Shown: piece after piece, positions 1 to 64,000 of the stretch
How the letters are laid out: every line of letters starts with the position of its first letter
Position numbering within the stretch: position 1 is the first letter of the stretch
NCBI GenBank assembly: GCA_905182075.1
Contig: CAJIZS010000002.1
Span: 1-64,000, forward strand
From: an uncultured Methylophilaceae bacterium
GTDB lineage: Bacteria; Pseudomonadota; Gammaproteobacteria; Burkholderiales; Methylophilaceae
Reading direction: 5' to 3'
Length of the DNA stretch: 64,000 bases
Program-made: the position numbers and the translations under genes
The notes under the pieces: model-generated
Databases searched by the model: none
Told to the model about the DNA's origin: nothing
The model's input: the letters and a program-made list of their open reading frames with translations, nothing else

Positions 1-2
1 AT

Positions 3-1043
3 GGTGATGGCCTACAAGACAGAGGGATAACTCGTGATCTTGATTGGGGGGTCCCTGTAAAAAAAGGTACCGCTGAATGGCATGGAATGGAAGGTAAAGT
101 TTTTTACGTATGGTTTGATGCTCCAATTGAATACATAGCAGCTACTGCAGAGTGGGCAGCTCTAAACGGCAAAGCTGAAAAAGAATGGCAGAGATGGTGG
201 CGAACTGACAAAGGCGCCTCTGATGTAAACTACGTTCAATTCATGGGAAAAGATAACGTCCCTTTTCACACATTATCATTTCCAGCTACTATTATGGGTG
301 CTGATGATAATTGGAAGTTAGTAGATTTTATAAAATCTTTTAATTACTTAAACTATGATGGGGGCCAATTTTCTACATCCAAAGGTCGAGGGGTTTTCAT
401 GAACCAAGCATTGGATATTTTGCCATCTGATTATTGGAGATGGTGGCTATTATCTAATGTACCTGAAAGTTCAGATTCTGAATTTACATGGGATAGTTTC
501 CAACAAGGTGTAAATAAAGATCTTGCTGATGTACTTGGGAATTTTGTTTCTCGTATCACAAAATTTTGCCGATCTAAATTTGGGGAAATTGTTCCAGAAG
601 GTGGTGACTATGGCCCTCGAGAATTAGCAGTTATAAGTCAACTCAAAGAACGTATTAATTCATATGAAATAAATATGAAAAAGATGGAAGTTCGTAAGTC
701 TGCTTCGGATTTACGTGCTATATGGGCTATTGGAAATGAATACTTACAAGATGCTGCACCATGGGTATTATTTAAAGAAGACCCAATTGCATCAGCAACA
801 ATTGTACGTTTTGCATTAAACTTAATACCACTTTATGCTGCACTGTCTGAACCATTTATACCTGATGCAGCTGATACTATGGCTAATGCAATGAATGTTG
901 TTAAAATATGGCCTTCAGATATAAATCAGGCTTTAGAAACGTTAAAACCTGGTCACACTTTTAATGTGCCAGAAGTAATGTTTGCAAAAATAACAGATGA
1001 TGCCCGTGATGAAATGCAAGATAAGTTTTCTGGTAAAAAATAG
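3..1043 (+). CDS. metG: Methionyl-tRNA synthetase, C-terminal half (5' end outside window)
   Basis: Charges tRNA-Met with methionine in the cytoplasm. The frame is open from base 3, so the N-terminal Rossmann half lies before the window. Visible are the end of the catalytic core ([23 protein letters not shown]), the KMSKS-type loop as FSTSKGRG, and the helical anticodon-binding domain with a [19 protein letters not shown] stretch. The STSKGRG loop and the following [12 protein letters not shown] resemble alphaproteobacterial MetRS more than the gammaproteobacterial form. It is plus-strand, converging on the minus-strand gene at 1050. It could mark the host lineage from which the gene was acquired. 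The identity is clear; phage ownership is inferred from the downstream context. Confidence 0.9.
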
Positions 1044-1049
1044 TATTTG

Positions 1050-1478
1050 TTATTTATTTTTTTCAAATTCATCATTCCATATCCATGGTGTAATAAAATC
1101 ACCTAATACACTATTAATTAGCTGATCAGAGATCTGCTTATCAATCTTATCTAATTTAGCAACTAATCCAAATTTTTTATCTTCAATAACATCACTCACA
1201 AATGCACCAATATTATTTTTTAACAAAGCATCCACAATACTAATGAAATTAGGATTACCCATAGGATCAGAGACACCACCACTAAGGGCCCAGCGTACTT
1301 CATCGACTATTCCTTCGTTTGCTAACCAGTTGATATCATCAACTGTCCAATGGTTAATTGGAATTCTTTCTTGGTTTTTAACTATTCTATAATATCGTTC
1401 ACATAGAACACATGTTAAATTACAAAAACTTGTTATTTCGCAGTCTACTTCGTGTACTTTCCGCATTTTAGTATGCAT
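1050..1478 (-). CDS. Short radical SAM-like protein
   Basis: The 142-residue product has the radical SAM cluster motif CNLTCVLC near residue 18-25 and a glycine-rich LSGGVSDPMGNPNF segment where the family usually has GGEP. It ends after about 140 residues, so most of the half-barrel and any C-terminal auxiliary-cluster domain are missing. It may be a shortened relic or a gene damaged by indels in this consensus. It is the last gene of the leftward run and meets metG tail to tail. The substrate cannot be told. Confidence 0.6.
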   Translation of the reverse strand: MHTKMRKVHEVDCEITSFCNLTCVLCERYYRIVKNQERIPINHWTVDDINWLANEGIVDEVRWALSGGVSDPMGNPNFISIVDALLKNNIGAFVSDVIEDKKFGLVAKLDKIDKQISDQLINSVLGDFITPWIWNDEFEKNK

Positions 1479-1495
1479 GTTTCAATTACTTAATT

Positions 1496-2053
1496 CTAAA
1501 TGTAATCTTTTGATTTCAGAATGCATTTTACCTGTTCATATGCTAGTCTATTATTTACTTGGTTCATATGGCATGGTAAATGGTGTGTAATTTCTACGTT
1601 TATTTTTATTATGTCAGGAAAAGGTTGGTCGAACCAACTTATATGGAGGGCATCAGGAAATGCGTTTAGTAACTCTACTAAAATTAATTTGTGTATGTTA
1701 ATTAGATATTTTTTGTTAAAACAATGTTTTACAAACCATTTTAAATGTTCAATATCTGGATGGGCATCTTTAGCAAGAGCATCAGTTATAACAATATCAC
1801 TATTACTGTAAACATCGTCATTATGGAAAGGGTTATTATCTGTGTGTATTCTATACGGACTTGTATGTACAAATATTAGAGGAACATCATTAATTTGAGC
1901 AACATCGTTATATCTAATAAATTTTTTTGCCTTTTGCCATAGCCTGTATTCACTAGCACCAGGATATGAATGAACTTGATCAGCGTTTAATAAATTAGGC
2001 CATGCCCATTCTTCATTTTGTGTATGGCAAAAGCTATCGCCAATAATAATCAT
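1496..2053 (-). CDS. SGNH-hydrolase-like protein
   Basis: The protein starts MIIIGDSFCHT, a GDS block I motif as in SGNH/GDSL hydrolases, which de-esterify lipids or carbohydrates. A late His (residues around 155-160, HHLPCHMN) could be the block V partner of the catalytic Ser, but no clear DxxH is visible. Length is 185 residues, near the small end of the family. Its start codon overlaps the denV stop, so the two are translationally coupled. The family call rests on one motif and is tentative. Confidence 0.5.
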   Translation of the reverse strand: MIIIGDSFCHTQNEEWAWPNLLNADQVHSYPGASEYRLWQKAKKFIRYNDVAQINDVPLIFVHTSPYRIHTDNNPFHNDDVYSNSDIVITDALAKDAHPDIEHLKWFVKHCFNKKYLINIHKLILVELLNAFPDALHISWFDQPFPDIIKINVEITHHLPCHMNQVNNRLAYEQVKCILKSKDYI

Positions 2054-2454
2054 TTATCCATTCCACTAAATCTGTACCAGTCAGGTTTTTCGCTAATTCG
2101 TTGTTTGATTCTTAATTCAACTATTTTTTTGTCGTGATCGTTGGGTTGCCAATCGTTATACATCTCATCGGGCCATTGTTCTCTTTTAAACTTACGAGAA
2201 GGATCTGGATTCATTCTTCTACGTTTCATTTCAGTTATTAGTTTATCATATCGGTTGCTTAGATATTTGCCTTTGTTATAAAAGAATTTAACATGTCCTT
2301 TGTTTAAAGTAAAGTCTTTTGGAATATCTATTACACCATTTTTAGATCGTAACGAACGTTGTAATGCTGAGCCCACCATAAAGATTTCTCTATATTCTGC
2401 AACTAAATGTTGGTCAGCTAATTCTTTAGGATCAATTAGATTAATTCTTGTCAT
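2050..2454 (-). CDS. denV: T4-type endonuclease V (pyrimidine dimer DNA glycosylase/AP lyase)
   Basis: DenV excises UV-induced cyclobutane pyrimidine dimers and nicks the abasic site. The N-terminus MTRINL followed by ELADQHLVAEYREIF aligns residue for residue with T4 DenV: Thr2, the nucleophile, and Glu23, the catalytic acid, are both in place, with Arg22 beside it. GHVKFFYNKGKYL and the C-terminal KPDWYRFSG also match the family. Length is 134 residues against 138 in T4. It overlaps the stop of the upstream DUF3310-like gene by a few bases. The final FSGMDK is shared with that neighbour (see repeat entry). Confidence 0.93.
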   Translation of the reverse strand: MTRINLIDPKELADQHLVAEYREIFMVGSALQRSLRSKNGVIDIPKDFTLNKGHVKFFYNKGKYLSNRYDKLITEMKRRRMNPDPSRKFKREQWPDEMYNDWQPNDHDKKIVELRIKQRISEKPDWYRFSGMDK

Positions 2455-2471
2455 TTATCCATTCCGCTAAA
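2051..2471. repeat. Repeated 20-bp stop/start junction
   Basis: Bases 2051-2070 and 2452-2471 are identical except for one base. Each copy encodes the C-terminal FSGMDK of one gene plus the start codon of the next. The two upstream proteins, DenV and the DUF3310-like protein, are unrelated, so the shared tail reflects a duplicated junction and not homology. The sequence read on the minus strand contains GGAATGGATAAATG and may serve as a coupling ribosome-binding region. Confidence 0.8.
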
Positions 2472-2720
2472 GTGATATAATAGTATAGTATAATGCAATG
2501 CTTTTAGCAAGTCTTTTTTGTTCTTGCCTTCTTTCTGTCCGAAACGATAAAGATACTTAATAGCATTACCGCGAACAAAGGACTCAGCAATACCAAGATG
2601 TTCAAAAACATCTTGTATTTGAAACGGCTGATCCTGTCCAGCATAATGTTCATCATATGTACCTTCTATATATTTTGTTAATTCTTTAAGAATTTTATCT
2701 TCGTTATATCTGTATTCCAT
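2451..2720 (-). CDS. DUF3310-like small phage protein
   Basis: The 89-residue protein carries HYAGQ near the middle, then QPFQIQDVFEHL and GNAIKYLYRFGQKEGKNKKDLLKAL. This is the pattern of DUF3310, a domain found in T7 gp1.7 (a nucleotide kinase) and many phage small proteins. A nucleotide-metabolism role is known only for T7 gp1.7 and is not shown here. It ends in the repeated FSGMDK junction and overlaps the denV start. Confidence 0.7.
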   Translation of the reverse strand: MEYRYNEDKILKELTKYIEGTYDEHYAGQDQPFQIQDVFEHLGIAESFVRGNAIKYLYRFGQKEGKNKKDLLKALHYTILLYHFSGMDK

Positions 2721-2732
2721 TTTTCCTTTTTA

Positions 2733-3347
2733 TTACCAAACTAGTCTAGAAACCCAGACAATCCTATTAAACTCATGTTTTTGTTTAGGTACTGAGTGGA
2801 GACTGCTTTCGGTATTTAAATATGCAAAATAAGTTCCAGGTAAACACTTTACTTGCTTAACTGGTAATATAGTATCTTTATGTTTTTTATAAAATATAGC
2901 ACCTGTTTCTGGATATTGATCAGTTTCAGGTAGATAAATGTGTTGGGTTATACTATGTAAAGCACCGTCTGCTAAGGAACAGACACCGAACGTACCTTCG
3001 ACTACATCTAAATTTAATTCTGTTTTATAAACATCAAATGCAATTTGATTATAATCTGTATGTATATCTAGTTTTCCGCCCAGCTTTTGTAATTGAAAAT
3101 CTGACGTAAAGATATACTTTGTTGGAGTATCAATTCTAAATACATTGAATAGATGTTCTGCCTGTTCTTTTGTTTCAAACTTAGAAAAAACGTTAGTAGT
3201 ACTTTCGCCTTTATATATTTCAGGACATAAATCGGGCCGCGGATCAGCAGTCCACTCAATTGAACTATATATATTTTTACTAAGCTCTATTGGATTCTCA
3301 ATGGCGTTCTCTTGTATAATATGTAAAAACGGTTCTTCAAATATCAT
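2733..3347 (-). CDS. 2OG/Fe(II)-dependent oxygenase-like protein
   Basis: A double-stranded beta-helix oxygenase is suggested by an iron-ligand HxD (IHTDYN, near residue 97), a distal His (SLHSVPK, near residue 184) and a following Arg in RIVWVSRL that would bind 2-oxoglutarate. Spacing and total length (204 residues) fit prolyl-hydroxylase-type enzymes. The substrate is unknown. It abuts the 78-residue gene upstream (start and stop at 3347) and sits among other oxygenases and methyltransferases. Confidence 0.7.
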   Translation of the reverse strand: MIFEEPFLHIIQENAIENPIELSKNIYSSIEWTADPRPDLCPEIYKGESTTNVFSKFETKEQAEHLFNVFRIDTPTKYIFTSDFQLQKLGGKLDIHTDYNQIAFDVYKTELNLDVVEGTFGVCSLADGALHSITQHIYLPETDQYPETGAIFYKKHKDTILPVKQVKCLPGTYFAYLNTESSLHSVPKQKHEFNRIVWVSRLVW

Positions 3348-3583
3348 TAATTTAATGTATAAGAGAGAATATCATTACCAGAAGCTTCGGGAGTTATTTC
3401 GCCCATTTTTATTATTACTGAATGTAATTCGTCAATCATATCATCATCTTCAGGATAAAAAAGAGCTTCATCTGCACCCATTTCTTGAAGATATTGTTTT
3501 GATTCAAGCAGTTGATCATGTTCAAAAGTTATGCCATTAATAACTAGCCTTCCATTAATTACTGTAATAATAGGATTTTTCAT
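3347..3583 (-). CDS. Hypothetical acidic small protein
   Basis: The 78-residue product starts MKNPIITVINGRLVINGITFEHD, a short beta-rich stretch, and then has an acidic EDDDMIDELHSVI helix. I do not recognise the family. It is packed between the methyltransferase (3580) and the oxygenase (3347) with overlaps of 1-4 bases, so it is very probably co-translated. Confidence 0.55.
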   Translation of the reverse strand: MKNPIITVINGRLVINGITFEHDQLLESKQYLQEMGADEALFYPEDDDMIDELHSVIIKMGEITPEASGNDILSYTLN

Positions 3584-4209
3584 AATTTACACCAAGCGAA
3601 TCGCAGGTTCCAATCATAGTTTACGCAATAACCAGCATCCTCTAATAATTTTACGGACCTGTAATGTTTAACATGATTTACGTCATCAAAGATAACAGTT
3701 TTCTTTTTTAATTGCTCACCTTGTAGTGACATTACGCCTTCTTTAAATTCATAGAAGCCCATGCCACCAGCACTATCTAAAAATACTAATTGTTCTTGAT
3801 CGTTACTAATTAGCATTGGCAACACATTTTCAGCCGGACACTCAACATTAACTTCACGTACATAAAAATCACGTTCCTGAGATAAATCCCTTACATCATG
3901 TTGTACACCAAACGGATATTCATGATCGTTTTGTAGCATATGTTCAATTGATCCTTTACGGTCCATGCTTAAACCATGAATAACTGTTACATTTGGATAT
4001 TTCTGTAAGTTTTTTGTTGCGTCTTCGGCTCGTTGCTTATTACATTCTATTGTAGTAGTCTTAATACCAGTACGAGCAAATATAGTTGTTGACCCAGTAC
4101 CCATAAATGTACCCGTTTCAACTATGTCATCAAATTGGAAGTGATCACACAACCAAGTTACTGCTACACTGAAATATTTGTTCTTGTTTAATTCTGTTTC
4201 GTATGCCAT
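3580..4209 (-). CDS. Class I SAM-dependent methyltransferase-like protein
   Basis: Motif I of a Rossmann methyltransferase appears as IVETGTFMGTGS (residues about 30-41), followed by an acidic end of strand 2 (TTIECNK) and a FLDSAGGMGFYEF segment equivalent to motif IV. The C-terminal part (VIFDDVNHVKHYRSVKLL) is like CmcI/TylF-type methyltransferases used in small-molecule or sugar methylation. Length is 209 residues. The acceptor is unknown; oxygenases and glycosyltransferase-like genes nearby suggest glycan or small-molecule decoration. Confidence 0.7.
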   Translation of the reverse strand: MAYETELNKNKYFSVAVTWLCDHFQFDDIVETGTFMGTGSTTIFARTGIKTTTIECNKQRAEDATKNLQKYPNVTVIHGLSMDRKGSIEHMLQNDHEYPFGVQHDVRDLSQERDFYVREVNVECPAENVLPMLISNDQEQLVFLDSAGGMGFYEFKEGVMSLQGEQLKKKTVIFDDVNHVKHYRSVKLLEDAGYCVNYDWNLRFAWCKL

Positions 4210-4456
4210 TTAATTCTCCAATTATCTTCTATATAGTATAACATAAAATTGCCCCAATTAAAAGAGTAAACATGTCCAGTTTATATTTTTCAATAAAATC
4301 AAAAAATTCAAAAATAGTAATATCAGCATTTTTTTGGAGTAATCTTCATTTTGGTCCTGTTGGAATGGGTGCAAAATCTAAGCTTTTAAATAACTTTTTA
4401 TCATTAGGTAACGGGGTTTTGATAAATCATTTAGCAACTGATATGAGAACATTTGA
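4210..4456. other. 247-bp gap with degenerate reading frames
   Basis: No intact gene is visible. On the minus strand one frame would read FIKTPLPNDKKLFKSLDFAP then EFFDFIEKYKLDMFTLL but is broken by two TGA codons. It may be a small gene or a 3' extension of the upstream gene that was damaged by indels. The AT-rich stretch 4228-4250 includes a TATACT on the minus strand and could hold a promoter for the methyltransferase. Confidence 0.4.
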
Positions 4457-5050
4457 TTATAATTTTACATTCACACCATCTTTTTCAAAAACAAACCATG
4501 ATGCTTCTTCATTTTGTAAATAAGTTCTATCTTTTACTTTTAATAATTCATCTAAACAACCATTGTTTGGAAAGTTATAATCATAAAATGTATAAAATAC
4601 ATTTATTGTTTTAAACCCTTGAAGTACTACCCAATGTCTAGTAGCACCAGGATGTACAAACCATCCGTCACCGCATTGTGTAGCAAATATAGGACTACGT
4701 TGTCCTTTATCCGTCATGTCTTGAGACATCCAATAAAACTTTTGCCAAAATGCAATACTTCGTTGGACATAATCATTAAGTCGTAACTTTTGTATCCAAG
4801 GATCTGCTACATTACGCTTTCTATTAAATGTTTGTATAATTTGTGTATATTGATCTATTGTCTCCCAACTAACTTCAGCAAGGTGGTTAATACAATCTAC
4901 TAAGTACTCCGCACCTTGTTTATGCCTATTCCAATATTCTTCACATGGTATTGTATCAATATATACTTTAGTTGCTGTATTTTTAATATCATTAAAATAC
5001 CAATCAATAAAGTCATGTCTTGTTTGTTCTACTTTTTCATTTAACTGCAT
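4457..5050 (-). CDS. Conserved phage protein, paralogue A of a tandem pair
   Basis: The 197-residue protein shares an arrangement with the gene at 5037-6017: an FWQKFYWMSQ block, then PIFATQCGDGWFVHPGATRHW. The paralogue has WWQKFFWLLHEF and NIHPGGTRKW in the same order. The HPG(A/G)TR motif may be a binding site, but I cannot assign a function. It overlaps the paralogue upstream by 14 bases. It may have lost a C-terminal piece in the degenerate region that follows. Confidence 0.6.
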   Translation of the reverse strand: MQLNEKVEQTRHDFIDWYFNDIKNTATKVYIDTIPCEEYWNRHKQGAEYLVDCINHLAEVSWETIDQYTQIIQTFNRKRNVADPWIQKLRLNDYVQRSIAFWQKFYWMSQDMTDKGQRSPIFATQCGDGWFVHPGATRHWVVLQGFKTINVFYTFYDYNFPNNGCLDELLKVKDRTYLQNEEASWFVFEKDGVNVKL

Positions 5051-6017
5051 ATGAAGTAAACTTTCCGTCAGTTTTATACAATACTAAATTTCCTATTTCT
5101 ACTTCATCGCTTGAGTGCATTCGTTCTTTAAGCATAATAAACTTTCTATCCCCAAAAATATTATTATATAATTTTTCTAATGGAGTTTCTGTGTAGTGTA
5201 AAATAAAACATTTTGTTTTATCATGTATTGTTAAATCAGTATCTGTTCCTCTATTTTTATAAATTTTATCTACTGCTTGTCGCATCCAATTTTCTACATA
5301 ATTTGTAAAGTACGGTGCTTGAACATCAATGTCCGGACATAACTCAGGATGAACACTCTTATCTAATTCGTAAGGAAAAATAACATAAAATGTACCTCTC
5401 TCAGTCCATCCGGGTTGAAACAAACCTTTAAGTTGTTCTCTAGTTTCTATTGATTTTCTATATGGTATATCAAGTTCGAATATATGATGATCATATATCA
5501 TTGAATATGCACTTAATGCATTGGATGCTATAAACGACCATTTACGGGTTCCTCCAGGATGTATGTTATAGACACATTTATCATTTGTATTGCTCCAAGG
5601 CAACATTAACATAGGATCACGCATTACTTTTTCTTCTTGAAATTCATGCAATAACCAAAAGAACTTTTGCCACCAAAAAAATCCATCAGCAAGTAACCCG
5701 TTAGACCGAATTTGGGAGTTGTCTAATTCTGTGCCATAATCATATTGAAAATTACTATTTTCAATTATTGCTAAGTAGGCATCAACTGCTTCCCTATCTG
5801 CAATTAAAAGAGCATTAGCAAATCCTAATATTTCAGCCTCTGCTAGGTTTCCACCAGACGAAAATAATAAAATATCGCCGATTTCTTTTCTTTTAAACTC
5901 GTGTATTCCTATTGTAACGTTGTTTTCTTTTGCACAATGTAACAAGTAATCTATTGCACAATCGTTATACTCACTTAACGAGTCTATTGTTTCGTATGTA
6001 TGTGTTAAAGGGTTCAT
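5037..6017 (-). CDS. Conserved phage protein, paralogue B of a tandem pair
   Basis: At 326 residues this is the longer copy of the pair. The shared core (FWWQKFFWLLHEF, then YNIHPGGTRKW) lies in the middle, with an extra C-terminal 130 residues ending KFTSYAVK. The N-terminus IGIHEFKRKEIGDILLFSSG is not seen in copy A. The start overlaps the end of the oxygenase gene upstream. Function is unknown; the His-Pro-Gly-(x)-Arg motif in both copies is the best lead. Confidence 0.6.
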   Translation of the reverse strand: MNPLTHTYETIDSLSEYNDCAIDYLLHCAKENNVTIGIHEFKRKEIGDILLFSSGGNLAEAEILGFANALLIADREAVDAYLAIIENSNFQYDYGTELDNSQIRSNGLLADGFFWWQKFFWLLHEFQEEKVMRDPMLMLPWSNTNDKCVYNIHPGGTRKWSFIASNALSAYSMIYDHHIFELDIPYRKSIETREQLKGLFQPGWTERGTFYVIFPYELDKSVHPELCPDIDVQAPYFTNYVENWMRQAVDKIYKNRGTDTDLTIHDKTKCFILHYTETPLEKLYNNIFGDRKFIMLKERMHSSDEVEIGNLVLYKTDGKFTSYAVK

Positions 6018-6480
6018 ATAATGATATCTGCATCTGCCATCGTTGTGTTTTTATAACGCCAACTTGATGAATAGATTGTGCATCAAATGCTATTGGTGTT
6101 GAATAACTACAACTGTCTATTAAATTAAATTCTTCATCTAAAAACTCTATAGGAGTATCTGAATAATCATCGTTAAGAGGTAAAACTATACCAATTTTTC
6201 TATGACCATCTTTATGTCGTTTAAATGAAAATCCAGGTTCATAAAATTTAAAAAAGATACGCCCTTCATGTATTTGTTCATCAAGTTGATTGTATATGCT
6301 AACTACTTCTGGATTTAATATAAAGTCTTCTAATATTTCTGGGAGTATGTTTGGTCTTAGTTCAAGATGTGGACTTTCCCATCCTGTGCCTTTGAGGTAC
6401 CATTTATTTTTATACTTTAAACAAAAATCTAAAATAGGTTGTTTATTGTATTTTATATCAATAAATTTAAAAAAGCTCAT
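5971..6480 (-). CDS. 2OG/Fe(II)-dependent oxygenase-like protein
   Basis: The 169-residue product has an iron-binding HxD (FKRHKDGHRK, near residue 90) and a second His in FDAQSIHQVGV with a following RWQMQISL strand that would hold the 2-oxoglutarate-binding Arg. This arrangement is typical of phage 2OG oxygenases. The substrate is unknown. It overlaps the paralogue B gene by 47 bases and its start overlaps the stop of the 90-residue gene upstream. Confidence 0.7.
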   Translation of the reverse strand: MSFFKFIDIKYNKQPILDFCLKYKNKWYLKGTGWESPHLELRPNILPEILEDFILNPEVVSIYNQLDEQIHEGRIFFKFYEPGFSFKRHKDGHRKIGIVLPLNDDYSDTPIEFLDEEFNLIDSCSYSTPIAFDAQSIHQVGVIKTQRWQMQISLYEPFNTYIRNNRLVK

Positions 6481-6749
6481 TCTAGTTTCTTTTTTAATCT
6501 GTATGCTTCTAGTCGTTGTAGCCTTGCTTCCTCTAATTGATCTTTCATATCAGGATTAATATAAGACTTATGCCAATCACAGTCAGCGGTAGATACTCGT
6601 TCATATGTTCCGTCTGGTAATTTCTCACCTATTCTTTTACCACCGTGCTTATGTTTCTTCTTTTTGTCGGCCGATCGTTCTCGCTCCATCATATGACGCC
6701 ATTGTGGAGTTCCTTCATCTCTAGCAGTTTTGTGTACTTTCATGCCCAT
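6477..6749 (-). CDS. Hypothetical basic protein
   Basis: The 90-residue protein is Lys/Arg-rich (DKKKKHKHGGKR near residue 28) and ends in a charged helix (EARLQRLEAYRLKKKLE). I do not recognise it. It overlaps the oxygenase start by 4 bases, so it shares its transcript. Confidence 0.5.
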   Translation of the reverse strand: MGMKVHKTARDEGTPQWRHMMERERSADKKKKHKHGGKRIGEKLPDGTYERVSTADCDWHKSYINPDMKDQLEEARLQRLEAYRLKKKLE

Positions 6750-6813
6750 TTTTATTCCTTTGAATATTTAGGATAATCTAATATTAAATTATTAAATATA
6801 TTTAATACTTCAT

Positions 6814-7362
6814 TTAGTCCCGTGGGATAAAAAAATTATAATTTTGTTCTTTATAATAATCTCGATTACTACGAAATAAGTCTTCATCAAAATTAGGTAT
6901 TAGCGAACTTAACGCTTTTGGGTTTTCCATAAAACATTGTTGTGGAAATATTATCCTATTATTTTTATGATACAAACCAAAAGAACGTGAATAATGTAAG
7001 TGTCGAAAGTACAATATCTTGCCGAGGTCGTATGGATCATTGCCTGTATAAACTGATTCTCTTTTTACAAAATGTACAATATATGGACCAGGTGCAACTT
7101 GTAAAATAATATCTCCGTTTTCCTTTGCATAATCATCTAATTTGCTATCTTCTATACAGTGAGTAAATCCTGCTATCAAATTATTATCTAGCAAACATTC
7201 TCTACGTATGTCAAATTCAGTTCTTGAAAATTTCACCTCATCAACAAGTTTAACAATACCTTTAAGTTTATCACCTCTTTGGAGTTCAATCCAATCACCA
7301 AAAAATCCTTCTCGATAATGAACTTCATAAAATTCAGGAGGTCTATCTTCTTCATCCAGCAT
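6814..7362 (-). CDS. Hypothetical protein, N-terminus uncertain
   Basis: The recognised frame gives 182 residues starting MLDEEDRPPEFYEVHYREGF, rich in aromatic residues (HLHYSRSFGLYHKNNRI). The same frame stays open upstream to about 7437 and encodes NQQDLKDTKSAWGSKG, so the true start may lie there with a non-ATG codon, close to the end of the preceding oxygenase gene. No family is recognised. Confidence 0.5.
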   Translation of the reverse strand: MLDEEDRPPEFYEVHYREGFFGDWIELQRGDKLKGIVKLVDEVKFSRTEFDIRRECLLDNNLIAGFTHCIEDSKLDDYAKENGDIILQVAPGPYIVHFVKRESVYTGNDPYDLGKILYFRHLHYSRSFGLYHKNNRIIFPQQCFMENPKALSSLIPNFDEDLFRSNRDYYKEQNYNFFIPRD

Positions 7363-7437
7363 ACCTTTAGAACCCCACGCCGATTTTGTATCTTTAAGAT
7401 CTTGTTGATTACATAAAAGTTCTAAAAGATAAAGGAG

Positions 7438-7960
7438 TTACAATTCATCTATATCATATAATGGTTGCCACAAAGTGTATCCGTTTATCATTAGAGCTAT
7501 TAAAAAATGTATGCGGAGTACCAACATATACTTTGTAAAATTTACCGGCTTCTAAATGAAATTCTTTTTCATATTTCGAATAATAAAAACGGCATTGTTT
7601 GTTTGTGTGTATTGGCAAGTGTAATCGCCAACCTTTATCTGTATGAATGCTATAGTTTGATTTTGCCTTAAGCAAATTAAGTCTTGATCGATATAACTTA
7701 AAATGATTTATAATTTTTTCAAATTCTTAATTTTTAAATTCATCATTTATCTCGTTAAAACTTGTTTCATTAATATCTATAGGATAGTCGCCTAATGCCC
7801 CAATTCCGTCAAATAGTTTCCATGGATACGGAACTGATGTTCGAGATTGAAGAGAACACCCACCTAGCCTGTTAAACATCGAATGAGCTTGGATTTTTTC
7901 TGTTATTGTTAAAACATTTTCAAAATTAATATCAAGTGGTAGTTCTTGAATTAGGTCCAT
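7438..7960 (-). CDS. Aspartyl/asparaginyl hydroxylase-like 2OG oxygenase, frameshifted
   Basis: Two adjacent frames form one protein. The first (7960-7727) gives MDLIQELPLDINFENVL and ends INDEFKN; the second, joined by an indel in the A-rich stretch near 7730, continues FEKIINHFKLYRSRLNLL and carries YSIHTDKGWRLHLPIHTN, an iron-binding HxD, then VGTPHTFFNSSNDKRIHFV with the second His and the co-substrate Arg. This matches the short Asp/Asn beta-hydroxylase-like family. The end also appears shifted. Substrate unknown. Confidence 0.65.
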
Positions 7961-8199
7961 TATTTAAAATCCGAGAATTCCAATGTCTTAAGTCGTTGTG
8001 CAATAACTTCAACTTTATTTTGCCACAGATAAAATTCGTCGGGCGAGCGTGCCTCTTTAACTCTGCGAAATCCTTCATTAAGTTCTCTAATCATTTCCTG
8101 TTTTTTACGCTTTTTTTCACTTAATGGTCGTTTTTGTTTTTCGTAATACGATTGTCTTGATCTATCATTGTAATTAGAATATCGTCTATCTTGAGCCAT
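7960..8199 (-). CDS. Hypothetical charged protein
   Basis: The start is placed at MAQDRRYSNYNDRS (8199) and not at the longer frame start at 8271, because the former follows the end of the upstream gene closely. The product is about 79 residues, rich in Arg/Lys, with a predicted long helix (SEKKRKKQEMIRELNEGF). No family is recognised. It overlaps the neighbours by one or a few bases. Confidence 0.5.
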   Translation of the reverse strand: MAQDRRYSNYNDRSRQSYYEKQKRPLSEKKRKKQEMIRELNEGFRRVKEARSPDEFYLWQNKVEVIAQRLKTLEFSDFK

Positions 8200-8200
8200 G

Positions 8201-9070
8201 TTAACCGCCTTTTTCGTAATTTGATTTAATGTCTTGGTATGTTGAATTTTCGATAGTGTCTCCGTAACCATCTCTTAGTAAAACAGCCTCAAAGTTCATT
8301 GGAAATATTCCAGTAATTGGAACAAAACTTGTTTTACTGTATATTGCTAACCGTATCCAAAAATAATGAGCTATCATATCTTTGAAAAAGTTTAAGTCAT
8401 ATAGGAGGAATTTATCTTTTGTTAAAAGGTTATATAAATTTTCGTTAAAATCTTTTGTATAGTCTAACCATACATCAGTGTTACTTATAAAAACATAGTC
8501 TCCAATAAATGGTAATGAACTTTTAATATGGAGCCATGAAGTGTACACTTTGGATCGATACCATTCACTACTATTTAGTACTTTAAATATCTTTGACCAG
8601 ACCTGGTGTACCTGTGGATGCATTATAGTATCCATACGAATTTTAATAACCCAATCATAGCCGTTACCCATTAAATCATCTTCTTGTATGTAATTTTTTA
8701 ACATTTCAGACGCTCGATAGGCACTTATATATTGTCCAAAAAAGTTTTTAGCATAATCAGAAGGAGTTGAAGTATCAAAGAAAATAGTTTCTTTTAAATT
8801 TTGATTAAAGTGTTGAAGTTTATCACACCTGTAATTATATTCACGTACTCTATCAACAAACTGATCTATTTCTTTATTAAAATTTCCTATGAGTAATTTT
8901 GTTGGATGCCAAGCATCTTCTAGTTGATTGCGATAAGTTTCGTTGGCCCATGAATGAACAAAAAAATCCATTTCATATTCGTCATTTGGATAATTACTCT
9001 TATGATTAAACCACCATGCTCCTTCTTTTATAAATCTAGGAAGACCAGTAACAAGAACCGCAATTTTCAT
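8201..9070 (-). CDS. Glycosyltransferase-like protein, copy A
   Basis: The protein begins MKIAVLVTGLPRFIKEGAWW and has a DFFVHSW strand and a KIRMDTI motif in the middle, a candidate DxD-like metal/nucleotide-sugar site. This is the pattern of WavE-like or other nucleotide-diphosphosugar transferases found in marine phages. It is 289 residues and is followed immediately upstream by a second, frameshifted copy (9068-9889) with the same MK(I/V)AVL(V/L)TG start. Likely role: glycan transfer on host surface or virion, unproven. Confidence 0.6.
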   Translation of the reverse strand: MKIAVLVTGLPRFIKEGAWWFNHKSNYPNDEYEMDFFVHSWANETYRNQLEDAWHPTKLLIGNFNKEIDQFVDRVREYNYRCDKLQHFNQNLKETIFFDTSTPSDYAKNFFGQYISAYRASEMLKNYIQEDDLMGNGYDWVIKIRMDTIMHPQVHQVWSKIFKVLNSSEWYRSKVYTSWLHIKSSLPFIGDYVFISNTDVWLDYTKDFNENLYNLLTKDKFLLYDLNFFKDMIAHYFWIRLAIYSKTSFVPITGIFPMNFEAVLLRDGYGDTIENSTYQDIKSNYEKGG

Positions 9071-9889
9071 TTATTCCTTCCTTGCTCAGTATTAGTATAA
9101 TGTTTAGCAAGCTCTTCATATGTGCTTTCTTCTATTGGTTTGTTCCATCCCTTGGGGCGATATAAACAAATTCGAAAATCTACGGGCATTGCTCCACTAA
9201 TTGAAGCAATATTATATTCTTTCATAAGTAAAAATTTATACTCCAAAAAAGTGTTAATTTATAATGTTAATTTATCTTTAGTTAACAAATCAAACAAATT
9301 ACCTTTAAGATGTTCAGCATACTTTTTCCAACTAGAAAAAGATGCAACACTTATTAAATCGCCAAGCATTGGTAAACCTTTTTGAATAAAAAGCCACGGA
9401 ACAAAAATACTGGTTTCGGTATGTGATTTAATAGCCGTAAATATACTCATCCATGCTTCGTTTGACATTGGATTTAAAATGGAATCAAATCGTGTTCGTA
9501 TAACAAAATCATAATCAATAAATTTTACTTTTTGTGGATAGATATAATTTTAAAAATTGTCCTATATGGTAACTATTAAACCAAGTCCACACATGGTCAT
9601 TGATATATTTTGTTTTTTCATCTGTTTTATTATACTCAAGTATAGGGGTAATAAAATTATTAAGGTGGGTTGTATAATTATCCATGACTGGATTATACTG
9701 AGGATTAATATCTAATGCTTTCCATTCTGTTCTAATATGACCATATTGGTTTGGTTCACCAGGATCCCATGTATGAACATAAAAATCCATATGATAATCT
9801 TTACCAATCGGAGAGCAATTGTTATGCCACCACCAAGAACCCTCGCGAACACATCTAGGCTGTCCTGTTAATAATACGGCAACTTTCAT
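9068..9889 (-). CDS. Glycosyltransferase-like protein, copy B, frameshifted
   Basis: This is a tandem paralogue of the gene at 8201-9070. The first frame (9889-9515) reads MKVAVLLTGQPRCVREGSWW and DFYVHTWDPGEP. A second frame has YDFVIRTRFDSILNP, equivalent to the KIRMDTI region, then FVPWLFIQKGLPMLGD. A third frame supplies the tail ending YEELAKHYTNTEQGRNK. At least two indels (near 9520 and 9260) break it. It overlaps copy A by 3 bases. Confidence 0.6.
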
Positions 9890-10120
9890 TTATAATTTAT
9901 AGGCGATAATACTTAATAATACGATTACAATAGCTAATTCTATGCCAAGTAAAGAATGGTACCACACCCATCGGCTTTCATACCGCTTGTCGGAATCTAA
10001 TTTTATTTGGAGTTGCTCGCCTATGCCTTCTTTAAGCCGTTTGGATTCTTTTGCCGCTTGGGATTGCAAATCTTCTAGTGTTTTTTGACTTTGCTCGAAT
10101 AATTCTTTTAGTGTGCTCAT
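9890..10120 (-). CDS. Small membrane-anchored coiled-coil protein
   Basis: From MSTLKELFEQSQKTLEDL the first 45 residues are strongly helical and charged, followed by one C-terminal transmembrane segment (GIELAIVIVLLSIIAY). The start at 10120 is preferred because an upstream in-frame ATG (10138) overlaps the preceding gene. Topology suggests a cytoplasmic coiled coil anchored in the inner membrane. Function unknown. Confidence 0.55.
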   Translation of the reverse strand: MSTLKELFEQSQKTLEDLQSQAAKESKRLKEGIGEQLQIKLDSDKRYESRWVWYHSLLGIELAIVIVLLSIIAYKL

Positions 10121-10134
10121 ACCTATATTTAACT

Positions 10135-10626
10135 TCATTTATCATCATCAGGATTATGTAATTGCGAAGACCACCATGCTTCCCAAGGAAAATGAATCCA
10201 TATATTGCCAGAATCTTTTGCACAATCTCTAATCCAATAATTAGGTTCAAAGTTACATTCGTTATTCCACCAAAGAGTAGCAAATCGAATATCAATTTTA
10301 TCAGTTTTACCTCGGCCATCAATATGATTTTGTAATCGAGCAAATGTTTCGCCTGAATCGCATATATCATCTACTATTAATATTCGTTTATCTGATTTCT
10401 TTGGCAAGTAATCTTCCCAATGCGGAAAATCTCTTAAACTTGCATGTATTGGTTTAAATGGTAAGTTTAGCCAGTGTGATATCATAACTGCTGGAGTTAA
10501 TCCTCCTCGAGCTATTCCTACTACTACTTCGGGTATAAACTTGGATAAGACTAGTTGTCGTATAAGTGTATTGACGTCTAGTGTCATGTCTTTCCAGCTA
10601 TACCAGATATATTGTGTATCCTTCAT
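10135..10626 (-). CDS. Phosphoribosyltransferase
   Basis: The 163-residue protein contains the PRPP-binding signature ILIVDDICDSGETF (residues about 83-96), preceded by the pyrophosphate loop region VVGIARGGLTPAV. This is the fold of xanthine/hypoxanthine-type phosphoribosyltransferases, which use PRPP to salvage purine bases. The Trp-rich C-terminus (HFPWEAWWSSQL) is like the phage forms. It would supply nucleotides during infection. Substrate specificity cannot be read from the sequence. Confidence 0.8.
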   Translation of the reverse strand: MKDTQYIWYSWKDMTLDVNTLIRQLVLSKFIPEVVVGIARGGLTPAVMISHWLNLPFKPIHASLRDFPHWEDYLPKKSDKRILIVDDICDSGETFARLQNHIDGRGKTDKIDIRFATLWWNNECNFEPNYWIRDCAKDSGNIWIHFPWEAWWSSQLHNPDDDK

Positions 10627-11823
10627 GTTAATAATTCCTCTAATTCAGGTAGATAATCGGTTAATTGTTTGTTATATAATTTATCTTGTAATTTATAATT
10701 TACTTTAAATTCATCAAAAAATACAGGATCAAAGTTAATAGATAAAAGAGATGATATAAACGCATCTTTTAATTCTTTAAATTCGGTTCCTATCTTATTT
10801 ACTTTATTGATTGCAACTGCCTTTACATTATCAGGTATTGCATAAACACTTGTCCACTGAGGTTCAGATACGTAATTAGGGGATAATAGATCTAATTTAT
10901 TTTTGTATGCCCATTCCCAAATATTAGTAATATCTAAAATATTAAAAATTGTTGTTGCTGTTTCTACGTGGATTTCTTCGACATAATCTTTAAACTTGGC
11001 TACATTACTATTTACAGTATTCCAATTACCTGGATGTCTTATGTAATTGTATGTATCTCCAATTCCATCAATACTAAGAACAAACCAAGTTTTTTTAAAT
11101 TTAGATAACTCATTGTATAATTTTTCATTGAATAACGTTCCGTTTGTTGTTAATTGTACAATGCAATCTTTATTAATTTGTTTAAGTACATCAATAAGCT
11201 CTGGTATTAATGTAGGTTCTCCGCCAGTAATATTAAGTTCATGTAATCCTCCGCAGGCTTCAATTAAACTGGTTAAAAACTTTTTTTGATTGTTCTTTAG
11301 AGGCGATAGTAAATGCCTTATTATTCCTCCGATTGGTAAAACCGTATCCACACCTTCAAATGCTTCTTTATTTTCCATATGAGGCAAATGCCCAGCTTCT
11401 TCAATAAAATATTCTTTCATATTGGGTAACAATTGTTTTAACTTTTTTAACATGTGTTCCATTTAATATTAGATTTTTAATTTGTTCTGTTGTATATCCG
11501 TGCCATCCTTTATTATTAGCTTTATGAACTGCTAATTGCCTTTTACTTTTAATACTATTTTTTTCTTTCTTTTTACATATATCACACGATTTATGCCACT
11601 TTCCGGCAAGCATAGTTGCTCGTACATTTTGTAATTCGTTGCTATTCCAGAAAGATTGGAGGGAGGTATCTTGTACAGATGCGGGGAGGTCTCTTGCTTC
11701 ACAGCAATGACTTAAAAAACTATTAGTGGCTACGTGAATTGTTGTCCAAGGCCATGGACAAATAGTTGGACTAATATCCTTCAGGTCGGTCATTTTGCAC
11801 ACCCAGTACTGAATCAGCTTCAA
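10623..11823 (-). CDS. Radical SAM/SPASM-like protein, frameshifted and apparently lacking the CX3CX2C motif
   Basis: The N-terminal frame (11823-11401) reads CPWPWTTIHVATNSFLSHCC and CDICKKKE, typical of the extra Cys-containing N-terminus of a radical SAM subfamily in marine phages. The second frame (11462-10623) has LHELNITGGEPTLIPELIDVL (GGEP motif) and VLSIDGIGDTYNYIRHPG, core radical SAM strands. Neither frame contains the CX3CX2C cluster motif expected between them, so either a segment was lost at the junction near 11430 or the protein is cluster-less. It starts inside the end of the GroES-like gene. Confidence 0.65.
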
Positions 11824-12073
11824 TTACTCGTGTAACTAATTTTCTTCCGCTGGTTGCGTGTTCTCTAGTCCATCGACCATGTGATACTAACATATAATCA
11901 CCTGGTTTAATATCATATACTTCAGGGCCGATTGCTTGGCATTTAAACCAACGTGGGCGGACTCCGTCTTCTTTCATGTTATCATCTAACAGAATAACAC
12001 CGGCATCTTCGTCCGGCTTATCAATCATCTCAGCTAAAATCTTATCTCGCATAGCTTTTATTTCTTTACTCAT
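11771..12073 (-). CDS. GroES/gp31-like co-chaperonin candidate
   Basis: The 100-residue product has VILLDDNMKEDGVRPRWFK then AIGPEVYDIKPGDYMLV, which follows the GroES pattern of a mobile loop and a core strand (VxAVGxG...VxxGDxVL). Phages of the T4 group often encode their own GroES-like protein to fold the capsid protein with host GroEL. The similarity is of pattern only, so the call is moderate. Confidence 0.5.
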   Translation of the reverse strand: MSKEIKAMRDKILAEMIDKPDEDAGVILLDDNMKEDGVRPRWFKCQAIGPEVYDIKPGDYMLVSHGRWTREHATSGRKLVTRVIEADSVLGVQNDRPEGY

Positions 12074-12465
12074 TCTGCACCTTTTTGGTTTATGTCTTCC
12101 ATTGTTCCATCACTGTACTCGACTTCGAAATACTGTTCTCCGTTGTCCCTTGTTCTTGCTGTACGTGATACTTCTGTTACTTCTGCTTTAACATTCTTCT
12201 TTGCAGAAGGTGGTGTTTCAACAGGAGCACTATCTTTCTTACTTTCTGGTGTTTGTATACTTACTTGTTCCGTTACACCAGTAACTACGTTATCATTAAA
12301 TTTGTTAGCAATTTCTTCTCTAGGAATAGTTACTTTGTTTCTATTGTCAATGATGTCTCCACGAGCGTTCATGTTTAAGTTGCTTACTGCTCTTACTTTC
12401 TCATGTTTTGCCGCGAGAGCCGACATGTCTAATGTTTGGCCCATTGCTGTTTTTACTCTTTTCAT
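12070..12465 (-). CDS. Conserved phage protein of unknown function
   Basis: The N-terminus MKRVKTAMGQTLDMSALAAK and the block NLNMNARGDIIDNRNKV look like a conserved family of marine T4-like phages. The C-terminal half is low complexity, rich in Pro, Glu and Lys, ending with a small folded segment (EQYFEVEYSDGTMEDIN). 131 residues. It overlaps both neighbours by 4 bases. Confidence 0.55.
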   Translation of the reverse strand: MKRVKTAMGQTLDMSALAAKHEKVRAVSNLNMNARGDIIDNRNKVTIPREEIANKFNDNVVTGVTEQVSIQTPESKKDSAPVETPPSAKKNVKAEVTEVSRTARTRDNGEQYFEVEYSDGTMEDINQKGAE

Positions 12466-12899
12466 TTTAAGAACTCCTTGATATCAAGTTTATATTTTAT
12501 GCTATCTATGCGATGCACACCTAACAAGTATAAGCAATAGCTAGCTACACTACTACCTCTCCCTACACCTAGCACAATGTTATTTTCATTGCATACATCT
12601 ACTAAGTACTTTAGGAATTTTAACACAATAACCATACCTCTGTTTTCGTATTCTTGTATTATTCTTTCACGTTCAGTATCCGTATGAGAACGACATTCTA
12701 ATAAAAAGTGTTCAATATCGATGTTTTTATATTCATTGGGCATCCACCATTCAGTAGTTCTATATTCGTCTTCAGTTGATGCTTTAAAAATATCATTTCT
12801 TCCTTCTACACAAAAGTCCCAAGGTTGTACATCATTTAATAATACCTTAACTGCTTCTTGTTCTGTATAAATTGGATTTAAATTTTTATCTATTCTCAT
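12462..12899 (-). CDS. Miniature DnaE-like protein, first half (GRGS motif)
   Basis: The 145-residue protein ends with NIVLGVGRGSSVASYCLYLL followed by GVHRIDSIKY, which matches the conserved palm motif of bacterial DNA polymerase III alpha (GxGRGSAAGSLVxYxLGITxxDPxxY). DnaE is about 1,160 residues; here the PHP domain and everything after the motif are absent. The protein at 62292-62867 begins exactly where this one stops in DnaE order (DVDIDVADRDKV). The pair may be a split, compact C-family polymerase-like module. See findings. Confidence 0.7.
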   Translation of the reverse strand: MRIDKNLNPIYTEQEAVKVLLNDVQPWDFCVEGRNDIFKASTEDEYRTTEWWMPNEYKNIDIEHFLLECRSHTDTERERIIQEYENRGMVIVLKFLKYLVDVCNENNIVLGVGRGSSVASYCLYLLGVHRIDSIKYKLDIKEFLK

Positions 12900-13132
12900 G
12901 TACTAATTAGTTCATGTAACTCGTCATCGTCACCGGACTCGCTTTTTTCTCTATCTTCTTTTGCTGTTTTCTCGGCTATTGCCATATCAACAGTATCTAG
13001 TGTGATATTAATTTGATTAACAGCACCAGAATACCCACCTCCTGCTTGTTGCAATTTAGTTATAAGAGTACGTCGCATTTCAAGAAGATCTTCGACTGTT
13101 TTACCTGATAGATCAAGTAGAGGATTAAACAT
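12896..13132 (-). CDS. Hypothetical small acidic protein
   Basis: The 78-residue product has a helix (SGKTVEDLLEMRRTLITKLQQ), a Gly-rich turn and a second helix, then an acidic tail (KSESGDDDELHELIST). No family is recognised. It overlaps the DnaE-like gene by 4 bases. Confidence 0.5.
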   Translation of the reverse strand: MFNPLLDLSGKTVEDLLEMRRTLITKLQQAGGGYSGAVNQINITLDTVDMAIAEKTAKEDREKSESGDDDELHELIST

Positions 13133-13381
13133 TTAAAATATTAACTTCATTAAAAAATTAATTTCGTCTTTTTTATCTTCAGCCATCCATGCTGTAAAAT
13201 GGAATTCACCTCTGTGAGGCCAGTGCTTAATTTGTTTTACTACACCTCTAGGACCTTTCCATTTGCTCTTACCGAGCGTTCTATTTAGTAAACTAACAAC
13301 CTTATAAAAATGCTCTAAGCGAACTGTACGATCCCGGCTGGGACGAATAGCTATTACCATTGGAATATTGAATGGATTCAT
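13133..13381 (-). CDS. Hypothetical basic protein
   Basis: The 82-residue protein is rich in Arg, Lys and aromatic residues (TLGKSKWKGPRGVVKQIKHW). It fills the space between the methyltransferase and the acidic small protein without gaps. I do not recognise it. Confidence 0.5.
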   Translation of the reverse strand: MNPFNIPMVIAIRPSRDRTVRLEHFYKVVSLLNRTLGKSKWKGPRGVVKQIKHWPHRGEFHFTAWMAEDKKDEINFLMKLIF

Positions 13382-14049
13382 TAAATTCCTGCTCTTATTT
13401 GCGTATTATGATAATCAATTTCTTTTTGGTAGATAAGTTCTCTCCGATCCGTTAAATTACAAATCTCATCCATTGGTATATCTATAATAGGATACGATCG
13501 TTTAACCAATAGTGATACACCGACTCGTCGTTCTCCGTTACCAAAAGGAAAATCTACAATATCATATGTGCCATCATTATATATAGTTCTTAAATCATGC
13601 ATAAATTCTCTACTTCCATCAATACGTAACGTATCATGAAATACTACAATACCGGTCATACTTAAATTTGGATATATAATACTAAAATCATTTTTAACTC
13701 CTTGATACGAATGGCATGCATCTATGAAAGCAAAATCTATACTCGGATGATTTTCATTAATTATAATTTCAAATTCTGGATGTGTTGTATCAATCTTTGT
13801 TAATTGGAAATTTGAATAACCTTTACTAGTAAGGTATGTTTCGCATTGTTCTTTACTTGAATATGCTGGAAATTGTGTTTTTAATCCATGTGGACTCCAT
13901 ACATCATATCCGTAAACAGTTCCACCTGTTTGTCTGGCGCCTTCACATAGATGTATTGTTGCATCGGCCTGGGCTACACCTATTTCTAATATTACCTTAC
14001 ATTGGTTTAAGTGTATTAGTCCTCGTAACAGTGGTCCGTAATCAGCCAT
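13381..14049 (-). CDS. Class I SAM-dependent methyltransferase (CmcI-like)
   Basis: Motif I is present as VILEIGVAQADATIHL (residues about 18-33). The motif IV region FAFIDACHSYQGVKNDF and the following VVFHDTLRIDG give the DxH-type metal or substrate site of CmcI/TylF-like methyltransferases. 222 residues. Such enzymes methylate hydroxyl groups on sugars or small molecules. It is the second methyltransferase of the 1-14 kb region. Confidence 0.7.
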   Translation of the reverse strand: MADYGPLLRGLIHLNQCKVILEIGVAQADATIHLCEGARQTGGTVYGYDVWSPHGLKTQFPAYSSKEQCETYLTSKGYSNFQLTKIDTTHPEFEIIINENHPSIDFAFIDACHSYQGVKNDFSIIYPNLSMTGIVVFHDTLRIDGSREFMHDLRTIYNDGTYDIVDFPFGNGERRVGVSLLVKRSYPIIDIPMDEICNLTDRRELIYQKEIDYHNTQIRAGI

Positions 14050-14057
14050 GTATCCTT

Positions 14058-14476
14058 TTATATATCACCATCAATTCTGTTTTCACTACGTTCAGCAGAA
14101 AAATGTCCTTCAGGAAATCGTGCTTTAAGTTTGTCTGCATTGATTTGTAATACTTCATTTGGATCTACATTTAATGCTGTACAAGCATTTGCCCAATACC
14201 ATGCTACATCTCAGAATCTTTGACTAATTCTGATATTTTCTTATCGTCTTCAACTAAAAGTATTTTTTTTACTACTTCAGTAAATTCACCGCCCTCGGAC
14301 ACTAAACCAAATGCGGCAGTAATAAGTCTTGGTATGTTAACATCGCCAAGCATTTCGCTATTTGCTACAGAATGTACTTCGCTTAATCTGTGAGAAAAAC
14401 TAGCAAAATCTTTTGATTCTTTACTTGTAACAGAATCAACAAATTGCCTATATTCTTCTAATCTCATTGAAGCCAT
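14058..14476 (-). CDS. mazG: MazG-like nucleotide pyrophosphohydrolase, frameshifted
   Basis: Frame one (14476-14204) has LITAAFGLVSEGGEFTEVVK, the E-rich helix that binds Mg2+ in MazG-type enzymes. Frame two continues with DVAWYWANACTALN, the second metal-binding helix (ExxD to D), and ends GHFSAERSEN. A one-base change near 14212 separates them. MazG hydrolyses NTPs and may lower ppGpp-type alarm signals during infection. It lies directly downstream of the IscA gene. Confidence 0.75.
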
Positions 14477-14835
14477 GCAGGTTTATTTTCTTGTAAGGTT
14501 GAGTCTTGCTTAATGTTAAAACTAGTCGAGCAACCGCATGTTGATGTTGCTCTTGGGTTTTCAAAACGAGGACCTGGAGCGGACAAATCATTTGTCCAAT
14601 CTATAAGTAATCCGTCGAGTAACAAATGACTTTTTCTATCTACACATATTTTAACACCTAATGTCTCAAATAGCAAGTCTTTTTTTTCTGGACTATCAAA
14701 TGTAAGTTTGTATTCGTATCCGGCACACCCGCCTCCGGTTACTTCTATTCGTAGATATTTGTTAACTCCTTCGTGGCCTTCATCGTCGGCCATTCTAATA
14801 AAATTTTTACTTGCTTTTTGTGTAAGGTTAATCAT
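14464..14835 (-). CDS. A-type Fe-S carrier (IscA/SufA/HesB family)
   Basis: Starting at MINLTQKASKNFIRM, the 123-residue protein has the three conserved Cys: GGGCAGYEYKL and STCGCSTSF. A-type carriers accept clusters from a scaffold and pass them to apoproteins. The start at 14835 is preferred to the longer frame at 14925 because the extra N-terminus overlaps the ferredoxin gene and is unlike the family. It is the last SUF-type gene before mazG. Cyanophages carry related hesB-like genes. Confidence 0.88.
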   Translation of the reverse strand: MINLTQKASKNFIRMADDEGHEGVNKYLRIEVTGGGCAGYEYKLTFDSPEKKDLLFETLGVKICVDRKSHLLLDGLLIDWTNDLSAPGPRFENPRATSTCGCSTSFNIKQDSTLQENKPAWLQ

Positions 14836-15205
14836 CTTCGTCGCCTTCTCCTGGTGCTGGTGAAAAGTGTTCTTTCTTTTCCGGATCACCTTCATATTTT
14901 TTTGTGTGATCCCATTCTTCCGCATCGGGTAATGGTCCTTTATTTGTTGTAAGATTAGGCCATTCTCGACTGTACTTAATATTTATATCAAGCCAATATT
15001 TACGCTTTTCTTCGGGTGTATCTTTGTGTTTTTCAGGTATAATTGCACCTACTGGACATTCTGGTTTGCATACACCACAATCAATACATTCATCAGGGTG
15101 TATAACCAAACATGTTTTCCCCTTCATAGAAACAATCTACAGGACACACTTCTACTTATCTAAATATTTACATTTAATACATTCGCCAGTTACAATAAAT
15201 GTCAT
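14828..15205 (-). CDS. fdxA: 7Fe (3Fe-4S/4Fe-4S) ferredoxin, frameshifted
   Basis: A low-potential electron carrier. The N-terminal frame reads MTFIVTGECIKCKYLD; after two one-base insertions near 15130-15165 the sequence would continue VEVCPVDCFYEGENM, and the intact frame from 15127 gives LVIHPDECIDCGVCKPECPV with the CxxCxxCxxxCP motif. The C-terminus ends FSPAPGEGDEDD as in FdxA. The full-length corrected protein is close to the usual 107-125 residues. It overlaps the SufT stop and the IscA start. Confidence 0.8.
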
Positions 15206-15534
15206 GTATAATGATCCATTGGTTGAGGTTCATTCCACATATCTAAATGTGCTTGTGCCTCCTCGGTCATCATATGTTGTCCCCATGGCGGATCAAATGT
15301 AACATCAACATTGGCTGTTTCAATTTCTTTTACTTCTAGTACGGCAGTTTTAACCCATTGAGGTAATTCTTCTGCAACAGGACAAAACGGACTAGTTAAA
15401 CTCATTAATACTTTAACATCTGTTTCATTAATATCAAGGTTATAGATTAATCCTAAATCATAAATGTTTACTGGGATCTCAGGATCAAAAACAGTTTTTA
15501 ACTGTTCAATTATTTTATCCTTTAAGGAGGTCAT
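15202..15534 (-). CDS. sufT: SufT-like Fe-S assembly factor (MIP18/DUF59 family)
   Basis: The 110-residue protein has FDPEIPVNIYDLGLIYNL, the hallmark of the MIP18/DUF59 family, then TSPFCPVAEELPQWV with the reactive Cys and NVDVTFDPPWGQHMMTEEA. SufT helps maturation of Fe-S proteins such as lipoyl synthase and aconitase in other bacteria. It lies inside the SUF run, between glutaredoxin and ferredoxin, with overlapping ends. Confidence 0.88.
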   Translation of the reverse strand: MTSLKDKIIEQLKTVFDPEIPVNIYDLGLIYNLDINETDVKVLMSLTSPFCPVAEELPQWVKTAVLEVKEIETANVDVTFDPPWGQHMMTEEAQAHLDMWNEPQPMDHYT

Positions 15535-15820
15535 CTAATTCGCCTGATTCATATTGTTCAGTAATAATATCACACCCGCCAATGAATTCTTCATTAATAT
15601 ACAGTTGCGGAATTGTAGGCCATTCGGAAAAATCTTTAATTCCTTGCCTTAATTCAGGATCGGATAATACATCACGTGTTGTATACGAAGCATTTAAACT
15701 TTCTAGTATACTACAAACTCTAGCACTAAATCCACATTGTGGAGCCTCCGGCGTGCCTTTCATGTATACTATTACATTATTTTCTTTTATGTCTTGGGCT
15801 ATTTGTTCTTTTATTTCCAT
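15515..15820 (-). CDS. Monothiol glutaredoxin (CGFS type)
   Basis: The active site is PQCGFSARVCSIL (CGFS at about residues 29-32), with the cis-Pro loop WPTIPQLYI and the glutathione-binding GGCDIITEQYESGEL. CGFS glutaredoxins such as Grx4/GrxD bind a bridging 2Fe-2S cluster and hand it to targets. Length 101 is typical. It overlaps SufT by 20 bases. Family assignment is certain, and the partner proteins here are inferred from the neighbours. Confidence 0.92.
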   Translation of the reverse strand: MEIKEQIAQDIKENNVIVYMKGTPEAPQCGFSARVCSILESLNASYTTRDVLSDPELRQGIKDFSEWPTIPQLYINEEFIGGCDIITEQYESGELDDLLKG

Positions 15821-16042
15821 TATTGTTTCTCTATTGTATCAGGATAAGGCCAGGAATGTTTTGCAACTTCAATCTTGGACTCGGCCTCTTTCTTTTTTCT
15901 ATGTTCTTTTAACGTAGAGATATATTCACTCATTTCATCTAGATCATCATTTGTCAAACCAAGCTTACGTTTGTGGTGACAAGTTCTGGTGAGAATATAA
16001 CATTTCTTTCTTATTGATGAATATTTGAATTTTATTTGCCAT
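15820..16042 (-). CDS. Small charged protein in the SUF run, frameshifted
   Basis: The start MANKIQIFINKK overlaps the stop of the preceding small membrane gene (ATG within ATGGCAAATAA). After one or two inserted bases near 16010 the frame continues CYILTRTCHHKRKLGL then NDDLDEMSEYISTLKEHRKK and ends WPYPDTIEKQ, with its TAA overlapping the glutaredoxin start. The Cys/His cluster CYILTRTCHH could bind metal. I do not recognise the family. Confidence 0.5.
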
Positions 16043-16151
16043 CAAAATTTAATAAAGATAATGCACCATAAAATATTAACAAATAAAATAAAAGAGCAAC
16101 AAATGCTATTCCTAAAATCCAAACGATTGTCCAACTTAGTTTATCTTTCAT
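16032..16151 (-). CDS. Tiny single-pass membrane protein in the SUF run
   Basis: Thirty-nine residues: MKDKLSWTIVWILGIAF followed by hydrophobic residues to YLLIFYGALSLLNFDGK. It contains one long transmembrane helix. Its ATG overlaps the end of sufE and its stop overlaps the next start, so it is locked into the cluster. Function unknown. Confidence 0.5.
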   Translation of the reverse strand: MKDKLSWTIVWILGIAFVALLFYLLIFYGALSLLNFDGK

Positions 16152-16518
16152 GTGCAAGTTCCTTCATTTTCCAGACTAAATGGTTTAAGCCATTCGCTCT
16201 ACTAGGACTAAACACTAATCCTAATTGTGTCATTTGTTGTGGATTAAATGTACTTGCTTCTTCAATGGTTATGTTGTTAAAGATTTCACAAACCATTCGT
16301 GCGAGACCTTGCGTTATAATTGCATCAGCTCTTGTTTTATATTTATTCTCATGAATAGAGCACCATAATTTACTAGTACACCCTTTAATAAATGTTTTAT
16401 CTGTACAAAATTCTTCAGGTAAATCATTGCCTTTATCAGACCAATCCATGACATACTCATATCTGTCGAAATTATCTAATGAGTTTATTTCGTCTTTGAT
16501 TTCTTCAAACGTTGACAT
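16141..16518 (-). CDS. sufE: SufE-like sulfur acceptor
   Basis: SufE takes persulfide sulfur from the SufS cysteine desulfurase. The 125-residue product has the active-site loop IKGCTSKLWCS (acceptor Cys near residue 47) and the C-terminal PSRANGLNHLVWKMKELA typical of SufE. Start overlaps the last codons of sufS, indicating translational coupling to its partner enzyme. Confidence 0.88.
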   Translation of the reverse strand: MSTFEEIKDEINSLDNFDRYEYVMDWSDKGNDLPEEFCTDKTFIKGCTSKLWCSIHENKYKTRADAIITQGLARMVCEIFNNITIEEASTFNPQQMTQLGLVFSPSRANGLNHLVWKMKELAHER

Positions 16519-17649
16519 ACTTCAATTAACCCTTTTTCAAATATTTTTATATCCGACTCATCATTATAAAAACTTACACTAGCCCGAACAAGACCATTTT
16601 TATTTATTGAGCTTACATACGGTTCTGCACACAACATACCGCCTCGTACTGCAATGTTTTTCCCTCCTAACAATGTTGCAACATCACCGGCATGATATTC
16701 CGTGTCAAATGTAACTATGTTAGCACCCTTTGCAGTAAGTGGTATACCTCCGCCTGCTAATACTGCATGTTTTAATTTGTTTGTTAATGCTGTTTCGTAT
16801 TCAAATAATGTTTTACGCCCTTGTTCTTCAAGAAATTCACATGCCCGTTGTAATTGTATTGCACCTGCTATGTTTGGTGTACCTGCTTCAAACATTGCCG
16901 GACCTTCAATAAATGAATGCGTATGTTTTTTAACTTCTGTTATAATACCGCCGCCTACTTGATATGGTTTTAATTGTTTAAAATGTTTTTCTCTTACACA
17001 TAATGCACCAATACCTGTTGGTCCGTATAACTTGTGCCCGCTAAAACTTACAAAATCAATATGTTCATACTCTAAACTTGCTTATGCTTTGTGCCGCATC
17101 AATATGCACTAATGCACCATATGCCTTTGTTAATGTTAATATTCGTTTATATGGCTGAATTACGCCATTTATATTACCAATATGTGCAAAACTTAAAATT
17201 GTTCTATGATAACGCCCTTTTAATCGATTCAATGTTCTTTTCAACTGCACTAAATCAATTTCTCCTTCGTCACTTAAATCTATATATTCTATATCGCATC
17301 CGGCATGTCGCCAAGGTAATAAATTTGCATGGTGTTCTGTCCATGGAACTATTACAACATCTTTTGTGGATAAGTCTAATGCATTAGAAAGTAGGTTAAT
17401 GCTTTCGGTAGTATTTCTAGTAAAAATTAATTCATTTGCGTTAAATCCAGCAAACTCTGCGACAACCGTTCTTGCTTCTTCGTATGCATTTGATGCTCGT
17501 TGTCCTAGTTCGTGCGGGCTTCTATGTATATTGGCATTAAATTTCAAATAGTAATCATTTTCCATAACGACGTCAATAGGCGTCATTGTGGTTGCCGCAT
17601 TATCTAAATAAACAATGTCTCTATATACTGGAAAATAACTCTTGTACAT
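16485..17649 (-). CDS. sufS: Cysteine desulfurase SufS-like, one frameshift
   Basis: PLP enzyme releasing sulfur from cysteine for cluster assembly. The first frame (17649-17065) has YLDNAATTMTP, TRNTTESINLLSNAL, the WTEHHANLLPW His and VHIDAAQS, where Asp holds PLP. A frameshift near 17075 leads to FSGHKLYGPTG with the PLP Lys, then MFEAGTPNIAGAIQL and RGGMLCAEPYV with the catalytic Cys. Corrected length is about 388 residues, usual being 405. SufE overlaps its end. The call is secure; only the consensus is damaged. Confidence 0.88.
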
Positions 17650-18179
17650 GGTTTATATTTTGTAATAAGCGTAAAAAGTTGTCACAAAAACATAATTTAA
17701 TAAAAGATATTAAAACAGAAAATATTTCTTTAGATTTTTCAATACCTCGAGAATTCATATAAAAAAGTTGATCATTATCAAAAGTAGACATAGTGCAACC
17801 ATGACTACACGACACATCTTTACTATAAATCCAAAGGTCTGGATTAGAACTTATTTCGCTTGTGTCGTGTAATAGATAATTCTTTATATCTATTGACGCA
17901 CTTACTGCTTTTTGTTGTCTTGCTATTTCGATACCACTAGTAAATGATATTTTACCATTTTTACCCGCAAAATTTTTAGCAACAACATTTACATTCGTAT
18001 CACTACCACAGTTTATATGAATCTTAACATCGGAGGTGCCACCATTACATGTTATTAATCAGCTGGTATAAATTGAATGGCTTAACGTTGTCATTTACAG
18101 TTATAATTCACTATCATAGGCATCTTCTGCTTTAGCAAATAATTTGTCTAATTTAGAGTGATTTATATCCTTCTGGCAT
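17621..18179 (-). CDS. sufD: SufD-like protein, short and heavily frameshifted
   Basis: In the SUF complex SufD pairs with SufB and SufC. Reconstructed frames give NDNVKPFNLYQLINN, KIHINCGSDTNVNVVAKNF, then IDIKNYLLHDTSEIS and NPDLWIYSKDVSCSHGCTM followed by FYMNSRGIEKSKEIF. The SHG and FY(x)xSRGI blocks are diagnostic of SufD/SufB. The whole is about 180 residues against about 430 in bacteria, so the N-terminal helical domain and much of the beta-helix are missing. At least four indels are needed to restore one frame. Confidence 0.65.
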
Positions 18180-18183
18180 TGTA

Positions 18184-18907
18184 TCATAATGCATTGTAAC
18201 CTTGGGTTTGTATTTTCTTTAAAATATTTTTATCATAAGTTTTTAATACGCCATCTTTAATTACATGTACTTTAGTTGGTTTTATAAAATCATATAACTT
18301 AAAGTTATGACTAATTACAAGGGCCGATCTATCCGCAGTCATATAATCTCGTAATGATGTACCAATAGCAGTTAATGCATCTACATCTAATCCACTATCA
18401 ATCTCGTCTAACATTATAAATTGAGGCTTTAAATGAAACATTTGCATTATTTCATTTTTCTTTTTCTCGCCTCCACTAGCATTATAATTAACTTGACGCT
18501 TAAACCATCCTTCGCCTAACCCAAACTTAGTCGAAAGTTCATTATATGTATCAATTATTTCGCGAACTGAATATGTAGCATTAAGATGCTTTTTTGCTTC
18601 TTTTATCAATGCCATATTACTAACACCAGCAATTTCAACTGGAACTTGAAAACTCATAAACATACCATGTTTAGCTCTTTCATAAACTGGCATATCTGTA
18701 ATATCTTTATCATTAAAAAATATTCGACCTGACATGTCGTCATATTCTTTTCCTAAGGCTATTGCTGATGAAAGGGTACTTTTGCCCGAACCATTTGGTC
18801 CCATAATAGCATGTACTTCTCCTGCCTTTGACGTCTTAGTCAACTTAGCCTTTTAATTATAGTCTTTTCCCTCTATCTTGGGCGTGTAAATTTTCAATCG
18901 TTAACAT
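18184..18907 (-). CDS. sufC: SufC ATPase, frameshifted at its N-terminus
   Basis: ABC-type ATPase of the SufBC2D scaffold. Walker A is IMGPNGSGKSTLSSAI, the signature NASGGEKKKNEIMQ, Walker B FIMLDEIDSGLDVDAL and the switch His in LVISHNF. The true N-terminus MLTIENLHAQ begins at 18907; several one-base insertions between 18845 and 18885 break the frame before LTKTSKAGEVHAIMG. Corrected length of about 240 residues equals SufC. It lies between sufB and sufD. Confidence 0.9.
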
Positions 18908-18917
18908 ACTTGATTTT

Positions 18918-20348
18918 TTATCCCACTGATCCTTCAAGGGAGACTTCTAATAATTTTTGTGCCTCTGCGGCGAACTCCATTGGAAGTTTGTTTAACACCT
19001 CTTTACTAAAATCCATTAACTATTAAGTGCAACTGGCTTTTTCAGTATCAATTCCTCTTTGATTGCAATAAAAAATTTGATCTTCTCCTATCTTGCTTGT
19101 AGTGGCTTCGTGTTCAATTTGTGCTGAATTGCTTTTAGCTTCGATGTAAGGAAAGGTATGTGCACCACATTCATTTCCCATTAAAAGAGAATCACATTGT
19201 GAAAAATTCCGCGCATTTTCAGCACGAGCTCCTACTTGAACTAATCCCCGATAGCTATTTTGGGATTTTCCTGCAGAAATTCCTTTAGAAATAATAGTAC
19301 TACGTGTGTTTTTTCCCAAGTGTACCATTTTTGTACCAGTATCTGCTTGTTGATAATTATTGGTTACTGCAATCGAGTAAAATTCACCTATTGAATGATC
19401 TCCTTTTAATATACAAGAAGGATACTTCCAAGTAATAGCAGACCCTGTTTCTACTTGAGTCCAAGAGATTTTGCTTTGGTTACCTTTGCACAAGCCTCGT
19501 TTTGTAACAAAATTATAAATTCCACCCTTTCCATTTTCATCTCCAGGGTACCAATTTTGTACTGTAGAATATTTTATTTCAGCATCATCAAGTGCAATTA
19601 GTTCTACAACCGCGGCATGAAGCTGGTTTTCATCTCTCATTGGAGCGGTACATCCTTCTAAATACGATACATATGATTGCTTATCAGCAATTATAAGGGT
19701 ACGTTCAAATTGACCTGTTTCTTTTTCGTTAATCCGAAAGTACGTGCTGAGTTCAAGAGGACACCGAACGCCAGGAGGGATATAAACAAAGCTACCATCG
19801 CTGAACACACAACTATTAAGACAAGTCCAATAGTTATCTGCCATAGGAACGACAGTGGCCAAGTATTTTTTAACAAGATCAGGGTATTGTTGTACTGCAT
19901 CATTAAAACTCCCAAATATAATTCCTAGTTTACCTAGTTTTTCTTTGTATGTTGTTGCTATACTAACTGAATCAAATACTACATCTACTGCTACTCCAGC
20001 TAGAGCCGCTTGTTCATGGAGAGGTATACCAAGTTTTTCAAAATCTCGAAGTATTGCCGGGTCTACTTCGTCTAAACTTTCGGGGCGTTTTTTTGGACTT
20101 GCAAAATAATGGATATTTTGAAGATCAATTATAGGAACATTAAAACTCGGCCATTTGGGTTGTTGCATTTTTTGCAACATCTTAAATGCGGTTAACCTAA
20201 ATTTAAGTAACCAGGAGGGTTCATTATTCTTTTTTGAAATAGCCTTAATTATGGTTTCATTAAGACCTTTTTCAAAAACTTCACTTTCAACTTGTGTAAC
20301 AAATCCTGCTTCATACTTTTTATTAACTATTTCCGTTAATTCTTTCAT
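18918..20348 (-). CDS. sufB: SufB Fe-S scaffold protein, frameshifted near its end
   Basis: SufB is the platform on which SUF clusters form. The long frame (20348-19023) covers [40 protein letters not shown] and [17 protein letters not shown], all diagnostic. It then stops at [10 protein letters not shown]; three single-base insertions within about 40 bases hide the natural tail, which in the other frames reads [20 protein letters not shown] and ends LEGSVG. Corrected length is about 475 residues, normal for SufB. Its ATG overlaps the end of the superoxide dismutase frame. Confidence 0.93.
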
Positions 20349-20700
20349 TAATGATATCCCAATTAATAATTTTCCAAATATTTTTTAAATATTTTGCTTT
20401 ATCGTGTTGATAATCCAATGCCCAAGCATGTTCCCACCAATCAATAATCATAGCAACATTATCTACCATTTTGTGATTTTGTATTGTTTTAATATTGCCT
20501 TCAGTATCTATATAAATCCACCCAGAACCTTGTATGCCCATTGCTTCGCCAGCAAATTTACTTTTAAAATTATTAAACGAAGTATGTTTGCTCTTAATCA
20601 AGGAGAAGTTTGTACTTGTCCTAGTAGCTGATAATAAAACATTAAATAATACAGAAAATAAATTATGTAAAAATGGTTGCCCTATATTTGGATATTTTAA
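20323..20700 (-). CDS. Fe/Mn superoxide dismutase, C-terminal two thirds visible
   Basis: Removes superoxide, which destroys exposed Fe-S clusters. The clear part reads [20 protein letters not shown], then [20 protein letters not shown] with the metal-binding Asp and His, and [14 protein letters not shown]. The same frame remains open upstream through [10 protein letters not shown] (where family members have NHxFxW) to about 20700. The N-terminal helix with the first two His ligands is not recognisable and is either broken by indels or lost. It overlaps the sufB start. Confidence 0.75.
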
Positions 20701-20751
20701 TAATGATATTTGGACTGATACAATTAATAATGATAATTATTATGTAAATTA

Positions 20752-20874
20752 TTATTCAATTACTTTACGTTTATAGGGCAATTTTTCTTGTACAAATTTC
20801 TCTTTTGAAACGGCCTCCATAAGCCGATGTTCTTCTTTAATTTCTTGTTGTATGTATTCTTTAAGTGTATTCAT
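20752..20874 (-). CDS. Small helical protein
   Basis: Forty residues, MNTLKEYIQQEIKEEHRLME through KLPYKRKVIE, amphipathic and charged. It starts just after the end of the MELKSGEIA gene. No family recognised. Confidence 0.4.
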   Translation of the reverse strand: MNTLKEYIQQEIKEEHRLMEAVSKEKFVQEKLPYKRKVIE

Positions 20875-20882
20875 GTAAGTAC

Positions 20883-21080
20883 TTATTTGATAATTGTATG
20901 TAACTTAAACCAGGCGGACACACCTGGATCTTTAAATCGTATATGAAATAACCCGCCAAGGTTAGCATTGGTAAACATATAATCTATAGATGGGTTACCA
21001 AACCGTTCCATTAATTTTATTAGTTCCTTATTTTGTAGTTTTTTTCCCTTTTATGCTATTTCTCCTGATTTTAGTTCCAT
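20883..21080 (-). CDS. Small protein downstream of queD, interrupted by an in-frame TAA
   Basis: The start ATG directly follows the queD stop. The frame reads MELKSGEIA, then a TAA, then KGKKLQNKELIKLMERFGNP and SIDYMFTNANLGGLFHIRF, ending KLHTIIK. The TAA sits next to an A/G homopolymer run (21035-21055), so it is likely a consensus error. I do not recognise the family. Confidence 0.45.
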
Positions 21081-21650
21081 TTACAGTTTCTTCGGCTTCC
21101 TTCGATGATATTTTTCCATATTTGATATACTCATTATTTTTGGAGCAGCTGTTGCCCTAATAAATGACCTTCCCGCCATGTTGCTTTCGGTTTCACGTAC
21201 TTCTACTCTATAACACCAAAGCCTTTCTGCTTCGCCTTGACCCCACATATCAGGAATGTATATTCCATTCATATATTTGTATAACATAGAAGAAAGACCT
21301 TCACATCCAAGTTTTGGTAATACAGTAAGTTTTGCAATACCACGTTCTTGTAACTGTTTATAAAGATCCATTTCTGGGTCGTCTTCTGCTACCAATAATG
21401 TATGATCGAATTGCTGTTCTAAGAAACTTTTAAGTTCTCCCATTCCACCATAATCTGCAACCCAATTTCTAACATCCAAATAATCTGAACCAAAAAAGAA
21501 TCTCATAGTAAAACTATAACCATGAATAACATTACAATGACTATCAGCCTTGTATTGTCTATATGCACAAGGAAACTTATCAACATATTCCTTTGTGCTA
21601 TTATATTTGTATATTCTCGGAGTTCTATCTGGGAGGGTAATTTTGCTCAT
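21081..21650 (-). CDS. queD: 6-carboxy-tetrahydropterin synthase-like protein (QueD/PTPS family)
   Basis: QueD makes the pterin precursor of 7-deazaguanines (queuosine, or phage DNA deazaguanine modification). The active-site Cys is in KFPCAYRQYKADSHCNVIHG, whose His residues (H and IHGYS) bind zinc; the third element is the YLDVRNWVADYGGMGELK and FDHTLL block. Length 189 is longer than typical QueD (120), with a C-terminal extension ending YHRRKPKK. No queC, queE, folE or dpdA is visible in this window. Confidence 0.75.
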   Translation of the reverse strand: MSKITLPDRTPRIYKYNSTKEYVDKFPCAYRQYKADSHCNVIHGYSFTMRFFFGSDYLDVRNWVADYGGMGELKSFLEQQFDHTLLVAEDDPEMDLYKQLQERGIAKLTVLPKLGCEGLSSMLYKYMNGIYIPDMWGQGEAERLWCYRVEVRETESNMAGRSFIRATAAPKIMSISNMEKYHRRKPKKL

Positions 21651-22240
21651 TTCTTTACTTCCTTTATGTTTAATTCTTTAAATGCTCTTTGCAATCCTAC
21701 TATTTGATTAAAACAATCATATAATGCATGATGCTTCCATGTATCCGGAGCAGTTGCACCTGACATCTTCATCATTGTTCTTGAATCTTTAACTTGCCAA
21801 AACATCCATTTAAATCCTTTACCAACTGCTCTATGTGCATGTTCTAGTATAGGATAATCAAATGTACTACCATTAGCCCAATAATGATCTACTCCACTAC
21901 AAAACTTATATAAACCTGTTAATGCTTCTGCTAATGGAACTCTTTCTTTTGAGTTAAATGCTTCGTCTTTTATATGCTCTTCTTGTTTTGCCCACCATTC
22001 CATTGTTGGGTCACTTATATCAAATTCGTCACCCTGTGATTCAACATCAACTCGAGCATAAAAATTAGGAAGCAATACCGATCCATCTGGGCACTCGGTT
22101 TCGTTGTTATCAAAAGGATTAAATTTTACTGCACCTATAGATAGAATCAAGGCGTTAGGCAAAGTGCTTAACGCCTCTAAATCAATCATTATGTGATCTT
22201 TTTTATTTTCAGTTTGTAATAGGTATTTTGATGTATCCAT
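21647..22240 (-). CDS. dexA: DexA-like 3'-5' exonuclease (DEDD family)
   Basis: The four acidic/His motifs are visible: IMIDLEALS (D and E), ANGSTFDYPILEHA (D), KDSRTMM (D) and HHALYDC (H and D). T4 DexA degrades single-stranded DNA and has this same arrangement. 197 residues against 227 in T4. The start overlaps nothing upstream; the stop overlaps the queD start by 4 bases. Confidence 0.8.
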   Translation of the reverse strand: MDTSKYLLQTENKKDHIMIDLEALSTLPNALILSIGAVKFNPFDNNETECPDGSVLLPNFYARVDVESQGDEFDISDPTMEWWAKQEEHIKDEAFNSKERVPLAEALTGLYKFCSGVDHYWANGSTFDYPILEHAHRAVGKGFKWMFWQVKDSRTMMKMSGATAPDTWKHHALYDCFNQIVGLQRAFKELNIKEVKK

Positions 22241-22261
22241 GTGAAATTACAATAAGTGTAT

Positions 22262-22588
22262 TTAACCGTCTAGGATTCTCCAACCAATTAGTCGGAGGTC
22301 ACGGCTGATATCAGCTTCGACACATCCTTCTCTACCTGAGCAGTAATAGTCGAGGTAATCTCCTCCATAGGTGCTGAGTGAGCTGACAATGCTCCCAGCA
22401 CGACGCCAAGAACAAGCCCAATAGTCACTGCTTTTCTTAGCACTATGTACATGAGAATTATGATACCACCTATTATTGCATAAAGCACTATAGAGTCGTG
22501 TAGCATATCCGTTATCATTGTGTACCTTTTCTTTTATAAATTTACAATCAATAAGATCTCTTTCGAGATCGGGTTTTGCTTTTTCCAT
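22262..22588 (-). CDS. Conserved phage protein with a CSWRRAG motif
   Basis: The 108-residue frame has DLIDCKFIKEKVHNDNGYAT, YSALCNNRWYH and YWACSWRRAGSIVSSL then YCSGREGCVEADISRDL. The ordered Trp, Cys and Gly residues look selected, and a closely similar pattern occurs in other T4-like marine phages as far as I recall. A second frame inside it (22518-22288) encodes a plausible membrane protein with its own Shine-Dalgarno; see findings. A near-consensus sigma70 promoter lies just upstream. Confidence 0.6.
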   Translation of the reverse strand: MEKAKPDLERDLIDCKFIKEKVHNDNGYATRLYSALCNNRWYHNSHVHSAKKSSDYWACSWRRAGSIVSSLSTYGGDYLDYYCSGREGCVEADISRDLRLIGWRILDG

Positions 22589-22607
22589 CCATTTTCAGCC
22601 ATGTACT

Positions 22608-22636
22608 AGTATAATGTATTTAGGTTGAAATGTCAA
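22608..22636 (-). promoter_or_regulatory. Sigma70-type promoter
   Basis: On the minus strand TTGACA (22636-22631) is followed after 17 bases by TATACT (22613-22608). It sits at the clpS stop and about 20 bases before the start of the 108-residue gene, which it would drive early in infection using host RNA polymerase. Confidence 0.7.
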
Positions 22637-22953
22637 GCACCAACTTCCTCTACAGAAACTTGTAAAGGAAACTCATTTTGTTTTGCGGCAATACTAACTT
22701 CCATTGCTTTTTGTTCGGCAATTTCAAAATGATAAACACCTGCCACACCTAATCCTTTGGTGTGGATTTCTTGTGTTATACGTTCTGCAAGTTCTTCTGT
22801 TCTATTAAACATAGTTCTAAGAACCCATACAACAAAATCCATTGGAGTATAGTTATCGTTGTGCAATATAACTGCAAAGTTTTTTGGTTTTTTGTGTTTT
22901 TGTTTTGGCTTATTCTTAACAGTTAAGCTGGTTTCTATTACTTCTTCAGTCAT
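22633..22953 (-). CDS. clpS: ClpS-like N-degron adaptor
   Basis: ClpS delivers N-end-rule substrates to ClpAP. The 106-residue protein has FAVILHNDNYTPMDFVVWVL, the DDxT-type ligand-binding pocket (here NDNYTPMDFV), and HTKGLGVAGVYHFEIAEQKA, where the host protein has a similar GxGVCGxYxxEIAExK stretch. The N-terminus is a Lys-rich flexible tail as in host ClpS. In the phage it could redirect host proteolysis. Confidence 0.88.
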   Translation of the reverse strand: MTEEVIETSLTVKNKPKQKHKKPKNFAVILHNDNYTPMDFVVWVLRTMFNRTEELAERITQEIHTKGLGVAGVYHFEIAEQKAMEVSIAAKQNEFPLQVSVEEVGA

Positions 22954-23335
22954 TTTTGAGTTTATTGACTACAAATTCTTTTTCACAGATTCCACCATGT
23001 TTTTCTATAACTTCGTTAACACGAGCAACCGGAACCCAACCATAAACAGTATCTGTTAAATTATCAGGATCTTCAGCAAATTCCTTTAGTAAAGGTTCTG
23101 GATCATTTGGAAAGCCTATTTCAACGCTATTGTAATGATCAGCAATGGCTCGTGGATCCGAGTACATTGACGGTCCTGCTTGCATTGAAAATTCAAATCC
23201 ATCATCACATTTTACTTGCTTAGTGATTTTAGACCAACCAGTGTCTGGAAGATTGGTAAATGATCCGACTTCTTTAAAAGTACGGATCCAAGTATTCGCC
23301 CAATCTTTTACAATTTTATTTCTCTTATTTTCCAT
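22946..23335 (-). CDS. Conserved hypothetical protein
   Basis: Start placed at MENKRNKIVKDWANTW (23335), inside the end of the small gene upstream. The 129-residue product has DGFEFSMQAGPSMYSDPR and SVEIGFPNDPEPLL then VNEVIEKHGGICEKEFV. No family recognised, but codon use and packing (overlaps of 8 and 28 bases) support a real gene. Confidence 0.55.
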   Translation of the reverse strand: MENKRNKIVKDWANTWIRTFKEVGSFTNLPDTGWSKITKQVKCDDGFEFSMQAGPSMYSDPRAIADHYNSVEIGFPNDPEPLLKEFAEDPDNLTDTVYGWVPVARVNEVIEKHGGICEKEFVVNKLKND

Positions 23336-23481
23336 ACTTTTGTTCCCTCTATAAATGATGCCCATTCATCACAGTATTTACGAGCTTCGTATTTTGAAGA
23401 CGAGTGTAAAATCATTTCTTCATAATCAATTGTGTGACCTACTTTAAACGTTACTGCAAATCTTTTATCTGGTATACTCAT
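23308..23481 (-). CDS. Small conserved-looking protein
   Basis: Fifty-seven residues, MSIPDKRFAVTFKVGHTIDY through ILHSSSKYEARKYCDEW, ending VWKIREIKL. It is compact with alternating strands and a helix. Its start overlaps the end of the HAD gene by a few bases and its end overlaps the next start. Confidence 0.5.
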   Translation of the reverse strand: MSIPDKRFAVTFKVGHTIDYEEMILHSSSKYEARKYCDEWASFIEGTKVWKIREIKL

Positions 23482-23482
23482 A

Positions 23483-23953
23483 TTATTCCTTCCATAGCCA
23501 ATTTAATCGCTTTGTTCCGAATCGTAATTTTCCTGTTTTTTCTTTTGGACTTAATGCTTCCTGAAAGAACGATTCACTGTTATGACTTTTATCACAGATA
23601 TACATATCAAAGTGTGGCTTATTCCCTACTTCTAATCCATGATACTTTGCACCCCATTTCTTTAGTTGCTTCTTCGTTAGTTCGGTATGATCTACTCCAC
23701 TTATACATCCTCTCGCAGTCCAATAGACAATATGTTCTCCTTTTTCATACAGTGAATTAATATGTGCTATTCTTGCCTGTATTGGTTTTGCAACTGAATA
23801 ATCACTATGTATATCTAGGAACGAGTCACCTGGTATTCCTTTTGTTGTACAAATGGTTCCGTCGATATCTACATATATTATCTTTTTCTTAGTATCTGAT
23901 TTAAGTGTTCCATCCTTACCAAATACTTCTTTAAGAAGTGCAATACGACTCAT
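23483..23953 (-). CDS. HAD-superfamily phosphatase-like protein
   Basis: The nucleophile motif is IIYVDIDGTICTT (DxDGT, residues about 27-36 from the chosen start). VYWTARGCISG supplies motif II (Thr/Ser) and FDMYICDKSHNS the motif IV Asp. It matches HAD phosphatases related to capsule biosynthesis phosphatases and polynucleotide-kinase 3' domains. Start is placed at MSRIALLKEVFG, whose ATG overlaps the stop of a 22-codon frame upstream. Substrate unknown. Confidence 0.7.
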   Translation of the reverse strand: MSRIALLKEVFGKDGTLKSDTKKKIIYVDIDGTICTTKGIPGDSFLDIHSDYSVAKPIQARIAHINSLYEKGEHIVYWTARGCISGVDHTELTKKQLKKWGAKYHGLEVGNKPHFDMYICDKSHNSESFFQEALSPKEKTGKLRFGTKRLNWLWKE

Positions 23954-24018
23954 ACATCCTCTTTTGTCTGCCAAACATTTTGAATTTCTTCTTCTAAATT
24001 AAATCTATCGTATTTCAT
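23950..24018 (-). CDS. Very short frame, probably truncated gene
   Basis: Twenty-two codons, MKYDRFNLEEEIQNVW then QTKEDV, overlapping the end of the HNH gene and the start of the HAD gene. The sequence resembles the N-terminus of small T4-like proteins that are about 60 residues long. It may be a relic cut short, or broken by an indel. Confidence 0.35.
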   Translation of the reverse strand: MKYDRFNLEEEIQNVWQTKEDV

Positions 24019-24562
24019 ATTTTAAATCTTTATTGGAATGTTTACACTTGTTTCCGTGCCATCTGGAATACATTTGAGGAATACACGATTTTCCACAAAC
24101 TTCACATACAATCTTTTTTCTATTTTTAGCAGCCAATGATAGTTTGGCTCTGGTTTCCGCATTTGGGATTAGTTTACCAACTTGTTTACCACCTTCTCTC
24201 AAAATTTCTCTACCTTCTTCAGTCAGTTTCCATCTGCCACTTGCTATAGCTTCTTTCTGTTTTTTACTCCAATTATCTCTTGCCCATTGAGGGGTAGCAG
24301 TTCCTGTTCTTGGATGTTTATCACTCATATTTCTTCTCCTGCACACTTCCCTTGTAACTTCTCTACGGATTCTTTCGTGTGTCCAATCTCTACAGAGAGT
24401 TTTCCAAGCAATGTAATCCCATTTGTTTTGATGTTCTTCCCACAACAAGCGATGAGCCTCTGCGTGTTCTTTAACAGATAACTCAACAATGTTGTCTGGA
24501 TCGTCTGTGCCACCAGCATGTTTTGGTATGATGTGATGTTTGTGTGTTAGATATTTTTCCAT
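24005..24562 (-). CDS. HNH homing-type endonuclease
   Basis: The HNH core is at the N-terminus: THKHHIIPKHAGGTDDPDNI followed by VELSVKEHAEAHRLLW, with paired His and Asn residues. Downstream are NUMOD-like repeats (TPQWARDNWSKKQKEAIASG, EEGREILREGGKQV) that usually read DNA sequence, and a C-terminal zinc ribbon (CEVCGKSC, HGNKC). Such free-standing enzymes spread themselves among T4-like phages. It has its own perfect late promoter and Shine-Dalgarno (AAAGGAGG), an independent transcription unit. Confidence 0.88.
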   Translation of the reverse strand: MEKYLTHKHHIIPKHAGGTDDPDNIVELSVKEHAEAHRLLWEEHQNKWDYIAWKTLCRDWTHERIRREVTREVCRRRNMSDKHPRTGTATPQWARDNWSKKQKEAIASGRWKLTEEGREILREGGKQVGKLIPNAETRAKLSLAAKNRKKIVCEVCGKSCIPQMYSRWHGNKCKHSNKDLKYEIR

Positions 24563-24579
24563 TTCAACCTCCTTTGTTA

Positions 24580-24587
24580 TATTTATA
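24580..24587 (-). promoter_or_regulatory. T4-type late promoter (TATAAATA)
   Basis: A perfect TATAAATA on the minus strand, 18 bases before the start codon of the HNH gene and upstream of an AAAGGAGG ribosome-binding site. Late promoters of T4-like phages are recognised by the gp55 sigma factor with only this -10 element. Confidence 0.75.
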
Positions 24588-24604
24588 CAACAAGGGAAGT
24601 TAAC

Positions 24605-24811
24605 TCACAAATCTTCTTTTGGAATCAGCATGTATCCACCTTTGTTATATGCCGGTGCAACTACAAAACCTTGTGGAATTTTAACTTCTTTCTTCTTTTT
24701 AGGTTGACTAGATTTCCTACTGTTAGCCATCATACGCTCTGCATAATTATCAGGTATGTCTTCTAACACTGAACGTCGCTTAAAATTCAAATGATCTGCG
24801 GTGTACGCCAT
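24605..24811 (-). CDS. Hypothetical small protein
   Basis: From MAYTADHLNFKRRSVLED the 68-residue product has a basic middle (KSSQPKKKKEVKIPQGF) and ends PAYNKGGYMLIPKEDL. Start chosen at 24811, since the longer frame start at 24826 overlaps the upstream gene. No family recognised. Confidence 0.5.
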   Translation of the reverse strand: MAYTADHLNFKRRSVLEDIPDNYAERMMANSRKSSQPKKKKEVKIPQGFVVAPAYNKGGYMLIPKEDL

Positions 24812-24822
24812 ATTTTTATCTA

Positions 24823-25008
24823 TCATAATTCATCTATTTTTAAGAGTTCAACTTCTTTGCCGTTACGGCGGGTTTTTAAATATCCTCCACTTTCGAGCAT
24901 ATCTAACGTTTTTGTTGCAGTTTCTTCAACTGCCCTACCCCATGCAACATAATAACCTAAGGCTGATCCTATTATATAAACTACTACTAACCAAATATAT
25001 ATTTCCAT
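24823..25008 (-). CDS. Small single-pass membrane protein
   Basis: MEIYIWLVVVYIIGSALGYY forms one transmembrane helix, followed by a cytoplasmic charged tail ending GKEVELLKIDEL. An AGGAGG ribosome-binding site (TATAGGAGGTAATATG) precedes this ATG, which decides the start. It belongs to a run of tiny membrane genes from 24.8 to 25.6 kb. Confidence 0.55.
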   Translation of the reverse strand: MEIYIWLVVVYIIGSALGYYVAWGRAVEETATKTLDMLESGGYLKTRRNGKEVELLKIDEL

Positions 25009-25016
25009 ATTACCTC

Positions 25017-25103
25017 CTATAGACATAAAACAATTATCGCCATAACATACACTACGCCGAATAACACTAAACACTTACAAGTTTCTTCAATAACAAATTT
25101 CAT
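25017..25103 (-). CDS. Tiny membrane peptide
   Basis: Twenty-eight residues: MKFVIEETCKCLVLFGVV then YVMAIIVLCL, almost entirely one hydrophobic helix. It is packed between the 76-residue gene and the next membrane protein, whose ribosome-binding site overlaps its stop. Confidence 0.4.
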   Translation of the reverse strand: MKFVIEETCKCLVLFGVVYVMAIIVLCL

Positions 25104-25330
25104 ACGACTCCTTCTTCTGCAAATATTAATAGTGTTTTGGCTAAATCTTTAGCCTGTGAACGATCTAATTTCAATCCTAACCGCTTGCCGCCGCTGGAAC
25201 GGAGTCCATAATATGTTTCACCATCATCTTTATGGGCTATATAAAAATGCTTTACCTTTGGTGCATCAATAGCCCCTATTCCGTGTCGTGTCTCGTGCAG
25301 TTCAATATTGAATGATTCAGTTATACTCAT
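25100..25330 (-). CDS. Hypothetical small protein
   Basis: The 76-residue product reads HETRHGIGAIDAPKVKHFYI, DGETYYGLRSSGGKRLGLKL and ends in a helix (QAKDLAKTLLIFAEE). Beta strands followed by a helix are predicted by eye. No family recognised. A small overlap joins it to both neighbours. Confidence 0.5.
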   Translation of the reverse strand: MSITESFNIELHETRHGIGAIDAPKVKHFYIAHKDDGETYYGLRSSGGKRLGLKLDRSQAKDLAKTLLIFAEEGVV

Positions 25331-25331
25331 T

Positions 25332-25463
25332 TTAATCTCCCACCTTGAATATTAAAAGTTTTGCCCTTTTACGGAGGCCCTTACTAGACAACCGCTTTGC
25401 AATTTTGTTTCTTGGCTTGCTCCAACAAGTAGCAAACTTTCTTCCTAGTTTATTTTCATTCAT
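25332..25463 (-). CDS. Tiny basic protein
   Basis: Forty-three residues, strongly basic: NENKLGRKFATCWSKPRNKI and AKRLSSKGLRKRAKLL. It could bind nucleic acid. It fills the gap between the 76-residue gene and the next membrane protein exactly. Confidence 0.45.
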   Translation of the reverse strand: MNENKLGRKFATCWSKPRNKIAKRLSSKGLRKRAKLLIFKVGD

Positions 25464-25469
25464 ACGTAC

Positions 25470-25638
25470 CTAAATATCATTTTCTGATGTAAATGCAGAT
25501 GGAAATTTAGAAATTGTATCTGGTAATTCTGAAAACAGTAGAAACGATAAAGTTACTATTAAAAAAATAATACCATTCTGCACTAACAAAACTAAATGCA
25601 TAACCTAAAATAAATCCTATTAGAATATATTTTAACAC
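25470..25638 (-). CDS. Small two-helix membrane protein, frameshifted
   Basis: Frame one starts GTG at 25638 and reads LKYILIGFILGYAFSFVSAE then WYYFF; a T7 homopolymer at about 25560-25570 shifts the frame, and with one T fewer it continues IVTLSFLLFSELPDTISKFP to a stop at 25470. Two transmembrane helices are predicted. Its start overlaps the stop of the gene at 25632. Confidence 0.45.
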
Positions 25639-25898
25639 GGTGGAAAATATTGTTCAGGATGCAAGTTTCGAATTTGCCAACGTTGCCAGACAATGTTTCC
25701 TAAGTCGGTTTCGTCAATACCAATAAGTGCAAATGTTTTATAAACTTGAGCTGGGCGAGGACCATCTATGGTCTCTAAGGAATGGGTTGCTCCACGTTCC
25801 TTCGCCCAGTCACTCGGTGCGCCAAAACTTGCATAATGACGAAGGTTTATTTCTTGTTCAATGAAGCTGATGTGGTATTCTTGAAGTTGCTTTAGCAT
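25632..25898 (-). CDS. Hypothetical protein under a sigma70-type promoter
   Basis: The 88-residue product has EINLRHYASFGAPSDWAKER and VYKTFALIGIDETDLGNIVW then NLHPEQYFPPC. No family recognised. It is first in the leftward run of small genes and has a TAGGAGACTAC ribosome-binding site and a near-consensus promoter upstream. Confidence 0.55.
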   Translation of the reverse strand: MLKQLQEYHISFIEQEINLRHYASFGAPSDWAKERGATHSLETIDGPRPAQVYKTFALIGIDETDLGNIVWQRWQIRNLHPEQYFPPC

Positions 25899-25942
25899 GT
25901 AGTCTCCTATAAAAGGATTAACTAAATTTAACTTATACTACT

Positions 25943-25970
25943 ATTATACTATCTTTGCAGGAAAAGTCAA
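25943..25970 (-). promoter_or_regulatory. Sigma70-type promoter
   Basis: Minus-strand TTGACT (25970-25965), 16-base spacer, TATAAT (25948-25943), about 45 bases before the 88-residue gene. It would drive the small-gene run 24.6-25.9 kb early. Confidence 0.7.
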
Positions 25971-25991
25971 CCTCTTTTTAACTTAATTTCA

Positions 25992-25999
25992 GATAAATA
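25992..25999 (+). promoter_or_regulatory. Late-type promoter motif GATAAATA
   Basis: Plus-strand GATAAATA upstream of the 26.1-27.6 kb genes. Distance to the first start is long (about 145 bases), which lowers confidence. Confidence 0.45.
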
Positions 26000-26145
26000 T
26001 TATTATGATATTGTGGCAAAATATTTAATTATAAAGCCATTTATTTTTATTCGTACTTGAGGCAAGACGAAAGAAATGAATTTAGGTTTTGTACTTTCCT
26101 TCTTATCGTCTGAACTCCTAACTTTTTAACTAACGGAGACTCTAT

Positions 26146-26391
26146 TTGGAATACCCACTTTTTCTTAAAGTAATAATCGACGATAATGTTGCGAAAGCAA
26201 TTATGCAATGGAAAGCATACAAACAATTTCTAGATCAAGAATTTGTAACTTTATTTACATTCAACTTAAATGAATTAAAACTTAGAGCTGGATATGCAGA
26301 ATCATTAGAAGAAAATGAAGCTGAATACAAGAAAGCAATTAGTGCAGTTATGGCAGTAGAGAGGGCATTACAAACACCAAGACTGTCATGA
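26146..26391 (+). CDS. Hypothetical helical protein
   Basis: Starts with TTG at 26146 after an ACGGAGACT ribosome-binding site. The 81-residue product is helical (VIIDDNVAKAIMQWKAYKQF, EYKKAISAVMAVERALQTPR). Its stop overlaps the start of the secreted repeat protein by 4 bases, so both are translated together. No family recognised. Confidence 0.5.
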   Translation: MEYPLFLKVIIDDNVAKAIMQWKAYKQFLDQEFVTLFTFNLNELKLRAGYAESLEENEAEYKKAISAVMAVERALQTPRLS

Positions 26392-27559
26392 AAAAACTAA
26401 TCCTTGTTATAATTTTTATATTTGGTTATACCCAACTTGCATCACCATTACCAGAAATTTCCACTATTGTTATAGATAGTGCCCCAAAGAAATTATATAC
26501 AGAACTATATTCAGATGAAAATGGCAATCAGTTTATGGTTGAAATCTACGAGGAGCCCCAAGAAGGAAACGATGTAATTCACTTTAGGGCATTTAAAAAC
26601 GGAAAACTAATTAGCCGTAAGTCTCAAGCATTAGCAGACGGACACAATTTTACATTTTTTGTTGACGAAACAGAACAAAAATTAATGCGTGAAAATGCTA
26701 AAGAAGTGCTTCAAAATGTATTACGGGAGTTAATGGCAGAATCAGATAGGAAATTAAAAGATAAACTTGAGAAAATGTTTGACCAAGAAAAAATAGCCAA
26801 AGTCTTTCTGAAAAAATCAAAGTTGATTACCTGATGTTTCGATAGCGTCTGAGCAAATTGCAGATATGGCTAAACAACTTTCAAAACAAATTAAATCGCC
26901 AGATGTTTCAATAGCCTCTAAACAAATTGCCGATATGGCTAGATTATCTTCCGAAAATCGAATACTCCTGATGATTTTCGATATGGCAGATAAAATTCGA
27001 AATAACATTTGATGGAGGAACAGTTGGAGATATCGCTGAACGGATTTCAAAACAACTTAATGAAAAAGAAACCCCTGATAAAATAATTACAGATATGGCT
27101 ACTCGTATTTCTAAGGAAATTAATGAAAAAGAAACTCCTAATGAAGTAATTACAGATATGGCAACAAGAATTTCAAAGCAAATTAAAACACCTGAAGCAA
27201 GAGTAAATGAGAAAGATCTTGCTTTAAAACTAGCAATAAGATTAACACAAGAAGAAAACCTTATTACAACAAAGATTCCGCCATATAAAGAACTATTGAA
27301 ACAAGTTACTAAAAGTAATCAACGACAAGATTATGAAAATACTATAAAAATTCTAGACGAAGATATTGCTAATCGAACTCCTGAGGAACAACGAAAAGCA
27401 TTAAAAATTTCTGGATTGATGTCTGTGCTTCTTGGATCTAAAAAATTAAAATCTGCAATTTCAACAATGGAAAATTTCAATCTACCTGACGATCCTGCTT
27501 TGCGTGAAATTGAAAAAGCATTGGCCAGTTGGCTTAACAAACATTTAATTGTTGATTAA
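26388..27559 (+). CDS. Secreted repeat protein, frameshifted
   Basis: The N-terminus MKKLILVIIFIFGYTQLASP is a signal peptide. The first frame runs to 26834 and ends in coiled coil (LMAESDRKLKDKLEKMFDQE). After indels between 26820 and 27060 the third part (from 27067) carries repeats of the type KETPxxxITDMATRISKxI with a 21-residue period (63 bases at 27068 and 27131). Earlier degenerate copies read IAxKQIADMAxxLS with a 23-residue period. A helical C-terminus ends ASWLNKHLIVD. The repeats suggest a helical bundle or adhesin-like rod exported from the cell. Function unknown. Confidence 0.55.
26826..27180 (+). repeat. Tandem coding repeats (63-69 bp)
   Basis: GATATGGC(T/A) recurs with a 69-base step (26863 to 26932) and, further on, GAAAC(C/T)CCT...GATATGGC recurs with a 63-base step (27068 to 27131). 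The repeats lie within the secreted protein and explain why indels here are hard to resolve. Confidence 0.65.
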
Positions 27560-27864
27560 CTCATCTCATTAACTATTGTAAAGACATAGTTGTCCATATC
27601 TTCTGTTAATTCAAATTGGCATCCTAATCGAGAATCATCGTACCGAGTTAATGCATATGCTTCAAGTGTTTCGTCTTCTTCTTTGTTTAAACGCAAATAT
27701 TGTAAATCAGGGGCCCTAACATGGCAAGTTGCACAATCGCAACATCCACCGCAAATACCTACTCCGTCATCTAGATTATTGTCTATAAGAGTTTTTAATA
27801 GAGTTTGTCCGGGTGTAAAATCTATTAAATGTTTTTTATTTTCTTTATCAATTATTGTTATCAT
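27556..27864 (-). CDS. 2Fe-2S ferredoxin (adrenodoxin/Isc Fdx type)
   Basis: Electron carrier. Ligand Cys lie in GVGICGGCCDCATCHVRAP (three of four) and SRLGCQFEL (the fourth), with the usual C-terminal DNYVFTIVN. 102 residues fits the family. An extra Cys (GCCDC) is unusual. Its start overlaps the amidinotransferase end, and the ferredoxin-NADP reductase lies just upstream, so reductase and ferredoxin form a natural pair. It converges with the plus-strand repeat gene. Confidence 0.85.
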   Translation of the reverse strand: MITIIDKENKKHLIDFTPGQTLLKTLIDNNLDDGVGICGGCCDCATCHVRAPDLQYLRLNKEEDETLEAYALTRYDDSRLGCQFELTEDMDNYVFTIVNEMS

Positions 27865-28869
27865 GTTTCCTTACTAAATCACAGGTTATGCAATGTAGTC
27901 CTTGATCGAAGAACCATCTATGCCGAAAAGGTACTGTTATAAGCTCGTGACCTTCTTGTTCAACCCAAGGTTTTTCATAGTCTTTAACATTGATGATAAG
28001 TTGTATTTTGATCTTAAAATTCTTAAGAATTGATTTGAGGTACAGCTATCATTCCTAAAATTATCATCAATTAAACTTGCTACTTCCTTAGGATTATCTC
28101 CATTATAACCGAATATATCCCATCTATTGTTAGTTAATGCTCGTAATGTCTCGTCAATCTGTTCTGGCGGGTCTTCTGAATAATATCTTGGGTCAGCATT
28201 GAATCCATACTTATCGCAAAAAATATGCTTCCAGCCAGGAAATGTTTCATTAATAAGAGTTTGTTCTATGTCATTATTAGCATATACAACAAGTCCTTCT
28301 CTTAATGTAGCCATGCGAGCATCTACATGCCCTTCAACATCTGTGCGTACATATTCGCTATCGGGTAGCATATCTTTTAAACGTTCTAATTCGTACTCGC
28401 TAATTTCGTTACCAATAATTAATCTATCATTGCATCTAAAAATACAAGGTAAATGAACTGGTTGTAGTTGCGTATCCTGTAGATGAATAATATCATTATC
28501 TATAAAGTTTTCCCACGGCTGTCCAGCCAACGAATCTGGTCCAGCAATAACCGTGTCCTTGTAAACAAAGAGATCATTTCTTGGTGATATAGGAGCAATT
28601 TCTGTATCACCTGTTTTCCATCTTCTAACTTGTTCTTCTCTAATCAATTCCCAATCCGGCCTTATAACCTGAACACCGTGCTGTTCTAAAACATATTGAA
28701 TATTATCAAGGTCTTCTTCTGTCTCTTGGGCAATTTTCATTAACCATGGTCTTATAGGATCAAATTTGCTGTAATCTAGTATTACTTTTAATGTATCGGG
28801 TTCTATAAATCCACCCAACAATACAGTTTCTAACGGATCCCAGCCATTTTTAGAATAACAATTAATCAT
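27848..28869 (-). CDS. Amidinotransferase-like enzyme, frameshifted
   Basis: Related to glycine/inosamine amidinotransferases, which move an amidino group from arginine. The long frame has LGGFIEPDTLK, PISPRNDLFVYKDTVI and the catalytic-His region VEGHVDARMATLREG. A shift near 28020 leads to INVKDYEKPWVEQEGHEL and FRHRWFFDQGLHCITCDLVR, containing the catalytic Cys of this family (CIT). Corrected length is about 340 residues. It overlaps the FNR gene upstream by 8 bases. Product and substrate in infection are unknown. Confidence 0.7.
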
Positions 28870-29857
28870 GTTTTAATTTTTCTTGTAAGGCTGTACTTGT
28901 TGTAGTGTACATAAATTCTGGATCGGATTTATGTATGCGTCGATATGCTTCTTGAACTGCTAATGTGGTTTCGTGGAATCCGGATAAAATTAATTTAAGT
29001 TTTCCAGGATAATCGTTACAATCTCCTACTGCAAATATGCCAGGGGTGCTAGATTGGAATTTTTCAGTATCAACTGGTATACGTTTATTGTCATTATATA
29101 TATCTTCCGGTAATCCTTGTACTAAGTTAGCATCAGTAAGTAGACCGAAAAACATAAAAATTTTATCCGCTTTAAGAATTATTTTTTCACCTTTTCTAGT
29201 TATTGTTACAGTATTCTCTTTAATTTCTTCCGGTTTCCACCCAAAAAACTTTCTAATAGACTCAGAATTTTTTACTGCGTCAACATTTGCAGGTACTGCT
29301 TTAAATTTTTCTGATCTATGAATAAGCGTTATCTTACATTTATACTGTAATTCTAATGCCCAATCAATTGCTGAGTCGCCTCCACCAAAAATAGTAACAG
29401 CCTGATCTTTAATTTCATCTATATTTTTTACTGCAAAATTAACTAGGTTGCTGGCTTCGGCGTCTGCTAGTCCAATTACATCAGGACGTCTTGGTATAAA
29501 CTTACCTGGCCCGGATGCTAAAAAGATATTTCTAGTCATTAAAGTTTCACCAGTCGATAGTGTAACTGCATAATTTCCTAGTTCATGCCTTTTAACAAAA
29601 TCTACATCTGTGTCTAAAAAGAACGTTGGCTTAAATGGTTTTATTTGATCCATTAACGCATGAACATGTTGTTTAGCAGTTTGGTATGGAACACCGGGTA
29701 TATCGTATATTGGTTTTTCAGGATAAAGCTCAGCACATTGCCCACCAGGTTTATTATCTATTAATATGCAATTTAAACCTAAAAGACCTGCTTCAAAGAC
29801 AGTAAAAAGAGCAACTGGACCAGCTCCAATAATTACAATGTCAGATTGTTTTACCAT
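28862..29857 (-). CDS. Ferredoxin-NADP(+) reductase, thioredoxin-reductase-like type
   Basis: Transfers electrons from NADPH to ferredoxin. FAD motif IVIIGAGPVALFTVFEAGLL, then PGGQCAELYPEKPIYDIPG as in YumC-type FNRs, NADP motif VTIFGGGDSAIDWALEL with RSEKFKA, and the C-terminal FAVGDCNDYPGKLKLIL. The CxxC of thioredoxin reductases is absent, as expected for FNR. 331 residues. It lies just upstream of the amidinotransferase and the 2Fe-2S ferredoxin on the same transcript. Confidence 0.88.
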   Translation of the reverse strand: MVKQSDIVIIGAGPVALFTVFEAGLLGLNCILIDNKPGGQCAELYPEKPIYDIPGVPYQTAKQHVHALMDQIKPFKPTFFLDTDVDFVKRHELGNYAVTLSTGETLMTRNIFLASGPGKFIPRRPDVIGLADAEASNLVNFAVKNIDEIKDQAVTIFGGGDSAIDWALELQYKCKITLIHRSEKFKAVPANVDAVKNSESIRKFFGWKPEEIKENTVTITRKGEKIILKADKIFMFFGLLTDANLVQGLPEDIYNDNKRIPVDTEKFQSSTPGIFAVGDCNDYPGKLKLILSGFHETTLAVQEAYRRIHKSDPEFMYTTTSTALQEKLKHD

Positions 29858-29910
29858 TATTCTTTCTTCTTCATCTTTGATTCTTTTCTCATCAAGAATT
29901 CTGGCTTCAA

Positions 29911-30102
29911 TTATTTTTTAGTTCTAGTTGGAAATCTACTAATAGCATCCAGCATCCTTTCTTTGTCTAAGTCCGGTACATCTCTATTAGGTATGTAACA
30001 GTTCTTACACATCATATTACATCTGTGTGTAACATCTATAATCACATCATGGAAATGATTATCTTCTGGTTCGAGTTCGTAGTAATTCATATTATCATTC
30101 AT
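29911..30102 (-). pseudogene. Radical SAM N-terminal fragment
   Basis: The 63-residue frame reads HDVIIDVTHRCNMMCKNCYI with a perfect CX3CX2C motif, then ends at SRFPTRTKK. Radical SAM proteins need about 200 residues for the barrel, and no continuation is visible in any frame before the FNR gene 50 bases on. A truncated relic is the simplest reading; a functional mini-protein is unlikely. Confidence 0.65.
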
Positions 30103-30110
30103 ACTACTAT

Positions 30111-30779
30111 TTAGTTAGACTTACGAATACCCATTATTAAATTTTGATTTACAAAAAATGGATATATCATATAATGCTGTATATAAAATTCTAAATGGCC
30201 AGAAGGAAAAGGTGAGAACTTGATTCCAATTTTCTGTTCTAATTGTCTTTGTGAAAGTACCATAGTTCGTTGAATATATCCAGTTGTAGTAATATATGAA
30301 AACCCTATTTCATAACACCTATCAGGCGTTAGATATAAGTCCGAGTCCATAAATGAAAGCGTATCAGGAGTGTTTAGAATTACTTCTGAGTGGAACATAT
30401 TAATAAGCGAAACCTCAGTTACATTACGTACTTGAAACTCAGGTAATTTATCTAAAAAATATGTGTTAAGAGGGCCTATAGTTTGATATAAAATGCTATT
30501 ATCTATTTGTCCAATTGTCCACTTTCCAAAATTAGGGTGGCAGTACTGATCTTTTGTACATACTATGTTATGTGCTGAGAAAATCTCATTAATTTCATCA
30601 AATTCTGAATTGCCAGCTTCGGTAGTTTCGATTCCGTTTCGTTTTCCAATACGTGATGGGGGCCAGGTAGGAAAATTATAGTGTAAATCTGTTTGATAAT
30701 TAAAACTCTTTTGTTTACTGGCCTGTTTACCGCAAGTAAAATATATTATTAAATTGTTAAGATATTCGCGACTATTCAT
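30111..30779 (-). CDS. Hypothetical protein
   Basis: Start placed at MNSREYLNNLIIYFTCGKQA (30779), because the longer start at 30815 would sit inside the Hsp20 terminator hairpin. The 222-residue product has FPTWPPSRIGKRNGIETTEA and SFMDSDLYLTPDRCYEIGFS. DxDLYLTPDR could be a metal or sugar-nucleotide site but I do not recognise the family. Confidence 0.55.
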   Translation of the reverse strand: MNSREYLNNLIIYFTCGKQASKQKSFNYQTDLHYNFPTWPPSRIGKRNGIETTEAGNSEFDEINEIFSAHNIVCTKDQYCHPNFGKWTIGQIDNSILYQTIGPLNTYFLDKLPEFQVRNVTEVSLINMFHSEVILNTPDTLSFMDSDLYLTPDRCYEIGFSYITTTGYIQRTMVLSQRQLEQKIGIKFSPFPSGHLEFYIQHYMIYPFFVNQNLIMGIRKSN

Positions 30780-30788
30780 AATAGATAA

Positions 30789-30816
30789 AGTGGGGGCTTC
30801 TCTCCATGCCCCCACT
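30789..30816 (-). terminator. Hairpin terminator after hsp20
   Basis: Perfect 9-bp GC-rich inverted repeat (AGTGGGGGC / GCCCCCACT) with a 10-base loop, 10 bases after the hsp20 stop on the minus strand, followed by TTAT only. A strong hairpin with a weak U-tract. Confidence 0.65.
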
Positions 30817-30825
30817 GAAAAAATG

Positions 30826-31290
30826 TTAATTGACTACGATAGGAATTTCCTTAGGCTTTTCTTCCTCAGGTAATTCTTGTTCTAATTCAATAGACAGCAT
30901 GCCATTTTTAAGATTTGCATTCTTAACTTGCACATGCGGACCTAAACGAAAAGATCTGTCAAAAGAACGATTAGCAATACCATGATACTTAAATTGCGCG
31001 GCGTGTAAGTTTTCCTTGTGGCCGTGTGCATTAGCGTTACCTTTAACTGAAAGAGTACGTTCTGTTTGTGTGACCTTAATGTCGTCTTCTCCGAAGCCTG
31101 CAATAGCTATCGAAATCAGCCATTTACCTGGATCGGTTTCTTCGATATTGTATGGCGGATATGATGTGGATGAACCAGCAAATGTGTTAGAGAACTGTTC
31201 TAAGTCTCCGAACATTCGATCCATACCTACTGTAAATGGTTTTAATGAGTGTAAGAAATCGTTAAGATTTCCGGTGTGAATTCTAGTCAT
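30826..31290 (-). CDS. Small heat shock protein (Hsp20/alpha-crystallin)
   Basis: ATP-independent holdase chaperone. The alpha-crystallin domain spans roughly residues 45-140: KWLISIAIAGFGEDDIKVTQ, LSVKGNANAHGH, RSFRLGPHVQVKNANLKNGM with the conserved A-x-x-x-N-G-(M/V)-L, and the C-terminal IPIV tail anchor. 154 residues is normal. Hsp20 genes are frequent in T4-like marine phages and may aid capsid assembly. It has its own sigma70-like promoter and a structured leader. Confidence 0.92.
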   Translation of the reverse strand: MTRIHTGNLNDFLHSLKPFTVGMDRMFGDLEQFSNTFAGSSTSYPPYNIEETDPGKWLISIAIAGFGEDDIKVTQTERTLSVKGNANAHGHKENLHAAQFKYHGIANRSFDRSFRLGPHVQVKNANLKNGMLSIELEQELPEEEKPKEIPIVVN

Positions 31291-31415
31291 AATATTCTCC
31301 TATATAGCAAGAATTACTAAATTTGAGATGAACCAACATTGGTCTCACCTCTGGTACAAGTGTACCGAACTCATAATTGGATCGACAATACGTCCGTATC
31401 ACTTACATTATGAAT
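31291..31415 (-). promoter_or_regulatory. Structured 5' leader of hsp20, possible RNA thermometer
   Basis: The approximately 125-base untranslated leader contains two hairpins on the minus strand: GGTACACTTGTACC (around 31360-31373) and the imperfect stem GAGGTGAGACCAA / TTGGTTCATCTC (around 31325-31352). The AGGAGA ribosome-binding site follows. Long structured leaders on hsp20 genes can be temperature sensors; here this is inference only. Confidence 0.35.
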
Positions 31416-31421
31416 TATACT

Positions 31422-31450
31422 ATTGTAACACAACTACTAGTCTGTGTCAA
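31422..31450 (-). promoter_or_regulatory. Sigma70-type promoter of hsp20
   Basis: Minus-strand TTGACA (31450-31445), 17-base spacer, TACAAT (31427-31422). A second TATAAT lies a few bases further on. It is in the gap between the S21 stop and the hsp20 leader. Confidence 0.7.
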
Positions 31451-31656
31451 TAGTTTTTGATTGCTTCTTCCATAAGTTTTTCGGTTCGCTTACGGATTCG
31501 TGCTTTTGCTCGTTCTTTTTTTAATCGACGCTTCTCACCCTTTTTTGTAAAATACTTTTGTTCTCTTAGGGTGTTAAAGGTTCCTTCTTCGTTAACTAAT
31601 CGTTTTAATAGTTTAAGGGCTTTGTTAACATTACCCTGTACTTTTACTGTAATCAT
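31447..31656 (-). CDS. rpsU: Ribosomal protein bS21
   Basis: Small-subunit protein near the mRNA 3'-anti-SD site that helps translation initiation. VQGNVNKALKLLKRLVNEEG, then FTKKGEKRRLKKERAKARIR is a typical S21 with a short N-terminal helix and basic tail; 69 residues. Phage-borne S21 genes are known in SAR11 and other marine phages and may bias ribosomes toward phage mRNA. It follows a phage IF3 gene on the same strand, which supports that role. Confidence 0.93.
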   Translation of the reverse strand: MITVKVQGNVNKALKLLKRLVNEEGTFNTLREQKYFTKKGEKRRLKKERAKARIRKRTEKLMEEAIKNY

Positions 31657-31735
31657 TCTAGAGTTATTATGCGACTATATCGGCCTTGGGATTTACTTAT
31701 ATCAGAATCAAATCTAACCCTGTCTGATAGATATA

Positions 31736-32176
31736 TTATATCACTAGGTGGGTTAGTTGATGTTCGCGACCTCTGATTTTAATTACAATCTTAACCTTAT
31801 TACCTTTATTTATAAAATCTGTAATCTTACGGCACTTTGTATCAAAATCATATCCATGAATTCAGGTTCTTGTAAATCCATTTCTTTAATCTTATCTACA
31901 TAAAATTGACTTTTTTTGTAACCGTTTTTCTTTTTTTTGATCAAAAATTATTTTTGAGTAATCTCCTACTTTACACACCGGAGGATCACCATTTGGATTA
32001 ATACATATTAAATCCAGACCTTGGTCCTCTGCAATGCGTAATGCTCGGCCAATTGGCAATATGCCATGATTTGTTTTATCTAAATCGATTAATCTAACTT
32101 TATCATATCGTAAACATTGTTTATTAGTTAAATGCCGTTGTTCTTTTTTATAACTGGGTCTTTGCTGGCGCTTCAA
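31736..32176 (-). CDS. infC: Translation initiation factor IF3, frameshifted
   Basis: IF3 controls start-codon and initiator-tRNA selection on the 30S subunit. The N-domain is intact (KVRLIDLDKTNHGILPIGRA, LICINPNGDPPVCKVGDYSK). The C-domain is split by at least two indels: FYVDKIKEMDLQEPEF, then FDTKCRKITDFINKGNKVKI and VIKIRGREHQLTHLV, with the conserved KVKxxIxxRGRE block. Corrected length is about 146 residues, a little short of host IF3 (about 175). It lies upstream of rpsU. Confidence 0.8.
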
Positions 32177-32188
32177 TTTTTCTCCTTC

Positions 32189-32587
32189 TTAGTTGTCGTT
32201 AAAATCTTCAAGTGCTTCTAATGTTTTTAGAAACAAATCTACACTAGGATACATATGGCATCCGCTACTTCCAAAAGTAATAAGTTTTTTTATTGTATCG
32301 TTTTCACCTACCAATATAACAAATTTGTCAATAACTTTGGTAAATGCTTCTTTATCTTCAAAATTTAAATCAATTATAATATTTTCTATGTGTGGTAGGT
32401 TAATTAATAACCAATCGTAATTAATACCTGTAAATGTGTAAAAAATAAGATCTTCTTGAACATATACAGATTCATATCCGGATATTAATGTGTCAGCAAA
32501 AAAAGCATTATCACTTATTATGATAGTTTTTTTTCCAACGACTGGTATGTATATACTAGGTTCTGTTATTGTTACAGTTTCTGTCAT
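32189..32587 (-). CDS. Hypothetical protein
   Basis: The 132-residue protein is mostly beta strand (VVGKKTIIISDNAFFADTLI, YEQ-like acidic turns, NIIIDLNFEDKEAFTKVIDK). KLITFGSSGCHMYPSVDLFL near the end. I do not recognise it. It sits between the membrane protein and infC with 12-base gaps. Confidence 0.5.
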   Translation of the reverse strand: MTETVTITEPSIYIPVVGKKTIIISDNAFFADTLISGYESVYVQEDLIFYTFTGINYDWLLINLPHIENIIIDLNFEDKEAFTKVIDKFVILVGENDTIKKLITFGSSGCHMYPSVDLFLKTLEALEDFNDN

Positions 32588-32588
32588 A

Positions 32589-34104
32589 TTACGGTTTAAC
32601 TAAAGCGGCTCGTTTGTGCATTGCAGTCTTTAGTTGATTGTATACTGTTTTTCGAGTTTCTTCATCAACTTTGCTTAAGGCATTAGCAATTTCGGGCTCA
32701 CGTAAAATATGTTCTATGTGGCGTTCAAGTTTATGTTCATCCCGTTCGTCGATGCGCCATACATCACCGTCTTCTCGGGTTTCTCCAAATTCGTCTATTG
32801 ATTCTGTCCAAGCATCTAACGCATCGGCTACTAGTTCATCTGCAACACTTTGTTCAGGCTCGGGTTCTACTTCAGGCTCCGGTTCAGCTGTTACTTCTGC
32901 ACCAAGACTAGTTTTCCATAACGGAGCAGATGGTACTGGTGTCGGCACAACTACTTGAGTTGGATCATCAACTGGTTCAATATAGTCATCCTCTTTTCGT
33001 CCTTTTGCCCAAACTATAGTCATATTACCTGCAACAACAAGTAACACGGCTAGTGGGTCAAAAACAAATATAAGTGTTATTATAACAGCCCTAACAGCAG
33101 AGTCGAGCATTGTTCCGGAACTATCACCATAAATCATATCAGCGATATATTTTACAGGACCAACATCAACTTCTATTTCTCTGTACTTGCTTTCATGTTG
33201 TAATTTTGTAACCCTTGCATTATCGGCAACAGTTTGTTCTTTTTCAATAAATCCTTCAAGTTTTGTAATTGTTGTATCAATGTCTTCTGTCTTTAATTGT
33301 GCCTGCTGTCGCAATTCTTGTATTCGTGTGTTAATAGTTTTAATTTGAGGTGCATATTCTTTATCTGTCTTGCTAAAGTCTTTACGTAATTGCTCACTTA
33401 TCTTTCTCATTTTATCTCGTGCAACCCACGAAACACCTCTATCTCTTTTACGTACTTTATCTATTGCTATTTCTTTTTCTGTTTTACCTGTTTCATCATC
33501 AACTTTACCATCGGGCCGTTGTTGTAATAACGCCAAATCAGTTTTAGTACGTTCTGCATATTCGGTTAATTTGCTATCTTGTACTGCAATTTGTTCGTCG
33601 GCTATTAATTTTAGTTGTAGCTTTTTCATCTTTAATTCTATCATATATAATGTTTAATTGTTCTTGTTCATTTTTAATAAGAAGATCTACTCTAACATTT
33701 TCGCCTCTATTAAGTCGACCAATGTCGTCATTCCATCGTTGTATTTTTGCATTTGATCTTACTAATTTTTCTGCATATACTTCAATTTGTGCAACCTGTT
33801 CTTCAGACATTGCATTTTGTTGTAGATGTGCTTTTGAGAGATAACCAAAAATACCCATAGAAGTTATGAGCATGAGTACAACAACTGATATGCTTAGATA
33901 AGTTTTAAGCCACCATGTTGCTTGTTGCCAGTACCTGTGTAACCATACTGCGGTAACAAGTTTACCAACTTCTAATACTGTACCCATTACTGCAATAGGC
34001 AAAGCTGCCGCACTGAAGATAGCCATTAGGCCCACTATTGAATAGTAGGCCGCTGTGGCTGAAATGCATAATGCTGTGAATAATACGAAAAGAGCAAAAA
34101 TCAT
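32589..34104 (-). CDS. Large conserved phage membrane protein, frameshifted
   Basis: Two frames make one protein of about 500 residues. The N-terminal part (34104-33574) has three to four transmembrane helices (FALFVLFTALCISATAAYY, TYLSISVVVLMLITSMGIFG) and LPIAVMGTVLEVGKLVTAVW, then a coiled coil. The second frame continues with LKLIADEQIAVQDSKLTEYA, more coiled coil, two further helices near AVIITLIFVFDPLAVLLVVA and an acidic, Pro/Glu-rich C-terminal region. The pattern is typical of a membrane protein conserved in T4-like marine phages. Role unknown. The indel is near 33600. Confidence 0.75.
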
Positions 34105-34673
34105 TAATATGCGGTTACTGCAATGTTTGCGTTTCCGCCGCTTGCTTCGATATTCGAAACTGTATCAAGTAGAGCGGATGTAATTGGCTCTGCTCTAACT
34201 CTATTTCCTTGACCGCCGCCGCTTGTGCGAGCAGTACCATCTGCATAAGTTATTCTATTTACAGACTTGGCTACGGAAAGAGCTGTTGCGACCATACGTT
34301 TTACTGCATCAGCGCCTGTTAATGTTGTTGAATTGTCAGTCCAATGCGGAGTAACTTTGTATTCTACAAAAAAATCAAAGGCAGTAGCAACACCATTTGT
34401 ATGTGTTGGTGTACCTATCCAAAGTTCTGTTGGATTTGCAAATTCGCCTAAATGTTCTTGTACTAATTGCCAACGCATATTTCCACGTTCTACTGCAAGT
34501 TGTTTTGCTTCACTATCCATTGCAGTACCAGCAGTATCTAATTGATCTGAGTTCAATCCAAAGATTGTTCCTTCGCCAGCACTTGGTGCTGAAACGGATG
34601 TTAATGCTACAGTGAATCGTTTACCTACTGAGGTTTCACCGTATAAATGTTTTTTTATGTATCTGTCAGACAC
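34104..34673 (-). CDS. Putative virion structural protein
   Basis: Starts with GTG at 34673, chosen because a GGGAGA ribosome-binding site and a late promoter (GATAAATA) precede it. The 189-residue product is rich in Thr, Ala, Gly and beta strand (VALTSVSAPSAGEGTIFGLN, GVATAFDFFVEYKVTPHW, ASGGNANIAVTAY). Late promoter plus composition suggest a virion part. No family recognised. Confidence 0.55.
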   Translation of the reverse strand: MSDRYIKKHLYGETSVGKRFTVALTSVSAPSAGEGTIFGLNSDQLDTAGTAMDSEAKQLAVERGNMRWQLVQEHLGEFANPTELWIGTPTHTNGVATAFDFFVEYKVTPHWTDNSTTLTGADAVKRMVATALSVAKSVNRITYADGTARTSGGGQGNRVRAEPITSALLDTVSNIEASGGNANIAVTAY

Positions 34674-34705
34674 GTTATATTCTCCCGACTATATCTTAGT
34701 TAAAA

Positions 34706-35652
34706 TTATTTATCTGATTCTGCACCTAAATGTGTTGTTGCAAATGATTGGGATACTATTGTTGTATTAATATTAGTATACTTTTCAGTCCCTTTTTCTT
34801 TAGCAAACAATGTACCAAAACTTCTACCTTGCTTACCTTTTTTAGAAAATACTATTCTACACATTACATCTTTTCCTTCTAAAGCATTAGAAAGAAATTC
34901 TTTTGCGCCAGTATTTTGATCTGGAATAATGCTAACCCCAAATAAATTAACTGACCTGTATTTTTACCATTAAAATCGTTACTAAACCAAACATGTTCAC
35001 CATTAATAATTTTATAATGTTCTACTGAAACATTATTATCTCCATTTTCATATTTATAACTAGTTATTGAAGTACCTTTATCATCAATATAATATATGCG
35101 TACCTATCTTACCAATAATTTGTAAGCTTTCTGCCCACGAAGGCTCTACATAATCTGCATGATAATGTGTTGCACCTTCTGTAATACCGCGAGCATCACT
35201 ATACACAATCATATTGTATGCTATTGTGCATTAACCCATGCATCACCTTGGTGTGGATTGTCAGCCTTACCATCACAATACCAACTGAATTGACATCTAT
35301 TTTTCTTTGGATAAAATTTATTGTCTTTAAGATTTAGAAAATGCTTACCTTGTCTAACAACTCCGCAAATAGTATTTGGAAACCGTTTATCAGCAACTCT
35401 ATTCAATGTAACTAAAATAACTGCTACCTTTCCTGATAAACTTTCGTTTCGTGCCTCATGATATATGTTCAAAGCTAGGCATTGTATTTCGGCAGAAGAA
35501 AACGACATAAATGTGTTACGATATTTTGGTGTCGTATATCGTTCGATCTTCTTAGTTGTTTTGTCAAGGTCGGCCTCTGTCATAGCATTCGCAGATATAG
35601 ATCCAAGAAATACATAAGAGAAGACGACTATACAAAGTTTAAATAAACTCAT
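34706..35652 (-). CDS. SleB-like cell wall hydrolase with a nuclease-like C-terminus, frameshifted
   Basis: Begins with a signal peptide (LFKLCIVVFSYVFLGSISAN). The Hydrolase_2 core reads IQCLALNIYHEARNESLSGK (catalytic Glu) and ICGVVRQGKHF, SWYCDGKADNPHQGDAW; after a shift near 35221 GITEGATHYHADYVEPSWAE completes the fold. Further frames give IINGEHVWFSNDFNGK and VNLFGVSIIPDQNTGAKEFL then GKDVMCRIVFSKKGKQGR, which follows the staphylococcal-nuclease pattern. It ends HLGAESDK at a late promoter. Likely endolysin exported across the inner membrane; a holin-like gene is upstream. Confidence 0.65.
34707..34714 (-). promoter_or_regulatory. Late promoter motif GATAAATA
   Basis: Minus-strand GATAAATA about 33 bases before the GTG start of the structural gene at 34673. 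It overlaps the last codons and stop of the hydrolase gene. Confidence 0.6.
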
Positions 35653-35703
35653 ATAAAATCCTTTTTATTTTTTATTTTTTAATTACAATCCAAGTTTATA
35701 AGG

Positions 35704-35738
35704 AAAACCCAGTTAGCGTCTCCAATGACAAAACTGGG
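35704..35738 (-). terminator. Rho-independent terminator
   Basis: Inverted repeat AACTGGG (35738-35732)/CCCAGTT (35708-35714 on plus) followed by TTTT on the minus strand, just after the holin-like gene. Confidence 0.6.
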
Positions 35739-35757
35739 CTTTATCTAAAGATCCTTG

Positions 35758-35985
35758 TTATTTCTTGCTGTAAATACCCCATAAAATCCACAGGGCAATT
35801 AAGCCTACAAGTCCTTCACCACCTAATGCTTTCACGAATGAGATTACATTTCCCAGGATGTCAAAAGGAAGGAATACTACGTTTGCACCAAAAATGATTT
35901 GAAGCGTAACGCCGAGCATGACAATCGAAAGACCAACTTCTGTAAGTCCCCGAACCCACTCAGATATATTTTTTACTATATCCAT
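35758..35985 (-). CDS. Small two-helix membrane protein, holin candidate
   Basis: The 75-residue product has two hydrophobic helices (GLSIVMLGVTLQIIFGANVV and EGLVGLIALWILWGIY) flanked by short charged ends, a class II holin layout. The cell-wall hydrolase follows 106 bases later, after a terminator. A similar protein exists in other marine T4-like phages as far as I recall. Role inferred from topology and neighbourhood only. Confidence 0.55.
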   Translation of the reverse strand: MDIVKNISEWVRGLTEVGLSIVMLGVTLQIIFGANVVFLPFDILGNVISFVKALGGEGLVGLIALWILWGIYSKK

Positions 35986-36082
35986 TTACTCTATCTCCTA
36001 ATAATTAAAAGTGACAAGTGCCACCTGTACTGAAAAATAGTCTATAATGACTACCATAATATTTACCTGCTTTCCAGGTAAA

Positions 36083-36496
36083 CTACCCTTGATTACACCG
36101 GGGTTTGTGTCTATTAATTAGACGAGATTCATGCAATTCTAACGACTTTTTAGTATAATTATTGTACGGGGAGAATATAATCTCCACATCATCTAGTGTA
36201 TCTTTGTTAAAAAATTCATGGCGAAATTCATCCCATTTTTTCGTTTGCTTAGTTCCTTTGGTTATACCTAATAGTTTTTTTGCATGTTGTCGTAATCTTT
36301 GCGGTGTTCCGGCATTATAACTAGTGTTACTACTTGCATTAATTCCGACATAAAAAATGCCAAAACTTGGCGAACTTAGCATGTAAATGCCAGAACAACG
36401 GATCTCTATTGGTGAATCTTTCCTTGTTCTGACACTAATATTGTTATTTTTTGGTATAAAATCGAGAATTGTTTTTAGAGGAAATTTGTACTGCAT
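36083..36496 (-). CDS. GIY-YIG endonuclease
   Basis: The GIY-YIG core is CSGIYMLSSPSFGIFYVGIN; the catalytic Arg is in QRLRQHAKKLLG and the catalytic Glu in SLELHESRLINRHKPRCNQ. 137 residues contain only the catalytic domain with no clear DNA-recognition extension. It could be a homing endonuclease or a host-DNA-degrading Seg-like enzyme. It has its own sigma70 promoter. Confidence 0.82.
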   Translation of the reverse strand: MQYKFPLKTILDFIPKNNNISVRTRKDSPIEIRCSGIYMLSSPSFGIFYVGINASSNTSYNAGTPQRLRQHAKKLLGITKGTKQTKKWDEFRHEFFNKDTLDDVEIIFSPYNNYTKKSLELHESRLINRHKPRCNQG

Positions 36497-36503
36497 AAGT
36501 TAT

Positions 36504-36533
36504 ATTATAGCACATTATTGCTAATGTTGTCAA
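36504..36533 (-). promoter_or_regulatory. Sigma70-type promoter of the GIY-YIG gene
   Basis: Minus-strand TTGACA (36533-36528), 18-base spacer, TATAAT (36509-36504), directly before the GIY-YIG start at 36496. The near-zero leader suggests a very short or leaderless mRNA. Confidence 0.7.
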
Positions 36534-36541
36534 CCTGTCGC

Positions 36542-36583
36542 AAAAATGTTCAATACTTTTAGAATTTAAAAGTATCGAACATT
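36542..36583 (-). terminator. Hairpin terminator after glnII
   Basis: A 17-bp imperfect inverted repeat (AATGTTCGATACTTTTA / TAAAAGTATTGAACATT) ending in TTTTT on the minus strand, seven bases after the glutamine synthetase stop. Confidence 0.7.
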
Positions 36584-36589
36584 AGTTAA

Positions 36590-37548
36590 TTATGCTTGAA
36601 TAGTATCTATAATAACTTTTGTGATATCATATGGATTGGCATTAGATGCTGGTCGTCTATCTTCTAAGTAACCAGTTGTATAATTAGACTCAACTGTTTC
36701 AACAGGTATTCTTATACTTGCACCTCTATCACCTTCACCATAAGTGAATTGACTAATACTAGCAGTTTCGTGTTTACCTGTTAGTCGTTGGTCATTATCT
36801 TTACCATAGACTGCAATGTGTTCATCATGTCGGGCTTTCATTTTATCTAATATATCATGATAGACACCTAACTGAGAATCGTTTCTCATCTCGTTTGTGC
36901 TAAAGTTTGTATGCATCCCAGATCCATTCCAATCACCTTTAATAGGTTTCGGTTCATGGACATATCACAGCCATGCTCTTCTGCAACTCTCTCTAAAATA
37001 TATCGTGACATCCAAAGATCATCACCGGCATTCTTTGCACCTTTACTAAACACTTGATATTCCCATTGGCCAAGAGCAACTTCAGCGTTTGTACCAGTGA
37101 TATCAATCTCTGCATCAATACATGCATCCATATGATCTGAAACTACTTTTCTTCCTGCAACTTTACTTGCACCTACACCACAGTAATATGGTCCTTGAGG
37201 TCCGGGCTCTCCGTTTGCCCAGCCTAGTGGTTTACCAGTACCATTTGTTATAAAGTATTCTTGTTCAAATCCAAACCAATAATCATCAGAGTCTTCAAAT
37301 GTTATGGCTTCTCTCTTTTCAGTTGAACACATAACAAGCCAACCTGATGGCTGGAATGGGTTATGATAAAGTTTAACCGGGGTTAATGTAACATCAGAAT
37401 GGTTGCCAGGAGCTTGATCAGTTGATGAACCATCATAACCCCAAATTGGAACTAGTTCTAACTTATTAATATCGCCATCGGCGACTTTTGTTTTACTACG
37501 TAAATGCTCGTTCGCATCGAGCCATACGTATTCTAGTACTGTCTTCAT
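36590..37548 (-). CDS. Type II glutamine synthetase, one frameshift
   Basis: Makes glutamine from glutamate, ammonia and ATP. Frame one (37548-36886) has EYVWLDANEHLRSKTKV, WGYDGSSTDQAPGNHSDV, FGFEQEYFI and YYCGVGASKVAGR, all of GSII (eukaryote- and Rhizobium-like), not of GSI. A one-base insertion near 36950 hides KPIKGDWNGSGMHTNFST; the second frame continues MRNDSQLGVYHDILDKM, ASIRIPVETV and GYLEDRRPASNANPYD. About 320 residues is a normal GSII length. Rare in phages. It has a repeated leader and a terminator of its own. Confidence 0.9.
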
Positions 37549-37764
37549 GTTGTTTTCCTTCCGAAAACGTTTAATTTTATGTTGAAAATATAAGCAATGT
37601 CTGTAAAATTTTCCAGTGAATTTCTTCCAAAAACGCCTAATTTTATAACATTCAAAGTGTATTTAGTTTTCTATTAACTAGCACTATAAAAAATAAATAC
37701 GTGCGGAAACCTATTATTAGGAAACCACGTTAATAATTAAAATAATTAAATAGCGAGGTAACAT
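37549..37764. promoter_or_regulatory. Divergent regulatory region with repeated leader of the glutamine synthetase gene
   Basis: No gene. Bases 37557-37586 and 37620-37648 are imperfect direct repeats (on the minus strand ATAAAATTA(A/G)(A/G)CGTTTT then GGAAG(G)AAA), the first overlapping the ribosome-binding site. Further right lie two GGAAACC copies around the palindrome CCTATTATTAGG (37709-37720) and a plus-strand AATAAATA late motif (37692-37699). It may regulate both directions. Confidence 0.55.
37692..37699 (+). promoter_or_regulatory. Late promoter motif AATAAATA
   Basis: Plus-strand NATAAATA about 66 bases before the plus-strand gene at 37765. Confidence 0.45.
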
Positions 37765-38046
37765 ATGTTTCTTACAGAACATTTACAAAATGCGGCCAAA
37801 GCCGCAGGTAGACCGTGTAATCTATCTTATTATTTTTACCATGCATGGATTGCACTTAAATGCGGATCAATTTATTATTATATAGCATTCTTCTCTCACG
37901 TACATGCAATTTTTCCCTTTATTCATGAAGGATTTGGGCTTGCAGAAATGATAGTTGCTCGAACCAATGTAATTCGTAAAAGTATCCCTGATTGGGAAGG
38001 CTGGAAAGAATTAGATAATTGGGACGATGACAAGTATGCCTCTTGA
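37765..38046 (+). CDS. Hypothetical protein of the plus-strand island
   Basis: GAGGTAACAT ribosome-binding site before the ATG. The 93-residue product has NLSYYFYHAWIALKCGSIYY and FPFIHEGFGLAEMIVARTNV then DWEGWKELDNWDDDKYAS. No family recognised. It overlaps the haem-oxygenase-like gene by 11 bases. Confidence 0.5.
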   Translation: MFLTEHLQNAAKAAGRPCNLSYYFYHAWIALKCGSIYYYIAFFSHVHAIFPFIHEGFGLAEMIVARTNVIRKSIPDWEGWKELDNWDDDKYAS

Positions 38047-38807
38047 TAATTTTTTAGAACGAATAGATAATGAATTACTTAATCATTCAGTTATAATAGA
38101 CAACAAATATTGTAGTTGGTTTAGTTGAAACAATTGTTGGATTAATCATTTTTAAATTCCAAATCCATTTTCTGTTTTTTCAAATCAATTTATTATTGCT
38201 CAATTAAACAAAGTTATAAATGCAATAGATTTAGAGGAAGCAAGAGCAGGAAAAGAAGTATTAGCAAATGAAATAGGGGTTGCTTTTAAAGATGGTTCTG
38301 TAGATGAAGGAACATATAGATTTGCATCTGCACATTTCGAATGGCTAGTTAGTTTTGCTAAACCATTAGGATTAACATTTGATGATATAGGTAAACGAAA
38401 ACACGGATCGCCAGCAACATTATTTTATTGTGATGAATTAATTAGAATATATGGTAATGAAGATTTTAATGTATCTGCAGGTGCAAGTTTTGCAGTAGAA
38501 AATTGGGCGGCGGCCGGCTTTTGGAAAGATTTGATAGCAGGATTACAAAAATTTAAAACAAAATATTCTTTAAATTTGCCTTTAGGATTTTTTACATGGC
38601 ATGACAAGTTAGAAGAACAACATGCCGAACACACAAGAGAAGAAATGATCACATTGTACAATGAACATAACCTTAATGAGGATTTGTTTATTAAAGCAGG
38701 TAATGAAATGTTAAATGGAGTCGAAGCGTTTTGGGTTGGGCTTGACCAAGAACGTATCAGCCGAGAACACTATGCACATACAAAAAAGCCATTGTCAAGG
38801 TTGCTGA
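38036..38807 (+). CDS. Haem-oxygenase-like diiron protein (TenA/CADD-like), frameshifted
   Basis: The start MPLDNFLERIDNELLNHSV is separated by indels (38100-38160) from a long open frame beginning NQFIIAQLNKVINAIDLEEA. The helical core has EAR(A)GKE, SAHFEWLVSFAKPLG, SFAVENWAAAGFW and FTWHDKLEEQHAEHTREEM. The spaced E, E and HxxxxxxHxxH residues fit the iron-binding set of haem-oxygenase-like diiron oxidases. Members oxidise amino acids or make p-aminobenzoate from tyrosine. The substrate here is unknown. It overlaps the VOC gene. Confidence 0.5.
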
Positions 38808-39195
38808 TGGGGATATTATTGATTTTTATAGTGGAATTTTAAATCTGCCTCTTGTTCATACTATAGAAAAAGATTATGTACCAAGTACAGGAGAATATGC
38901 TCCGTACAAACATATCTTTTTTGAAATGGATGACGGTAGTAATATTGCTTTTTTTGATACTGGCGATGGCAAAGGTACAACTACTGATTGTGATGATTGG
39001 ATTGTGCATTTTGCATTTGAAGTAGATACGAAGGACGATGTTGATAAATGGTGCAAACTTTTAAAATCGGACGATATAGATGTTATCGGCCCAACTAATC
39101 ACGATGACTGGATTTATAGCATTTACTTTTTTGATCCAAATGGACTACGTTTAGAAATTACAACAGAGCTGAAATTAGACCCACGGCATAAATAG
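38772..39195 (+). CDS. VOC/glyoxalase-fold protein, frameshifted in an A-run
   Basis: The ATG at 38772 opens MHIQK; removing one A from the A6 run at about 38783 restores KAIVKVADGDIIDFYSGIL, a typical VOC first module. The rest is intact: YKHIFFEMDDGSNIAFF, DDWIVHFAFEVDTKDDVDKW and WIYSIYFFDPNGLRLEITTE, with the His/Glu pattern of metal-binding VOC enzymes. About 140 residues. Family members are glyoxalases, dioxygenases or resistance proteins; the role is unknown. Ends at a late motif CATAAATA. Confidence 0.65.
39188..39195 (+). promoter_or_regulatory. Late promoter motif CATAAATA
   Basis: Plus-strand CATAAATA at the very end of the VOC gene, 26 bases before the start of the synthetase-like gene. 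Confidence 0.5.
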
Positions 39196-39220
39196 TTTTG
39201 ATTTAGACGGAGAATTTTTT

Positions 39221-40093
39221 TTGACTACACAACTTATTAACCCTGTTGAATTTACTACGGTGGTTAAGCGTCTTCGTTCCTTTTTCGATAATTTAAACTT
39301 TCAAGAAGTACATACCCAAAGCAGATTAAGCATACTAGCCGCTTGTGAGGATCCAACTACGGTTGCAACCTACACGTATAGCGGTGAAATATGGCCACTA
39401 CCTCAAACAGGTCAAATGTGGCTTGAATATGAATTACTAACAAAACCTGATTTACCAGGTTGTTATTGTGTTAGTACAAGTTACAGGCAAGAACAAAATC
39501 CAACTCCAGGTAGACACGAACTTATTTTTCCAATGTTCGAATTTGAAGCTCCTGGCAATTTTGAAGATCTTCTTCAAATGGAAAATGATCTTTGTAAATT
39601 TCTTGGTTTCAAAGCAAAAAATGAAAGAAATCCTTATACTGAAGATTTTCCTGGCGGAATGTATCAAAGTGTTTTAGCAAAATATACTGGTGCAGAATTA
39701 GATGCAGGACATGAAGAAGAAATGTATAAAGAATATGGAGATGTATTTTTCCTAACATATTTTCCAGAATCAACAAGTCCTTTTTGGAACATGAAACTTG
39801 GTAAAGATGATGTGAAAAAAACTGGAAAACTTGCTAATAAATGCGATGTCATTATAGGCGGAATGGAAACTATCGGTAGTGCTGAACGCGGTACTGATCC
39901 TGACCAAATGCGACATCAATTCCATACAATATCAGACGGTGGGTATGCCGAGTTATTGTATGATCTCTTTGGTAAAGAAAGAGTAGAAGCAGAACTTCAA
40001 GAATTTTTAAAACATGACTTCATACCTAGGTATGGAGGCGGAATAGGAATAACACGCTTGATTGCAGGAATGAAAAAAGCAGGCCTTATGTAA
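39221..40093 (+). CDS. Class II aminoacyl-tRNA synthetase-like protein (Asp/Asn/Lys family core)
   Basis: Starts with TTG after GGAGAA. The 290 residues are a catalytic core without the N-terminal OB anticodon-binding domain. Motif 2 is TSYRQEQNPTPGRHELIFPM followed by FEFE, motif 3 GGGIGITRLIAGM. Relatives include AsnRS/AspRS paralogues, EpmA (lysylates EF-P) and asparagine synthetase A. Possible jobs are tRNA charging, protein aminoacylation or amino acid synthesis. A tRNA with long variable arm lies 210 bases downstream, which makes tRNA-related activity attractive but unproven. Confidence 0.75.
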   Translation: MTTQLINPVEFTTVVKRLRSFFDNLNFQEVHTQSRLSILAACEDPTTVATYTYSGEIWPLPQTGQMWLEYELLTKPDLPGCYCVSTSYRQEQNPTPGRHELIFPMFEFEAPGNFEDLLQMENDLCKFLGFKAKNERNPYTEDFPGGMYQSVLAKYTGAELDAGHEEEMYKEYGDVFFLTYFPESTSPFWNMKLGKDDVKKTGKLANKCDVIIGGMETIGSAERGTDPDQMRHQFHTISDGGYAELLYDLFGKERVEAELQEFLKHDFIPRYGGGIGITRLIAGMKKAGLM

Positions 40094-40312
40094 TGATTAC
40101 AAGCAATAAAACAATTCCGATTTATAAAAACGGAGCTGGGATACATGACTTGATAAAAGAATTACAAAGACAAGCAACAACTGGCTTATAAAAACTTTTA
40201 TAAAAAATATGGATTTGCTAGTTGCTTTGAATGCGACGAAACATTTACCGACCTTGATGAACTTGCAGAACATCAAGAGGAACATCTTATAAAAGAACAG
40301 ACTCTGGGGTGA
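40093..40312 (+). CDS. Small zinc-finger protein, frameshifted
   Basis: Starts at ATG overlapping the synthetase-like stop (TAATG). Frame one reads MITSNKTIPIYKNGAGIHDL and QRQATTG; after one inserted A near 40187 the frame continues YKNFYKKYGFASCFECDETF with TDLDELAEHQEEHLIKEQ. CxxC...HxxxxH is a C2H2-type zinc finger. Its last codons overlap the first bases of the tRNA. Confidence 0.5.
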
Positions 40313-40396
40313 CGAAACAGGTAGACGTGGTGCGTTGTTTACGTATTGTCCCTTTTGCAGAGGGGCGTGTAGGTTCGAATCCTACCCCCACCACCA
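40303..40396 (+). tRNA. Class II (long variable arm) tRNA, anticodon read as GUU
   Basis: The T arm GTAGG/TTCGAAT/CCTAC (40369-40385) and encoded CCA (40394-40396) are perfect. The D arm TGACGAAACAGGTAGACGTG aligns with tRNA-Leu D arms. The anticodon stem GTGCG/CGTAT encloses loop TTGTTTA, giving GUU if the loop is canonical. The variable arm GTCCCT/AGGGGC is a 6-bp stem, as in Leu/Ser/Tyr tRNAs. The acceptor 5' side (TCTGGGG) mismatches the 3' side at two outer pairs. Isotype uncertain; indels may have altered it. Confidence 0.65.
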
Positions 40397-40471
40397 TATT
40401 TGGTTTTAACTTTTTATTTATAAAATTTTACTCAAACTTTTAACGGGATTATTGTTCCTTTTTTTCCATAA

Positions 40472-40795
40472 TTAATCTGTCCATTCGTCCTCTTCGACCT
40501 CATATAATGTATATTTCGCTGTTAGTTCATCACCAGATTTTATATCTTTAATTGTCATCAAGTATTTTACAGGTATTTGATGCCAGTAGCCGTTTAATAC
40601 TTTACAATTTGGATTGTCATTATGATTATAAAATGCTCCTAATGCTGTTCTTATGTACCCGTGTGGAAAATTTCTATTACGGATATGAACAATTCCTAAT
40701 ACAACATCTTTTGCAAACTCTTTTGTAGATATTAAACCTAAACCTTCTATTTTACTTTGGCCTATTGTAATACCATTTGGGAGGGGTCTATACAT
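40472..40795 (-). CDS. SET-domain protein
   Basis: SET proteins methylate lysines using SAM. The 107-residue product has KIEGLGLISTKEFAKDVVLG, RTALGAFYNHNDNPNCKVLN (the NHxxxPN motif) and TIKDIKSGDELTAKYTLYE (the GEEL-Y motif). It lacks pre- and post-SET domains, as in other phage and bacterial short SET proteins. Target unknown. Confidence 0.8.
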   Translation of the reverse strand: MYRPLPNGITIGQSKIEGLGLISTKEFAKDVVLGIVHIRNRNFPHGYIRTALGAFYNHNDNPNCKVLNGYWHQIPVKYLMTIKDIKSGDELTAKYTLYEVEEDEWTD

Positions 40796-40804
40796 TGAAA
40801 ATCC

Positions 40805-42630
40805 TTATGCTTCCATTAGTTTAAAAAATACAGACCAATTTACATTTTGGCCTGTTTCGCCATACACGATTACTTTCAGTTTGTTTGAACTAACATCGTT
40901 TACAATATTAACATCCCAATGTGTTGCTGAATTTTGATATGTTGTTTTGGCATTTGTACCAATAATGCTTAGTGTGCCGGCTGTATTATCAGCTACGCCT
41001 TCTACTTTAAATGCATTTTGTAATGTACCACTTGCTTGGCGTCCTATAAACCGAACATCAAAATACCATGCTTTATCAGTACCAGGTCCTATTTGTAAAC
41101 TATTAAAAAGAACTTCTTCGCCGCTATTTCCAGTTGATGTAAATGTTGCGGTGTAAACTTGTCCTCCGGAATTTTGTTCTGGTCTTAATGTCCATACTGC
41201 ACCGGATGGAACAGATATATAATCTCCCATATCAAGCAAATCTGCACCGGAGCCTTGTTTAAGAGTTTTTAATGTAATTCCGCCGCTTACACTTGATTTA
41301 ATTAGACTAAAAGCACCTGCTGTTGTATCAGTTCCAAATGAATGTGTTATTACCTTTTGATCTGTACTTTTAAATTCTAATGATGATGTTTCAGAGTTCC
41401 ATCGAATAGTACCATCCATACTACCAGTTGCTTGGGCTGTTGTACCACCTGGTAATACTAACCCTGCTGTTCCAGTTAATATTGGATTATCTGGAATATT
41501 AATAGTAGGATTACCAATAGTACCGTCACCATTTAGTACTGTAATCTTATTTGCTGTACCAGTTATTGTTCTATAATGTGGAGTATCTCCTCCTCGAGCA
41601 ATAAAACCAGTGCCAGTTGAATCTTTTAAGGCATCCAGCCATGTAGTTGGTATAGTTCCAACAGAATACCATTGATTATTAAAGTACGCATATAATACTT
41701 TTTCATCTTCTCTTATTGCAAGAGCACCTTCGAGAACTGTTAGATTAGCCAATCCTTCGGCACTTGCTACAACAATAACATTTGCAGTTGAACTAGTAGC
41801 AGTCCTCCTCCGGAAGAACCACCACCACTGGCACCGCCGCCTCCTGTTGAGGTCGATCCACCAGTCTGTTCTCCGCCCGCGGCTGTATCAGATGCAACAC
41901 TTCCTGATGCACCTGGTGCTGTTTGTGTTATTACTGCTTGACCAGAGGCTCCTTGTGTACCGCCCGTTAATGCTACAGTACTGTAACCTGTTATATTACC
42001 ACAATAATCATATATAGGGGTTGTATCTGTTACGGTTGCTTGATAATTATTACCTTTTTTAAGTAAGGCAAGCATTTCTGGCTCAACTAATACTTCAAAA
42101 ATATTATTATATTCTGTTCCGTCTTCTGCCTTAACAGGATATCCGCCCAACTTATCAAATGCATAAGATAAGTTACCTGCGGTACTAGTTGCATCTTTTA
42201 CTCCTCCACTAAAGGAAGTACCAACTCCTACAGACCGAGGTAAACCTAATTGTGAGCTACATTCGCCTCCATGTAAACTGCTACCACCATTACTATAAGC
42301 GCCGTTAAGTAATCCTTCAAGACTAACTATTTCTTCAAGATCATCACCAATACTGCCTAGTGTAGATACTAAATTATCTAAACTTCCTTGAGCGTAACTA
42401 CCATCTAAAATGGATGCGAGATTATCATTAATATCTTTTAATGCGCCGCTATTTAAACTTGAAAAATTAAACTTACCATCTAAGCCTACACAACCACACA
42501 TATTATCAGGTCCTATAGCACCAATAGCATCCATTATATTCATGCCTTTACCAAGAAACGAACCAAACATACCTTCAATCATATTTGGTATACTTTTTGG
42601 ATTTACTGGATCTGCACAAAAATTAATCAT
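40805..42630 (-). CDS. Long tail-fibre or baseplate-associated protein, frameshifted
   Basis: Two frames belong together. The first (42630-41767) has NMCGCVGLDGKFNFSSLNSG, Gly/Ser-rich linkers and a Gly-rich end; a shift near 41800 reveals TATSSTANVIVVASAEGLAN, which runs directly into the second frame (LTVLEGALAIREDEKVLYAY). The latter has repeated beta elements (TGTANKITVLNGDGTIGNPT, GSMDGTIRWNSETSSLEFKS) typical of fibres and a jelly-roll-like end. About 608 residues. Proximity to the PAAR protein fits a tail-tip or fibre role. Confidence 0.65.
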
Positions 42631-42635
42631 GCTTC

Positions 42636-42982
42636 CTACGCACCTACTTCACTTATAATACCATTAAGATTTTTAAGGATTAATTCATGGCAAAAAGTAG
42701 CAAAAAACACTCTCGAAGGCTTTGTAATGCATCTTTTAAAGCACCTTGTAGTGGATTTGTTAATAATTCATCTAATGCAACTGTGAGGCAAAGTTGAAAA
42801 TTAGGTAGGAGTAGACCTTGCCCTGCAAGCAAGGCACAGATCATATCTTTTAAATTGTAACTATATTCGGCTTGTACACCAATAAGACTCGAGTCACCAG
42901 TAAGACTTGTAGTATTGTTTACGGTCGGTGATATATAATCATTAAATGATGTTAAACCATCAGTGAAATCTTGATATGCCAT
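42636..42982 (-). CDS. Putative tail-associated structural protein, frameshifted
   Basis: The first frame gives MAYQDFTDGLTSFNDYISPT and LKDMICALLAGQGLLLPNFQ, then an A/T-rich indel near 42705; the alternative frame ends FATFCHELILKNLNGIISEV and stops at 42636, six bases before the next start. Its own start follows the PAAR stop. No family recognised; the position between spike tip and fibre suggests baseplate. Confidence 0.5.
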
Positions 42983-42987
42983 TCATG

Positions 42988-43293
42988 TTACCCATTTGCA
43001 AATACATCTGGGCTACCATCAATACGAGTATGTCCGCAAGAATCCGGATCTCCTTGACGAGTAACAGCAATATTACTTGCAAAAACAGTTGGACTTCCAG
43101 CTGTGGTTTTCCACACATACGGTTTAGTCTTTGACCCAAAATGTGGAGGGGTCCACGGAGCGTGAAATGTTCCTTGACTTCCATCAACTGCTACTTCTAA
43201 GTTATTTGCAAATACAGTAGCCTGGGGAATTAAATCAAGAATTCCTGGGGGCATTGCATTATTTTTATCTGTCATTCGTTGTACTTGAGGCAT
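42988..43293 (-). CDS. PAAR-repeat tail spike tip protein
   Basis: The 101-residue protein has NNLEVAVDGSQGTFHAPWTP, PTVFASNIAVTRQGDPDSCG and HTRIDGSPDVFANG, with paired V(F)ANN/ANG strands and Cys/His that may bind the metal at the tip. PAAR proteins sharpen the central spike of T4-like tails (gp5.4). It has a late-type promoter GATAAATA upstream. Confidence 0.75.
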   Translation of the reverse strand: MPQVQRMTDKNNAMPPGILDLIPQATVFANNLEVAVDGSQGTFHAPWTPPHFGSKTKPYVWKTTAGSPTVFASNIAVTRQGDPDSCGHTRIDGSPDVFANG

Positions 43294-43569
43294 TATAATA
43301 TTATCCCAGTAGTGGCTTGTATATATTTATCGGATAGGTCTTTCATAGCGGGAGCAGTTGCGACAATTTGAGATTTGTTTAACCAAACCTTTTTATTGTC
43401 GCCAGTTGCTGGCCAATTGACTAATGCAAATCCTTGGCTTGTAGATGCAATAGTCATGGAATCTCAAAATATACTGTTCGTCGCCTTCAATTACTAACTT
43501 ACCAAGTATTTCAATGTTACCTGCGAAAGTAATTGACATTACTTGATTGTTATCTTTATTAACTAGCAT
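43272..43569 (-). CDS. Putative virion protein upstream of PAAR, frameshifted
   Basis: Starts inside the end of nrdJ (MLVNKDNNQVMSITFAGNIE) and continues GKLVIEGDEQYILRFHD; after an indel near 43455 the other frame reads IASTSQGFALVNWPATGDNK, KVWLNKSQIVATAPAMKDLS and runs into the PAAR start. About 100 residues, beta-rich. Probable small baseplate protein, by position only. Confidence 0.45.
43324..43331 (-). promoter_or_regulatory. Late promoter motif GATAAATA
   Basis: Minus-strand GATAAATA about 30 bases before the PAAR gene start, inside the preceding gene. Confidence 0.6.
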
Positions 43570-45546
43570 ATCCCTCTTGTGTTGTTGTAGTAGTATTGTA
43601 CTGTACATCTACATTATCATATACTCCATCACATCCAGTTATTGAATTGTATACCCCTACTGTATAAGTACCCCCAATTCAAATTGTGATAAGTTAGACC
43701 AATCTACATTTTTAGGCATTTTTAACATACTTGCTTTAAATTCTTTTTCATCACAATCTTGATATGGTGCTTGTCTATATGCATGTTCTGTATATGGTAA
43801 AAATGATACTCCGCTTACTGAATCAAAATGTTCGTATACCCATGCACCAACATCTAACCATTCGTGTTCTTTAACAGAAACCGTAATAGATGGTTTATGT
43901 TCACACCAATGTCGTTGATAGATTAACCAAGTTTCAAGTTCTTCAAGAGCAGTTCTATCGTCTCTTGTAATGCTACCTCTAGGACTCTTAATAGGAAAGC
44001 TGAATACTGCGGTGCTATCAGGGCTTCATAACATCTGGCTCATTCGGAAATCCTGCTTCTTTCATGAACTTGCAAAGAGGATCTTTATTATCAGCTCTTA
44101 CAGTCCGTAAATAATAAGGATTATGGCGGGCATGAATACCAGAAGCACTATCAACAAGCTGAGATACAGTACCACTTGGCTTGACACAAGTGATGGCGGC
44201 GGACTGATTAACACCAAGCTTTGCAGCCCATTCTTTATTTGTTTCAATTGCGACATTTCTTAATCCTTCCAATAAGGTTTCGAGTCCTTTTTTCTTTCCA
44301 TTAGTTAATGGATTATCCATTATTCCTGTAAGAGAAACTCCAAGTAATCGCTCTTCTTCACAGTTTCGATTCCAGTCTTTTGTAAGATATTTGAAAGTTG
44401 TAAGGGTTGATTGAATTGTTCCAAGGATAGTTGCAATTCGTACTTTCTTTTCCAAAGATTCAACATTGTCCCCTCTTCTAATAACGCACTCGCTAAGGTT
44501 GCAGAATTCTCGTGATCGAAGAATGATTTCGCTACACGGATTCGTTCCAAAGTCGTACGCTGGGTCTCGTCGTTGTTCATCACCGTTTCTTTCATTTATT
44601 TTTTCAACTTGTCGTTGCGCCGACAAGCCATTGTATATGCCACGTTCTCCTGATTTCGAATCGTAAAGAGATAACCATTCTCGCATAAATGTACCTATAT
44701 CAGGTTTTCCTTGATAATTAACTGAATTATTGGCAAGAGATCTGTGGGCATGTTGCTCCCACCAAACTCCTGTCTTTGCAAAACGTAATTCTCTATCATT
44801 TAAATCTGACAGGCTAATTAATGCACTACGTCTTACGCCACCAACAACAACAATTTCTGCTGTTTTACAAAGGAATGCCATCATTAAAGCGAATAGAGCA
44901 ATTGCTTCAGTTAATGCGAATCCTAAGATAGCAAATCTAAATAAATCATCTAATGGTTCAGGTCCGGATGCTCTTCCTCCAAATGCTTTTAAAGTCGAGC
45001 ACCTGCTGGACGTACCTCGGTTAAATCCCATTTAGGAACCTGTCCTGTATATAATAAACCAATTAATTCTTTAAATGCTTTTGCCCAACCTAATTTACTG
45101 TCAGCAACAACTATTGTTGTATCTGTTGGCCAAAATTCACTAGCAACTGATGGAAGTTGTTCAGTGAATTTACTTTCAACACTAAACCCTACTCCGGTTC
45201 CGTTCATTAATATGTACAGTATTTCATCAAATGATCTAGGATGATCAACTGCAACATATGAACAATTATAACCAGCTACATTTTCTCGTTTTAATGCTTC
45301 GCCAGCGGTCATTAAACAACGCATACTAGGCATAACTTCTAATTTTAAAACCGCTTCTTCTAACTCGTCACGCTCGGTCTTTTTTAATTTGTAATTGCAT
45401 GTTTCTTGTATATGTTCCGTAAAAAAATCAAAATATCGAGAAACTGTTTCGTTCCATGTTTCTCGTCTTTCTAGTTTATAATCCCATCTAGCATAGCGGG
45501 ATAAATGAATAAATGATTGGTACTCCGAGGGTAACTCTGCAGGCAT
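43559..45546 (-). CDS. nrdJ: Class II (B12-dependent) ribonucleotide reductase, frameshifted and chimeric
   Basis: Reduces ribonucleotides for phage DNA synthesis. Recognised blocks: NVAGYNCSYVAVD, MNGTGVGFSVESKF, CKTAEIVVVGGVRRSALISL, FGTNPCSEIILRSREFCNLS (active-site Cys pair), EERLLGVSLTGIMD, TCVKPSGTVSQLVDSASGIH, and after a shift near 44020 EHEWLDVGAWVYEHFDSVSG and RQAPYQDCDEKEF. Frameshifts lie near 45000 and 44025. Residues at 44870-44932 match ATP synthase subunit c and not RNR, and the C-terminal CxxxxC of RTPR is replaced by a tail with one Cys. An AAAGGAG site and a late motif precede the start. Confidence 0.88.
44870..44932 (-). other. 63-bp block resembling mitochondrial atp9 inside nrdJ
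   Basis: The block encodes LGFALTEAIALFALMM plus a few flanking residues, the second transmembrane helix of F-type ATP synthase subunit c in its plant/algal mitochondrial form. It replaces, in frame and at about the same length, the nrdJ segment usually reading like F(x)xAxGRKLxxIECHDI. Flanking nrdJ sequence is normal on both sides. Confidence 0.7.
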
Positions 45547-45600
45547 TGGTACTCCTTTTTTATAATATTAAATTGTAATTTAGTAGACTCGCATAAAGCG

Positions 45601-45608
45601 TATTTATT
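45601..45608 (-). promoter_or_regulatory. Late-type promoter motif AATAAATA before nrdJ
   Basis: Minus-strand AATAAATA about 55 bases upstream of the nrdJ start. A late motif before an early-type metabolic gene would be unusual, and the motif overlaps the fibre gene end, so it may be chance. Confidence 0.4.
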
Positions 45609-46269
45609 AAACCGAGGTATTCCAGGTGCGTATTTGGAAAAAGAATTCAGTTGATGCAACAGTTTGTGAGTATTGTAGATCAATAATACCCGAACTGATT
45701 ACCGCATTAAAAGTAAAATAAAGTGTAGTTGTTAAATCATCAAACGAATCTGTTAAACTTACAACGGTTCCGTCAGTGATAAAACGTAATGTACCGACCC
45801 GTAATAACGAGCCTTGTTTTAATGAGTAATCCAAAAACAAAGTGTTGTATGTAGAAGAATTAAAACTATATCCAGTAGCAACATTAGTGCCAGTTGCTAA
45901 AGTAACATGATGCATTTTTTGTTCGCCACCAGTCAACGAAACTTCACTATTATAACCTACTTTAATTGTACCTGTGATTCCGACCACAAGTGTTACAGTA
46001 TTGGTTGATAATGTATAATCAGTTGTTAGTGCTAATTTTGTATAGCCTGCTCCGGCATCAGCTAGAACAGTTAATGTATCAGGTTTAGCAGTTTTTGCGG
46101 TTAGTGTAAGAACTTGGCTTGCGGCACCTGTTCCTGTAAATGTTTCAAATACATTACCTATAAACAATCGTTGGGTATCAGAGGCATAGCCAAATTCACC
46201 TTCATCTAAAACTGGTAAGTCTGATTGATTACCTCTTCGTACTTGTAATTTTGCTACAGTAGTTGCCAT
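45607..46269 (-). CDS. Phage tail fibre-like protein
   Basis: The N-terminus KLQVRRGNQSDLPVLDEGEF then YASDTQRLFIGN is the widespread fibre start (Q(L/V)RRG...LxxGExGxxxDTxRLxxG). The rest is Thr/Val/Gly-rich beta sequence (TDTTLTVLADAGAGYTKLAL-type strands). 220 residues. Host-binding function is inferred from the family. Confidence 0.7.
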   Translation of the reverse strand: MATTVAKLQVRRGNQSDLPVLDEGEFGYASDTQRLFIGNVFETFTGTGAASQVLTLTAKTAKPDTLTVLADAGAGYTKLALTTDYTLSTNTVTLVVGITGTIKVGYNSEVSLTGGEQKMHHVTLATGTNVATGYSFNSSTYNTLFLDYSLKQGSLLRVGTLRFITDGTVVSLTDSFDDLTTTLYFTFNAVISSGIIDLQYSQTVASTEFFFQIRTWNTSV

Positions 46270-46270
46270 G

Positions 46271-47455
46271 TTATATATCCTTACTCTCAGTATTTAGTCT
46301 CTTTAATTCCGTACCTATCGACGGTGTTAGTCCTTTCACCGTTGTATTAAACATTGCTGTAGTTATTTTGTGATGCTTTGATTTTTGTACACACAACCCA
46401 CAGCCACAAAGTTTATTTGGACATACTATTACAGGCATAATTCCTGTTGCAAATTGATTTTCTAATCGTTCTATAATTTTATCGCAATCTGTTATTGTTC
46501 CAATTTCACCTCGCTTACCACCAAAATTTGCTCTACATGTTTGGTGATGTAATATACGATCATATTCCTGTTCAATGTGTAGCCAATTCCAATTAATCAT
46601 ACACGACCATTCTTTAAATTCTGTGCTACAAGCAAAAACAGATTTACGCCAATCATTAGTTTTAAATTTAATTTCTGTTTCTAACATTTCGTTAGCGGTT
46701 GTTTCATCTAGTGTATAAAACTCTCGTCGGCCGCAACATGGTCGGCCTAATTCTTTTCGTCCTTTTTTACGTGGCGACGCAGGGCTCCACTTTTCTTTTG
46801 GATTCCAATAATTTCTAAACCACGAATGTTGTTGCTCGGTATATCGATGATTATATCTATCATTATCGTAACTTTCGCCTATTATTCTTGGTACAAATTG
46901 TATATCATCCTTTTGAAATTGTTCTAATAAGTTAACACATTCATTAAAGTAATCATCTTGAGCATGGAACATTAAATTAACTTGACACTCATAATTTGAT
47001 TCCTTCATTTGATAAATTCTATCAATAACGGTATCTTTTATGCTTTGATCTACTTCACAATGATAACTAATAGTGGCTTTATTAACTGCTTTCATAAGTT
47101 TATTACAATATGTTTCGCTAAATGCTCCATTAGTAGTGACATCAATTATTATACTAGGATCATTTAACGAATGTATATATTCGCACATTGCAAGAAAATT
47201 AGGATTATTTGTAGGCTCGCCTCCTGTAAATCCAATTATGTATTCTCTATCAGAATACATATAAGTTTGAAGAAGGTTTTTATACTTAATAACAAATTTA
47301 CTTGTTTTTATTAATGTTTCTAAACTTGCATGTTGAGATGTATTATTATGTCGGTGGTCGGCGCAATATGTACAATCAAAATTGCATCGTCGTCCTAAGT
47401 CCCATGTAATTTCAAAGTGTTCTGAACCACTGTCTATTGCTACTATAGGTGTCAT
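46271..47455 (-). CDS. Radical SAM protein with C-terminal Cys-rich (SPASM-like) region
   Basis: Intact at 394 residues. The SAM-cleaving cluster motif is WDLGRRCNFDCTYCADH, followed by GFTGGEPTNNPNF (GGEP) and SYHCEVDQSIKDTVIDRI. The C-terminus has several Cys (CCGRREF, FACSTEF, CRANFGG, VCPNKLCGCGLC), typical of an auxiliary Fe-S domain. Such enzymes modify peptides, sugars or RNA. It lies between a fibre gene and a nuclease; substrate unknown. It would need the phage-encoded Fe-S system or the host's. Confidence 0.82.
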   Translation of the reverse strand: MTPIVAIDSGSEHFEITWDLGRRCNFDCTYCADHRHNNTSQHASLETLIKTSKFVIKYKNLLQTYMYSDREYIIGFTGGEPTNNPNFLAMCEYIHSLNDPSIIIDVTTNGAFSETYCNKLMKAVNKATISYHCEVDQSIKDTVIDRIYQMKESNYECQVNLMFHAQDDYFNECVNLLEQFQKDDIQFVPRIIGESYDNDRYNHRYTEQQHSWFRNYWNPKEKWSPASPRKKGRKELGRPCCGRREFYTLDETTANEMLETEIKFKTNDWRKSVFACSTEFKEWSCMINWNWLHIEQEYDRILHHQTCRANFGGKRGEIGTITDCDKIIERLENQFATGIMPVIVCPNKLCGCGLCVQKSKHHKITTAMFNTTVKGLTPSIGTELKRLNTESKDI

Positions 47456-48111
47456 AATGCATAATACCTATCAAGCGTTTCTGTCCACTTATCAGAATAT
47501 AATTGAAATTCATTATTGTCCATAGAAAATTCTTTATAATTACCTGCACGATCACACATTAAAATATAACAGTTTTTTATCTTTGTGTCAAACATTTTAT
47601 TATGAGCTAATGCATATGCGGTACATTGCAAAAAATAATTATCAATCCATTCACGTTTTTTTATTTTCTTTGATGTTTTAAAATCTATTATTGCTGGTTC
47701 ACCTTTGTATATCCCAACCAAATCAGTAGTGCCAGCATATAAATCAGGATAAAAAAGTGTACATTCTACCCCCCATGCTTCATCTAAGTTTTCTTTCAGA
47801 TTGTCGATAATTGGTTTGCTAATTGTTTTAGCCATTTGCCATACTAAATTACCTTTAGGTTTTGATTCTTTTTTTAGCAAATAATTTTCAACAAGTTTGT
47901 GAGTTGCTGTACCTAACCCAGATGATTCTTTTGACACTCGGTTTGCTTCGGCATCTCCAACACGTTTTCGCCATGCAATAAGAAAAGACTTATCAGTTGT
48001 TTTATCTAATATTGTTGTTACGCTAGGTAGCTTTTCATCACCGACAGTATATACTCTTCCGCCGTTTACCATAGCACGTCGCGACTCTGGATAGTTATAT
48101 TTTTGTGTCAT
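47452..48111 (-). CDS. RecB/Cas4-like PD-(D/E)XK nuclease
   Basis: The 219-residue protein has GLGTATHKLVENYL (motif with H), VECTLFYPDLYAGTTDLVGI (D of the core) and EPAIIDFKTSKKIKKREW (the D-(x)n-xxK motif), then the QCTAYALAHN motif. This is the exonuclease VIII/RecB/Cas4-like fold, which resects or cleaves DNA. Own sigma70-like promoter upstream; overlaps the radical SAM gene by 4 bases. Confidence 0.8.
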   Translation of the reverse strand: MTQKYNYPESRRAMVNGGRVYTVGDEKLPSVTTILDKTTDKSFLIAWRKRVGDAEANRVSKESSGLGTATHKLVENYLLKKESKPKGNLVWQMAKTISKPIIDNLKENLDEAWGVECTLFYPDLYAGTTDLVGIYKGEPAIIDFKTSKKIKKREWIDNYFLQCTAYALAHNKMFDTKIKNCYILMCDRAGNYKEFSMDNNEFQLYSDKWTETLDRYYAL

Positions 48112-48146
48112 GTTGATTTTAAATGATTTTTATAGTTAACGCATTA

Positions 48147-48175
48147 ATTATACACTATTTGTGTTTAAAATACAA
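48147..48175 (-). promoter_or_regulatory. Sigma70-like promoter
   Basis: Minus-strand TTGTAT (48175-48170), 17-base spacer, TATAAT (48152-48147), 36 bases before the nuclease start. Confidence 0.6.
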
Positions 48176-48191
48176 GATAAAACGTACAGTT

Positions 48192-48521
48192 TTACCAGTA
48201 AATTTTCCAAATTAATGTGTCAAGTGTGGATGTATTTGTTTGGCGTTCAACTGTATAACCGCCGTCTTGAAAGTAACTAATTACTCTTTCCATTTGGTAG
48301 GATTTAGATCGATCTTCTGTGTTACCTTGCCATACACTATAATAAGATTGTCCAGTAGCATCATCATTAGTCATTGATGTACCAGTAGAAATAGTTGATT
48401 CTAAATTTCCAGCGGCAACATCAGTAATAGTTTGAGTTTCAAGGGCTTTGATTTCACCATGAATAATTGTATCAATTGTTGTCTTTTTTCTTGCCTCTGC
48501 GGCGTTCATATAAACACTCAT
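48192..48521 (-). CDS. Putative virion protein
   Basis: The 109-residue product reads IDTIIHGEIKALETQTITDV, ISTGTSMTNDDATGQSYYSV and SYFQDGGYTVERQTNTSTLD. Thr/Ser/Gln-rich and beta-prone. Its conserved look and place among structural genes suggest a virion part. Overlaps the 104-residue gene by 4 bases. Confidence 0.5.
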   Translation of the reverse strand: MSVYMNAAEARKKTTIDTIIHGEIKALETQTITDVAAGNLESTISTGTSMTNDDATGQSYYSVWQGNTEDRSKSYQMERVISYFQDGGYTVERQTNTSTLDTLIWKIYW

Positions 48522-48832
48522 TTTTTAATCGCCTTTTGTAATTGCTTTTGGGCTGATGCCTTCATCTTATCTTTACTCTTTTTTGCAGTTTTCATTGCTA
48601 GACTAGGCTTCAATGTTATTTCCTTGATGTTTGCTTCTTGCACTAAGGGGATAGAACCCAATAATTCTATTAGGCTCTCATTATCTATATCGAAGTTTTC
48701 TTTTTTTAAATTATTTTGAAGTGCTGCCAACGAAACAACAGTTATGCCATTTAGTTTAGCCATTCCTAACAAATTGATGATGGTATCGGTTAACTGGTCA
48801 GTATAACCTTCTAATAAATTTGCTAGTTTCAT
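48518..48832 (-). CDS. Phage protein with probable capsid-targeting propeptide
   Basis: The N-terminus MKLANLLEGYTDQL fits the T4 prohead-protease rule (hydrophobic-x-E then small residue), with cleavage after LLE. The mature part is helical (SLAALQNNLKKENFDIDNES) and ends in a basic tail (KKSKDKMKASAQKQLQKAIK). A similar protein occurs in other T4-like marine phages as far as I recall. Possible internal head protein. Confidence 0.5.
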   Translation of the reverse strand: MKLANLLEGYTDQLTDTIINLLGMAKLNGITVVSLAALQNNLKKENFDIDNESLIELLGSIPLVQEANIKEITLKPSLAMKTAKKSKDKMKASAQKQLQKAIKK

Positions 48833-48835
48833 TCA

Positions 48836-49657
48836 TTACTTCCTGCCGGATTGTTTTGCAAGATATACAGCCGCTTTTTTAATTGCTTCAACAGGAACTT
48901 TACCATTTTCCATTTTATGTTCAAACATATAACGTCCGACTTTTTCTAATGACTCTTTAGGAATACGTCCTGTTGGTTCATCCATTGCTCCTGCGGCAAC
49001 ATCTGCACCAGCAAACTCATCTTCGCCTGGCATAATGTTCATTCCTGGTTCACCAACTGGTTCCATGCCCATTTCAGGACCGGGTGCCATTGCCATATCA
49101 GGCGACGGACCTTCGCCAGTTAATCCTAATACTGCATTGTCCATTCCGTCTCTTGCTTGTTTTAAGGCATTTACTAAAATTTCTAAAAGTCTACAATAGC
49201 AAATTGGTTTGCCATATCAATTTCCATTACTTTTTGATAATCATAAACAAGTTTGTTTTGATGTTGAATGCAAATACCTACAAATCGATAACCAGCAACC
49301 ATTTTCTGTAGCAGCAAAAATAGTGTTGTTGGCAATGCTTGTTGCCATAATGTTTAAATAAGCTCCTTCTAAGCCAATAAAGTAGGTTTCTTTTACTTCT
49401 TTTTTCTTTTTTGTTTTACGCATGGTAGGGCTCACTTCTCTTAATACTTCCTCGTATAAACTTGCTTGTAATACGTCACTTGCGTATTCCGGTGTGGATT
49501 CCGAACCTGGATCACTTCGTCTGTCTTGAATACTCTCATGCACTTTTTTTAATTTGGCTTCTGCATTTGAGAAGTCTCTAATTTTTTTGCCCGTTATTGA
49601 AGCCAACGCTGAATTAATTGCTGTTGCTTCGGCGGCTACAATATCTAATAACTCCAT
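48836..49657 (-). CDS. Putative internal head or scaffold protein, frameshifted
   Basis: The first frame starts MELLDIVAAEATAINSALAS (a possible head-protease site after AAE). Shifts near 49300 and 49210 lead through QHQNKLVYDYQKVMEIDMAN, QFAIVDF and EILVNALKQARDGMDNAVLG into the intact last frame (49144-48836), rich in Met, Pro and Glu (MAMAPGPEMGMEPVGEPGMN) and ending AAVYLAKQSGRK. About 270 residues. A late promoter precedes it. Confidence 0.5.
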
Positions 49658-49690
49658 AGGTTAAATCCTGTGTCTATACGATCTTTTAAT

Positions 49691-49698
49691 TATTTATC
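49691..49698 (-). promoter_or_regulatory. Late promoter motif GATAAATA
   Basis: Minus-strand GATAAATA about 35 bases upstream of the gene starting at 49657. Confidence 0.6.
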
Positions 49699-49700
49699 AT

Positions 49701-50282
49701 TTATATGTTGTTTAGTATTTTTAACTTGATATCTGTAGCCTTCGTTTTTACTTCAGATAGCTTACTTTCATACACATTATTATTTTGTGTTTTTAACAAA
49801 CCTTTTAAGTTTGCACCCTCAAATAACTTACTGCCATAATCGGCATCTAAACGGGCAACGTGTCTTGCTTTATCTCTACTTCCATCCATAAGATGTCTAA
49901 TAATAGCAGAAGCTGAGGCCCATAAGCAAAGGTTTTCGTGTAATATATCACCATTATTATCTATTATATTATAATATTTCTTTTAATAATTTTTTACTCT
50001 ATTTTACGGCAACTGTATAATCTGACATTTGTATACGATTGTTAGATATAGGTACAGGTGTTATTTCTTCCAAGTTTACGCTTTCCTACAATTAGTTGCA
50101 TTATTAAAATTTTCAAGTATTTTACGCATCTCAGCTTCTTTAGTAGTATTAGTAGTTGTTGCTGATTCAGTTAATGGTTTTGTTTGGCCTGCGGTTACGT
50201 CAGGTGCGCCTGATTGTGCTGAGTTAAATTTACTTAGTACATCCAACATACCTTTTCGTTCTTCAGGAGTAATTGCTTGCAT
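49701..50282 (-). CDS. Putative structural protein, frameshifted
   Basis: Frame one (50282-50076) reads MQAITPEERKGMLDVLSKFN and MRKILENFNNATN. Further frames give LEEITPVPISNNRIQMSDYT, NGDILHENLCLWASASAIIR and then the clear end HLMDGSRDKARHVARLDADY with KLFEGANLKGLLK. Two or more indels (50085, 49985) separate them; the region 49890-50075 has no other gene. About 190 residues. No family recognised. Confidence 0.5.
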
Positions 50283-50335
50283 TTTATACCTTTATAATTT
50301 GTCCAGTTACATAATCGATAATTCCACGTGTTCGC

Positions 50336-50476
50336 AGTTATTGGCAGTAATGTATGAATGTTCCCACTCAATATCTTTATTTTCTTTTATATTTGTATTA
50401 ACATACTTCTCAAATACTTCATGCTCTTCATTACTTAGCGGAACTGAAATAGCATTGTCTAATTCTATAAGTTTCA
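50336..50476 (-). CDS. Possible small acidic protein (low support)
   Basis: On the minus strand a frame from the ATG at 50476 reads MKLIELDNAISVPLSNEEHE then VFEKYVNTNIKENKDIEWEH and SYITANNCEHVELS, ending before 50330. It is compact and acidic, and overlaps the stop of the gene at 50477 by a few bases. No family recognised. Confidence 0.45.
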
Positions 50477-51849
50477 TTATCCTATCCTTTTTGCTCTACG
50501 GAGCATCTGTGTAGCCCCTATATCATTTGTTACTTCTACTTGTTCTCCTGTGTCAGGATCCATAACTATAAGATTTCTTGCTACTTGACTTTTAGGCATC
50601 GACGGCACAGACCGACGAGTTGAGTTAGATGCGCCAGTTGGTGGTCTTTCTGGATTTGCATTATTACCTGCTATCTTTTTTGGTTCTCGAGGTGCTAATG
50701 GTGGTCCTGACGCTTGTACATTCGGTGCTTGCCCTTGCCTTTTTAGTTTAGCGTTAGCGGCCGCTCCTGGACTACTATGATATTCTTTTAATCTACTTTC
50801 GCCTAAACGTAAACCTTCAAAGTCTCCTGAATCAATTGCTCTTTTAATACCTACAACATCAGTTATATCTAATTGTTGTATAACCTGTTGCATTTGTTCA
50901 TCTGAAACATCTAGTCCTAATACTTCCTTAGCAAATTTAGCTAAAATTTCTTGTTTATTATTTCTTCTAATGCTTCTTTTTTCAGTAGTTTGTTTGCAAC
51001 GTCTTTACCTTTGTTGTATGTAGGTAATACAGATTGCATCCCTTGTTTAATTGGATCAGTAAATGATTTTTTAATAAAGTCCCATCGTCCACCAGGTACG
51101 TTTCCTTTGACAAGATCACTAACACCTCGAGCCAATGCACTATTTGAGGCGACACCTACGTTACGATCAACCATTGGTGATGCTTGAGAGCGCCACGTGC
51201 TTGCTATATCAGATGCTACCGCAGGAATAACTCCAGTCGCACCTTTAGCAAAGTTGCCTTCATCCCACCATTCGCCGTTCTCTTTTTTCATATCACTATA
51301 AGTGGCAATTGCTTTGTTGGAATAGTCCTCAGCCCTGGATCCACTACCATTATATGTTTTAAATGCACTTTTAATTACATCAGCACTCTTAGCACCTGTT
51401 CCTAATTGTTCCCGGGCTTTGCGTCTTAATACTGCATAATACATAGCACCTCGATACATTGCTTCTTTTGGATCATTTACAGTACCATCTTGTATGTTTG
51501 CATAATCTGTAACGTTAAGATTCTCCATTCCCCAACTGTTTGCCATAGAAGGAGATTGTTGATCCCAATATTCTTGTACCGCATCATTACATGTGTGTCT
51601 GCATGCCATTATGCCATATCCTTGGCGAGCCAATCCTTTATCAAGATCATGTGTTTGATCTACATTCCAATTAGGCCCTGCTTCGTTTTTTATTATTGAT
51701 AATATTTCTTTTTTAAAAGATAATTTCTCAGATGTTCTATCTCCGATTAGCCCCATCCTGGAAAATTGATCTGTAAATTGATTTAACCAATCAAATACTT
51801 CTCGGCTATCTCTAAACCGTTTAGTAAAATATTTGTGATTACTTGCCAT
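50477..51849 (-). CDS. Virion protein with a transglycosylase-like core, frameshifted
   Basis: Frame one (51849-50941) has LARQGYGIMACRHTCNDAVQ, MYRGAMYYAVLRRKAREQLG and FKTYNGSGSRAEDYSNKAIA, whose order (xxxGYGxM, then YxxxxRKA, then YNGSG...Y) recalls lytic transglycosylases. A shift near 50945 joins it to NKQEILAKFAKEVLGLDVSD and the second frame (50893-50477), which ends in a Pro-rich linker and TGEQVEVTNDIGATQMLRR. About 457 residues. A holin-like gene is adjacent upstream. The lysis or injection role is a guess. Confidence 0.45.
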
Positions 51850-52067
51850 TATTGTCCTTCACTATTACTTTTACCTGTTACGTAACCAGCAACGATACCA
51901 ACGATACCTGTAACTGCCATACTCAAAAGATTTATTACAGACTCATCTACTGGACGTTTTTCTTCAAGGGCCACATAAAAATCTCCTATGGTAATAACCA
52001 GCAACAAACCCATTAGGCCCAAAGCTAATATCAATACCGTCCAATCTTTCATTCTTTGACTATCCAT
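51849..52067 (-). CDS. Small two-helix membrane protein, second holin candidate
   Basis: Two helices (WTVLILALGLMGLLLVITIG and LLSMAVTGIVGIVAGYVTG) separated by a charged loop, 72 residues, typical of class II holins. It starts 1 base after the basic 96-residue gene and overlaps the next gene by one base. Role inferred from topology. Confidence 0.5.
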   Translation of the reverse strand: MDSQRMKDWTVLILALGLMGLLLVITIGDFYVALEEKRPVDESVINLLSMAVTGIVGIVAGYVTGKSNSEGQ

Positions 52068-52358
52068 CTATCTTCCCTTATTCATTGCTTGAATACGCCT
52101 ACTCGCGGCATTATATTTTTTAGTTTTTAAGGCTTTTCTAATTAAACGGGGACCATATTTTGCTTTAGTTTTTCGCAATTGCATTCGTTTCTTTAAATCA
52201 ATTGGTGCTGAGCATTGACTAGGCGAAGCAACTGCTCGACCTTTACGTTGGCCGTATGTACATCGATACTTCTTTGTAACTTGATTTTTACCTTTACGAG
52301 CCCAAACAACTTTGGTTTCAATAAGAATTTTATCACTTAAACATTCGTCAAGAAACAT
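52068..52358 (-). CDS. Basic protein, possible DNA-binding
   Basis: The 96-residue product is highly basic with two Cys (KKYRCTYGQRKGRAVASPSQ, CSAPIDLKKRMQLRKTKAKY, LIRKALKTKKYNAASRRIQA). No family recognised, though the pattern is known in T4-like marine phages. A late-type motif AATAAATA (52387-52394) lies about 29 bases before the start. Confidence 0.5.
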   Translation of the reverse strand: MFLDECLSDKILIETKVVWARKGKNQVTKKYRCTYGQRKGRAVASPSQCSAPIDLKKRMQLRKTKAKYGPRLIRKALKTKKYNAASRRIQAMNKGR

Positions 52359-52386
52359 TAGATAACCTATAACAATTTATTTTAAG

Positions 52387-52394
52387 TATTTATT
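52387..52394 (-). promoter_or_regulatory. Late-type promoter motif AATAAATA
   Basis: Minus-strand AATAAATA between the end of the 67-residue gene and the basic 96-residue gene. Confidence 0.5.
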
Positions 52395-52596
52395 ACATCT
52401 GAGAAATGAATGCGCCAATAACTGCTGTAAGAGTTGCAACTAAGACAGCTATTAACATTTTGTTTTGCGAGGATTTTGATTCAGCTATTTGAATATAAAT
52501 GGTATCGATTTTTTCAAACAACTTTTCAAATTTCTTGTCATTTGATACTTTTTGATATTTAATTTGATTGTCGTCGCTATCTAATTTTTGATTCAT
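52393..52596 (-). CDS. Small coiled-coil, tail-anchored protein
   Basis: Sixty-seven residues: charged helix (KFEKLFEKIDTIYIQIAESK) and a single C-terminal transmembrane helix (MLIAVLVATLTAVIGAFISQ). The layout resembles phage XhlA-type or spanin-like accessory lysis proteins. Function unproven. Confidence 0.5.
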   Translation of the reverse strand: MNQKLDSDDNQIKYQKVSNDKKFEKLFEKIDTIYIQIAESKSSQNKMLIAVLVATLTAVIGAFISQM

Positions 52597-52688
52597 TTAG
52601 TTATAAGGGTTATCTATGTTTAATTTTGCAAGTATGTCTATCTCTTTTGATTCCATAATCTCTGCTGAGATATTATCTTCATGATCAT
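52597..52688 (-). CDS. Remnant or frameshifted tiny gene
   Basis: AAAGGTAGGAT precedes an ATG at 52688; the next frame encodes DHEDNISAEIMESKEIDILA then KLNIDNPYN, stopping directly before the ATG at 52596. An indel near 52680 breaks it. Too short to classify. Confidence 0.35.
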
Positions 52689-52757
52689 ATCCTACCTTTT
52701 ATGTAAAAGGGTTTTAATGTAATGTGAATTTTATTAGCCTTATTTGCCTGTAATAGT

Positions 52758-52791
52758 AAAAAAGGCGGAGTCATATTGTTGGCTCCGCCTT
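52758..52791 (-). terminator. Rho-independent terminator
   Basis: Perfect 9-bp stem (AAGGCGGAG / CTCCGCCTT) followed by TTTTTT on the minus strand, 35 bases after the stop of the structural gene at 52826. Confidence 0.85.
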
Positions 52792-52825
52792 GATAATGTG
52801 TCTACGTAAAATCTAAATTATTAGA

Positions 52826-53227
52826 TTATGCGTGGTAACCTCTAAAGTCCGCTCTTACAGCGACAGTTGCGGCTGACAAGTTGATCGAATCAACTGTTCC
52901 TAATGCCCGTACTGATACTTGCCATTCTGCGGCGGTTTGGTTAACCGGACCTTCAACGATCATATGGACCCATTGAGTGTCATCGGAAGGTACGTTAGCA
53001 ACAACAACAGTTGCGTGAGCACTGATTGTTTCTACTATACGTGGTACTGCACTTAATGCACCGGAAGTAATTCCCAGTTTAGCACTAACATCCGCGCCAC
53101 AATCAATTGTGACGTAATTTAAATTTGCACCAATAAATTCACCAGCGCCTGCGCCGGTATTGGTTGCTTGGGTTCCACCTGTGTCGACGGCCCCATGTTG
53201 TCGTAATTCTATTGTTCCAGCAGCCAT
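52826..53227 (-). CDS. Putative abundant virion protein
   Basis: The 133-residue protein is Ala/Gly/Thr/Val-rich (GTIELRQHGAVDTGGTQATN, LNYVTIDCGADVSAKLGITS, DDTQWVHMIVEGPVNQTAAE), beta-rich, with no Lys except one. It has a late promoter, an AGGAGA ribosome-binding site and its own strong terminator, as expected for a highly expressed structural protein. Confidence 0.6.
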   Translation of the reverse strand: MAAGTIELRQHGAVDTGGTQATNTGAGAGEFIGANLNYVTIDCGADVSAKLGITSGALSAVPRIVETISAHATVVVANVPSDDTQWVHMIVEGPVNQTAAEWQVSVRALGTVDSINLSAATVAVRADFRGYHA

Positions 53228-53259
53228 GATTAATCTCCTATGAATGCTTATTGTTATTT

Positions 53260-54708
53260 TTATTTATCAAACGAATTGAAATATTTCTGTCTAACGGTGG
53301 AAAATATATCCATTATTCTACCATGTACATTGAGATAACCATAAAGTAGTTGGTATAACTTGTGTTTTGAGTTACCATCAAGTTTATTATACCTTTGTGC
53401 AAGACTAAGTGCTTGCTTTATATTACCATTTTGTACGCCAAAGGTAGATTTTATTTTATAAAAAAATGTAACTGCATCTTGGTTTGACATATCGCCTAAT
53501 GCAATTTTTGTTAAGTATTTCCGCATAAACCATGCCGGTAATGCCTTTGGTTTAAGCAAATCGTATGTATCATCATTTAACATATGCGATTTGACATAAA
53601 ATGCCGATATAAGTGTATATAAATCCGACATACTAATTGAGACTTGAGTAAAATTAGGGTAACTACTATACAATTTTCTTGTATATTTTTTAGCATCAGC
53701 ATCGTCTTCTTCGCCTAATACATATAATAGCACCAAACTACATGCTGTTAAATTAACAACATCAGCCATTGATAAATTTTTACTCCAACTTCTATTATGG
53801 AATGCTTTGCCTTCAGTTAATATATTATCACGAAAAAATGTATACTTTTCCATAGTATTAACCATATCTATAGTGTCTTGTTTGCGTTCAGCTTTTGCAG
53901 TACCTACTTCGCCTGATTTAATGGATACCATGGAATTAAATAATCCTTTAACTCTTTGTTTGCTTGTAGGGTGTTTTAACGTTGATTTAACATCATCTAA
54001 TAGCTCTTCAAACGGTTTACGCAAGTTATAATCCCCAAGCAAATTAACAGTATCTTTCCATTTATTGGAGTTCCATAGTATTTCTCTTGTACCTTTTACT
54101 TCTCTACCATTATCATCTGCTTCATACGCTCGTAAACTTAAATTAACACCACTTAATGTAAACTCTAATTTTCTATCTGTGTCTGGTACTTCTAATCCAA
54201 TTCGTGCAAACAAGTCAGGCAACATTCTTTTCATTGATGCTTCTTGTATAGCAGTTTTAACAAGCCCCATAATAAGCCCTTGGGTTTCAGCTGGCATGTC
54301 TAAAAAATTCTTCTTGAAAACACTTTCATCTTTATCCAATGCTATTATGTTGTCTATTTGTACTGCCCTATCATGTCCTACTTGAGGAAAGAGTATTGAT
54401 ATAATTTCACCTGAATTATAACTACGTTTGCCTGGATATTTTTCGCTAGTAAAAGGAAGTATTTCAGTATGGGGTTTGCTTTCTAAGTATTTTTGCAAAT
54501 CTTTTTTAATTAATTTTTTATCATCTGAGTCTAAATGAACAATTAAATCTATATCGCCGAAATCATTCTTACCTGTAGTATTATAACTACCACTTATTTC
54601 AGCACTACGAAACGGTGCAAAGCCACTAAGAACATCACTTACATAACGATCAGTTGTTGCTTTAACATTTGCTCTGTCTATTCTATGTCCACCTGCTACA
54701 CCACTCAA
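53260..54708 (-). CDS. Nucleotidyltransferase-fold protein, large paralogue
   Basis: Starts with TTG at 54708. Residues 40-60 read AEISGSYNTTGKNDFGDIDL IVHLD: the GS...DxDL motif of DNA polymerase beta-type nucleotidyltransferases. The sequence before it (RIDRANVKATTDRYVSDVL) aligns with that of the gene at 56242. The remaining 400 residues are largely helical (LSLRAYEADDNGREVKGTRE, KHKLYQLLYGYLNVHGRI). Could be a nucleotide-transferring or AMPylating enzyme carried in the virion. Substrate unknown. Confidence 0.6.
   Translation of the reverse strand: MSGVAGGHRIDRANVKATTDRYVSDVLSGFAPFRSAEISGSYNTTGKNDFGDIDLIVHLDSDDKKLIKKDLQKYLESKPHTEILPFTSEKYPGKRSYNSGEIISILFPQVGHDRAVQIDNIIALDKDESVFKKNFLDMPAETQGLIMGLVKTAIQEASMKRMLPDLFARIGLEVPDTDRKLEFTLSGVNLSLRAYEADDNGREVKGTREILWNSNKWKDTVNLLGDYNLRKPFEELLDDVKSTLKHPTSKQRVKGLFNSMVSIKSGEVGTAKAERKQDTIDMVNTMEKYTFFRDNILTEGKAFHNRSWSKNLSMADVVNLTACSLVLLYVLGEEDDADAKKYTRKLYSSYPNFTQVSISMSDLYTLISAFYVKSHMLNDDTYDLLKPKALPAWFMRKYLTKIALGDMSNQDAVTFFYKIKSTFGVQNGNIKQALSLAQRYNKLDGNSKHKLYQLLYGYLNVHGRIMDIFSTVRQKYFNSFDK
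53261..53268 (-). promoter_or_regulatory. Late promoter motif GATAAATA
   Basis: Minus-strand GATAAATA 34 bases upstream of the structural gene at 53227, which also has a terminator; together they define a single-gene late unit. Confidence 0.7.
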
Positions 54709-54914
54709 AATTGACTCCGTTTCTCTAAATTGTTACCTTTGTTATTCTCATCTACACATTGATAATATGGTAGATGGGCATCTTTATTAAGGGCTCTAGT
54801 TCCTCTTTCAGGAGGTCCTTTAACCCAATGTCCATAACATCCTAATGTACTTGTTCCACATCCAACAACTATCCATGTCGCCATCATTACGAAAAGTAAT
54901 AATAGCTTATTCAT
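54705..54914 (-). CDS. Small lipoprotein
   Basis: From MNKLLLLFVMMATWIVVGCG the signal has a lipobox (VVGC); the mature part is about 50 residues with two Cys. The ATG at 54914 is preferred to 54929 because GAGGAC precedes it by the right distance. Short phage lipoproteins are often outer-membrane spanins. Here that is only a possibility, since no partner inner spanin is adjacent. Confidence 0.6.
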   Translation of the reverse strand: MNKLLLLFVMMATWIVVGCGTSTLGCYGHWVKGPPERGTRALNKDAHLPYYQCVDENNKGNNLEKRSQF

Positions 54915-54925
54915 ATTTTTAGTCC

Positions 54926-55291
54926 TCAATTTGTTGGATACCTTACGTTCTTGTATATATCAGTATCAGGTTTAACTTTCGGAACGAAGGGTTCTTTATT
55001 TTTATATTTCTGTGCAAATTTTTGAGCACCTGTAATTCCGCCTTTTACAGCCGTTTTTATTTTTCTTCTGTTTGCTTTAGTATTCCATTTATAATCAAAT
55101 CGTTGTGGCGAGTTCATTCCGGCCTTATGTAACCAACTACCTTCTGGTGCTAGAAGGGCGTTGTCAAGGTCTGCTTTACTATGAAAGTATGCACCACCTG
55201 CCATGTTTGGTCGTATATTTCCATTAACAAATCTCTGTATTCCGGCGCCTTCAAGAATCGCACCTTCTAATATAACTTCATTTATTTTCAT
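54926..55291 (-). CDS. Putative internal head protein with capsid-targeting propeptide
   Basis: N-terminus MKINEVILEGAILEGAGIQR: ILE|G fits the T4 gp21 protease cut rule and occurs twice. The mature part is basic (KWNTKANRRKIKTAVKGGIT, KFAQKYKNKEPFVPKVKPDT), as in T4 internal proteins injected with DNA. 121 residues. No other family recognised. Confidence 0.5.
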   Translation of the reverse strand: MKINEVILEGAILEGAGIQRFVNGNIRPNMAGGAYFHSKADLDNALLAPEGSWLHKAGMNSPQRFDYKWNTKANRRKIKTAVKGGITGAQKFAQKYKNKEPFVPKVKPDTDIYKNVRYPTN

Positions 55292-56239
55292 ATTGTCCTA
55301 AACTTTCGAAATTGTAAATCTGTAAAACAACTACAAGAATATTTATCGCATATGATTCCTTTAGTTGGTAGTTCAACTTTTCGATTTTTAATATTACCAA
55401 TACTAATATTGCTTGTACAAGCAGATCTGTGTACTTCTCCATGAGCATCTATAATAGTTCCATCTGTTCCAGCATTACATAACCATCCAAAAAAATTATC
55501 TCCGCCTGTTAACTTGGCACCCATTCGATTATATTCTTCTTCTTCTTTGCCGTCTTCTTTCCAATAAAGAGGTCCTGATATTATATTATTATCTAATTTC
55601 TCCCAGTCATAGTTCCAATCTTTATCATCAGGAAAATGTTTATACCAATTTGATATAAAATCGTTTTGTTCAGGTGTATAAGCAGGGCTGTACTTATTTC
55701 TTTGATTAATAGGTTTACGTATTAACAATGCATTCTTAACATCTAGTAATTCATTATACAATTTCGTAGATTTATCTATACAAGTATCCCAAATTTTCGG
55801 ATCAATCATTTGTTGAACGTAAACTGGTTTATCAGCATCAAACGTTTTACAAACATTTACAATATGATCAACATCAGCATACTCCATGTGCATAGATATT
55901 ATACAACCTGAGAGAAATTGCTGTGACTCTTCCCACCATTCAATTGGTCGTGATGCATTTGTTACAAAATGTTGTGTTACCCCTCTATTATATAATTCTT
56001 TTAATAAAATATCAATATAACGGTAATATATGGGCTCGCCATCCATGGAGATGATTAGCTTGAAAATTAGTATTATCATTTTCTATTAATTTATCGACAT
56101 ACCATAAAACATCATTATAATCTAATACATCTTTACCTGCGTGAGAAAAGGGAGGGCAATAAGAACATCTATAATTGCATTTATTGGTTAGCTCAATTTC
56201 ACATAAAAAAACATTTTCGTTTTTTGGTGCCAATCTCAT
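55288..56239 (-). CDS. Radical SAM protein, frameshifted
   Basis: Frame one (56239-56012) has CEIELTNKCNYRCSYCPPFS with the CX3CX2C motif. A shift near 56040 leads to SMDGEPIYYRYIDILLKELY (GGEP-like GEP) and HFVTNASRPIEWW, MHMEYADVDHI, then a Cys-rich C-terminus (WLCNAGTDGTII, SACTSNISIG, ICDKYSCSCF), a SPASM-like auxiliary cluster. About 315 residues. It sits between two virion-type genes; substrate unknown. Confidence 0.78.
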
Positions 56240-56241
56240 AA

Positions 56242-57207
56242 CTATGTGGCTACCTGTGTCCTATATTGTGCTAAGTTGCTTTCGTTAGGTATAAATTTTC
56301 CTGAGAGTCCTAATTCTTTTTGATGTGCTATCCAGTATTCTTGTAAATCATCTGGAATATCTGCTCTTGTACTGTCAAGTATCTTTAAATAAACTTTCAT
56401 TACTTGATCATATAATTGATGTCCGCTAATAGCATCATGTAGTGTATGATAATTCGCGACTTGTTCTGGAGTTAGGTTCATGTTAAACAGTTTATTAAGT
56501 AAGGCTAATGCTTCAGCTGGGTTGGTTGCCTCTATTTCACCTGTTGCTTTATTTGTTACACCTTTAACATGATTAAAGGAATACCCAGTTGCTTGAAACA
56601 TTGCTAATATTAATTGAGTTCTGTGTAACCCTTTAACATTTGACGTTTCACCATAGTCAGCAGATGCATAACTAAATTGTAACCATTCTAAATGCCCGAC
56701 CATCCAGTCTATTTGAACTCCTACATTTAACTTATTGCCTTGTTCATCGTACTGCGAAAACATACCATACGCATTTCCTGGCTGAACTTTTTTAGGTTCC
56801 ATGTGTATAGTAGGTGCATGTTCATTAACATATTCGCTAATTAAAACCAATGCGGTCTTCATAGCAACTTGCTCGTCGGTTGATGATCTTGCTCGTTTTT
56901 TAAATTGATCAAATCGTAGTACAAATTCGTCAGGCTTAAGATTCCATTGTTGCATTGATTTAGTAGTTATACCTGCAGGAAATAATGCAGTTGAATCAAT
57001 TGCTAAATCAATATCACCGCTAGTACTTTTTTTACCGACTGAACCAACAGGATGAAAATTAGTAGGCTGGATGCCTGCTCGAGGGAATACTTGCTGTAGT
57101 TCTGCAAAGTATCTATCTAATGTAGGTTGTATGTGTTCTCGATTAATACGACCAGTATTATCTCCAAATACATTCCCGCCTTCAATTAAAATTTCGCGGA
57201 CAAGCAT
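56242..57207 (-). CDS. Nucleotidyltransferase-fold protein with capsid-targeting propeptide
   Basis: N-terminus MLVREILIEGGNVFGDNTGR fits a cleavable head-targeting peptide (LIE|G). Residues 45-70 read NFHPVGSVGKKSTSGDIDLAIDS: GS...DxD motif. A later QIDWMVGHLEWL may give the third Asp. 321 residues. It is a smaller paralogue of the gene at 53260. If the propeptide is real, the enzyme is packaged and injected. Target unknown. Confidence 0.6.
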   Translation of the reverse strand: MLVREILIEGGNVFGDNTGRINREHIQPTLDRYFAELQQVFPRAGIQPTNFHPVGSVGKKSTSGDIDLAIDSTALFPAGITTKSMQQWNLKPDEFVLRFDQFKKRARSSTDEQVAMKTALVLISEYVNEHAPTIHMEPKKVQPGNAYGMFSQYDEQGNKLNVGVQIDWMVGHLEWLQFSYASADYGETSNVKGLHRTQLILAMFQATGYSFNHVKGVTNKATGEIEATNPAEALALLNKLFNMNLTPEQVANYHTLHDAISGHQLYDQVMKVYLKILDSTRADIPDDLQEYWIAHQKELGLSGKFIPNESNLAQYRTQVAT

Positions 57208-57665
57208 TACATAACTCCATATTCTTCTTTATTCTTTAATTTTGTTATACGTGCTTTATAGGCAGGGCTGTTCATTTGATTAGTAACATCTGAGGCTGCC
57301 TGGAGAAAATGCTGAAACACTTCCATTCGTGCATTTAGTTGATCAAATTCTTTTTCTTCATCATTACTTGAATTATGTCATCGATTTGCGTTTTAAGTTC
57401 ATCATTGTAGTTGGCTTTCATCCACATACCTAGTAACTCCATGATACAAAGCCAATACCTCGGGATCCATTGCATCTTCATATGATTTTATATTTTTTGG
57501 TTCCCATACAGAACCTTTAACATCTGAAGCTTCGTCTAGAGGATCTGCTGTTAGTTTATCAATAACATCTTTTTGTGTGAAATCGTTTTGGATTCGGCGT
57601 AATTGACGTGGTCCTCGCATGTTCCTTTTTTTGTTTCCAGTTATTTCAATCTCAGATATTTTCAT
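57207..57665 (-). CDS. Hypothetical virion-associated protein, frameshifted
   Basis: Begins MKISEIEITGNKKRNMRGPR, similar in style to the other propeptides. Frame one ends YHGVTRYVDESQLQ; corrected frames give ELLGMWMKANYNDELKTQID and EEKEFDQLNARMEVFQHFLQ then NQMNSPAYKARITKLKNKEE, ending at the start of the next gene. About 150 residues, helical. No family recognised. Confidence 0.45.
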
Positions 57666-57906
57666 TACTCTTAGCCCGTTTCATTCCCGTTAAGAATTTT
57701 TTTGGATCTTGGTTTTTAATGCTAATTAAAAGTCGTCTATGTAAGTCTAGTGCTATCTCTTGATCGTACGTTTCATACAATAAACCTATTAGATTTATAA
57801 CTGTATGTATAACGTGTTGGCCGCGAGATTCAATAACAATTTGCTTGTTCTGCTTTGGAATTACTTCGTTAATTTCTTGTAATAGACTTTTTGTTTTACG
57901 TTGCAT
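57652..57906 (-). CDS. Hypothetical helical protein
   Basis: Start placed at MQRKTKSLLQEINEVIPKQN (57906), just after a late-type motif, and not at 58050. The 84-residue product has GQHVIHTVINLIGLLYETYD and ends KKFLTGMKRAKSNENI. No family recognised. Overlaps the next start by 14 bases. Confidence 0.5.
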   Translation of the reverse strand: MQRKTKSLLQEINEVIPKQNKQIVIESRGQHVIHTVINLIGLLYETYDQEIALDLHRRLLISIKNQDPKKFLTGMKRAKSNENI

Positions 57907-57920
57907 TTGGTGCGTCCTGT

Positions 57921-57934
57921 TATAAATATTTATA
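57921..57934. promoter_or_regulatory. Palindromic double late promoter TATAAATATTTATA
   Basis: The 14-bp palindrome contains TATAAATA in both directions (57921-57928 plus, 57934-57927 minus). It lies between the minus-strand gene starting at 57906 and a plus-strand frame starting at 57934, and could fire both ways. For the plus-strand frame the ATG would be leaderless. Confidence 0.6.
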
Positions 57935-58221
57935 TGAAATTGACACATATTATCGAACAACCAACACCACCAGAACCACCGCCAATTAACATGCAGTCCC
58001 TTGTTATAAAAGTTGACGAAGTTGTCGGTCAAGTATTTCAAAATCCGCAAGCGGCTGATGAATTAAAAGAGGCATTAAATGATAAGTCTAATATAGTACA
58101 TGAAGCAGCGGACGTAGTCGCTGGAACCAATGTACCTCTTAAACTAATTAATTTTTTTAATCATTGCTTGTGCTTCAGCATACATAATCGTTGCTTGCTC
58201 ACCAACCACCTCGTCTGTTAG
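57934..58221 (+). CDS. Small plus-strand protein, probable head-targeting N-terminus
   Basis: MKLTHIIEQPTPPEPPPINM starts directly at the promoter palindrome; IIE|Q resembles the head-protease rule. It continues LVIKVDEVVGQVFQNPQAAD and IVHEAADVVAGTNVPLKLIN, then runs into sequence antisense to the helicase end, so the true stop is probably near 58145 with an indel. No family recognised. Confidence 0.4.
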   Translation: MKLTHIIEQPTPPEPPPINMQSLVIKVDEVVGQVFQNPQAADELKEALNDKSNIVHEAADVVAGTNVPLKLINFFNHCLCFSIHNRCLLTNHLVC

Positions 58222-59487
58222 AATATCTGGAAATTTTCCATGCGTTGTTCCTTGCTCATCTTCTGGTAAATCAGTAATACGTAGCCCTGCAATATCAAAT
58301 GCTAAGTCAACTTTCTGTCCAACACCTGCACTACTACGTGTTTTCATAAATTGAATCTGATATCTACCACGTTCACGCATTGCTGTACTTGTAAAGATGC
58401 CTACAACATTATCTGCTGTTTGTATTTTACTAATACCACCTGCAATATGACTATGATCAAACTCAATTTCTTCTACTGCCCCTCTGTTCAACTGCGATGC
58501 TTTCGCAGAAGTTAATTCAGGTCTATCTGATTTTGTAAGTTCTTCACTGACAAATTTATCTTTAATAAACAAATCACTTGGTGGTACTTTACGTTGTGCT
58601 GGCATCATTAAATCTAAATAATCAATTAGTACTACATCTGATTTTCTATGCATGTTTAGTGTCATATACTCTTTATATATACTTTAATATGCATTTACTG
58701 TCATACCATTTGGTAGTTGCACAATTTGTAAGTTGTCCTTTTTTCTTTACCGCATTTTAACTTTTAATCTCAACATCGTCTACATTTTTAAATATTTCCC
58801 TTGTTGATATCCGTTATCATGCTATCAAGACGCATTGAGTAATCCTTCACTTAATTCTAAACTTATGTAAACAACATTTAATCCTGCAATACTCCAATTT
58901 AGTGCTAAGTTCTGTAAGAACAAACTTTTACCACCACCTGATGCTGCCGCAAATATATTTAGTTCACCTCGGTTAAATCCACCATATAGTTTTTGATCAA
59001 TATCTCTCCAGCCTGTGCTTTGCCCACCACGTGCATTTCTTACACGCTCAATACGTTCTGCTGGACTTTCCCAATAATCCGTACCCATGTGTTTTGCAAG
59101 TCCAATGTTTACTGCTTCTTTAATTTTTCTTTCTACTGGTCCGTATTCACCTTTTTCAAGTAAATCTGCACTCTCAAGTATTGCTGATTCAAGTGCTTTG
59201 TGTTTACAAAAAGTTTCAAACTCGTCAATAAACCATTTTTGATGTCTATCATCTACATCTTTTAATTCTTGTAGTTCAAGTCCTGTTGTTGCTAGTATTT
59301 GTTCACGTGTAGGTAATGCACTATAGTTCATAGAATGTTCTTGTACAAACTCAACACTCTCTCTAAGTGTTGCATCAAAAAAATCCGAATCGCAAATGTT
59401 TCTACATCTTGCATATAATTCTGGATCTGTAATTAGAAACTCTATAAACAGTTTCTGTAAATCGTATGTGTAATCTACCTCAGCCAT
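58144..59487 (-). CDS. Replicative DNA helicase, gp41/DnaB-like, frameshifted
   Basis: Unwinds DNA ahead of the fork. Frame one (59487-58825) has GGQSTGWRDIDQKLYGGFNR and LNIFAAASGGGKSLFLQNLA (Walker A), then VYISLELSEGL. A region with indels (58666-58824) still shows MRLDSMITDIN and the last frame (58665-58144) has DVVLIDYLDLMMPA (Walker B), SQLNRGAVEEIEFDHSHIAG and GIFTSTAMRERGRYQIQFMK. Corrected length about 447, T4 gp41 being 475. It overlaps the primase by 13 bases, a natural primosome pair. Confidence 0.88.
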
Positions 59488-60467
59488 TTTTTCTGCTTTA
59501 TTTTAATTTTAATCTTATTATATTCCTTTGCATACAAAATTGTAAGCAAAGCCTCAAGTCGTCCATAATATGCTACGGCATCGCATATATCTTTAACTTC
59601 GTTGGGCCACTCAGGTAAACTAATGTGCCATTTATTTTCTATAGCCACATCCATTAAATTAGAGTCTTTACCGTCTTTATCTGGCACAACTATTTTCTTT
59701 GTTGGTAAATGATTTAATAAATCTATCTGTCTACTATTGCAATGATTACCACAGACTGCAACACCATTTACCATTAATGCATCAAACGGTCCTTCGCATA
59801 CAATCGTATATTTAACATTAGTTTGTTTATCATAGTTAAATAAAAAACTTTGTGGTGACTTTGTAATATATTTTGGTATGCTATTTGACTTAGGGCGTTT
59901 AGTTAATCTTGCAGTATATCCAACAATTTTATTATTATATTCAAATGGTAAAATAACACGTTCATCTAAATTAAATGCTTTGGTGTCAGTATAATACCAA
60001 TTTCCAGCATCCATTAAACTACGTTTTTCAAGATACTTTAATGCTTTAGTAAACGCATCAGTTATTGTACATTTAAGTAATGGTTTAGAATTAATCGGAA
60101 GTGCTTCTTCCTTCCATTGTCCTGGTATTGCTAATGAATCAAATGTAACACGTTCGCTTGTAGACTGTATTTGCATTGAAGCAAGTACAAGTTTTTTAAT
60201 ATCGTTATCAGTTGCACCAAGGCTAGTTAATAATATTCTAAACTTAGATGTAATTTTTCTACCAGGTAACCATGATGTTTTGAAACCACAATTAAAACAA
60301 TGATAAACAACTGAATCGCTATTTGGAAAATTGAATCCTCCACGTTTCCGTGTATCGGGCCGTGATTGTCCATTATGAATGCACACCGGACAATTCAAGG
60401 TATGCCATCCACTAGGACTAACTTTTATGTTTATCGGAAGTAATGTTTTAACGTAATCTAGTATCAC
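59475..60467 (-). CDS. DNA primase, gp61-like
   Basis: Makes RNA primers with the helicase. The N-terminal zinc ribbon is NCPVCIHNG and HCFNCGFKTSW (C-x2-C ... C-x2-C). The TOPRIM core reads TIVCEGPFDALMVNGVAVCG (Glu) and KIVVPDKDGKDS (DxD-like). 330 residues, close to T4 gp61 (342). Order primase-helicase with overlap supports a primosome unit. Confidence 0.88.
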   Translation of the reverse strand: MILDYVKTLLPINIKVSPSGWHTLNCPVCIHNGQSRPDTRKRGGFNFPNSDSVVYHCFNCGFKTSWLPGRKITSKFRILLTSLGATDNDIKKLVLASMQIQSTSERVTFDSLAIPGQWKEEALPINSKPLLKCTITDAFTKALKYLEKRSLMDAGNWYYTDTKAFNLDERVILPFEYNNKIVGYTARLTKRPKSNSIPKYITKSPQSFLFNYDKQTNVKYTIVCEGPFDALMVNGVAVCGNHCNSRQIDLLNHLPTKKIVVPDKDGKDSNLMDVAIENKWHISLPEWPNEVKDICDAVAYYGRLEALLTILYAKEYNKIKIKIKQKKWLR

Positions 60468-61240
60468 GCTCGTATTAAGATTTTAGTTATTGAACCTGTA
60501 TTACTTACATTAGGTACATGCCTAAATTTTATATATTTTACGGCTAATGTCAAATTAAATGGATCTAATTTAGTTGTTGCTGATGTATAATCAACATAAT
60601 CAGTAACAGCACCTAGTGGTACTGCAAACCAAGAACTACTCATAGTATATGTATCATCTAATGTTCCAAATACTGACACTTGTCCAAAATAATTATCTAG
60701 GTAAGTTACAAAAGTAATTAGCCCATGCTTATCAGCCGCATCGTATACTCGTATTGGTTCTGAATCAAATATACCTGTACTAGTTCCAGTTTCAATAAAA
60801 GTCGAAGTTGAAATACTATCTACTGGAGATACTATAATGGAATCCTCAATTTCAACATTTAAATTACCAGTACCAGCTAAATTTGTAAACAATGGCTTTT
60901 TAGTTCCGACCGTATCTTGAGTATAAAAACTTAAACGATACATACCGGGATCGATATGTTCAAAATCACTAGCGGCAGTAACTAAATCAAAACTACCTTT
61001 AGTACTGATATGTTTAGTACATTGAACATTTTTTATTAGTGTTCCGCTATTACTCACAATATTAGCATACACAGATACGTTATCTATCTGAATCGGTTTT
61101 CTATCTTTATTTTTAACTTGAAAATTAACCGTATTTTCAACTGATTTAATTAGTTTAACATTTCCTGCTTGCATTGTCAAGGCACCTTTTCCTGGGGAAT
61201 CTTCTAAGTAAAACGTGTTTGCTATTGTATAAATATTCAC
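60464..61240 (-). CDS. Virion structural protein inserted in the replication module
   Basis: The 258-residue protein is beta-rich (NTVNFQVKNKDRKPIQIDNV, SVYANIVSNSGTLIKNVQCT, FEHIDPGMYRLSFYTQDTVG) and looks like a baseplate or fibre-adaptor domain. A late motif (CATAAATA on the minus strand, 61271-61264) precedes the start by about 24 bases, in contrast to the replication genes around it. Overlaps the primase by 4 bases. Family not recognised. Confidence 0.55.
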   Translation of the reverse strand: MNIYTIANTFYLEDSPGKGALTMQAGNVKLIKSVENTVNFQVKNKDRKPIQIDNVSVYANIVSNSGTLIKNVQCTKHISTKGSFDLVTAASDFEHIDPGMYRLSFYTQDTVGTKKPLFTNLAGTGNLNVEIEDSIIVSPVDSISTSTFIETGTSTGIFDSEPIRVYDAADKHGLITFVTYLDNYFGQVSVFGTLDDTYTMSSSWFAVPLGAVTDYVDYTSATTKLDPFNLTLAVKYIKFRHVPNVSNTGSITKILIRA

Positions 61241-61263
61241 AGTGATTTAACCCCATTATGTAA

Positions 61264-61271
61264 TATTTATG
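61264..61271 (-). promoter_or_regulatory. Late promoter motif CATAAATA
   Basis: Minus-strand CATAAATA before the structural gene at 61240. It overlaps the start codon of the plus-strand gene at 61269. Confidence 0.55.
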
Positions 61272-61637
61272 GAATATGAACAAATTTTAAAACGCTTTCC
61301 TTTTTTGAGTATAATCAAATCTAATGATAAAGAACACGTCGGTATCATTCAACAAAACGATACGGCATTTATTATGTTTTATGATTACAGTTTAATTAAA
61401 GATAAAAAGTTAAAAGAAGAATTTATTTCATTAGGTGAAACTTGGTGGTGGGAATCAAACAGACGTATTCCCATTACATTGTTTCTTCATAAACAAATGA
61501 AAAAATTTTATCCTTACTTAACAGTTTTAACAGCAAAAAATGTAATAATCGAAAAGGGACACGAAATAAATTTGTTCAACTTTTCCGGAAAAAAAACTAA
61601 GCGAAGAACAATCGAACTAGTACAAAAATCTAGTTAA
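61269..61637 (+). CDS. Conserved T4-like hypothetical protein
   Basis: The 122-residue product reads LKRFPFLSIIKSNDKEHVGI, FISLGETWWWESNRRIPITL and ends GKKTKRRTIELVQKSS. As far as I recall, the WWWESNR(x)IPI block marks a family widespread in T4-like cyanophages, usually as an isolated plus-strand gene near replication genes. Function unknown. It converges with the PhyH gene. Confidence 0.65.
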   Translation: MEYEQILKRFPFLSIIKSNDKEHVGIIQQNDTAFIMFYDYSLIKDKKLKEEFISLGETWWWESNRRIPITLFLHKQMKKFYPYLTVLTAKNVIIEKGHEINLFNFSGKKTKRRTIELVQKSS

Positions 61638-62295
61638 TTGGATCAATTTTATCTAGTTGATCACATACTGAGTTACTTACTGCATTTATTAACAAAAGTC
61701 TTCTGTTATTATCTGTAGTATTTGGCATTGTGCTATGTAATAATCGACCATCCCATAGAATTAAAGTTCCTGGTGGTGCGATATGTTGTTTGTTATTATC
61801 TAAAAAGAAGTCCATATATTTTTCGTGATCTGTATTTTTTCCTAACTCATTTAAATCATATGTTATCACATGTGACCCTGGTACAAATGCTGTGCCGCCA
61901 TTTTTTTCTGTAAGCTCATCAATAGTGATAGCTATTTGCATTCCAATTAAATCTGTTCTATCTTTGAATTCCCAAAATCTATAAGGTGTATCTACATGTG
62001 GTCTATATATAAGTTCTTTTTGTCTGTTGGAATGAGAACAATTTACAATAAAATCAGTTGCACGAAAAGTAAATGGTCCTAATAAGTCAGTACAAATTGG
62101 TGATAATTTTTCTTTGATTAAATTAAGAATATCACTATCATGTATTTGTGCAGTATAATAAAACAACCACGGTAGCTTCCACGGATCGGCAAGAGTCCAG
62201 CCAGCACTTACTGCGCCTCTACAAGGTGGTAAACTATCACATAATTCTTTTAATTTAGTAATAATTTCTGGGGTAATTTGAATACCTTTTTTCAA
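61630..62295 (-). CDS. Phytanoyl-CoA dioxygenase-like (PhyH) 2OG/Fe(II) oxygenase
   Basis: The iron ligands are RPHVDTPYRFWE (HxD, near residue 99) and GRLLHSTMPN (distal His, near residue 190), with NRRLLLINAV supplying the 2-oxoglutarate Arg. GGTAFVPGSHVITYDLN is the typical PhyH block, and GTLILWDGRLLH the last strand. 221 residues. Members hydroxylate small molecules; the substrate is unknown. Placed among replication genes. Confidence 0.82.
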   Translation of the reverse strand: MKKGIQITPEIITKLKELCDSLPPCRGAVSAGWTLADPWKLPWLFYYTAQIHDSDILNLIKEKLSPICTDLLGPFTFRATDFIVNCSHSNRQKELIYRPHVDTPYRFWEFKDRTDLIGMQIAITIDELTEKNGGTAFVPGSHVITYDLNELGKNTDHEKYMDFFLDNNKQHIAPPGTLILWDGRLLHSTMPNTTDNNRRLLLINAVSNSVCDQLDKIDPIN

Positions 62296-62867
62296 TAAAA
62301 TATCATTTTTATCCCTTTAACTAGCATATTAAGCTGTAATACAATAGCCATTGCATAACTTATTGCGTGTGCTTTTTTAAAATAATATGTACCATCTGTA
62401 GGCTTATCCCATACTGTCAAAAATACTGTATTCCAATCTTTACCTAATAAACTACGTTTAGCCGGTCTAATAATTGCTAACACTGCTGCAAGTTCTTCAA
62501 CGCTGGTAGGTTTCATTTTACTTACAATATTATAATGTGCATGTATGTGAAATAATTTTTCTACGATTTCTGCATCAAGCAATAAATCCCAATTAGGATC
62601 TTCGAATATTAATTCATCTAACTTGTTTGAATCTATATTTTTGTATGCACTATTATTAATTACATCTAGTTTAAAAAATCCAAGATCATCGGCTTGTTTA
62701 TAATCAATAATACAAGTACCATTTAAATAATCAGCTGGTACATTATGAAAATAAACGCCAGTTTTATGTTTCTTATTATCTGTTAGCTTTGCCGGAACAT
62801 GCTTAAACAACTCTAATACTTTATCCCTGTCTGCTACATCTATATCAACATCAGTATTAAACGCCAT
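62292..62867 (-). CDS. Miniature DnaE-like protein, second half (catalytic DxD and palm end)
   Basis: The N-terminus NTDVDIDVADRDKVLELF matches the DnaE catalytic motif (PDxDxDxxxxxRDxVI). Then KHKTGVYFHNVP (HAxGV), YKQADDLGFFKLDVINNSAY (the third catalytic Asp, as in KFDFLGL), SVEELAAVLAIIRP (LxALxRPGP) and KKAHAISYAMAIVLQL (NKSHAxAYA). All are in DnaE order in only 191 residues. It picks up where the protein at 12462-12899 stops. Overlaps neighbours by 4 and 11 bases. Confidence 0.7.
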   Translation of the reverse strand: MAFNTDVDIDVADRDKVLELFKHVPAKLTDNKKHKTGVYFHNVPADYLNGTCIIDYKQADDLGFFKLDVINNSAYKNIDSNKLDELIFEDPNWDLLLDAEIVEKLFHIHAHYNIVSKMKPTSVEELAAVLAIIRPAKRSLLGKDWNTVFLTVWDKPTDGTYYFKKAHAISYAMAIVLQLNMLVKGIKMIFY

Positions 62868-63543
62868 TAAACTTCATTTCTTTTAGAACACTATTTGCCC
62901 AATTAATATCTTCTTGGTGTTTGCTAATTAAACGACTCCATTTGTTCAAGTCATCACCAAGCCATTCATCTAAATGTTTAAGTTCACTATCTTCCATCTT
63001 AGATAGTAATTGCTTTCCAATATCAGTGCCAACTGCTATCCATAAACTTAATTTACCATCACGTATAAGTTTTAATATTGTTGGCGAATTAGCCTTAATA
63101 TAAAAATCCTGTATTGGTTTATTTTGTTCGTCTGCCCATTCTTGTATACATAATACAAATTTTTCTAATGCTCGTTGACACGATTCTTTGAGTCCGTGTT
63201 GTTTAATAAATTTACCATATGTTGCTTCCTTTCGCCAATGATCAACTTTTACATTATTGTCACATAACCATTCCATAAAGTCTTGATAACCTTTAATACG
63301 TGCTTCCAACACATACCTAGCGAACTTAATAAACTCCATATAATGTCGCGATTCTAAAAACTTTGTAATAGTAGCCTGCTTATATGTATTCCTTGCAAGA
63401 AACTTATTATAACACCATATGGCTACAATCATATACTTCTCATCCTTATCACCATGGTATAATTTTTTTGGACAAGAATGCGATGCTAATGTTGTTTCTT
63501 TAACAAACGATCTATTACAAAAGATACATTTAAATTTTGCCAT
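62857..63543 (-). CDS. Zinc-finger protein of the replication module
   Basis: An N-terminal zinc finger (KCIFCNRSFVKETTLASHSC, C-x2-C ... H-x-C) is followed by about 200 helical residues (ITKFLESRHYMEFIKFARYV, WLGDDLNKWSRLISKHQEDI). Similar proteins occur next to clamp-loader genes in T4-like marine phages as far as I recall. It may bind DNA at the fork; no biochemical role is known to me. Confidence 0.6.
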   Translation of the reverse strand: MAKFKCIFCNRSFVKETTLASHSCPKKLYHGDKDEKYMIVAIWCYNKFLARNTYKQATITKFLESRHYMEFIKFARYVLEARIKGYQDFMEWLCDNNVKVDHWRKEATYGKFIKQHGLKESCQRALEKFVLCIQEWADEQNKPIQDFYIKANSPTILKLIRDGKLSLWIAVGTDIGKQLLSKMEDSELKHLDEWLGDDLNKWSRLISKHQEDINWANSVLKEMKFNGV

Positions 63544-63958
63544 CTATTTGGTCTATCATATTTTGAACTGCTTTTTTATCACTTAACAATATATCTATTT
63601 CATCTTGGTTTAAACTTGGATATAATAAACTGAATCTCTCTATCAGTTTTTCTTTTTTAGTTTTTTTACTAACACCTATCCAAGGATGATACTGATTTTT
63701 TCCAATACCAATTATCGACGCTAACATCCAACATAACTCTTTATGTTTATATAAAACAGAAAAATCTTTATTCAAAAATTCATTTGTCAACTCTAAATAA
63801 TGCTCCTGCAATTGCTTACTACCCTTAATAGAACTTGTCCAACGCATTACCATGAACGGACTAAACTCTTTCTTTTGTTCATCAGATAGCTGGCTGTAGA
63901 ATTCTTTATTACGCCTATCTACTGCACCTAGCATAGACTTGAGATCAATCTTTTTCAT
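63530..63958 (-). CDS. Clamp-loader small subunit, gp62-like
   Basis: Start placed at MKKIDLKSMLGAVDRRNKEF (63958). FSPFMVMRWTSSIKGSKQLQ and EFLNKDFSVLYKHKELCWML are the pattern of the cyanophage-type gp62, the small subunit of the T4 sliding-clamp loader that works with gp44. 142 residues, shorter than T4 gp62 (187). A sigma70-like promoter lies directly upstream. gp44 would be outside the window. Confidence 0.55.
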   Translation of the reverse strand: MKKIDLKSMLGAVDRRNKEFYSQLSDEQKKEFSPFMVMRWTSSIKGSKQLQEHYLELTNEFLNKDFSVLYKHKELCWMLASIIGIGKNQYHPWIGVSKKTKKEKLIERFSLLYPSLNQDEIDILLSDKKAVQNMIDQIDGKI

Positions 63959-63967
63959 AATAAATAT

Positions 63968-63996
63968 ATTATACACGAAACAAGGTTGTTTTGCAA
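63968..63996 (-). promoter_or_regulatory. Sigma70-like promoter at the window edge
   Basis: Minus-strand TTGCAA (63996-63991), 17-base spacer, TATAAT (63973-63968). The -35 box lies in the hairpin AAGGTTG/CAACCTT (63982-64000), which may be the terminator of the next gene outside the window. Confidence 0.5.
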
Positions 63997-64000
63997 CCTT

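Follow-up and report, generated by a model that had tools for sequence, protein, structure and literature searches.

The locus examined here raises the question of whether a run of iron-sulfur (Fe-S) cluster assembly genes lying on apparent phage DNA constitutes a SUF operon of the phage itself and, if so, what it would do in an infected cell. The window, i.e. the whole stretch of 64,000 nucleotides that was analyzed, comprises bases 1-64000 of the 89,521-base contig C2, which shares its bin with a bacterial contig of 1.02 Mb (C1) carrying the sole 16S gene found. The SUF gene set occupies 14464-20601 on the minus strand, with Pfam family matches for every named gene, in agreement with a sequence-only reading that had placed a near-complete SUF operon on a phage genome here. 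Read from 20601 down to 14464, the order is the C-terminal domain of an Fe/Mn superoxide dismutase (SOD; 20323-20601; PF02777 Sod_Fe_C, 8.6e-21; N-terminal domain out of frame), sufB (18921-20348, with an open frame at 19023-20348; PF01458 SUFBD_core, 1.3e-74), the ATPase gene sufC (18184-18843; PF00005 ABC_tran, 3.5e-17; N-terminus out of frame), a short and interrupted sufD corresponding to the C-terminal half of the SUFBD core (17624-18142; PF01458, 5.4e-21 on 17624-18058), the cysteine desulfurase gene sufS (16485-17649, as two frames at 17065-17649 and 16485-16895; PF00266 Aminotran_5, 2.4e-46 and 1.4e-22), the sulfur acceptor gene sufE (16141-16518; PF02657, 4.9e-22) and small frames. 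These are followed by a monothiol glutaredoxin with the CGFS motif visible in its translation (15515-15820; PF00462, 4.2e-21), a sufT-like gene (DUF59; 15202-15534; PF01883 FeS_assembly_P, 4.5e-19), an FdxA-type ferredoxin interrupted in its N-terminal part (14828-15205; DUF3470, 2.3e-12; Fer4, 3.1e-7) and an A-type Fe-S carrier of the IscA/SufA/ErpA type with three cysteines kept (14464-14835; PF01521 Fe-S_biosyn, 1.3e-11). Both flanks are also on the minus strand, with a QueD-like gene and an exonuclease on one side (21081-22240; phrog_2389, 5.6e-31 and phrog_255, 6.8e-43) and, on the other, MazG-like, radical SAM and phosphoribosyltransferase genes together with a polymerase-like fragment (10135-14476; PHROG matches).

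C2 is a phage contig, carrying a terminase large subunit, a tail sheath, two tail tubes and a head-tail adaptor in addition to replication and recombination genes (UvsX-like recombinase, single-strand binding protein, helicase, primase and DnaB-like helicase). The sheath was detected by PHROGs, with the search for tail sheath PF04984 yielding three weak matches, none above the cut-off. Since gp23 was not found on the C2 fragment, the label T4-like rests on other C2 genes and on relatives. One relative is the independent 49 kb IMG/VR contig IMGVR_UViG_3300025131_006800 (L006), in which gene order and flanks are as in the window (partially so on the MazG side) and the SUF frames are unbroken: ClpS, exonuclease, QueD-like, SufB (477 aa), SufC (236 aa), SufD (193 aa), SufS (378 aa), SufE (130 aa), radical SAM, SufT, FdxA (126 aa), A-type carrier, MazG-like and polymerase-like. 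Residues 2-477 of its SufB align to window 20351-18921 at 78%, residues 27-236 of its SufC to the window sufC at 74%, residues 22-193 of its SufD to the short sufD at 39% and its FdxA to 15205-14831 at 71%, with SufS aligning in two frames. The radical SAM gene of L006 occupies the place of the window glutaredoxin, and neither SOD nor glutaredoxin was found within the L006 stretch examined; glutaredoxin is present in two further viral loci (L008 and L040) and SOD in another (L020), where it has both domains and lies directly before sufB. Together, the C2 hallmarks and the L006 synteny show that a phage genome contains these metabolic genes of host type, as expected of auxiliary metabolic genes; they may be expressed during infection and be of use to the phage.

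The window copy itself is interrupted in many places. Its SufB frame ends at a stop at 19023, with similarity to L006 SufB extending beyond the stops to 18921; SufC has no in-frame N-terminus and SOD no in-frame N-terminal domain; SufS is split over its two frames, and SufD and FdxA are broken as well. These interruptions are what one would see if the operon in this phage were a decaying passenger, with a working set in relatives only. However, non-SUF genes of C2 (arginine-deiminase-like, MazG-like and radical SAM) are likewise split relative to L006, and the terminase, DnaB-like and ribonucleotide reductase frames also appear broken as judged by eye. Because genes outside the SUF set are affected as well as those within it, the broken frames are likely due to assembly error. 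In addition, dN/dS between the window and L006 was 0.11 for SufB, 0.15 for SufC, 0.26 for a piece of SufS and 0.14 for SufT, values that are rough given synonymous sites close to saturation, and decay of the operon is therefore unlikely. Wherever it was measurable and non-zero, dN/dS was low, lying between 0.05 and 0.46.

The unbroken L006 proteins scored as genuine SufB (828 bits vs. a cut-off of 717 for NF008773, and 605 vs. 346 for TIGR01980) and SufC (220.4 bits vs. 212.8 for TIGR01978; 163 vs. 400 under the E. coli-type model NF007134). SufS matched Aminotran_5 at 2.4e-90, its best NCBIfam model being sufS TIGR01979 (312 bits vs. a cut-off of 475), and SufE matched PF02657 with 73 bits vs. 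a cut-off of 27 (34 vs. 160 for the SufE equivalog). Diagnostic residues had been noted in each protein by the sequence-only reading, and all 14 positions examined are kept across the proteins that we compared: the cluster-site equivalents of SufB C254, C405, H433 and E434 and SufD H360; SufC K40, E171 and H203; SufS K226 and C364, with K226 lying outside the open window frames; SufE C51; and C50, C114 and C116 of SufA in the A-type carriers. We take SufS Lys226 and the SufA cysteines to be functional sites. Roles for the checked SufB, SufC, SufD and SufE residues and for SufS Cys364 are given in the part of PMC6006206 available to us.

The shortness of SufD is real: of 31 viral SufDs, 15 measure 143-194 aa, vs. 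306-491 aa for 62 bacterial SufDs, and the earlier estimate of about 180 residues fits the 193-194 aa of the unbroken relatives. Based on predicted fold and alignment, it models as the C-terminal half of SufD with the His360 position kept. The 193-aa SufD of L006 reached 89 bits, below the cut-off of 222 for full-length SufD (TIGR01981), and a search with the mini-SufD as query matched its own contig only. A minimal scaffold had been suggested for this locus, and this idea stands insofar as a mini-SufD accompanies SufB-SufC, but SufB and SufC are normal and the system is not SufD-free. SMS (SmsB-SmsC) is a SufD-free minimal system and shares with the viral set a scaffold set smaller than that of SUF; in contrast, the viral set has a SufD homologue and its SufB, which passes SufB models, scores 174 bits vs. 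an SmsB cut-off of 650, thereby ruling out assignment to SMS. From sequence, an ordinary SufB and SufC together with a SufD shortened to its C-terminal half is a better account of the putative scaffold than a minimal system lacking SufD. With the SUF system of E. coli (sufABCDSE), the viral set shares SufB (the E. coli chain 5awf_A matches at 1e-182), SufC, SufS, SufE, the A-type carrier and the checked catalytic positions; it differs in residing on phage DNA, in its approximately half-length SufD, in having the A-type carrier at the far end and in the linkage of SufT, FdxA, glutaredoxin and SOD. We therefore class the gene set as a SUF variant that is borne by a virus and has a reduced SufD. 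A SufD that is naturally half-length makes it possible to ask directly which portion of the protein a SUF scaffold requires, and the intact genes of related viral contigs are suited to tests in laboratory E. coli.

We consider it probable that a T4-like phage carries this segment as its SUF operon and that the operon serves to build Fe-S clusters in the cell it infects. In such a scheme, SufS would draw sulfur from cysteine and SufE would hand it to SufB, at Cys254 and then Cys405; ATP hydrolysis by a SufC dimer would open the SufB/mini-SufD interface, where the nascent cluster may be held by SufB Cys405 and Glu434 together with the SufD His360 equivalent; the A-type carrier, SufT, FdxA and glutaredoxin would aid reduction and delivery of the cluster; and SOD may shield the assembly. 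The likely benefit would be a supply of clusters for phage and host enzymes once host expression stops and oxidants increase. SufS and SufE are also general sulfur donors, and the QueD-like gene adjoins the operon, so one may ask whether the set mainly passes sulfur on to another product, such as thiolated tRNA, modified DNA or a modified base, rather than to Fe-S clusters. We find this quite improbable, since SufB, SufC, SufD, the carriers and the ferredoxin serve Fe-S assembly and the cluster-site residues are conserved.

If cluster assembly is the role of the operon, the set would represent a whole cofactor factory carried by viruses, beyond single helper genes. It is not a one-off: searching a viral database, as had been proposed, with the window SufB recovered relatives (58-80%) in 40 IMG/VR loci, 26 of which have sufB-C-D-S together and in that order (20 distinct at 97% SufB identity). 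SufC accompanies SufB in 33 of the 40, SufD in 31, SufS in 29 and SufT in 21, all counts being lower bounds because loci are cut at contig ends. Hallmarks were present on six of these contigs, of 103-340 kb (gp23 on 4/40, Terminase_6N on 6/40); three of the six (L033, L036 and L041, the first and last being near-copies) belong to the 26, and the remaining three have part of the SUF set in the stretch examined. Among ten flanking proteins from ten loci, five matched phage families in a PHROG scan, with those of L008, L027, L029, L030 and L044 giving no PHROG match. The set is nevertheless patchy, with no SUFBD domain in the 34 contigs of at least 20 kb, many of them fragments, that were drawn from 80 related-terminase loci and bear a terminase of 68-77% identity. 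A near-complete SUF operon with a reduced SufD on phage DNA is supported by the C2 hallmarks, by L006 synteny and by the other gp23/terminase contigs with SUF genes.

The same survey bears on whether phage proteins might join or displace parts of a host SUF complex so as to steer it, with no machine of their own. SufB is without other core SUF genes in the stretch examined of L009, L010 and L013, and its conservation greatly exceeds that of SufC and SufD, as steering would allow; on the other hand, 26/40 loci have all four of B, C, D and S, and SufB was found in none of 24 genomes of the genus of the binned bacterium, making this explanation rather implausible. IscU was present in 25/31 genomes of that genus, including 14/14 that were ≥90% complete and ≤5% contaminated. 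If this genus is the host, of which binning is no proof, the phage would add a second Fe-S pathway.

To place the viral proteins, we built an unrooted SufB tree of 77 rows, 31 of them viral, with the bacteria being a sample of capped size. A branch (98/96) sets 25 of the 31 viral rows apart from every sampled bacterium, and the window, L006 and L007 form one group (100/99). Elsewhere, L028 and L039, whose contigs are positive for gp23, group with a SAR11 sequence (100/95) and L013 with Rhodoblastus (99/95), whereas the placement of L009/L010 and L012 is not firm. A single origin for all 31 viral rows was rejected in a constrained tree (p-AU 0.015). The separate 25-row viral side, the viral rows lying with bacteria and this rejection suggest at least two captures of SufB by viruses, one of them old and diversified within viruses. 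Despite the bin shared with a bacterial contig and the noisy frames, a bacterial SUF block misbinned or joined to phage sequence during assembly is ruled out for practical purposes by L006, which shares the gene order and the phage flanks, and by a viral side of the tree free of bacteria, with 16S found in 0/42 records. More tentatively, we speculate that large phages possess their own SUF lineage, with SufD pared back to its C-terminal half, the part that binds SufC and contains the cluster site, and that this lineage replaces host ISC during infection.

As for precedent, single genes for A-type carriers, IscU, glutaredoxin and PaaD in marine phages (PMC5332604), and sufE and nifU in viromes, with sufE occurring without sufS (PMC8940887), are likewise viral helper genes, T4-like phages included; in contrast to the viral SUF set, no SufB-C-D-S set is described in the accessible parts of these two papers. 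Within the literature searched, which covered few subscription or bioRxiv papers and was in part available as excerpts, we found no description of a phage SufB-C-D-S set, and one may exist elsewhere. Among database records, MW495066.1 (Microcystis phage MaAM05/PhiMa05), filed as a jumbo phage, has sufB, sufC, sufD, sufS and iscU annotated consecutively. Unlike the short SufD of the window, its SufD is full-length (453 aa), and its SufB groups with Nitrosomonas-type bacteria (100/99). Searches of this record for gp23, terminase and sheath found none; the portion of PMC13157829 available to us describes a jumbo cyanophage with capsid and portal genes reported, and no word starting with 'suf' occurs in the main text of that paper. 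Should MW495066.1 be a genuine phage, it would set a precedent for a complete suf cluster, of a different kind.

Two further observations concern the gene content of the viral contigs. The idea that SUF feeds phage radical SAM enzymes, which would be obvious users of its clusters, was unsupported, with a similar density in the presence of SUF (100 matches in 2,298 kb, on 16 of 40 contigs; 4.4 per 100 kb) and on the terminase-related contigs without it (56 matches in 1,456 kb, on 14 of 34; 3.8 per 100 kb). A TonB-dependent receptor plug was found on 6/40 SUF contigs vs. 1/34 contigs without SUF, a difference from which we claim no link because the six include two pairs of near-copies and the contigs are of unequal length. 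Given that some SUF viral contigs carry this receptor, and that the genus of the binned bacterium yielded IscU but not SufB, a virus could conceivably supply the infected cell with cluster assembly as well as iron uptake.

In the viral locus L020, we noticed that a single frame of 231 residues (14098-14790) matches SufE and then SufT, and is a SufE-SufT fusion. In locus L012, an NfuA-like gene (9378-9965), comprising NifU and Fe-S_biosyn domains, immediately precedes sufB. In L022 (8236-11404), a ribosomal protein L7/L12 gene sits between sufS and sufB; the contig is 243 kb long and gp23-positive. SufB was present in loci L009, L010 and L013 without further SUF genes in the stretch examined, with DnaB-like helicase genes near SufB in L009 and L013.

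Among 62 uncut bacterial SufDs, the shortest, at 306 aa, is found in a Pelagibacteraceae genome (L110, 6141-7058), and SufD shortening may therefore have started in cells.

TonB-dependent receptor-like proteins are encoded near SUF genes in viral loci L011 (8763-10433; Plug domain) and L028 (7354-9165; Plug and beta-barrel). On whole viral contigs, the Plug domain occurred in 6 of 40 SUF contigs (G006, G017, G023, G028, G036 and G040, including two near-copy pairs) vs. 1 of the 34 terminase-related contigs that lack SUF, the contigs differing in length.

The record filed as Microcystis phage MaAM05/PhiMa05 (MW495066.1, 252786-273876; L046) carries a sufBCDS-iscU cluster adjoined by guaD, pxpA, panB and panC, and its SufB groups with Nitrosomonas-type bacteria in the SufB tree. 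Searches of this record for gp23, Terminase_6N and sheath yielded no matches; capsid and portal genes are reported for this phage in its paper (PMC13157829).

Elsewhere in the window (27556-40396), reading by eye alone revealed 2Fe-2S ferredoxin, ferredoxin reductase-like, arginine-deiminase-like, Hsp20, IF3-like, glutamine synthetase-like and class II aminoacyl-tRNA synthetase-like frames; a tRNA-Asn is also present.
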